Shown here: in pieces, positions 1 through 30,298 of the stretch
Layout: every line of letters begins with the position of its first letter
Position numbering within the stretch: position 1 is the first letter of the stretch
Source: a virus
DNA length: 30,298 nucleotides
IMG/VR virus record: IMGVR_UViG_3300023174_000487
Span: 1 to 30,298 of that record
Direction: 5' to 3' (one strand)
The notes under the pieces: generated by a model
Told to the model about the DNA's origin: nothing
Databases searched by the model: none
The model's input: the letters and a program-made list of their open reading frames with translations, nothing else
Translations under genes and position numbers: made by a program

Positions 1-643
1 AAGAAATAAAATCTTGGTAAGTCATTGTCTTTACATTGACATTTCTGCGCCATAATTCTGGTATGTTATGTTCTATTCCCACTGTATAAAAAGTTGTATT
101 TTTGTAGGTTTGTATGACTCTGTTAACATTTTTTTGCCAATTGGAGTTTATAGATGGGGTATCATTGTTATAACCTAGTAAAAAAATCTCTTGGTGTCCA
201 TCAAATGCCGCAAGGTAAACAGCATGGCTTAAATCATCAAGGCCCGGTTGATATGGTATAATATAAAACAATCCAGGATTAGTCAAACACACTGATGTAG
301 ACGAATAAACAATGTTGTCTTTTGCATAGTCCCTGGCATCGTTTATTTTTTCTCGATCTGTGACCACATAAAAATCTAGATTTAAATATTCATTGCTGTT
401 ACCAGTACCGTAAGTTTGCAAGCGTTTGGTGCCCAATAGGCCGCCCTGGTGATTTTTTAAATGTTTAAGATGAAACTGTGGAAGATCTGTGTCGCCGCTT
501 ATAACTGCGGCACGGCCACTGATGTGTTGGTTTGTTATGGGATTTTCCATCCACTCACGTTGCTCAACTTTTTTTCCATTTTGAAAAGTAGTTTTAATCA
601 AAATATGCTCGCCGTCATAATCTTGTCGATGTTTTTCTAACAT
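1..643 (-). CDS. DUF115-like Rossmann-fold protein, partial (3' end outside window)
   Basis: This frame is open from an ATG at 641-643 to the left edge: 214 codons are visible and there is no stop, so the C-terminus is missing. The ATG overlaps the stop of the upstream 711-residue fibre gene in a TAATG junction. GGGAG lies about 6 bases before the ATG, which fits translational coupling. The core begins near residue 44 with a beta strand and glycine turn (AAVISGDTD). It continues with an LKHLKNHQG helix, a strand LDFYVVTD, then GHQEIFLLGYN and NWQKNVNRVIQTY. The same order of motifs occurs in the 195-residue protein at 16204-16791 (HHKNIFLVGFD, NWVKQLTKVI), so the two look like paralogues. The fold resembles DUF115/MptE-like or sugar-transfer-associated Rossmann domains. 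That family call is from memory of motif shape, and no function is shown. The first ~40 residues are extra relative to the paralogue. Confidence 0.72.
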   Translation of the reverse strand, partial: MLEKHRQDYDGEHILIKTTFQNGKKVEQREWMENPITNQHISGRAAVISGDTDLPQFHLKHLKNHQGGLLGTKRLQTYGTGNSNEYLNLDFYVVTDREKINDARDYAKDNIVYSSTSVCLTNPGLFYIIPYQPGLDDLSHAVYLAAFDGHQEIFLLGYNNDTPSINSNWQKNVNRVIQTYKNTTFYTVGIEHNIPELWRRNVNVKTMTYQDFIS

Positions 644-2778
644 TAAAATCTCCCTATAATTATTTCAATCATACCCGGAATGGTGTTGTTGTATTCTTCC
701 AGGGCTTTACCAATAACACAACCAGGACGATAAAATGCAGAGTTTAACACTGTTGCAATTCCTTCCTGGTGACTGGCAACTAATAAATCGCCACGCTTAA
801 TCTTGCCAACTACTTGACAAGGAACTCTCCCAGTAAATGCCACAGCTACTACATGTTCGCCCTGTAATCCACTATTCATTAGATAAGCTGGATTAGCACT
901 CACTGTACCAACAATTGTGGTGGAGTAATAGTCCTTGCTACTTGTGACTTCTTTATCCCCACCAATGCATAAAACTGTGCCAACTGGATAGGCTTTATCT
1001 GCTAGATAATTTTCTGCCAAGTCAGCATATTGTGCTGTTGTTGCTTTGGCAAATACTGTGTTAAATGTAGTAGTTGAGCTACCAATATTACCAACTCCAG
1101 TTGTAGCACCATTGACAATGGCTGTGGCGGCTGCACCTGAGTTTACTGTGATTGCACCACTCACTGTGAGTGCAGTCAATGTGCCCACACTTGTAATATT
1201 ACCTTGTGCGGCTGTGGTCACGGTACCAGCAGTGGTAGCACTTGTTGCTGTAGGAACTGTTCCAGTAACACTCACTGTTACTGCACCAGTTGCGGCGCTG
1301 ACTGCAATATTTGTGCCTGCTACAACACTGGTCACTCCAGTGTTGGTAAAGGTGACTGCCCCTGTTGCGGCGCTTACACCAATACCTGTGCCGGCCACTG
1401 CTGACCCAACCCCACCGTGCGTGTGGTCTTCTCTAGCATATTTTAAACTTGTGCCAACTGCGGCTGTACCAATTGTCACCGGAGTTAATGCGCCGGCCTG
1501 GCCTACCACAAATGCTGTAGTTGCAGCCTGTGTTGTATTAGTGTTTGCAGTTGCAGTTGGAATTGCCAAGTTACCAGCTGTGGTTATATTGCCACCTGTG
1601 ATGTTGCCAGTTACAGCCAAACTTGTCAAAGTGCCTACTGATGTGATGTTGGTTTGTGCGGCTGTGGTCAATGTTCCCACGATGCTGGTACCGCTCAAAT
1701 TACCTGAAGTGATGTTGCCGGTTACAGCCAAACTTGTAAGTGTGCCCACACTTGTGATGTTGGCCTGAGACGCACCACTCACTGTGGCTGCATAACTTGT
1801 TGTTGGTATACTCAGTGTGCCAGTTATGTTGGCGCCAGGGATTGATGTTAAACCAGCACCAGATCCGTTAAATTGACTGCCAGTTACTTGTCCAGACGCA
1901 CTTACTACACCAGTTACATACACACCAGTTGAAGCAAACACAGCTACGTTTGAAACACCACCAACTGAGATATTAGCGTTGCCACCCGAAGTACCCACAT
2001 TGGCTTCGGTGGTTCCGTTGAATATTTTGCTAGCACTTAGTCCAGTCACTGTACTTGCGTTACCAAATAAGTATGCGCCAGTTACGTTACCAGTTGTACT
2101 GATGTTACCACCAGTTACATTACCAGTAACACTTACAGTTGTACCTGTGTGAGTTGTGGCATTGACGTTGGCGCCACCTAGTATGTTACCACCCGTGATA
2201 TTACCCGTGGCACTTAGTGTACCACCAGTAGTTAAGTTACCGCCAGTGATGGTGCCAGTTGCTGAAATCAATCCCGTGACATATTCACCAGTATTGGCAT
2301 ATACTGCAACATTGCTACCAGCCACAGCAATTGACACGTTGGATCCACTAGTCACTACAACATTACTTGTGCCTGAAGAAATTGAGTTGGCAGAATAATT
2401 CTGCACAAAAGTCAACGCAGTCGTACCAACGGTTATAGGATCGTTTGTAGTGAGCTTCCACTGGGTGTCGGCATATGTTGTGCCTTCAGTGACCATGATG
2501 ATCATACCAGCATCAATATCGCCAGTTTCGTTGCCATCACTTGTTCGTGTCCAAGTACCGTTTGATCCTGTTCCCACTGTAGAAACATAATATAATCCGT
2601 TTTGATTGCTGGTGCTTTGTCCAACAACCAACACTCTATTGCCAGCCGACAAGCTAACACCATCGACCGCAACGGGAGCACCGCCACTGAGTGTGACGTT
2701 AGACACAGCGACTACACGCACCGATTGCTTGTAGTCAATGTTTGAAATTTGTTGAGCAGTGATTCTAGTTAAACCCAT
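643..2778 (-). CDS. Tail fibre-like mosaic protein (711 aa) with repeat body and YADLAE C-terminal domain
   Basis: This is a predicted virion fibre or appendage protein. Residues ~15-127 form a module (AVDGVSLSAGNRVLVVGQ, NGLYYV, ending near TTALTFVQ) that also occurs twice in the 2680-residue neighbour. The middle is a Gly/Asn/Thr-rich body with TGN(I/V)TGGN-type units and SVGTLTSLAVTGNITSGN-type units. A DHTH element near residue 450 (KYAREDHTHGG) is typical of tail-fibre shafts. The last ~135 residues (AQYADLAENY, GTVSANPAYLMNSGL, GRVPCQVVG, GKALEEY) are clearly homologous to the C-terminus of the 2680-residue protein. They resemble phage C-terminal trimerisation or self-cleaving domains such as Peptidase_G2, though that link is inference. 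There is no signal peptide or membrane segment. A CTAAATA box and a tandem terminator lie upstream, so the gene may be its own transcription unit with the DUF115-like gene behind it. Confidence 0.85.
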   Translation of the reverse strand: MGLTRITAQQISNIDYKQSVRVVAVSNVTLSGGAPVAVDGVSLSAGNRVLVVGQSTSNQNGLYYVSTVGTGSNGTWTRTSDGNETGDIDAGMIIMVTEGTTYADTQWKLTTNDPITVGTTALTFVQNYSANSISSGTSNVVVTSGSNVSIAVAGSNVAVYANTGEYVTGLISATGTITGGNLTTGGTLSATGNITGGNILGGANVNATTHTGTTVSVTGNVTGGNISTTGNVTGAYLFGNASTVTGLSASKIFNGTTEANVGTSGGNANISVGGVSNVAVFASTGVYVTGVVSASGQVTGSQFNGSGAGLTSIPGANITGTLSIPTTSYAATVSGASQANITSVGTLTSLAVTGNITSGNLSGTSIVGTLTTAAQTNITSVGTLTSLAVTGNITGGNITTAGNLAIPTATANTNTTQAATTAFVVGQAGALTPVTIGTAAVGTSLKYAREDHTHGGVGSAVAGTGIGVSAATGAVTFTNTGVTSVVAGTNIAVSAATGAVTVSVTGTVPTATSATTAGTVTTAAQGNITSVGTLTALTVSGAITVNSGAAATAIVNGATTGVGNIGSSTTTFNTVFAKATTAQYADLAENYLADKAYPVGTVLCIGGDKEVTSSKDYYSTTIVGTVSANPAYLMNSGLQGEHVVAVAFTGRVPCQVVGKIKRGDLLVASHQEGIATVLNSAFYRPGCVIGKALEEYNNTIPGMIEIIIGRF

Positions 2779-2798
2779 GTGTGTACCATAATTGTTTA

Positions 2799-2806
2799 TA
2801 TTTAGC
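2799..2806 (-). promoter_or_regulatory. Candidate late promoter box for the 711-aa fibre gene
   Basis: The minus strand reads GCTAAATATAAAC, matching the T4 late box TATAAATA at 6 of 8 positions. It lies 20 bases before the ATG at 2778 and directly downstream of a strong terminator. That is where a new promoter would be needed to express the 711-residue gene. No start site is proven. Confidence 0.45.
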
Positions 2807-2809
2807 CAA

Positions 2810-2836
2810 AAAAATAGGACTTAAAGTCCTATTTTT
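2810..2836 (-). terminator. Rho-independent terminator, perfect 13-bp arms
   Basis: Arms at 2810-2822 and 2824-2836 are perfect reverse complements around a single centre base (AAAAATAGGACTT / AAGTCCTATTTTT). Read on the minus strand, the stem runs into T7. It follows the stop of the 2680-residue gene and should end that transcript. The A/T ends make it usable in both directions, but no plus-strand gene needs it here. Confidence 0.85.
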
Positions 2837-2838
2837 GG

Positions 2839-2859
2839 GACAGGGCTATAAACCCTGTC
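2839..2859 (-). terminator. Second hairpin of the tandem terminator
   Basis: GACAGGG at 2839-2845 pairs with CCCTGTC at 2853-2859 around a 7-base loop. It sits 20 bases after the stop of the giant repeat gene and just before the longer T-tailed hairpin. It has no T tract of its own, so it may protect the 3' end or assist termination rather than act alone. Confidence 0.6.
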
Positions 2860-2879
2860 TTGGTTGATTACATAGCAGT

Positions 2880-5800
2880 TTAGTTACGACCAACAACAAC
2901 TTCAATTGTGCCTTCGGCACCATCAAAGTTCTCCAGGGCCTTGCCAATAATAGTACCAGCACGTGCCGCATTATCAACTCGGGCTGCACCGTTACCGGCT
3001 GCCACCAGCATGTCACCTTTGCGTACTGCGCCAACTACTCGACATGGTACACGACCTTGCAATGCTACCACAGCAACAAATTCACTCTCTAATCCCTCAT
3101 TCATTACAAATCCAGGATTAGTAGATATTACACCAGCAATTCTGCTTGTGCTATCTTCTGTAGCTTGTGTAACTTCTGCATCGCCACCAAACATAACCAC
3201 TGTACCAGGAGCATAATCAGCATCTGCTGTATACTTTTCTGCCAAGTCGGCGTATTGTGCTGTTGTTGCTTTGGCAAATACTGTGTTAAATGTAGCACCG
3301 GATGCACCAATGTTGCCAGCGCCGCTGGTGCCACCGTTGACAATAGCAGTTACGCCGTTAGACGAGTTCACTGTAATTGCACCACTCACTGTGAGTGCAG
3401 TCAATGTACCCACTGAAGTGATGTTGCCTTGTGCGGCAGTGGTCACGGTACCAGCTGTGGTTGCACTTGTTGCCGCACCACTCAATGTTGCAGTAATTGT
3501 ACCTGCACTAAAGTTACCGCTTGCGTCACGTGCAACAATTGCACTTGCTGTATTTGCGTTAGTAGCTGTTGAACCTAGAGTAACTGCACCACTCGACACA
3601 CTAGCAGTAATGCCGCCACCATTGGCCAAACTGGTAACACCAGTGTGCGTGTGATCTGCACGAGCGTAGCGTGTACTTGTACCAACAGTGTTGGTGCCAA
3701 TACTAGTTGGAGTTGTTGAGCTAGCCTGACCAATCACATACGCAGTAGTTGCCAATTGTGTTGTGTTTGTATCTGCTGCCGCTGTTGCCGAACTTGCGTT
3801 ACCACTTACAGCCAAGCTACCCAAAGTGCCCACTGATGTGATGTTGGTTTGTGACGCAGTGGTCAATGTTCCCACAATGCTGGTACCACTTAGGTTACCT
3901 GAAGTAATATTGCCGGTTACTGCCAAACTACCCAGGGTACCCACGGACGTCAAACTACTTGCAGTTACGCCACTAGCCAATGTTGCACCACTCAATGTAC
4001 CAGCCGGGGCAACAACTGCGGTTGTGCTAGCGGCTGTTAGCTGACCTTGTTGATTAACAGTGAAAGTTGGGATTGCTGTTGAGCTACCATAGCTGGTAGC
4101 AGTGACAGCAGTGTTACTAATACTAAACTGTGAACCGGTTAATGTTAATCCTGTACCAGCAGTGTATGTACCAGCACCAGAAAATTGTGTGAAGTCAATG
4201 GCATCAGTGCCAATAGTTGCCACAGTACTTGTTTGTACCCAACCAGTATTATCATACAATGTTCCAGCGGTTACAAATGTAAAGTCACCGGCTTCTATTT
4301 CAGGAACTGTGTTATAATCTGTTGCACGTGTTAATACTGTTGCACTTGTGCGAACATATATACCATTATTTGCGGCAGTTCCTTCGTTCTTGACAAGAAT
4401 ACGCATGCCATTTGACAATGTGACACCGTCAATGGTTGTGTATGTTCCTGTTGTGGTCAATGTTGCGCCAACTCCAGCTGTGCCGTTATTATATGTAACA
4501 GTACCGCCTGATATTGTTGCTAGTGTTGTGTTTGTAGCTGCACCGCAAGCGTCGTGTATGTTCAAGCCTTGTGAAACATCATCAACATATTGTTTTGTTG
4601 CGGCATCAGTTCCGTTGACCGGAGTAGCCAGACTAGTAATATTGAAGCTATTTAAGTTAACGTTACCACCAAATGAACCTGTACCAGATACTGCTAAACT
4701 ACTTAATGTACCCACCGAAGTGATGTTGGTCTGTGCGGCAGTAGTCAATGTACCTACAATGTTTGTGGCACCCAAGTTGCCCACGTTGGCATTGCCAGTG
4801 GCATTGAGGGTACCTGTAATATTAGCACCAGTTGTGGTTGCAATCAGCACATTGGTGCCGTTGGGTGCTAAGTTGACGTTGCCACTTGCACCTGTTATCA
4901 ATGATAGTGCGCCTGTATCAACAATATTGCCTGTTACAAGCAAATTGCCACCACTTACATTACCTGTTGCAACAACCTGACCAGCTGTGGTCAGGTTGCC
5001 ACCTGCAACGTTGGCTGTGACTGTCAGCGATCCCAAAGTGCCCACTGATGTGATGTTGGTTTGTGACGCAGTGGTCAATGTTCCCACAATGCTGGTACCA
5101 CTTAGGTTACCTGAAGTGATGTTGCCGGTTACTGCCAAACTACCTAAAGTGCCCACTGAAGTGATGTTGGTCTGTGCCGCTGTGGTCAATGTTCCCACAA
5201 TGTTAGTGGCACCCAAGTTACCAACGTTGGCATTGCCTGTGGCATTCAATGTGCCAGCAATGTTGGCACCTGTACTAGTTACAACCACAACGTTGGCTGT
5301 TGCTGCCGCGCTAACAGTCACGTTACCATTCAAGAATGTTCTAACGTTAGCACTACCATTTTGTATTGATGTAGCATCAATGCCTGTTAACTGACTACCA
5401 TTACCTAGAATGTAACTACCAGTTATGTTACCACTTGCACTTAGTGTGCCAGCAATGTTAGCGCCAGTAGTAGTAAACACAGCAACATTGCTTGCGCCAC
5501 CAACTGTGATGTTGGCATTGCCACTGGCTGTTTGAATATCAATACTGGTAGTACCGTTTTGTAGCCTGTCGCCCAAGATGTTACCACTCAGTGTAGCGTT
5601 ACCACTCACAGTCAAGTTGCCTGCAATGTCAACAAGTCCTGGGCTCACTGTCATGACTGTTACGCCGTTGACTGCTGTGACAACGTTGCCACCGCTAGAT
5701 ATCACGTCAACTTTAGAAGTACCGAAGCTGATCTTGTTTGCGGATACGTTCAAGTTGGTTATTCCACTACCATCGCCAGAAATTACGCCACCAGTGACCA

Positions 5801-8800
5801 CCAAGTTGCCAACAACATTGACGTTGGCCGCTGTGTCACTGGCAGTAACTGATGCTCCTGCAGCACCAACAAGTCCAGACACTGTTGATGTGGTGGTTAA
5901 GATTCTAAAATCAATGTAGTCTGTGGATTCAGGAGCTTCAGTAAATGTACACACATTGCCTGCAATACTGTAAGCTGTGGTTGGAATCTGAACCACACCG
6001 TTGATTGCAACAATTGTACTGGCAGTTGTGCTGTTTCCTGGCAGTGTAAATGCTGTCTGCACTCCGTTACCAACTTGTGTGTTGGCTGTGATGACAGTGA
6101 ATGTTGATCCAGCAGTTTCCCACGAGTCATTGTCGTAGAATTCCAGATTGTTAAGACTGGTGTTGAAACGCATCATACCTGTGACACCAGTTGCTGGCCG
6201 TTGTGCTGTGTTTCCAACTGGAAGTTTAATACTATTAACAGTGTTAAATGCCACAATGGAATTGGCAACTTGAGTGCTATTACCAAAGCTAGCTGTGCCA
6301 GTACCACCATCAGCATAGAATGTGTATCCGGTCAGGCTGTTTACAGCAAAATCAACGTCTTGAAGAGCGTCATTAATAAAAACATAGCCGCTTACGCCAG
6401 TAATGTTATTACCACTGATGCGAATATTGCCAAGACTGGCTAGACCAGCAGTTGTAATGTTGCCGCCAGTGATGTTGCCAGTCACTGATGCTAAACCTGC
6501 TGTGATTAAATTACCACCAGTGATGTTACCAGTGGCTGTTATCAACCCAGCAGTGCCCAGGTTACCCACATTGGCATTGCCTGTGGCACTTAATGTACCA
6601 CCTGTAACCAGGTTACCACCTGTAATGGTGCCAGTTGCTGTTATCAAACCAGCAGTGCTGATATTTCCATGTATGGCATTGCCAGTACTGCTCATAATAC
6701 CGGCTGTAATAACGTTACCACCAGTGATGTTACCTGTGGCTGTTACCACGCCACCAGTATTAATGTTACCACCAGTTAAGTTGCCAGTTGCAAGAACACC
6801 TGCACTGGTATTAACATTGCCAGTTGCTGTTATCAATCCAGCTGTGATTAAATTACCACCAGTGATGTTGCCTGTGGCTGTTATCAAGCCAGCAGTGGTA
6901 TAATTTCCTGCAGTTGAGTTCCCAGTAGCACTCATTATGCCAGCAGTTAAGATATTGCCACCAGTGATGTTACCAGTTGCTGTTACTACGCCAGCTGTGG
7001 TCAAGTTGCCGCCTGTGACGTTGGCTGTGGATGTAATGTTACCTGTGGCTGTTATCAAACCAGCAGTGCCCAAGTTACCCACATTGGCATTGCCTGTAGC
7101 ACTTAATGTACCACCTGTGATCAAGTTGCCACCAGTGATGTTACCAGTGACTGTGGCTAAACCAGCTGTGGTCAAATTGCCACCAGCAACGTTGGCTGTA
7201 GATGTAATGTTGCCTGTGGCTGTTATCAAGCCAGCAGTGCTGATATTTCCGTGTATGGCATTGCCAGTACTGCTCATAATACCGGCTGTAATAACGTTAC
7301 CACCAGTGATGTTACCAGTGGCTGTTACTACACCAGCTGTGGTCAAATTGCCACCTGTAACGTTACCAGTTGCAAGAACACCTGCACTGGTATTGACATT
7401 GCCAGTTGCTGTTATCAAGCCAGCAGTGCCCAAGTTACCCACATTGGCATTGCCAGTGGCACTTAGTGTGCCACCTGTGATTAAATTGCCACCAGTGATG
7501 TTGCCAGTTGCTGTTACTAAACCAGCTGTGTTTAAGTTGCCACCAGCAACGTTGGCTGTAGATGTAATGTTACCTGTGGCTGTTATCAAGCCAGCAGTGC
7601 CCAAGTTACCCACATTGGCATTGCCAGTGGCACTTAGTGTGCCACCTGTGATTAAATTGCCACCAGTTATTGTTCCTGTAGCTGTTACTACACCAGCTGT
7701 GTTTAAGTTGCCACCAGTAATGTTGCCAGTACTGCTCATAATACCAGCAGTTAAGATATTGCCACCAGCAACGTTGGCTGTAGATGTAATGTTACCTGTG
7801 GCTGTTATCAAGCCAGCAGTGCCCAGGTTGCCCACATTGGCATTGCCTGTGGCACTTAGTGTGCCACCAGTGATCAAGTTGCCACCTGTGATAGTGCCTG
7901 TGGCTGTTACTACAGCAGTGCCCAGGTTGCCCACATTGGCATTGCCTGTGGCACTTAGTGTACCACCTGTAACTAAGTTACCACCGGTAACATTGCCGGT
8001 AACGCTTAGGCTTGTACCGGTTGCCGCACCAATGTTTGGCGTGGTTAAGTTTGCGCTGGCTTTGACAATGACGTTGCCACCAGCATCAAATGCTGTAGTA
8101 TTGTTGTCAACTTTGGCAGAGAGTACAGTTCCGTTGATGCTGATACCATTACCAGCTGTGTATGTTTGTGAACTACTGAATTGAGCAAACGTAATACTGC
8201 TGGTACCAAAAGTGATAGTCCCACTTGGAGCATCAACAATCCAAGCACTGGCAGCATTGACACTTCCACCGCTGACAAAGAAATAATCATTGACACTTAG
8301 GTCAGTAGAACTGTTTGGCCCATATGTGTCTGCGTCTGTTGTTCTAGTGATAACAGTTGGACTTGTGTATTGATACACACCGTTCTGTGTGGCGTCAGCT
8401 TGGTTCTTGACAAGAATTCGTGTGCCAACTGTTTGTACGTTGGCAGTGTCAATTAAGTTGAATGTTCCTGTTGTTGTCAATGTTGCACCAACTCCAGCTG
8501 TGCCGTTGTTGTACGTAATAGTACCACCTGTGGCTGTGGCCAATGTGGTAGTTGTTGCTGCCAACACTGCTTGGTGATATGCTATTTGGGTCGACACCAT
8601 GTTGTCAACATAGATCTTGCTGGCAGCATCGTTGTCTTGTACAGGCTGATTTACGCCATTGATGTACTTGTTGTTTAATACAATGTTACCAGTTGGTTCT
8701 AAATTAAGGTTACCAACTGTGGTTTTAATAGTTAATGCGGCTGTGTTGTTAACACTCGAAGTGTTGACATTGCCACCGTTTACGTTGCCAGTGGCACTTA

Positions 8801-10922
8801 TTTGTCCACCAGTTGCAATGTTGCCACCAGTGACATTTCCTGACGCTGATATTGTGCTACCGCTTGTGATTGCACCAGATACAGATGCCAATCCAGCTGT
8901 GATTAAATTACCACCTGTTACGTTGGCAGTTGCTGATATTGTGCTACCGCTTGTGATTGCACCAGATACAGATGCCAATCCAGCTGTGATTAAATTACCA
9001 CCAGTGATGTTGCCAGTGACGCTTGCTGTACCACCTGTGGCCAAGTTGCCACCAGTTATTGTTCCTGTGGCACTTGCTGTACCAGCTGTGGCCAAGTTAC
9101 CACCAGTGATGTTGCCAGTGACGCTTGCTGTACCACCTGTGGCCAAGTTGCCACCAGTTATTGTTCCTGTGGCACTTGCTGTACCAGCTGTGGCCAAGTT
9201 ACCACCAGTGATGTTGCCACTAGCACTCACTGTTGCGGCAGTTACAGCACCTAAGGTAGTACCATCAGTTGATGTGACCGACAAAGTGTTGGCTGTTGTG
9301 GATTTTAACTGGACATTTCCTAGATAAATTGTAGCGCCACCAACATATAAGTCTTTCCACTGTGCTGTTGCGCTACCCAATGTGTATATTGCGTTGGCTG
9401 TGGGAAGAATATTACCAGTTGCGTTTACGTTTGCACCAGAAATGTTACCTGTTGCACTCATTTGTCCAGCTGTGATTAAGTTACCACCTGTGATGTTACC
9501 TGTGGCACTTGCTGTACCACCTGTGGCCAAGTTGCCACCAGTTATTGTTCCAGTTGCTGTTACTACACCGGCTGTGGTCAAATTGCCACCAGAGATGTTA
9601 CCAGTTGCTGTTATCAATCCAGCAGTGCCCAGGTTACCCACATTGGCATTGCCTGTGGCACTTAATGTACCACCTGTGATCAAGTTGCCACCAGTGATGT
9701 TACCTGTAGCTGTTACCACACCGGCAGTACTAATGTTACCGCCAGTAACGTTACCAGTTGCAAGAACACCTGCACTGGTATTGACATTGCCAGTTGCTGT
9801 TATCAAACCAGCAGTGCTGATATTTCCATGTATGGCATTGCCAGTACTGCTCATAATACCGGCTGTAATAACGTTGCCGCCAGTGATGTTGCCAGTTGCT
9901 GTTACTACGCCAGCTGTGGTATAATTTCCTGCAGTTGAGTTACCAGTAGCACTCATTATGCCGGCTGTAATAATATTGCCGCCAGTGATGTTACCAGTGA
10001 CTGTGGCTAAACCTGCTGTGATTAAATTACCACCGGTGATGTTGCCAGTTGCTACTACCTGAGCACCTGTATTAATATTGCCACCAGAGATGTTACCAGT
10101 TGCTGTTATCAATCCAGCAGTGCCCAAGTTGCCCACATTGGCATTGCCAGTGGCACTCAGTGTGCCGCCTGTGGCCAAGTTACCGCCAGTTATGGTGGCA
10201 GTTGCGGATATCAACCCACCTGTCAGTACATTGCCACCTGTGACGTTGCCACTCGCGCTGACTGTTGTGCTTTGAACTGTTGCTAGATTAGCAATGCCAA
10301 CAGTTGTGATATTGCCACCGGTGATGTTGCCAGTTGCACTTAAAATTGCAGCCTGGAATGTACCTGCTGTGGCGATGTTGCCACCAGTGATGTTGCCTGT
10401 GGCGCTGATTAATCCGGGAATCAACAGATTTCCACCAGCAATGTTGCCAGTTACATTTAAATTCCCAGTAACATTACCAGTAAAAGCTGTGGTGCCCGTG
10501 ACTGCTAAATTCCCAGTCACTGCCGCATTTAATGTTCGGAAACTGGCATAGCTGTTTATTGTGACTGTGGTATTTGTGACCACGTCATTGGTAAATGCTG
10601 TTACAAATTCAGTTTGACTTTCTTTCCAAACAAACGCAATGTTTGTTGATGTTCCGCGTTCGCCCAGGAAACCTATGTCCAAGGCCGGTGCGCCAGTTTG
10701 ATTACTGGCCAAGATAATAATTGGATCTTCAACCTGGAGATTGTAGGTGTCAATATTGGTAACATTACCATTGACCACCAAGTTTCCAGTAACAGTTAAG
10801 TCTGAACCATAGGTTAAATTGTTTGCAATTTTACCTGCGGTGATTGAATAATCTTGCAATTTTGAACTTGCAACGATTGTTGAATCGGTGATTTGATTAT
10901 TTTTAATTCGTGTAACAGCCAT
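2880..10922 (-). CDS. Giant repeat fibre/adhesin-like structural protein (2680 aa)
   Basis: This is the longest gene in the window, and a probable virion fibre or surface appendage. Residues 1-150 (MAVTRIKNNQITDSTIV, LTVTGNLVVNGN, VEDPIIILASN) form an N-terminal module also found in the 211-residue protein. A first block of ~31 units of a 17-residue repeat follows (TGNITGGN plus nine residues such as LITAGLVTA). Then come a fibre module (nt ~8105-8655) and a second block of ~40 units ending near nt 6420. An ERP/RFNT plus nGVxQxP module (nt ~5895-6235) follows, then further units, a second fibre module (nt ~4100-4620) and an RYARADHTHTG element. The C-terminal YADLAEKY domain is shared with the 711-residue fibre. 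The repeats should stack as a beta-helix or beta-roll (inference). The ATG has AGGAG 8 bases upstream, and the tandem terminator follows the stop. The repeats are easily mis-assembled, so unit number is uncertain. Confidence 0.88.
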   Translation of the reverse strand: MAVTRIKNNQITDSTIVASSKLQDYSITAGKIANNLTYGSDLTVTGNLVVNGNVTNIDTYNLQVEDPIIILASNQTGAPALDIGFLGERGTSTNIAFVWKESQTEFVTAFTNDVVTNTTVTINSYASFRTLNAAVTGNLAVTGTTAFTGNVTGNLNVTGNIAGGNLLIPGLISATGNITGGNIATAGTFQAAILSATGNITGGNITTVGIANLATVQSTTVSASGNVTGGNVLTGGLISATATITGGNLATGGTLSATGNANVGNLGTAGLITATGNISGGNINTGAQVVATGNITGGNLITAGLATVTGNITGGNIITAGIMSATGNSTAGNYTTAGVVTATGNITGGNVITAGIMSSTGNAIHGNISTAGLITATGNVNTSAGVLATGNVTGGNISTAGVVTATGNITGGNLITGGTLSATGNANVGNLGTAGLITATGNISGGNLTTAGVVTATGTITGGNLATGGTASATGNITGGNLITAGQMSATGNISGANVNATGNILPTANAIYTLGSATAQWKDLYVGGATIYLGNVQLKSTTANTLSVTSTDGTTLGAVTAATVSASGNITGGNLATAGTASATGTITGGNLATGGTASVTGNITGGNLATAGTASATGTITGGNLATGGTASVTGNITGGNLITAGLASVSGAITSGSTISATANVTGGNLITAGLASVSGAITSGSTISASGNVTGGNIATGGQISATGNVNGGNVNTSSVNNTAALTIKTTVGNLNLEPTGNIVLNNKYINGVNQPVQDNDAASKIYVDNMVSTQIAYHQAVLAATTTTLATATGGTITYNNGTAGVGATLTTTGTFNLIDTANVQTVGTRILVKNQADATQNGVYQYTSPTVITRTTDADTYGPNSSTDLSVNDYFFVSGGSVNAASAWIVDAPSGTITFGTSSITFAQFSSSQTYTAGNGISINGTVLSAKVDNNTTAFDAGGNVIVKASANLTTPNIGAATGTSLSVTGNVTGGNLVTGGTLSATGNANVGNLGTAVVTATGTITGGNLITGGTLSATGNANVGNLGTAGLITATGNITSTANVAGGNILTAGIMSSTGNITGGNLNTAGVVTATGTITGGNLITGGTLSATGNANVGNLGTAGLITATGNITSTANVAGGNLNTAGLVTATGNITGGNLITGGTLSATGNANVGNLGTAGLITATGNVNTSAGVLATGNVTGGNLTTAGVVTATGNITGGNVITAGIMSSTGNAIHGNISTAGLITATGNITSTANVAGGNLTTAGLATVTGNITGGNLITGGTLSATGNANVGNLGTAGLITATGNITSTANVTGGNLTTAGVVTATGNITGGNILTAGIMSATGNSTAGNYTTAGLITATGNITGGNLITAGLITATGNVNTSAGVLATGNLTGGNINTGGVVTATGNITGGNVITAGIMSSTGNAIHGNISTAGLITATGTITGGNLVTGGTLSATGNANVGNLGTAGLITATGNITGGNLITAGLASVTGNITGGNITTAGLASLGNIRISGNNITGVSGYVFINDALQDVDFAVNSLTGYTFYADGGTGTASFGNSTQVANSIVAFNTVNSIKLPVGNTAQRPATGVTGMMRFNTSLNNLEFYDNDSWETAGSTFTVITANTQVGNGVQTAFTLPGNSTTASTIVAINGVVQIPTTAYSIAGNVCTFTEAPESTDYIDFRILTTTSTVSGLVGAAGASVTASDTAANVNVVGNLVVTGGVISGDGSGITNLNVSANKISFGTSKVDVISSGGNVVTAVNGVTVMTVSPGLVDIAGNLTVSGNATLSGNILGDRLQNGTTSIDIQTASGNANITVGGASNVAVFTTTGANIAGTLSASGNITGSYILGNGSQLTGIDATSIQNGSANVRTFLNGNVTVSAAATANVVVVTSTGANIAGTLNATGNANVGNLGATNIVGTLTTAAQTNITSVGTLGSLAVTGNITSGNLSGTSIVGTLTTASQTNITSVGTLGSLTVTANVAGGNLTTAGQVVATGNVSGGNLLVTGNIVDTGALSLITGASGNVNLAPNGTNVLIATTTGANITGTLNATGNANVGNLGATNIVGTLTTAAQTNITSVGTLSSLAVSGTGSFGGNVNLNSFNITSLATPVNGTDAATKQYVDDVSQGLNIHDACGAATNTTLATISGGTVTYNNGTAGVGATLTTTGTYTTIDGVTLSNGMRILVKNEGTAANNGIYVRTSATVLTRATDYNTVPEIEAGDFTFVTAGTLYDNTGWVQTSTVATIGTDAIDFTQFSGAGTYTAGTGLTLTGSQFSISNTAVTATSYGSSTAIPTFTVNQQGQLTAASTTAVVAPAGTLSGATLASGVTASSLTSVGTLGSLAVTGNITSGNLSGTSIVGTLTTASQTNITSVGTLGSLAVSGNASSATAAADTNTTQLATTAYVIGQASSTTPTSIGTNTVGTSTRYARADHTHTGVTSLANGGGITASVSSGAVTLGSTATNANTASAIVARDASGNFSAGTITATLSGAATSATTAGTVTTAAQGNITSVGTLTALTVSGAITVNSSNGVTAIVNGGTSGAGNIGASGATFNTVFAKATTAQYADLAEKYTADADYAPGTVVMFGGDAEVTQATEDSTSRIAGVISTNPGFVMNEGLESEFVAVVALQGRVPCRVVGAVRKGDMLVAAGNGAARVDNAARAGTIIGKALENFDGAEGTIEVVVGRN
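8845..9002 (-). repeat. 87-bp-period direct repeat
   Basis: The stretch starting GCTGATATTGTGCTACC at 8845 recurs at 8932. About 71 bases are identical, through GATTAAATTACCACC. It encodes two copies of a unit with an AITSGSTISA spacer and preserves the frame (29 codons). This looks like a recent duplication. Confidence 0.85.
8995..9219 (-). repeat. Exact 102-bp tandem duplication
   Basis: Bases 9001-9102 and 9103-9204 are identical over all 102 bases. A partial third copy continues to about 9219. The period equals two 51-bp units (34 residues), so the frame is kept. Exact identity among otherwise diverged units points to very recent slippage or unequal recombination, or to an assembly effect. 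Confidence 0.92.
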
Positions 10923-10930
10923 GATTGGGT

Positions 10931-10952
10931 CTCCTACATCTATTTATGTAGG
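10931..10952 (-). promoter_or_regulatory. Late-promoter-like box inside a hairpin that overlaps the SD of the giant gene
   Basis: CCTACAT (10933-10939) pairs with ATGTAGG (10946-10952) around a 6-base loop. On the minus strand the loop and one arm read CATAAATA (10941-10948), a 7 of 8 match to the T4 late box. The SD AGGAG (10931-10935) of the giant gene shares three bases with the stem. Transcripts starting upstream could therefore fold over the SD, while transcripts starting at this box would lack the first arm. Confidence 0.5.
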
Positions 10953-10977
10953 ATCCAAAATATCGAGAACTGGGTAG

Positions 10978-12237
10978 TTAAGTACTGATTGTGGCACCCA
11001 ATGCCACACGTTTCCAGGCGCCGCCGCTGTAAACTGCCAAACAAGGGTTACCACTGTCCCCGTTGGACACATAAATCACCTGTCCTGCTGCCACATTTCC
11101 CAGGGCAGAAGCTTGACTCACAGTGTACGTTGGCAATTGTAAACTGTGTGTGTTTGTGATATTTACCACACCTGGCACAGTAATTGTCAGTTCCTGCCCC
11201 GATGCATTGGTGACCGCATTGATGGTGTTGAGTATTGTGGTAAATCTAATGTCAATCACATCACTTGATTCTGGTGCTTCGGCAAATGTTATCAAGTTTC
11301 CGGCAACAGTGTATGCAACATCAGGAAATTGTACCACACCGTTGGTGCTGACAATGATGGACGCAGAAGTAGTTGTTTGATTCAGTGTGAAAACTGTGTT
11401 ACTGCCATCACCAGTGATGTACTGATTGGTAATTAGAGCAGTACCACCAACACTGGTCCACTGAGTGCCGTCCCAAACTTCTACGTCTGTTGAATTTGTA
11501 TTAAAACGTATAGTTCCAGTGGCCGGACTTGCTGGGCGTTGCACTGTATTTCCAGTGGGCAATACTAACCCAGTTATGGTATCAATTGTAACAAATCCGT
11601 TGCCAGTTGGCTCTAAAATAATGTCACCGTTGGCCTGATTTGTTGTAATCGTGGTGTTGGCAATTAATATATTGCCAATTGTGGTGTTTCCCGGTAAATT
11701 TGTGGTTCCAATCAAGCCTGAATACTGATATCCTGCCACATAAACAACATTGCCGGCGGTGAGCGATGTGGGAATAGTTTCGCCGATGAAGTTTAAAACC
11801 CCGGCTTGCGTATCAAAGTAATATTCCCCAACCCCGCCAATACCAGCAGAAAATATCTGTGTACCAGTTGATTCAATGTTGGCATCACCGCTCGGTCCAA
11901 CAAATACTTTTGGCAGCCATGTAGATCCAAATTCTTGTGGTATCCAGTAAGTCTTGTTGGTTAGCCAAGTGGGTCTAATACCGCCAATGGGTGGCACTGT
12001 GGTATCAGGAGCACACTCAATGGCTCCACTGTTTCTATAAGCAGTGGTAATGCCAGCAATTGCCTGGGCAGTGTTTCCAATTTGATCGGACTGTACCCAT
12101 ACAACATCACCACGCAACAACGGTGGGCTAGCAATGCTTTCGTTAGATGCGCCTTTGACTGTGCTGTTGGCTGTTTTTGCAACACCTTGTAGCTTTTTAA
12201 ACAGTAGGTCAACGTATTGTGCTATTGTAACTGCCAT
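10978..12237 (-). CDS. Structural/appendage protein (419 aa) with RFNT and nGVvQfP modules
   Basis: This is a probable virion appendage component. Residues ~1-30 (MAVTIAQYVDLLFKKLQGVA) look helical. Residues ~40-190 form a Trp- and Gly-rich globular region (GDVVWVQSDQIG, PTWLTNKTYWIPQEFG, GEYYFDTQAGVLNF). After a short ILEPTGNG stretch comes the module PTGNTVQRPASPATGTIRFN, then GDGSNTVFTLNQ, STNGVVQFPDVAY and EAPESSDVIDIRF. The same module is in the 2680-residue and 132-residue proteins. The C-terminus (VIYVSNGDSGNPCLAVYSGG, WKRVALG) looks like a small beta domain. The ATG overlaps the stop of the 861-residue gene (TAATG) with only a weak SD, so translation is probably coupled. The giant repeat gene follows 55 bases downstream. 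I cannot assign a precise position in the virion. Confidence 0.82.
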   Translation of the reverse strand: MAVTIAQYVDLLFKKLQGVAKTANSTVKGASNESIASPPLLRGDVVWVQSDQIGNTAQAIAGITTAYRNSGAIECAPDTTVPPIGGIRPTWLTNKTYWIPQEFGSTWLPKVFVGPSGDANIESTGTQIFSAGIGGVGEYYFDTQAGVLNFIGETIPTSLTAGNVVYVAGYQYSGLIGTTNLPGNTTIGNILIANTTITTNQANGDIILEPTGNGFVTIDTITGLVLPTGNTVQRPASPATGTIRFNTNSTDVEVWDGTQWTSVGGTALITNQYITGDGSNTVFTLNQTTTSASIIVSTNGVVQFPDVAYTVAGNLITFAEAPESSDVIDIRFTTILNTINAVTNASGQELTITVPGVVNITNTHSLQLPTYTVSQASALGNVAAGQVIYVSNGDSGNPCLAVYSGGAWKRVALGATIST

Positions 12238-14822
12238 TAGTTGCTCGCCGCGTTAATTGATAAAGCCGACACTGTCTGGCCTGACGTTAGGGCAACCCTG
12301 ACGTAAATTTCGTTTGTTGCTGTGCTGGAACTACTCACTGTGCCAAACGTACAAGTTCTGTTAATTGCACTGGCTTGGTTGACGTTGACTGGAACAACCC
12401 CGCCTAGACTACATCCATCACTGCCGTTGCCCGGCGCATTAACTCCGGGGTATCCAGCTCCACCATAAGCAGTTGCCATGTTGATCCACCCGTTGGCACT
12501 GGAACTTGAATCTATCACTGACCCTGGCAATGCTACCCACATACCAGCCACATTTCCCGAATAAGTTATGTCAAATTTTGAAACGTTTGTTCTCACAAAC
12601 TTGAATGTAAAGTATTGTGTGCCTGTACGACCCGAACTCAGGTTTGGTCCAGCAGGCAAATACCCAGTTGAGTAATTGGTTTGATCATGTTTGAGTACTC
12701 CAGCTGATCCTGATCCAACCACTGTGGCATCGTATGTTTGTAAAGTGCTGGTTTGGCTGTTAAATGCTGCCTCACTGCCAGTATATGTTGGAGTATTTGC
12801 TGAGCCAGGATTGATAATTCTGTATGCATTACCGGATCCAGTACCAACACCGGTGACAATGACATTGCCTTCGTCGATGGCTGTGGAATTTCCATTTTTG
12901 TAAAGCACAGTTGCTGCCAGCGCAGTTGTAAATGCCTGCGATGCTGAATTATAACTGTTGGTAACTGTCACACTTGGTCCAGTTGTGCTAGAGCCAAATC
13001 CACTAGCAACAATATTAGCTGTGGTATTTCCTGTTGCAGTGCCCGAACTTACGTACAAGTTGCGTGTCAATGGTACAGTGACATTGGCAGCGGCGTAAGT
13101 CACGCTGGCTGGTGCTTGGAATGCGCCGCCTGCGGCTGTTGAGTTGGTCAACAAGTTGCCGTTATTTGGATACAAATCTCCAGACAGTTTGTTTACACTA
13201 AATCCAAAGCCAAATTGTGTTCCTGAATTGTAGTGCGGAATTGTGCTAGAATAAGTTAGGCTAGGACTGGCGCTGGCTGTTACACTGGCATTTGAAAATA
13301 CTGGTGTTCCTGGAGCAGCCGCATCATAGTACCAGTTTGGAGTATTTGTATTGCCGGCAGCAGAATCAGATAGATACACCTCGTTCCAGCCTTGGGTAAC
13401 TGCACCGCTGGCCCGAGATGAAAACACATACCAAAATCCTGCGGCAATGTTTGCATTGGCTGTGTTATAATCGTAATTGTTGGTTACAACCAAGTTACTG
13501 TATGTGCCGTTTGCAGTAGGGCTTGCTCCGGTATTAAATGCTACATTTCCTGCACCTGTGCCATTGAGATAAACAGTTAGTGTTCCTGAATCACCAGGGC
13601 CAGTATTAGAAATTGTGTTGGTTGTGTAAGCACTACCTCGTACCACTGACACCACAGTTCCGGCCGCCACTGCTTTGTTGGCGCCTGGGGTATTGTCAGT
13701 TTGCACAAAGTTACACATGCGACCCGATGAAGTTGCTGTGGTAATTGAAAGTGTTGTGCTGTTTGGAAAATTGGGTGGGCTAGGGGGTACTAGTTTACCC
13801 AGCACTGTGTTTAATTGTGTAATACCGTCGGTCACTGATGTACTCGTTGTTAGTGTTACTGCGTTACTGACAAGATTGCCAAGAGAGTTGGTTCCCATGG
13901 AAACAGTGTTGCCCAATACTCCAGCAATGGCATTGCCAGCAGTCCAAGAGACATTTCCAAATCCGTCAGTGGTGAGAACATAGTTTGCAGATCCGCCAGT
14001 GAGTTTGACGTTGGCGTTTGATCCCAGATCAAGTATGCCAGATGCTGCCGAGATAGCATTGGCCGACAAGGTCACACTGTTGCCGGTGATATTTCCTGAC
14101 GCACTTACTACACCAGTGACATATTCTCCTGTTGAGGCAAACACCACAACATTGCTGGTGCCAGTGATACCAACTGACACATTTCCGTTGGCTGCTACTC
14201 GTACGTTTGAATTGCCGTTTTGTATAGATGTGGCATCAATACCGGTGAGCTGGCTACCATTACCAAATATATAATTGCCCGAAACATTGCCGGTGGCACT
14301 GACAATACCACCAGTGATCACGTTACCGCCCGCAATGTTGGCTGTGGCAGATATTGATCCGCCAGTGGTTACGTTGCCACCTATGATGTTGCCAGTGGCA
14401 GATATTGATCCAGATGAGCGTATATTTCCGCCTTGAACATTGGCTGGAGTTGTGATATTACCAAAAGAAAATACTATTCCACTAGTGACAAGGTTGGCAG
14501 CCGAAATGTTGGATGTACTTGTGATATTGCCAATGGCTGTTATCAAACCATTGGTGGTGATATTACCACCAATTACATTGCCTGTAGTAGTTACTTCGCC
14601 AACTGTGACAAGATTTCCGCCAATTACGTTGCCAGTGACACTCAAACTGGTGGAAATAATCGCATTACCGTTAACAGTCAATGTAGAAGTAGTTGAGCTA
14701 GTGTTTACACCAATACGAGTATTGACAACATCTACAAAAAATAAATTTCCTTGAATCGCGAGATTAGATCCTCGCTGTAGGTTATCCTGTAGTATATTGC
14801 CAGATATTTTGTTTATGGTCAT
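12237..14822 (-). CDS. Fibre-like structural protein (861 aa) with repeat N-half and globular C-half
   Basis: The first 40 residues (MTINKISGNILQDNLQRGSN, LAIQGNLFFVDVVNTRIGVN) are a fibre-start module. They are followed by about ten TGNVIGGN-type units to residue ~180. A module then runs from YIFGNGSQLTGIDATSIQNG to FASTGEYVTGVVSASGNITG, which has close copies in the 2680- and 711-residue proteins. From residue ~360 the sequence changes to a Ser/Thr/Tyr/Asn-rich beta-type region (MCNFVQTDNTPGANK, GFWYVFSSRASG, NEVYLSDSAAG, WYYDAAAPGTPVF) with no repeat. It ends in a probable receptor-binding or lectin-like part (FKFVRTNVSKFDITYSGNV, WVALPG). The receptor idea is inference from domain position only. 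The SD is weak. It lies 22 bases after the 132-residue gene, and its stop overlaps the next start. Confidence 0.82.
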   Translation of the reverse strand: MTINKISGNILQDNLQRGSNLAIQGNLFFVDVVNTRIGVNTSSTTSTLTVNGNAIISTSLSVTGNVIGGNLVTVGEVTTTGNVIGGNITTNGLITAIGNITSTSNISAANLVTSGIVFSFGNITTPANVQGGNIRSSGSISATGNIIGGNVTTGGSISATANIAGGNVITGGIVSATGNVSGNYIFGNGSQLTGIDATSIQNGNSNVRVAANGNVSVGITGTSNVVVFASTGEYVTGVVSASGNITGNSVTLSANAISAASGILDLGSNANVKLTGGSANYVLTTDGFGNVSWTAGNAIAGVLGNTVSMGTNSLGNLVSNAVTLTTSTSVTDGITQLNTVLGKLVPPSPPNFPNSTTLSITTATSSGRMCNFVQTDNTPGANKAVAAGTVVSVVRGSAYTTNTISNTGPGDSGTLTVYLNGTGAGNVAFNTGASPTANGTYSNLVVTNNYDYNTANANIAAGFWYVFSSRASGAVTQGWNEVYLSDSAAGNTNTPNWYYDAAAPGTPVFSNASVTASASPSLTYSSTIPHYNSGTQFGFGFSVNKLSGDLYPNNGNLLTNSTAAGGAFQAPASVTYAAANVTVPLTRNLYVSSGTATGNTTANIVASGFGSSTTGPSVTVTNSYNSASQAFTTALAATVLYKNGNSTAIDEGNVIVTGVGTGSGNAYRIINPGSANTPTYTGSEAAFNSQTSTLQTYDATVVGSGSAGVLKHDQTNYSTGYLPAGPNLSSGRTGTQYFTFKFVRTNVSKFDITYSGNVAGMWVALPGSVIDSSSSANGWINMATAYGGAGYPGVNAPGNGSDGCSLGGVVPVNVNQASAINRTCTFGTVSSSSTATNEIYVRVALTSGQTVSALSINAASN

Positions 14823-14844
14823 GTTTGATCTTTAGAGGTGGCGA

Positions 14845-15243
14845 TTATGTACTTGAATGTATCACTGATATTGGTTCCCCGTCTGGCGGTGGTGATGTAA
14901 ATGTTATATCATATCCTCCATTGACAGTGTAGGCCGATGTCGAGTCTTGATATATTGATCCAATGAAAACCATTATCTGTGAAGGTGAGCTTTCTTCCAC
15001 GCTCATGGTAAACACTTGTGTGGTACCATCGCCGGTAAAACTATCAACTATGTAATTAAGTGTGCCGGCTTGACCTAATTCAGCCCAGACCATACCATTG
15101 AAAAATTCAATTGCTGCCAGGTCTGTGTTGTACCTAATCATGCCAAATTTAGGCGCAAGAGGTCGAACAGCTGATCCGCCGGCGGGAAGTACTACCCCGC
15201 TGGATCCTGATTGCAAAATTCGATTTTTAACGAAATATCCCAT
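14845..15243 (-). CDS. Small structural protein (132 aa), stand-alone RFNT/nGV module
   Basis: Nearly the whole protein is the module seen inside the 419- and 2680-residue proteins. It reads LPAGGSAVRPLAPKFGMIRY, then EFFNGMVWAEL, GDGTTQVFTMS, MVFIGSIYQDSTSAYTVNGG and FTSPPPDGEPISV. It probably forms a beta-sandwich at the base or joint of a fibre; the position is inferred, not shown. The ATG directly follows the TAA of the 104-residue gene with no spacing and no clear SD, so coupled translation is likely. The sequence is ordinary in composition and complete. Confidence 0.8.
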   Translation of the reverse strand: MGYFVKNRILQSGSSGVVLPAGGSAVRPLAPKFGMIRYNTDLAAIEFFNGMVWAELGQAGTLNYIVDSFTGDGTTQVFTMSVEESSPSQIMVFIGSIYQDSTSAYTVNGGYDITFTSPPPDGEPISVIHSST

Positions 15244-15558
15244 TTATAATGTAGTATAACTAGTCACTGTGGCAATGGCTGAATTGCCACTGGCCAGTAA
15301 TTGAATAGAGTCTCCGGTATTCAGTAGTAGTTTTTCGCCACCAGCATAGAGTTGATAAGTGTCATAGGCAGTTATTTCTAAGCCGGCCAGTATGATGTTG
15401 GTATTACCTGCGATATTACCAAATGGCACAACGTAAACGTTTACAAAGACATTTCCGGCGGTGTAATTACAAATACTACAAAAAGTAACCGCAGTGTTGC
15501 TACTACTAGTATAAACCGACGATGTGGTGGTTGATGCGCTTGCTGTTGAAATTGGCAT
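15244..15558 (-). CDS. Small beta-rich structural protein (104 aa)
   Basis: A Ser/Thr-rich start (MPISTASASTTTSSVYTSSS) leads into alternating beta strands (VFVNVYVVPFGNIAGNTNI, YQLYAGGEKLLLNTGDSIQL). GEKLLLNTGDSI is typical of small phage head or tail decoration proteins found in aquatic T4-like phages, by motif shape only. The SD AAGGAAAC precedes the ATG. Nine bases separate it from the 211-residue gene, and its stop abuts the next ATG. It lies in the middle of the fibre run, which suggests a tail or fibre accessory role. Confidence 0.72.
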   Translation of the reverse strand: MPISTASASTTTSSVYTSSSNTAVTFCSICNYTAGNVFVNVYVVPFGNIAGNTNIILAGLEITAYDTYQLYAGGEKLLLNTGDSIQLLASGNSAIATVTSYTTL

Positions 15559-15567
15559 TATGTTTCC

Positions 15568-16203
15568 TTACAATATAAGAGCAAAAACAATTGCTTTTGC
15601 CCGACTAACTAATTCATCTTGCACCGTGGCGCTCTTGACATATAGTCCAGTGCCGCCGACTCCTTCAGCATTGTGATATACGCTGACTGCATTGGCAGTT
15701 ATGGCTGGTGATGTTCCGATGTTACCAAACGCTTGATGTCCTTGCACCAGAACTTTGCTGGTGGAAAAATCAAACGTTAAATTTGCATTTGCTCCAAGTG
15801 TGCCGCTGTTGTTGAAAATGACCTGGGTGTTGCTGCCTGGTGCTGGCACATTGCTTATGTTGCCGATTGCAATGTTACTCCAGGTGCCAGTTGTGCCTGA
15901 ATTACCAGTGCTTGAACTTACTTGCCAGACCCCAGTGGTGTTGTTCCATCGTAACCCAGCATAATCACTGGACGTTTTATGAACCAACATGCCCGAATTG
16001 CTTTCATAACTGCCAGTGTTGCTGGAGTTAAGCAAGATAAACGGATCTTTGACATTGAGTTCAGTTACGTTGATGTAGGTTAAGTTTCCTGTTACATCAA
16101 GGTTACCTTGTATTTTTACAGTGTTAGTGTCAATTATTACATTGTCAGATGAGTTGATGCTGATAATAGAATAATCGCCATCGATACGTTTATAAGTGCT
16201 CAT
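15568..16203 (-). CDS. Structural protein (211 aa) with fibre N-terminal module
   Basis: Residues ~30-120 (VKIQGNLDVTGNLTYINVTE, LNVKDPFILLNSSNTGS, MLVHKTSSDYAGLRWN) match the N-terminal module of the 2680-residue protein (LVVNGN, LQVEDPIIILASNQTG, ERGTSTNIAFVWKE). This is a head-of-fibre domain that probably anchors or registers the shaft. The C-terminus (VSVYHNAEGVGGTGLYVKSA, DELVSRAKAIVFALIL) forms a second small domain and ends in a hydrophobic strand. The ATG abuts the TGA of the DUF115-like gene, and AAGGAT upstream serves as SD. It is probably co-transcribed with the following structural genes. Confidence 0.8.
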   Translation of the reverse strand: MSTYKRIDGDYSIISINSSDNVIIDTNTVKIQGNLDVTGNLTYINVTELNVKDPFILLNSSNTGSYESNSGMLVHKTSSDYAGLRWNNTTGVWQVSSSTGNSGTTGTWSNIAIGNISNVPAPGSNTQVIFNNSGTLGANANLTFDFSTSKVLVQGHQAFGNIGTSPAITANAVSVYHNAEGVGGTGLYVKSATVQDELVSRAKAIVFALIL

Positions 16204-16791
16204 TCAAAGATCCTTTGTGTTATTTATTAGGTTTAAGAAGTCTTTCAAACACAAAGTTTTGTAATTTATTAGTTTGTTTAGGTCAGGTTGATCAGATGTG
16301 GTGTTGCCTATTACTCGAGTAAAAGTTTGATGTGGATTGTCAGAGATGACTTTTGTCAACTGTTTGACCCAGTTGCCGGTGAATGTGGGAGTGGCGCCAA
16401 CTTGTTTGTAAAATTCTGTACCAGCATAAACATTGTTGAATTTGCCATCAGTGGTGGGACCTAGATCAAACCCCACAAGAAAGATATTTTTGTGATGATC
16501 AACAGTTGATGCAATTGCCACTGCTATTGGGCCACTACTATAACCAAAGTACAATTTTGGAACAGCTTGTGCCCCTTGTCCGGGCAAAGGTCTCCTGGTA
16601 AAAAATCGATGTTGTTTGCTGTAACCCGACTGCTGTATTGTGGTGCTAATTGGCTGATCTGTGCTGACTAACACATCTGGAGTAAATGTCCGATAAATGG
16701 CGTTGCATCCGTACACAGTACCCAGGGTTTTTAGTTTGTTTACATCCACTGATTCTCTGCTTATGCCGTTGCCTAGCACAAATGCTGTCAT
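16204..16791 (-). CDS. DUF115-like Rossmann-fold protein (195 aa)
   Basis: The protein starts with a Rossmann-type strand-loop (AFVLGNGISRESVD). It continues LKTLGTVYGCNAIYR and TPDVLVSTDQPI, then HHKNIFLVGFDLGP and NWVKQLTKVISDN, ending LCLKDFLNLIN. The order of a glycine loop, GCNAIYR, PDxLVxxD and a late xIFLVGFD strand matches the DUF115/MptE-like group. Members of that group are linked to glycan or pterin chemistry, and the group assignment is inference. It is a paralogue of the partial protein at the left edge. No signal peptide or membrane segment is seen, so it acts in the cytoplasm or in the virion. SD GGGAGG is strong but lies inside a terminator-like stem (16798-16823). Its TGA directly abuts the next ATG. 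Confidence 0.75.
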   Translation of the reverse strand: MTAFVLGNGISRESVDVNKLKTLGTVYGCNAIYRTFTPDVLVSTDQPISTTIQQSGYSKQHRFFTRRPLPGQGAQAVPKLYFGYSSGPIAVAIASTVDHHKNIFLVGFDLGPTTDGKFNNVYAGTEFYKQVGATPTFTGNWVKQLTKVISDNPHQTFTRVIGNTTSDQPDLNKLINYKTLCLKDFLNLINNTKDL

Positions 16792-16823
16792 AAAAAATCC
16801 TCCCTGTTATGTATCAGGGAGGA
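16792..16823 (-). terminator. Terminator/attenuator hairpin containing the SD of the next gene
   Basis: TCCTCCCTG (16798-16806) and CAGGGAGGA (16815-16823) form a perfect 9-bp stem with an 8-base loop. On the minus strand, T6 (16797-16792) and then the ATG at 16791 follow at once. It has the form of a rho-independent terminator for the 172-residue gene. The GGGAGG in its second arm is the only SD for the DUF115-like gene. It may lower both transcription and translation of everything downstream. Confidence 0.75.
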
Positions 16824-16842
16824 CGTCAGGGGCAAATAGAAA

Positions 16843-17361
16843 TTAGCTGGTGTAATTTTCTGCAATTGCCAATGCGTTTGTAGCACCAGTTGTACCAGAC
16901 TTGATCTCAGTGCCTTCGTCTGAGAAGAAGTTGATTACATAACGAACTGGGGGTGTAGAATAGTCCAGTGCCCATTTGTTTGTAAGTTTGCTGATTAGAA
17001 TGTCAGTACTGTCGCCATTGAACATGGCAATGTTCATGTTGCCAGGTGACAAGTTACCTGTGGTTTCATTGGCCAACGTAGCTTGGTATGTATTTCCACT
17101 GGATTGACCTAACACCAAATATGTGGTGGTTCCTTTTTGGCGCAGGATAATGGCAGCTTCTTCACTGCCGCCAATTTCGCATGCTTGAGCGCGAACCACA
17201 GGATAAGCTGACGTAGCTACACTGGTGTTTTCACCGCCGACAACACCCAGGTACTGAGCTGCATCTAGTGTTGCTGGATATACTGGATTTGTTAAACTAC
17301 CAAGGTTGTTAAAACCAATGTCTTTGGTAGTAGATTTTTTAATTTTTAGTGGGCGACCCAT
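16843..17361 (-). CDS. Virion-associated hypothetical protein (172 aa)
   Basis: The basic N-terminus MGRPLKIKKSTTKDIGFNN is typical of small structural proteins in aquatic T4-like phages. It is followed by beta-rich sequence (AQYLGVVGGENTSVATSAYP, EEAAIILRQKGTTTYLVLGQ, NMNIAMFNGDSTDILISKL). It ends NALAIAENYTS. No catalytic motif is seen. The protein may decorate the capsid or tail, but I cannot choose between these. AGGAG precedes the ATG, and a CTAAATA box lies about 90 bases upstream. The gene is first in its unit, and a terminator-like hairpin follows the stop. Its separation from the rest by that hairpin suggests it is made in larger amounts than the genes behind it. Confidence 0.72.
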   Translation of the reverse strand: MGRPLKIKKSTTKDIGFNNLGSLTNPVYPATLDAAQYLGVVGGENTSVATSAYPVVRAQACEIGGSEEAAIILRQKGTTTYLVLGQSSGNTYQATLANETTGNLSPGNMNIAMFNGDSTDILISKLTNKWALDYSTPPVRYVINFFSDEGTEIKSGTTGATNALAIAENYTS

Positions 17362-17452
17362 TTGATTTCTCCTAATAGAAGTCCGATGCGGGTTCTAGCC
17401 GCTACGCTGTTGGGTTTAGTCATCAGCATAAAACACCATGTTGTGTTATTAT

Positions 17453-17460
17453 TATTTAGT
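17453..17460 (-). promoter_or_regulatory. Candidate late promoter box for the 172-aa gene / fibre run
   Basis: The minus strand reads ACTAAATAATAATAAC, a 6 of 8 match to TATAAATA and the same CTAAATA core as at 2799. It lies in the 101-base divergent gap (17362-17462) and would give a leader of ~85 bases. It nearly touches the start of the plus-strand glycosyltransferase gene. I see no convincing plus-strand promoter in this gap. Confidence 0.4.
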
Positions 17461-17462
17461 CA

Positions 17463-18635
17463 ATGCAAACACAATTAAATACCAGTATGAAATCAGACGA
17501 CTTAGTAGATCAAGGAAATCAGCTCCGAGCTGACAGAAAACCCCATGAAGCACTGGCAGTGTATGCACAAGCATTTGTGCAAGACAGAAAACATGTTTCA
17601 GCTTTTAACAACTACGGAAACGTGCTACGTGAAATAGGAGACCCTGCCGGTGGTATTCCATTCTTGGAACATGCATTGACCATGTACCCTGACTTTGTCA
17701 CAGCAAAGTTCAATCTTGCTGTGTGTCACTTGCTGTTGGGAAATTATGAAAAAGGTTGGCCAGCTTATGAAGCAAGATGGCAATACGAGCATCTTGCTGG
17801 AACCTTGCCTGCTTTTTCGCAGCCTAGGTGGGAAGGCGAGGATCTAAAAGACAAAACCATATTGGTTGTGGGTGAACAGGGCCATGGAGACAACATACAA
17901 TTTTCAAGATTTATTTTTAATCTACATACTGCGGGTGCCAAAGTAATTTTTCAAGTCACTCAAGGTTTGATCCCTATGTTTGCTTCCAGCAGTATAATAT
18001 CACGTGTGTGCGGATATGACGAAGATCCTGGAGAATTTGACTACTGGGTACCCATCATGAGCATTCCTCGGGTACTGGGCATTACATTAAAAAATTTACC
18101 TAGAATGTTGAGTTACCTGGGTGCTGATCGAAATCTAACTGCCGAATGGAATAAACGACTTTTTCCCAAGACTAAAATAAGACTTGGCTTGTGTTGGAGT
18201 GGGCGCAGAGATTCTTGGCTAAATCAACACAAAAGTATTCCATTTGATCAAGTGTTAGAGTTTGTGGCACAACATCCTGAATTTACCTGGGTAAACTTGC
18301 AGGCTGATTGCACCAAAGAAGAAGAACTTGCATTAACCGAATTGGGTGTGTTGTCATTTCCCGGAGAAATCAACAGCTTTGCAGATACAGCGGCGTTGCT
18401 CATGACCTTGGATGCTGTGATGGCTGTGGACACTGCTGTGGCACACCTTGCTGGCAGCCTAGGAGTTCCCACATGGTTAATGTTAAATCAATATGCTGTG
18501 GACTGGCGTTGGTTGTTGGAAAAAAACTCAAGTCCTTGGTATCAAAGTGCTGTGCTGTTCCGACAGGACAGCATGGATGATTGGCAGTCAGTGTTTAATA
18601 AAATCTACAAACACTTAAAACTGTTGAAGATTTAA
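17463..18635 (+). CDS. TPR-containing GT-B glycosyltransferase (GT9/GT41-like, 390 aa)
   Basis: Residues ~14-110 contain about three TPR units (GNQLRADRKPHEALAVYAQA, NNYGNVLREIGDPAGGIPFL, FNLAVCHLLLGNYEKGWPAY). A GT-B type domain follows. Its first half opens with TILVVGEQGHGDNIQFSRF at ~132. Its second half has IRLGLCWSGRRDSW near residue 240, then MAVDTAVAHLAGSLGVPTWL and DWRWLLEKNSSPWYQSAVLF (~320-375). This layout is that of bacterial TPR-O-GlcNAc-transferase-like and heptosyltransferase-like proteins, which transfer sugars from nucleotide donors. Acceptor and donor are unknown. No signal peptide is seen, so it is cytoplasmic. It is one of only two plus-strand genes in the window. Met9 (17487) is an alternative start; neither start has a good SD. 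It probably glycosylates phage proteins or host glycans, and the fibre genes next door are an attractive target. Confidence 0.85.
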   Translation: MQTQLNTSMKSDDLVDQGNQLRADRKPHEALAVYAQAFVQDRKHVSAFNNYGNVLREIGDPAGGIPFLEHALTMYPDFVTAKFNLAVCHLLLGNYEKGWPAYEARWQYEHLAGTLPAFSQPRWEGEDLKDKTILVVGEQGHGDNIQFSRFIFNLHTAGAKVIFQVTQGLIPMFASSSIISRVCGYDEDPGEFDYWVPIMSIPRVLGITLKNLPRMLSYLGADRNLTAEWNKRLFPKTKIRLGLCWSGRRDSWLNQHKSIPFDQVLEFVAQHPEFTWVNLQADCTKEEELALTELGVLSFPGEINSFADTAALLMTLDAVMAVDTAVAHLAGSLGVPTWLMLNQYAVDWRWLLEKNSSPWYQSAVLFRQDSMDDWQSVFNKIYKHLKLLKI

Positions 18636-19297
18636 ACGTCTATTTCCCAGCTCTTGCTGTAGGTAAATGCCCACACAGGGCTGGTAATAGTATTGCTTTG
18701 AAATTCATGATTGCTGTTGTCACTGGTAGCTGATTCAGTGACTCGGCAATAAAATTTATGGTCGCTGAATGTGTTTTCTGCGCCGCCAGTGACGTCTGCA
18801 CCTTGAATCACATAAGAGGCGCCGGGACTGGAATAATTCAACAGATATGGATCCATTTCTCTGGTTCCCAGGTCAGTTTCGGTAATGCCAACCCAAGACA
18901 CCCCAAAACTGTTGTAACTGTTAGAATTGGGTAATCGATTCACTTTCCACTGCCCAGTTATCAAAATTCTGCACTGGCTGGCGGGGTATGTTTGTGATGT
19001 GTCAGGATTGGTGTAGGAAGTCAACTGGTTTCCTATCACAGGTATGGTCCAATCCTGTGCTTCAACTTCCAACAATCCACCACTTAGTGGCTTAATTTTC
19101 TGTCCTGGTGGACCATAATCATATTGTCCATTTACCGCTTTGTCTGGCCAACTTAGACTTAAGCCAAATGTTGCACCATCGTTGTAACCAGCTTGACTGA
19201 ATCTCCAACGAGATTGATTTACAATAGTCAATCCTGTGCTAGCTGTTAACACAGCTGATCCAGAATATCCTGGTGGGGTATAGAAAATTTTTGCCAT
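18632..19297 (-). CDS. Probable structural protein of unknown role (221 aa)
   Basis: The protein begins MAKIFYTPPGYSGSAVLTAS and is rich in Tyr, Trp, Ser and Gly, with many likely beta strands (GLTIVNQSRWRFSQAGYN, LEVEAQDWTIPVIGN, CRILITGQWKVNRL, WAFTYSKSWEIDV). The composition suits a fibre tip, carbohydrate-binding or base-plate accessory protein, but no family is recognised. It follows the methyltransferase gene by 7 bases, so the two form a unit. No SD is visible; TTAAATA lies just before the ATG instead. Its stop overlaps the stop of the convergent glycosyltransferase gene in the palindrome TTTAAA. Confidence 0.7.
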   Translation of the reverse strand: MAKIFYTPPGYSGSAVLTASTGLTIVNQSRWRFSQAGYNDGATFGLSLSWPDKAVNGQYDYGPPGQKIKPLSGGLLEVEAQDWTIPVIGNQLTSYTNPDTSQTYPASQCRILITGQWKVNRLPNSNSYNSFGVSWVGITETDLGTREMDPYLLNYSSPGASYVIQGADVTGGAENTFSDHKFYCRVTESATSDNSNHEFQSNTITSPVWAFTYSKSWEIDV

Positions 19298-19304
19298 AGT
19301 GTAT

Positions 19305-20162
19305 TTAACTATGCTGTACTTCGAGATACCAGTACTCGGGTTGTAGATTTTCTCGCAAACATCGAGTGATTTTTAATCCGCCTTCTTCAATGAATTCTTC
19401 AAAGCAGGGAGGGTTACTGCCCAATATGGTTTCTTGTAAAAGAATAATACCATCATCAGCTAAATGAGGCTTTATGTGGTTGAAGAAATTTTTATGTGCT
19501 TGCCAATCTTTGTCCATGCCTATGCGATTGGCGTTGTCATCAAAATATTGCAAGGTAGCAAACCAAGGAGGATTGCTGACAATTAAATCAAACTTGAGAT
19601 GCTCGGGTATTTTCCTTACATCATCTGCATGTATAATTGTTGCTCGTCCTTGTAATCTTTCAGGCAAGTGGTCAGCAGTTACTTCACATGACCGTAGACT
19701 GGGTCTAAACGCATCCATCAGAAATATGTTTTCTGCAATGCCATCGGCCAGCAATCTATATGCTATAAATCCTGGCCCGCAACACCATTCCAGGACATTT
19801 TTAAATTTTCGATCTGGATAAAGGTACTGTAACATTTTAGGATACAGTTGTCCAAAAGTTGTACCACCACCATCCATTATTTGATCATAGTGTACTTCAA
19901 CTTCGTTGCTGACTTTGAATCTCAATTCACAGGCTGGGACAAAGTCTTTGGTTTTGTTGTCAGTTACACAGTACTTGATTGGCCAATCTTCAATATCATG
20001 ATCAGTCAAACTGATGTAGGGTTGTCCATTGTGGACAGTTAGTATCTCATGCCGGATATAGTCGGGCAGTGTGTGAAATTCTGCTTCAGTTGGGCAATCG
20101 GGCCAACTGGCATCACGAATGTTGTTGTAAAAATCTAACCAAATATTTTTATGTCTACTCAT
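19305..20162 (-). CDS. Class I SAM-dependent methyltransferase (MTS/PrmC-like motifs)
   Basis: The SAM-binding motif VLEWCCGPGFIAYRLL lies near residues 120-136. The acidic post-motif VTADHLPERLQGRATIIHAD follows, and the catalytic-type motif FDLIVSNPPWF near residue 190-200. An NPPW/F/Y motif marks methyltransferases acting on amide or exocyclic amino groups (HemK/PrmC, RsmC, N6-adenine types). The substrate here is not evident; it could be a protein glutamine, rRNA or DNA. An N-terminal ~90-residue region (IWLDFYNNIRDASWPDC, EDWPIKYCVT) is not recognised and may bind substrate. The frame is open to a GTG at 20186, but that codon lies inside a terminator stem. I therefore take ATG at 20162 (MSRHKNIW), 285 residues. 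No SD is visible; TATAAGTA lies 5 bases upstream. The 221-residue gene follows. Confidence 0.82.
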   Translation of the reverse strand: MSRHKNIWLDFYNNIRDASWPDCPTEAEFHTLPDYIRHEILTVHNGQPYISLTDHDIEDWPIKYCVTDNKTKDFVPACELRFKVSNEVEVHYDQIMDGGGTTFGQLYPKMLQYLYPDRKFKNVLEWCCGPGFIAYRLLADGIAENIFLMDAFRPSLRSCEVTADHLPERLQGRATIIHADDVRKIPEHLKFDLIVSNPPWFATLQYFDDNANRIGMDKDWQAHKNFFNHIKPHLADDGIILLQETILGSNPPCFEEFIEEGGLKITRCLRENLQPEYWYLEVQHS

Positions 20163-20175
20163 AATGATACTTATA

Positions 20176-20206
20176 GTGAAAACCACCCCTGGGGGTGGTT
20201 TTTCAC
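20176..20206 (-). terminator. Long hairpin terminator between two minus-strand units
   Basis: AACCACCCC (20181-20189) pairs with GGGGTGGTT (20192-20200). The pairing extends outward through GTGAAA/TTTCAC with one bulge. On the minus strand the stem is followed by a run of T. It starts inside the stop codon of the small acidic gene and lies just before the methyltransferase start. The arms are A/T-flanked on both sides, so it may work in both directions. Confidence 0.8.
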
Positions 20207-20451
20207 GTTGTGCCGTGCATTACATCGTACTTTCGTAGTGCAATCATTCTAGCCAACCATAATCTAAATTTTACATGATCTGATAGTTCAAAGTCCTCAT
20301 GGACTATTTTACCAAAATCTGCACTACGTCGATTACGGCCAAATGTGACTTCATCATCAATGATAAAGTCATCATCTTCGTCTAGATTACTTAGCGGCTG
20401 GAGTAGCGGCTTTGGCGTCTGCTTTAGGTGCGTCCTTCTTAGCAGGCTCAC
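20203..20451 (-). CDS. Small phage protein with acidic start and RLWLAR C-terminus; start unresolved
   Basis: The credible part runs from LDEDDDFIIDDEVTFGRN to the C-terminus SDHVKFRLWLARMIALRKYD. The last 40 residues look like a conserved small phage protein with two helices. The frame has no ATG near this part. The nearest candidate is GTG at 20451 (82 residues), inside the overlapping secreted-peptide gene and without an SD. An ATT near 20370 or a far upstream ATG (20568) is also possible. The frame is +1 relative to the secreted-peptide gene, whose stop (AAG TAA T) it passes. A one-base shift there would fuse the two proteins. The stop lies in the first arm of the terminator. Function is unknown; the end point is firmer than the start. 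Confidence 0.55.
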   Translation of the reverse strand: MSLLRRTHLKQTPKPLLQPLSNLDEDDDFIIDDEVTFGRNRRSADFGKIVHEDFELSDHVKFRLWLARMIALRKYDVMHGTT

Positions 20452-20602
20452 TTTTGGCAGGCGTTGCTGGCGCAGTTGCGGCAGGAGCTGGTGCTGTAAC
20501 AGCAGGTTTGGCATCAGCTTTCTTTTCTTCTTTCTTGGCAGGTTCTGCGGCAAAAGCAGTGACAGCAAATGCTGAAGCGATTAAAGTTGCGACTAATTTC
20601 AT
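20387..20602 (-). CDS. Secreted Ala/Pro/Lys-rich small protein (71 aa)
   Basis: A clear Sec signal peptide opens the protein: Lys2, hydrophobic core LVATLIASAFAVTAFA, and an AFA cleavage site after Ala18. The mature ~53 residues are low complexity (AEPAKKEEKKADAKPAV through KADAKAATPAAK). They have no cysteine and no lipobox, so the product should reach the periplasm. Proteins of exactly this style are frequent in betaproteobacterial genomes such as Burkholderiales (general knowledge). The gene may therefore be host-derived. AAAGGAAAC is a good SD. A sigma70-like promoter TTGAAT-17-TATGTA (20670 to 20642) precedes it. A second small gene overlaps its 3' half in another frame. Role unknown; interaction with envelope or peptidoglycan is only a guess. 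Confidence 0.78.
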   Translation of the reverse strand: MKLVATLIASAFAVTAFAAEPAKKEEKKADAKPAVTAPAPAATAPATPAKSEPAKKDAPKADAKAATPAAK

Positions 20603-20641
20603 GATAAGTTTCCTTTTAGGTTATGTAGAAATTTTTATCCC

Positions 20642-20670
20642 TACATATATATAACGCAGTAGCCATTCAA
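20642..20670 (-). promoter_or_regulatory. Sigma70-like promoter for the secreted-peptide gene
   Basis: On the minus strand TTGAAT (20670-20665) and TATGTA (20647-20642) are 17 bases apart. This gives a leader of ~33 bases containing the SD AAAGGAAAC. It differs from the T4-late-like boxes elsewhere, so this gene may be expressed earlier by host polymerase. Confidence 0.4.
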
Positions 20671-20697
20671 AAAGTTGACACAGTATTGTCCAGAATT

Positions 20698-20726
20698 TTG
20701 TTTTTAACCAGAAAATGTTGTACAAT
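20698..20726 (+). promoter_or_regulatory. Sigma70-like promoter for the plus-strand Cys-motif gene
   Basis: TTGTTT (20698-20703) and TACAAT (20721-20726) are 17 bases apart. The predicted start near 20733 leaves a very short leader that still holds the SD AAGGAG (20734-20739) before the ATG at 20747. Confidence 0.45.
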
Positions 20727-20746
20727 AAGTTACAAGGAGCAAGCAC

Positions 20747-21049
20747 ATGAGTACAGAAGAAGACAAGTTTAAACATTCAAAACGCCTTCAAAAAGACGAA
20801 AATGCTGTAAAAAAGCAGACCAAAATTGCCCGAGAATTTGGAGTTCCTGTGACAGAGCCGCATAAGTTTGCCAAACATCATGCCATGAATTGCGGTAATC
20901 CAAAATGTGTGATGTGCGGTAATCCACGCAAAACATTTAAAGAATTAACGCAACAAGAAAAGCGACTTTTTCAAGATGTTGATACCCCCAACGACAAACA
21001 CAGTAACGGAATGTTACCACCACCTGACAATTCTGCAGATCACAAATAG
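20747..21049 (+). CDS. Small Cys-motif hypothetical protein (100 aa)
   Basis: The protein is basic, with Lys-rich N-terminal sequence (KFKHSKRLQKDENAVKKQTK). A central HHAMNCGNPKCVMCGNPRK follows, with three Cys (about residues 49, 54 and 57) and nearby His that could hold zinc. The C-terminus is polar and probably disordered (PNDKHSNGMLPPPDNS). Short proteins with this CGNP motif are common, uncharacterised genes in T4-like phages of aquatic bacteria, from memory of the motif. AAGGAG lies 7 bases before the ATG, with a sigma70-like promoter upstream. It stands alone on the plus strand, opposite gp23. The hairpin at 21066-21085 can also end its transcript, though less strongly than in the other direction. 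Confidence 0.78.
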   Translation: MSTEEDKFKHSKRLQKDENAVKKQTKIAREFGVPVTEPHKFAKHHAMNCGNPKCVMCGNPRKTFKELTQQEKRLFQDVDTPNDKHSNGMLPPPDNSADHK

Positions 21050-21062
21050 TTTATAAGCCAAC

Positions 21063-21085
21063 AAAAAACCTGCCGAAGCAGGTTT
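21063..21085 (-). terminator. UUCG-tetraloop terminator of the capsid operon
   Basis: AAACCTGC (21066-21073) pairs with GCAGGTTT (21078-21085). On the minus strand the loop is TTCG closed by C-G, the extra-stable cUUCGg type, and the stem runs into T6. It lies 32 bases after the gp23 stop and should end the head-gene transcript. In the plus direction the loop is CGAA with a weaker T tract. Confidence 0.9.
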
Positions 21086-21116
21086 CTTGCCTTCCCATCC
21101 CTGGGTAGTTCTCTGA

Positions 21117-22334
21117 TTAGGAGAATGAAAGGTTAGACACAGCGATCTCGCCAACATAGTCACCAGCATTGCCGAAGCTAGATGCAGTGTTTGTCAACTC
21201 AATGTAACCATAACGTGTCATAAATGACACAACTGGTTCAAATGTGCTTGGATCCAACACAACGCCAGAGCTCATCAACGGAATGTATGGGCAATAGAAC
21301 GCTGCGGCATCAGCCTCAGAAGAACCTTTGTAACCAACCAACACAGGTGTAGAGTCGCTAGCATAGCTATCAACGAACACACGCATTGCGCCGTTCAATG
21401 TACCAACAAACTTGGTGTTTGTAGGTGCTTCGAATGTGCCTTCTGTTGTGCGAGCAAAAGCTGAAGTAGTTGCAGATTGCAACACTGTCAAACTTGCTGG
21501 AGAAACAACAGCCCAGTTACCAGCACCACGACGTGTGCGTTGTGCGATCAAGTTAGCAACACGGTTGATCAAAACAGCCAATGCGGCATGCTCGTCACCA
21601 ACGAATGTAGCTGTACCTGACACGGTAGCTTGGTTGTATGTGAACTCAGTCTGAGCCAATGAGCGCAAGCTCAATAGGATCTCTTGGTCAATTTCAGCTG
21701 TGATCTCTTGTGCAAGAGCAGCCATAATTTCTGCTTCAACATCGATACCGTGCATGGCTTGTGCATCTTGAGCTGCCTCAAATGTCCAACGAGCTTGCAA
21801 CTTACGTGTCTTGGCTTCAACGGCTTGCTTCAAGATTTGAACAGAGATCTGACGACCGCCGTTACCTTCAAGAGTAGCAGTTTGAGCACCAGAGTAGCCT
21901 TGAGCGGCTGTCTGTGTAGTGGCAGCGTTGTCAGCACCACGAGCGCCTGCAGAGTATGCAACAGCGATCTTGAATGGAGACAATGCTTCTTCACCAGCAA
22001 CTACAGAAGTAGCGGCTGCTGATTGATCAGTCATTGTGGACGCATAACGTACACGCAGAGTATGGATCTGTCCAACTGGACCTGTCATGGGCTGTACACC
22101 AACAATTTCGTTGGCAATAACAGTGGGCATAACACGTCGAATCACTGGCAGAATAACACGATTCAGCGTAGCGATATTACCGGAAACAGTAGAGCCAGAA
22201 CTGGCGTTCTCTTTCAGGTACTTGCGAGTGTTTTCAAGAATAACACTCATTGAGTTGCGACGGTTGCCCTTAAGGCCTTCCATGAGAGCTTCTTTGGTCT
22301 CGTCCCAACGGCTTTCTAATAGTTCTTGCGACAT
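21117..22334 (-). CDS. 23: Major capsid protein, gp23-like (405 aa)
   Basis: This is the main hexamer-forming shell protein of a T4-like head. Supporting features are its place directly after protease and scaffold genes, and its typical start (MSQELLESRWDETKEALMEG, SVILENTRKYLKENASSG). It also has MPTVIANEIVGVQPMTGPVG and HTLRVRYAS near residues 70-100, the hallmark start of the mature gp23 fold. The C-terminal FMTRYGYIELTNTASSFGN also fits. At 405 residues it is shorter than T4 gp23 (521). It is close to the shorter gp23 forms of aquatic phages. The N-terminal propeptide carries I/L-x-E sites for the gp21-like protease at Glu34 and Glu42. AAGGAG lies upstream of the ATG, and the UUCG terminator follows the stop. 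Confidence 0.95.
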   Translation of the reverse strand: MSQELLESRWDETKEALMEGLKGNRRNSMSVILENTRKYLKENASSGSTVSGNIATLNRVILPVIRRVMPTVIANEIVGVQPMTGPVGQIHTLRVRYASTMTDQSAAATSVVAGEEALSPFKIAVAYSAGARGADNAATTQTAAQGYSGAQTATLEGNGGRQISVQILKQAVEAKTRKLQARWTFEAAQDAQAMHGIDVEAEIMAALAQEITAEIDQEILLSLRSLAQTEFTYNQATVSGTATFVGDEHAALAVLINRVANLIAQRTRRGAGNWAVVSPASLTVLQSATTSAFARTTEGTFEAPTNTKFVGTLNGAMRVFVDSYASDSTPVLVGYKGSSEADAAAFYCPYIPLMSSGVVLDPSTFEPVVSFMTRYGYIELTNTASSFGNAGDYVGEIAVSNLSFS

Positions 22335-22355
22335 CTAAGTCTCCTTCTGTTACTA

Positions 22356-23447
22356 TTAATTTAGACCAGCCAGGCGTTTGATGTCAATCACATTACTGCG
22401 ATCTTCTTCTTGCGCGGCTGGCACGGTTTTATCACCAGTTACTACACTGACATTTTCACTAATTACTTTTCGGGCTCTTGGTGAAGTGTCAGCTAAGACT
22501 GCTGGTAGATACTTCTCATAAGCGTTCTTAAGACGAGACGTCTGTACGCTTTCTAAGAGATTTTGCATGACTGCTCGCTTGTCGTTATTCAACGGGCCAA
22601 GCAATTCCTCCATGACGTTTGCACGTTCATTGGATTCTTTAATCACACGGATCTCTGTCTCTTTAGATTCTACCAAGGTTTTGGCCTTGCGTACAATCTT
22701 GGTGGCTTCGCTCAATTGGCGATCACGAGCATCTAATTGCATTTTTAATTTGCGTACTTCAGCGTTCTCATTGAGGTGAGTGGCGCCAAATTCGGCAGCG
22801 TAAGCTTCAAAAATCTTACGACCAAAATTGTTCTCGCGAGCAACTTTGATATCTTCATGTAATTGAAATAACTCTTGTTTTAGATGATGGCTAACAGCCT
22901 TGCTCATTTTTCCAGCACTTTCCTTAACGAAACGTGCCTTCAAGCCTTCAAGTTTACCACGAGCTTCACGGACTAAACGAACTTTGGTTTCCACCAAGTC
23001 CTTCTTGTCTTGTGAGAATTCATGGATCTCTTCTGCAAGTGCTTTAACAACAAACTTTTCAAGCTTATTAATGCTTTCATTGTGTTGCTTGCGGTCTTTA
23101 CGTAGTTCACCAATTTCTTCTGCGAGTTTTGATACCATGAAGTCGTTAAACTTTGTGGCACTTTCTCTCATTTTAATTTGTGATTTTACACGATCTTCGG
23201 CAAGTTGGCGTTTTTCTTCGCTGACTGCTTTGATCTCTGATGTAAGACCCTCTGTTACCATACGATCCAGGGCTTCCACCATATTACTTTTATCATGCTC
23301 ATAACGTTGTGCAAACTCCTCGCGAAGTTCTGCACGTACCTGCTCACGAGCTTCAGTTAGTTTTGATTCCCAAGCTTCGTTGAGCTCGCGACTAACATCC
23401 TCGTTAATTAGGCCGCTATCTAATAATGGTTTGATAGCATCTAACAT
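22356..23447 (-). CDS. 22: Prohead core scaffold, gp22-like (363 aa)
   Basis: The protein is charged and almost wholly helical (EAREQVRAELREEFAQRYE, KLAEEIGELRKDRKQHNESI, RKLKMQLDARDRQLSEATK), with long coiled-coil runs from ~20 to ~290. This fits the major scaffolding core around which gp23 assembles and which the prohead protease later digests. Several L/I-x-E sequences (for example LAEE, LEGL, LLESV) could be cleavage sites. The C-terminus (RSNVIDIKRLAGLN) is a short conserved tail; in T4-like phages the scaffold end contacts the shell. Its position between gp21 and gp23 supports the call. AAGGAG precedes the ATG by 6-7 bases. It is longer than T4 gp22 (269). Confidence 0.88.
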   Translation of the reverse strand: MLDAIKPLLDSGLINEDVSRELNEAWESKLTEAREQVRAELREEFAQRYEHDKSNMVEALDRMVTEGLTSEIKAVSEEKRQLAEDRVKSQIKMRESATKFNDFMVSKLAEEIGELRKDRKQHNESINKLEKFVVKALAEEIHEFSQDKKDLVETKVRLVREARGKLEGLKARFVKESAGKMSKAVSHHLKQELFQLHEDIKVARENNFGRKIFEAYAAEFGATHLNENAEVRKLKMQLDARDRQLSEATKIVRKAKTLVESKETEIRVIKESNERANVMEELLGPLNNDKRAVMQNLLESVQTSRLKNAYEKYLPAVLADTSPRARKVISENVSVVTGDKTVPAAQEEDRSNVIDIKRLAGLN

Positions 23448-23457
23448 GCATTTCTCC

Positions 23458-24084
23458 TTAGATCTTGAGATCTCTGATGAGGCGGTTTACTTCCTCTTTC
23501 AGGTATCTCTGTACCTTGCTGTCCTTGCCGGCGTCACGTGCTATTTCAAACACTTTGTGTCCATACTTCATATTCATCATGCCTTCATAGATGGCTTTGG
23601 GATATGCGTGGGGGGCGCTGGGTTGGGCAACAATATCGACAGTGACTATTTCAAAATCACTGACGTGTCCCGTTCTGTCGTCAACATTTCCGCTGCCGCG
23701 ACTCGAAACTCCTAATTTTACACCTGATTGCAACATGGTTTTAATCAGTTCGCCCATTGGTGTAGGTAGAATTTTTAACTTACCAAATCCGTTAGGGCCT
23801 TCCATCCACATGGGTTCCATGACATGGCTGACTCTATCTAGGTTAATTTTTAAATCATCGGGGTGGTCTACCTCGCCCATGACAGAATTACCTTGCTTGA
23901 TTTGTTGATTAATTGTATTAACTGCTCGTTCAATTTCATGCACTGGGTAAATGCGCTCGTTGGCGTTTTTTACACCGCCTTCAATGCAAATTCCAGACAT
24001 CTTAAGATCCTTACCTTCACCAGCGCCTTCAATAACAATGTTGGCTTGGTGAAAAGTAAGATTCTCTCTTAGGTAATGAGCCAT
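23458..24084 (-). CDS. 21: Prohead core protease, gp21-like (208 aa)
   Basis: This serine-type maturation protease cleaves scaffold and capsid propeptides in the prohead. The family pattern is visible: GVKNANERIYPVHEIERAV near 37-55, GEVDHPDD with His74, and LGVSSRGSG with Ser127/Ser128. A later VTVDIVAQPSAPHAYP carries Asp150. His74, the Ser of VSSRG and an acidic residue are the likely triad; the exact Ser and acid are inferred. The C-terminus (YLKEEVNRLIRDLKI) is helical. It is similar in length to T4 gp21 (212). It lies between the acidic core-type protein and gp22, 10-13 bases from each neighbour, as in T4. AAGGT before the ATG is a moderate SD. Confidence 0.93.
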   Translation of the reverse strand: MAHYLRENLTFHQANIVIEGAGEGKDLKMSGICIEGGVKNANERIYPVHEIERAVNTINQQIKQGNSVMGEVDHPDDLKINLDRVSHVMEPMWMEGPNGFGKLKILPTPMGELIKTMLQSGVKLGVSSRGSGNVDDRTGHVSDFEIVTVDIVAQPSAPHAYPKAIYEGMMNMKYGHKVFEIARDAGKDSKVQRYLKEEVNRLIRDLKI

Positions 24085-24097
24085 TTACCTTGGTTCC

Positions 24098-24943
24098 TTA
24101 TTGAATAACGCTTTTGTTATTCACGCCGCTAGCTTGGCCTAAATTTGGTTTAGTAGCCGGTGTTGGTTTTTGTGTGCTTTGAGCAGGAGTGTTACCCACT
24201 TTACCGATCATGTCTTTGACATTGTTTTTGTAAGCAGATGAATCGTGCTTACCGCCTTCGTTGGCACCGGTGTGTACTGGCTTAGCTAATGCACCACGTG
24301 CACCGCTGTTGGCAGCAACTACGCTTTTCTTGTTGCTTGCTTCTTCAGTGTTGCTGGGTTTAGCAACAGCTTTAAGAGTAACGTTTTCAAACATGCCTTC
24401 AGTTTCAAATTCGTCGTCAACAACTTCTTCGTCACTCATGCCGTCGGCAGCATCGGCTTCAGCATCGTCCATGTCCATTTCAGCATCGTCCATGTCCATT
24501 TCAGCATCGTCCATGTCGCCCATGCCAGCATCGTCGCCCATCATGGCTTCAAATTCTGCCATGAGTTCGTCTAATTTGTCTTCAAGATCAACTACGCGAT
24601 CTTCAATGTCACCGGCTTCGGCCTCAACACCATCATCGCCTTCCATTGAAACACCTGATTCTTCAGTTTCAACGCTGTTCATGAGGTTGTCAGCTTTGTC
24701 GCCACCAAGTCCCATTTCATCTAGTTCTTCTTCGCCTTCTTCAAGCTCTTCTTCATCAGCTTCGTCAATCTCTTCTTTGCCTTCTTCGACTTCTTCGTCT
24801 TTGGCTTCTTCTACTTCTTCATTTTCCATCATTTCTTCATAGATGGTACGACTTTTTTCCACGACAATTTCGTGAAATAGTTCGCGGGCTTTTCCGTCTT
24901 CATCATTGATGACGTATTCAATAAGTTGTTCAAATTTGTTCAT
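24098..24943 (-). CDS. Acidic prohead core-type protein (gp67/gp68 position, 281 aa)
   Basis: A short helical start (MNKFEQLIEYVINDEDGKAR, LFHEIVVEKSRTIYEEMM) resembles core proteins encoded between portal and protease in aquatic T4-like phages. It is followed by an extremely acidic tract (residues ~40-200, Glu then Asp rich) with a three-copy MDMDDAE element. The tail is basic and Asn/Thr/Pro-rich (KAVAKPSNTEEASNKK to PNLGQASGVNNKSVIQ). Such acid-base polarity suits an internal core component packed with gp22, perhaps cleaved at maturation. The frame also opens at a TTG (24955), but GGAGG sits between it and ATG 24943, so I use the ATG. The preceding 100 bases hold several hairpins and a late-type box. 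Confidence 0.78.
   Translation of the reverse strand: MNKFEQLIEYVINDEDGKARELFHEIVVEKSRTIYEEMMENEEVEEAKDEEVEEGKEEIDEADEEELEEGEEELDEMGLGGDKADNLMNSVETEESGVSMEGDDGVEAEAGDIEDRVVDLEDKLDELMAEFEAMMGDDAGMGDMDDAEMDMDDAEMDMDDAEADAADGMSDEEVVDDEFETEGMFENVTLKAVAKPSNTEEASNKKSVVAANSGARGALAKPVHTGANEGGKHDSSAYKNNVKDMIGKVGNTPAQSTQKPTPATKPNLGQASGVNNKSVIQ
24460..24522 (-). repeat. 21-bp coding microrepeat (MDMDDAE)
   Basis: CATCGTCCATGTCCATTTCAG occurs in near-perfect tandem copies within the acidic gene, with a degenerate third. It encodes seven residues per unit and keeps the frame. This is a likely site of copy-number change. Confidence 0.75.
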
Positions 24944-24966
24944 GAGTTCCTCCAAGGTTACGGCTC

Positions 24967-25056
24967 GATGTGATATTTACACATCAAAACATAAACTCAG
25001 TGTTTATCGGTGGTTTTTTATTAAAAACTGTAGATTATGACATTGTCAATGTCATA
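24967..25056 (-). promoter_or_regulatory. Hairpin-rich leader with late-type box before the acidic core gene
   Basis: The gap between the 71-residue gene and the acidic gene holds three inverted repeats. TATGACATTG/CAATGTCATA (25036-25056) has 10-bp arms and one centre base, and abuts the upstream stop codon. ATAAAC/GTTTAT lies at 24991-25007, and GATGTG/CACATC at 24967-24985. On the minus strand 24981-24974 reads TGTAAATA, a 7 of 8 match to the T4 late box, lying in the last loop. Terminator, processing site and promoter are all possible. The T-rich run after the 10-bp stem is ~10 bases away, so a classical terminator is less likely. Confidence 0.5.
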
Positions 25057-25272
25057 CTATAGAGGCTGAGGAGGAGGAGCGTATTGTTTTTTGACTTTTT
25101 CTAAACGTTCTTTAAATTCAATTTGTCGAACATCGTTTAGTTGTCTAAGTTTGTTGATTTGGCGCAGGGTCAACTTGGTTTTACGCAAGTCACCCAGGCG
25201 TGGCTGACTGTTATCTTGTTCTAGATCTTGGTAAGCTGGTTTTTGTGGTTGATAGAGTTCAAGCAGTATCAT
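25057..25272 (-). CDS. Small basic helical protein between portal and core genes (71 aa)
   Basis: The start MILLELYQPQKPAYQDLEQ leads into a conserved-looking stretch, PRLGDLRKTKLTLRQINKLR. Then QLNDVRQIEFKERLEKVKKQY and a Pro-rich end (APPPQPL) follow. The helix is amphipathic and basic. Small genes in this slot of T4-like genomes encode core or head-assembly proteins (gp67 in T4), but identity with gp67 is not shown. It begins 8 bases after the portal stop without an SD. ATAAATA, made partly by the portal stop codon, lies just before the ATG. A 10-bp palindrome directly follows its stop. Confidence 0.72.
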   Translation of the reverse strand: MILLELYQPQKPAYQDLEQDNSQPRLGDLRKTKLTLRQINKLRQLNDVRQIEFKERLEKVKKQYAPPPQPL

Positions 25273-25280
25273 GCTGTTAT

Positions 25281-27047
25281 TTATGCTGTAGGCGAACCCA
25301 CAGCAGCCGCTGGCTGCTGTCCGGGGGTTATAGTACCAGCACCACCTGGTGGTGGTCCAATTTCTTCACCAGTGTCTAGAGCATTCATATCTTGACCTGT
25401 TTGAATATCTGTTTGCATGTCGGCCGGTGTTACCCCCACACTACGCAAGTTAGTACCAGTTGGTTCTGGGGCTTCGGGATCACCGCGTTCTTCGTCCCAT
25501 AGCTCTTCGTTTTCTCTAATTTCTTCTTCAGTTAGTCCCAAATAACGTTTCAACAAGAATCGCTTGCTTAGATAAGGAACCTGTTCCAGTGTTGAGAATG
25601 TTTGAACTCTAGTGATATCAAGTTCAGCTTCGCGGTAGCTGGCAAAATTCTGTGGTGGGTTAAAATCGATGTTGAACAGGCCGCTGTCAATGTTAAACCC
25701 TCTCCAGCGCATGAACATTTTAAATTCATCATCCAGTTTCTGAATAATCAATCTTTGTAGTCGTTGACAGTATTGATTGAATCGATACTCTTGAATCAAT
25801 GCTGTACCCACTTTGCCGTCGGTGAATGCTCGTTCACTGTCATCAGGTCCTGTGGGTAGATAGCTACTCGGAACCCGTAAAGCACGAATCATTTTGTTGT
25901 TAAAATACTTTAAATCGTCAATTTCGCCTAGATTAGATCCACCAGGCAATACTTCGACACTGGATCCACGACCATCTGCTGTTTGTGGAAAAAAGTAATC
26001 TTCGTTGATACTGAGTGGATTATAACTGCTGTCCATGATGTTTTGTCCACCGCCGGTATGGCTGGGGATTCTACGCTGATGAATTTCGTTTTTAACACGT
26101 TCCACAAACTGCATGGCCAAGTGCGACGGCATATTGCCCACGTCAATTTTGAATACTCTACGCTCAGGGGCACGTGCCACACGATAGATCAATACCGAGT
26201 CTTCTAGCAGTTCTTTTTGTTTGAATACTCGAAAGATTGTTTCTAAGATACTTTGCCCAAACGGCCAGTAAAAGTCCAAGCCGTCAGTCAAACTCAAATG
26301 CACCACATGCTTGGCATCTAACACAGATTCATTCATTGCCGCGGCAAAACGTGATTGCCCACTACCACCTTGTTGATTAGGCACAGTGTAATTTACCGGT
26401 GCCACATAGCCCGATGAAGCTGGGTTGCTTTGGTAATCAGTGGTGGTCTTGGCTGCTATTGTTAAATTTTGAAAATTGGGGTTGATGTCCCTGATCACAT
26501 ACTGTTCTGGACGCTTGCCATCACTTTCATTGACAATGACTCGAGCAACTTTGGTCATGTCAACCCAGTACATTTCAAATGTTTCGGGATCACGCACAAA
26601 CACTTGATCGCCATACTTGATGGTGTTGCGAAAAATTCTAAAAATACGTTGATCCAGCTTGTTGAGTTTGACCCACTGCTGTAGTTGTTGCTTGATGATT
26701 TTGACTTCGTTGTCTGTGGGAGTTTCAGAGTAATTTACTTGAAAAGGCACATTTTCATCTTTGAGCTTTTGTGTGCTGAATTCAGCCAAAATGTCCAGGC
26801 AAGCGTTGATCTCGCTGTCGCAGTCCATTTGTTCGTATTGATTGTAGCGTTGTACACGGTTGGGGTGTCCGCTGTAAACCTCTGGTAATCGGCTGGCATA
26901 GTTTCTATAAACAACATCAGCATGACCTTTTAACGGATCTCGTCCATCGTTTCTCCCATACCCAGGCAATCCATCTGACCCTTTGCCACTGAGTGGGCTA
27001 AGTTCACCGTTGTTATTTGCTACTTTAAAATATTTTTTCCAGCTCAT
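25281..27047 (-). CDS. 20: Portal vertex protein, gp20-like (588 aa)
   Basis: This protein forms the dodecameric portal for head nucleation, DNA packaging and neck attachment. Family features include RYNQYEQMDCDSEINACLDI near 67-86 and YGDQVFVRDPETFEMYWVDM. DAKHVVHLSLTDGLDFYWPF is followed by EDSVLIYRVARAPERRVFKI and DVGNMPSHLA near 285-310, a hallmark of T4-like gp20. LKYFNNKMIRALRVPSSYLP near 395-415 and the coiled C-terminal region also fit. The tail (~520-588) is Pro/Gly/Thr-rich and probably disordered. Length is near T4 gp20 (524) with an extended C-terminus. No clear SD is seen; ATAAGTAATAG lies before the ATG. It follows the tape-measure-like gene by 16 bases. Confidence 0.95.
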   Translation of the reverse strand: MSWKKYFKVANNNGELSPLSGKGSDGLPGYGRNDGRDPLKGHADVVYRNYASRLPEVYSGHPNRVQRYNQYEQMDCDSEINACLDILAEFSTQKLKDENVPFQVNYSETPTDNEVKIIKQQLQQWVKLNKLDQRIFRIFRNTIKYGDQVFVRDPETFEMYWVDMTKVARVIVNESDGKRPEQYVIRDINPNFQNLTIAAKTTTDYQSNPASSGYVAPVNYTVPNQQGGSGQSRFAAAMNESVLDAKHVVHLSLTDGLDFYWPFGQSILETIFRVFKQKELLEDSVLIYRVARAPERRVFKIDVGNMPSHLAMQFVERVKNEIHQRRIPSHTGGGQNIMDSSYNPLSINEDYFFPQTADGRGSSVEVLPGGSNLGEIDDLKYFNNKMIRALRVPSSYLPTGPDDSERAFTDGKVGTALIQEYRFNQYCQRLQRLIIQKLDDEFKMFMRWRGFNIDSGLFNIDFNPPQNFASYREAELDITRVQTFSTLEQVPYLSKRFLLKRYLGLTEEEIRENEELWDEERGDPEAPEPTGTNLRSVGVTPADMQTDIQTGQDMNALDTGEEIGPPPGGAGTITPGQQPAAAVGSPTA

Positions 27048-27063
27048 AGTCTATTACTTATGT

Positions 27064-30000
27064 TTAAGACTGTGTTACTTGCAACATTCTTTCAGCTGTG
27101 CTGTTGTTTCTAGCCTGCAGAGAAACTAGTTGTTCCAACAATCCTGCAACCATACCATCAGTGGGTGCGTTTGTTGAACCTGAAGATCTGGCCATTTCAG
27201 CTGTTAAATTTTGCACAGCAGTTACTAATTCGTTGTTGTTTTCAATCTTTGTTGTAGCTAAATCTGACATCTGACGTTGAAAAAATGTTTCCACTGATGT
27301 AAATGCTTGCTGAGGAGCTTCTATTTTTTGTTGACCTATTAACAGCCCAGGGCTGTCGATCCTGGCCAAATTACTGTCAGGCTTTAAAACATTCTGTAGC
27401 TCTGGTGATATTTCTACTATATTAATTGCAACTGGCTTGCCATCTAATTGTCCACCAATCACACGACTCAGTTTATTGTAGTCTGAATTAATAGACGCAT
27501 CCAGAATCTGCTGTTGTGTACCCAGATTTGATTTTGATAATTCAACTAATTTATTGAACTCATCAGGTAATGCCAGCGGTTGTGATTGATTTGATTTTGA
27601 TAATTCAACTAATTTATTGAACTCATCAGGTAATGCCAACGGCTGTTGTGTACCCAGATTTGATTTTGATAATTCAACTAATTTATTGAACTCATCAGGC
27701 AATACTACAGGTTGTTGATTTGATTTTGATAATTCAACTAATTTATTGAACTCATCAGGCAATACTACAGGTTGTTGTTGATTTAATTTTGATTTTGATA
27801 GCTCAAATAATTTATTAAAGTCTAAATTACTTGATACATCCAGAATCTTCTGCTGTATGCCCAGATTTGATTTTGACAGCTCAACCAATTTATTAAACTC
27901 GTCGGGTAATAATACAGGTTGTTGATTTGATTTTGATAATTCAACTAATTTATTGAACTCATCAGGTAATACCAGCGGCTGTTGTTGATTAATCATTCTA
28001 CTCAATACAGCATAATCTAGAGTATTCTGTGAATCTGGAGCCTGTTGTGAGCCCAGCCCCGATTTTGATAGTTCAATCAGTTTGATGAACTCATCCGGCA
28101 ATCCTAGATTAACCGGGATTGATCTACCATTGGGCAAAGGTACCACTGCCTCGGGACCTTTTTCGCCAACAAGACTCAGTCCTTGGGTCACCCCACCTAA
28201 GGCCATTTTTGGCAGTTGCATGCCAGCTGATGCTAATAATGCTTCTTTGGCTTGTTCAGGGGTAATTGTAGCTGGACCAAGTGGATTTCCGCCAACTCCA
28301 GCATAGTAACTTTCACCTGCGTTGACATTGCGTGATCCAAATTCATCATTGATCTTCATTGCCTTGGGAATACCCACACTGGCAAATTCTTTGGCTAGAT
28401 CCAGCACTGCTTTTTCAATGTCGGCACCTTTGTCGCCGGCCAGCACTTTTTGTACTTCAGGACGTTTGACCCCTACTAGGAATTCCTTGAATATTCGGTC
28501 TTGTGTGCCAGCATCAAACTTGTCAGACTCTTTGAGTCCCAGTGCTTGCACTGCCGCAGTCATAGTCTTGGGTGTGACTTGATATCTACCAGCCGCAAAT
28601 ATCTGCCCCGATGACTGTTCGCGCATGACGTCTCCGACTGACATGCTGGTTACATTCTTTTCTCCAGGCTTGTAAATTTTCTTACCACCAGCATAGTTGG
28701 CAGCATTGTAGTCACCTGCCCCTTTGCTTTCACCCCGAGCAATAACATCAGCCAACGGTCCTGCTTGAGTTGATGGTTTGGCCACTTCTTTTCTAGCCTT
28801 GGTGAGGATGTCTGTTTGTTTTAATAATTCTTTTTGTGATTTTAACAGCTCTTCTTCAATACCAGCAATGGCCAGCTTTCGAGCTTCAACCAAGGGCTTG
28901 GGCATGCCAGTTTTTTCAGCATTGGCAATTTGTTCTTCAATCTTGGACTTTTTATCTCTTAGACTTAGAATCTGATTCTCTGCCGCCTGCACCTGTTGTT
29001 CATACAGAGGAAGTGTATTTTCAATTTTTCGCAACCGCTTGCGCTCATTGGCAGCTTCAAGCGCAGATTGATCCATCTTGCGTTGAGCGGCCATGGCTTC
29101 TGATTCAGATTTTGCTCGCTCATCTTCAAGTGCTTTGATTCGGTTGCGTTGTGCCAACAAGTCTTCTTGTGCAGCCTTGTTTCGCAACATGACGTTGTAT
29201 TCTTCTTGTGATGCCTTGACCTGGTCATTGACTCTGGCCGCTAATTCAAACTTTGCATTGGCCACTTCGGCATCAGCCGCAACTTTGGCTTCAGCTTTGG
29301 CACGTGATTCGGGTACTTGTGGGCCAGCAGGGCCGCCTGCGTTGCCTATCTCTGGCAGTTGAATACCCAATTCTTTGCCAATATATTTTACAAATTTGTT
29401 CAATGCCCCAGTGAATGATGCCACAGCTTCGGTGGCCTTGGGCATGGCAGCAAATCCAAACAATGTGATTTGGCGACTCATCTGCTCCATGCTCTTTTGC
29501 GCTGTCACAGTGTCGTTGGTTAATTTATCCTGTCCAGCAATTTGTGCATCTTGTGCCTTTTGTGCCTTGATTGTATTACCTTCAATGGCCGCACGGTTAA
29601 AGTCACTGAGTTCAGCGTACTTGACAAACACATCTTGACCATCACCGGCAGCCTTGGCAAAACTGCGCTGATTTAATTCAGCTTCTTTTGTGGCTTCCTG
29701 TAGTCTTCGCAGTGCTTCAGCTTGGTCAATCTCACCATTTTTAAGGCTGTTGACAATATTTTGAATTTGTCCACCAGAGCTATTAAAGCCCTTGATGGCT
29801 GCATCACTATTGACCAAATCAGTTGATACATCTCTAATGGCAGCGCCTAACTCTGGACTTATACGGCTAACTTGAGTTTGGAAATCCATCAATGACTTGG
29901 CTGCACCTTCGTGGCCTTCACCAATCATTTCATCAATCTGGGCCCGGAATCTTCCTTCGCTCAAGGCAGCATCTTGCTGTGCTTGAATCTCTTTGCGATT

Positions 30001-30298
30001 CATGCCTGTAACCTTGGACAGCAAATCTAATTCTTTGGCATATTGAATTGTGCCTTGTGTGAGTTGAGAATTTGTTTTTCGTTGAGCTAGGCCCAGTCTT
30101 GATTGTTGTGTGACGAAGGCCCCAGCCGACTCGCCTATTTGGTCAGCACTATATCCAATTCTTCGCAAGGCGTCACCAGCACCGCTGGTGACTATATCAC
30201 CAACAAACTTGCTGAAATTTTCACTGCCTTGCCCTACTGTGCCGCCAAACCTTGCCAGTGCTCCAGCATTTTCTGTGATGGCTTTTTTATATCCGTCA
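27064..30298 (-). CDS. Tape-measure-like tail protein with muramidase-like domain, partial (5' end outside window)
   Basis: The frame stays open to the right edge, giving at least 1077 residues. A TTG at 30168 is not a credible start because coding sequence continues (DGYKKAITENAGALARFGG, ENFSKFVGDIVTSGAG). Order: helical N-part with KVTGMNRKEIQAQQDAALSE; a coiled-coil region (nt ~29300-28780); a lysozyme-like domain (nt ~28750-28290). That domain has VIARGESKGAGDYNAANYAG, MSVGDVMREQSSGQ and FAAGRYQVTPKTMTAA, with Glu of ARGES as likely catalytic residue. Then GEKGPEAVVPLPNGRSIPV, a phrase typical of tape-measure C-terminal regions. Eight copies of LPDEFNKLVELSKS and a short helical end follow. 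It probably sets tail length and opens peptidoglycan on entry. Its place right before the portal gene is unusual for T4-like phages. Confidence 0.8.
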   Translation of the reverse strand, partial: DGYKKAITENAGALARFGGTVGQGSENFSKFVGDIVTSGAGDALRRIGYSADQIGESAGAFVTQQSRLGLAQRKTNSQLTQGTIQYAKELDLLSKVTGMNRKEIQAQQDAALSEGRFRAQIDEMIGEGHEGAAKSLMDFQTQVSRISPELGAAIRDVSTDLVNSDAAIKGFNSSGGQIQNIVNSLKNGEIDQAEALRRLQEATKEAELNQRSFAKAAGDGQDVFVKYAELSDFNRAAIEGNTIKAQKAQDAQIAGQDKLTNDTVTAQKSMEQMSRQITLFGFAAMPKATEAVASFTGALNKFVKYIGKELGIQLPEIGNAGGPAGPQVPESRAKAEAKVAADAEVANAKFELAARVNDQVKASQEEYNVMLRNKAAQEDLLAQRNRIKALEDERAKSESEAMAAQRKMDQSALEAANERKRLRKIENTLPLYEQQVQAAENQILSLRDKKSKIEEQIANAEKTGMPKPLVEARKLAIAGIEEELLKSQKELLKQTDILTKARKEVAKPSTQAGPLADVIARGESKGAGDYNAANYAGGKKIYKPGEKNVTSMSVGDVMREQSSGQIFAAGRYQVTPKTMTAAVQALGLKESDKFDAGTQDRIFKEFLVGVKRPEVQKVLAGDKGADIEKAVLDLAKEFASVGIPKAMKINDEFGSRNVNAGESYYAGVGGNPLGPATITPEQAKEALLASAGMQLPKMALGGVTQGLSLVGEKGPEAVVPLPNGRSIPVNLGLPDEFIKLIELSKSGLGSQQAPDSQNTLDYAVLSRMINQQQPLVLPDEFNKLVELSKSNQQPVLLPDEFNKLVELSKSNLGIQQKILDVSSNLDFNKLFELSKSKLNQQQPVVLPDEFNKLVELSKSNQQPVVLPDEFNKLVELSKSNLGTQQPLALPDEFNKLVELSKSNQSQPLALPDEFNKLVELSKSNLGTQQQILDASINSDYNKLSRVIGGQLDGKPVAINIVEISPELQNVLKPDSNLARIDSPGLLIGQQKIEAPQQAFTSVETFFQRQMSDLATTKIENNNELVTAVQNLTAEMARSSGSTNAPTDGMVAGLLEQLVSLQARNNSTAERMLQVTQS
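27500..28105 (-). repeat. Eight coding repeats of LPDEFNKLVELSKS in the tape-measure-like gene
   Basis: Units of about 19-30 residues share LPDEFNKLVELSKS and alternate short (NQQPV) and longer (NLGIQQKILDVSSN) linkers. Bases such as TTTGATTTTGATAATTCAAC recur exactly in six units. The first (EFIKLIELSKSG) and fourth (LDFNKLFELSKSK) are diverged. The repeats form amphipathic helices. They may be a flexible or length-variable segment of the tape measure. Confidence 0.9.

Follow-up and report, generated by a model that had tools for sequence, protein, structure and literature searches.

A TPR–GT9-type glycosyltransferase gene kept beside fibre and capsid genes in large T4-like phages, with a possible role in virion glycosylation

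The window considered here is an uncultured virus record of 30.3 kb (30,298 nucleotides), which represents a contig of a T4-like phage. The gp20 portal is present (Pfam match, E 5.3e-103), and gp23 is closest, among isolates, to that of two jumbo phages, Vibrio 2.275.O and Pseudomonas PA5oct-like (65–66% identity). The virion genes occupy the minus strand, while a glycosyltransferase gene, flanked by p172 and p221, runs on the plus strand. Two paralogues with a Maf/sialyltransferase fold (2–643 and 16204–16791, both minus) flank the fibre block. Additionally, a large protein encoded at 27064–30297 (minus) carries tandem LPDEFNKLVELSKSNQQPV repeats close to its C-terminus. The features of the locus are as follows.

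2..643, minus strand: paralogue of g195, 214 aa, 28% identical to g195 and reaching the window edge
643..2778, minus strand: 711-aa fibre with a shorter ladder, C-terminal region common with the giant fibre
2880..10922, minus strand: giant fibre, 2680 aa, with a TGN(I/V)TGGN ladder
10978..12237, minus strand: 419-aa virion-associated protein, between fibres
12237..14822, minus strand: 861-aa fibre (phrog_8578), ladder confined to the N-terminal part
16204..16791, minus strand: g195, 195 aa, conserved partner gene; predicted Maf / GT42-sialyltransferase / MptE fold
16843..17361, minus strand: p172, 172 aa, function not assigned, divergent neighbour of the glycosyltransferase and candidate acceptor
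17463–18635, plus strand: glycosyltransferase open reading frame as listed, 390 aa
17475..17481, plus strand: T4-late-type box TTAAATA, 5 bases 5' of the likely glycosyltransferase start codon
17487..18635, plus strand: TPR–GT9-like glycosyltransferase, 382 aa when counted from the probable start codon
18632..19297, minus strand: p221, 221 aa, adjoining the glycosyltransferase, start behind TTAAATA-N4-ATG
19305–20186, minus strand: MTS/PrmC-like methyltransferase (phrog_35227), between the glycosyltransferase region and gp23; a relative stands at the equivalent place in a related locus (L077)
21117..22334, minus strand: gp23 major capsid protein (Pfam Gp23, E 1.6e-99)

The plus-strand gene at 17463–18635 encodes a TPR domain joined to a GT-B-type domain, as an earlier note on this DNA had read it. 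In the 390-aa numbering, the TPR helices span residues 9–109 approximately (Pfam TPR_16, E 4.6e-8 in the window protein) and the GT-B catalytic half about 125–390. The GT9 family PF01075 matches the window protein weakly (16 bits against a curated cut-off of 22) but is found in all 29 family members scanned at E 0.01, with a best E of 8.4e-9, while none of the 29 matched a GT41 family in Pfam at the same threshold. An AlphaFold2 model built from the family alignment (pLDDT 86) consists of a TPR bundle of helices and a catalytic half of alpha/beta type. By VIA-align, residues 125–390 of this predicted model superimpose on the GT9 enzymes 3tov (Z 19.2 over 248 residues), WaaC (Z 18.0), WaaF (Z 17.9) and TibC (Z 16.9), the overlap for the first three being 236–248 residues; as modelled, the catalytic half is a GT9 fold. 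Three elements are invariant in the 29 members, namely D143 of GEQGHGD, K257, and D323-T324-x3-H328, and their sequence resembles active-site motifs; D143 and D323/T324/H328 are presumably the equivalents of WaaC residues.

The earlier note had placed the enzyme near the GT41 family and its HMW1C-type N-glycosyltransferases, and neither the family matches nor the GT9-like fold (Z 17–19) supports this kinship; membership of GT41/HMW1C was rejected on the family matches. The enzyme shares an N-terminal TPR domain with OGT (GT41), whereas its catalytic domain groups with GT9 and no sequon dependence was seen. In Foldseek searches, OGT and SPINDLY rank high for the enzyme model; whole-chain alignments to OGT have an rmsd of about 14–15 Å, hence the GT41 catalytic domain was not cleanly compared. 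HMW1C does not appear among the fold matches listed, which by itself excludes nothing. Compared with the TibC and BAHT heptosyltransferases, the GT9-type catalytic fold is alike, and TibC has a known protein acceptor, but the phage enzyme lacks both the iron finger and the N-terminal beta-barrel of these proteins and has TPR in their place. Its four cysteines (88, 183, 244 and 283) include no invariant position, a TibC-type four-Cys iron finger is absent from the family by Cys positions, and the N-terminal region is a helical TPR in the predicted model.

The start codon and the promoter context were also compared among relatives. In 36 of 37 relatives, the glycosyltransferase starts with ATG or GTG 4–5 bases behind [GT]TAAATA, and in the remaining one the spacing is a single base; the window equivalent of this [GT]TAAATA-N4/5-ATG/GTG arrangement is TTAAATACCAGTATG. 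Because of this arrangement, and since residues 1–9 of the model have a pLDDT below 50, the true start is probably at 17487, giving 382 aa. The intergenic region between p172 and the glycosyltransferase contains [CA]TAAATA towards p172 and TAAATA towards the glycosyltransferase in 64/64 loci, and TTGACA in 38. The exact T4 late promoter TATAAATA does not occur in the window, and the looser TAAATA form was used as the late-type box. In T4, late transcripts begin some five bases past the box; with the box placed at the start codon, the glycosyltransferase message could therefore begin on the AUG and be leaderless. Judged by these motifs, the context suggests late expression of the enzyme, together with the virion genes. 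The sigma-70-like TTGACA and the strand opposite to the virion genes make early expression possible as well. The gene for p221 (start 19297, minus) has the same arrangement of a TAAATA box before its start.

The neighbouring g195, to which the earlier note had given no description, was modelled by AlphaFold2 with a pLDDT of 89. The model aligns with Maf (5mu5) at Z 12.7 over 166 residues (3.6 Å) and with Cst-I/CstII (2p2v, 1ro7) at Z 10.0, both Maf and Cst standing above unrelated entries. Weak matches to the MptE-like Pfam family occur in 10 of 28 g195 members, and weak matches to CST-I sialyltransferase models are also found among them; no clear sequence family was found for g195 or for its paralogue at 2–643. 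The members have the motifs GNG-x-S, YGCN and SSG...GFD. CstII requires a conserved catalytic His. In the g195 family no alignment column has His in more than 17 of the 28 members, and GT42-type catalysis is therefore not assured. In short, the fold is like that of Maf and the GT42 sialyltransferases, whereas g195 is a single small domain with no family-wide His. On the strength of its model, g195 is probably a second sugar-transferring enzyme beside the fibre and capsid genes. Pelagibacter phage HTVC008M has a relative of g195, with genes for a carbamoyltransferase and an oxygenase close by.

A search of IMG/VR returned 179 stretches that match the enzyme, the best 80 of which are 58–63% identical. 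Among these 80 virus loci, many of them short contigs, p172 adjoins the enzyme in 74, gp23 is present in 70 and g195 in 69. Furthermore, a ladder fibre was present in all 23 enzyme loci whose fibre-side flank measures 6 kb or more. Isolated phages (INPHARED) gave only distant matches, at best 25–26% identical, two of which have a tail-fibre or capsid gene close by. The earlier note had set the TPR glycosyltransferase among virion genes, and its conservation next to genes for fibres, the capsid and other virion components is borne out, in a promoter context that suits virion modification. Large T4-like phages do carry a sugar-transfer cassette next to their fibre and capsid genes. In the literature searched for a phage TPR–GT9 enzyme, leaderless T4 late genes and phage structural-protein glycosylation, nothing was found.

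Bacterial homologues, collected by plasmid and phylum searches, match the TPR and glycosyltransferase domains over their full length at 32–36% identity (Azospirillum, Burkholderia and others). Of 249 Pseudomonadota species genomes sampled, 62 contain such homologues, frequently in several copies. Compared with them, the phage proteins are compact (382–390 aa), sit in a virion locus, and are 58–63% identical to that of the window in the members fetched. The enzyme is a phage branch of a TPR-glycosyltransferase family that is widespread in bacteria and whose members, as met here, have annotation-level names only. One plasmid-borne homologue has a flagellin gene a few kb away; none was found beside the other bacterial homologues, for which the flanks of about 1.5 kb are uninformative. 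Some Azospirillum plasmids carry several homologues per replicon, and the examples seen have genes of glycan type in the vicinity, FkbM methyltransferase among them.

The fibres are the proteins proposed earlier as acceptors. The giant fibre repeats units such as SATGNITGGNLITAGLI at a fixed phase and contains 103 N-x-S/T sequons, where shuffles of the same protein that preserve its composition give 75.3 +/- 7.0. The corresponding values are 25 against 13.8 +/- 3.0 for the 711-aa fibre and 24 against 25.4 +/- 4.4 for the 861-aa fibre, which is chance level; the earlier note had ascribed the sequon pattern to both smaller fibres, and an excess is seen in the first and none in the second. Likewise, the statement that most units of the giant fibre carry a sequon agrees with 44 of 72 T/S-G-N sites, while the second sequon said to be present in many units was found at only 8 of 46 GGN sites. 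Nor does the enzyme adjoin the giant fibre as had been stated, seven genes and about 6.5 kb lying in between; the distance to a ladder fibre is shorter in many relatives, at about 1.5 kb.

Several comparisons address the sequons as targets of the enzyme. In the window, Ser/Thr stands at +2 in 13 of 15 ladder units without Asn, against 35 of 51 units with Asn. In loci that bear the enzyme the fractions are 0.51 against 0.59, and in those that lack it 0.53 against 0.63, with no significant difference in any of the three sets, the P values serving as a guide only because ladder units are related. Records bearing a ladder were then picked by the ladder DNA pattern alone and searched for the enzyme, which was found in 14 of 46 among the matches listed. 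Some of the 32 records without it are fragments, but they include records of 328 and 345 kb in which the locus is the same and the enzyme gene alone is missing next to p172; their gp23 is 84% and 96–100% identical to that of the window, and g195 is retained in enzyme-minus records. Among the ladder records listed, sequons per 100 aa amount to 4.20 with the enzyme and 4.08 without, and sequons at TGN sites to 0.58 and 0.53; for the large records the sequon densities are 4.38 and 4.27. The Ser/Thr content of the ladder fibres is likewise equal with and without the enzyme (T 15–17%). The proposed co-occurrence is consequently one-sided, the enzyme implying a ladder and the ladder not implying the enzyme. 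Since the same locus and ladders occur without the enzyme, the ladder neither needs nor reflects it. The sequon ladder as an acceptor code was rejected on the control with non-Asn units and on the enzyme-minus comparison. The Asn ladder would instead belong to a structural repeat, in which sequons look like a by-product; this alternative, raised in the earlier note itself, fits best.

The reading that we tentatively prefer, and which falls somewhat short of being probable, is that of a soluble cytoplasmic TPR–GT9 protein O-glycosyltransferase that acts on a virion surface protein with host nucleotide sugars. The TPR groove would bind a virion surface protein made simultaneously, either a fibre or the divergent p172, and the GT9 domain would, ahead of assembly, transfer a single sugar to Ser/Thr hydroxyls from a nucleotide sugar that the host makes, while the neighbouring Maf-fold protein may extend or prime the same glycan. 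We infer the activity, the acceptor and its location on the virion, and the donor from the features of the enzyme and its locus. A host-made donor is suggested since the donor-sugar genes NeuB (PF03102) and SIS_2 (PF13580) were found in none of 19 large phage records, in a search in which the controls were detected. Caulobacter FlmG, likened here by description, has the same order of TPR then GT-B, is cytoplasmic, and acts in the mode proposed, its TPR domain binding flagellins and its GT-B domain glycosylating them (PMC7591256); it differs in its length (596 aa), its cellular origin, its flagellin acceptor and its use of pseudaminic acid (PMC7591256). In addition, TibC, which has the same fold, is an O-heptosyltransferase for Ser in a beta-helical adhesin (PMC4358343). 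Protein O-glycosylation is suggested by analogy, because FlmG and TibC carry it out.

A virion acceptor is consistent with the TPR and GT9 domains, the conserved locus, the late-type box and the ladder fibre in 23/23 loci. Against it stand the absence of the enzyme from close relatives, the unchanged Ser/Thr content of the fibres, the lack of a donor gene, the strand opposite to the virion genes and the frequent TTGACA box; the best-known GT9 enzymes, moreover, act on LPS. As close relatives keep fibres, g195 and p172 without the enzyme, no protein of the locus depends on it. A wider proposal, held with low confidence, is that TPR–GT9 and the Maf-fold protein form a two-enzyme O-glycosylation cassette that would decorate jumbo T4-like virions on their outside with sugars taken from the host, gain and loss of TPR–GT9 between close relatives acting as a switch of surface chemistry.

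The main rival, somewhat unlikely in our estimation, places the target on the host: in the infected cell the enzyme would modify a surface glycan or a protein of the bacterium (LPS core, flagellin or pilin), for instance to block superinfection or to assist progeny release, the virion locus being a convenient insertion site. The nearest solved folds, WaaC and WaaF, work on the LPS core, bacterial homologues are plentiful and one lies near a flagellin gene, the sigma-70-like box permits expression ahead of the late genes, and the gene comes and goes while the fibres stay unchanged. Conversely, every relative examined has the late-type box at its start codon, the TPR module points to a protein acceptor, and the place beside p172 is kept in 74 of 80 loci. 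Locus and promoter therefore favour a virion acceptor, and the LPS-type fold together with free gain and loss favours one on the host surface.

A quite improbable sub-case of the preferred virion reading is O-glycosylation of Ser/Thr in the ladder fibres, as by TibC on TibA/AIDA-I. It would accord with the shared catalytic fold, the substrate of TibC being a Ser-bearing beta-helical adhesin, with the Thr-rich ladders, and with the enzyme implying a ladder; however, ladders without the enzyme have equal Ser/Thr content, TibC uses Ser and not Thr (PMC4358343), and its iron finger and beta-barrel are absent here. Action on DNA or a small molecule is very improbable: T4-like phages are known to use DNA glycosyltransferases, but the TPR domain, GT9 fold and virion-gene locus would not suggest a DNA acceptor. 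Finally, HMW1C/GT41-like N-glycosylation of the N-x-S/T ladder, for which the sequon excess in two fibres, the one-way link from enzyme to ladder and the OGT-like TPR domain could be cited, is hardly credible given +2 Ser/Thr as frequent in units without Asn, equal sequon density with and without the enzyme, the many ladder records listed without it (32/46), and the uniform GT9 assignment.

Phage-encoded glycosyltransferases act on virion proteins in mycobacteriophages, according to Freeman et al. (2023), as cited in PMC12619734. These phages are different from the present group and are likened to it by function, not by enzyme family. Should virion proteins prove to be the target, T4-like virion glycosylation would mark a large group of uncultured environmental phages. 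As a discrete gene that is missing in close relatives, the enzyme would then offer a clean test of virion sugars in adsorption and particle stability. The N-x-S/T ladders of TGN-repeat fibres are not to be taken for glycosylation sites. The 711- and 2680-aa fibres are alike over roughly 150 aa in their C-terminal regions (AQYADLAE...GRVPC...), and this shared segment may be a chaperone or an autocleavage domain.
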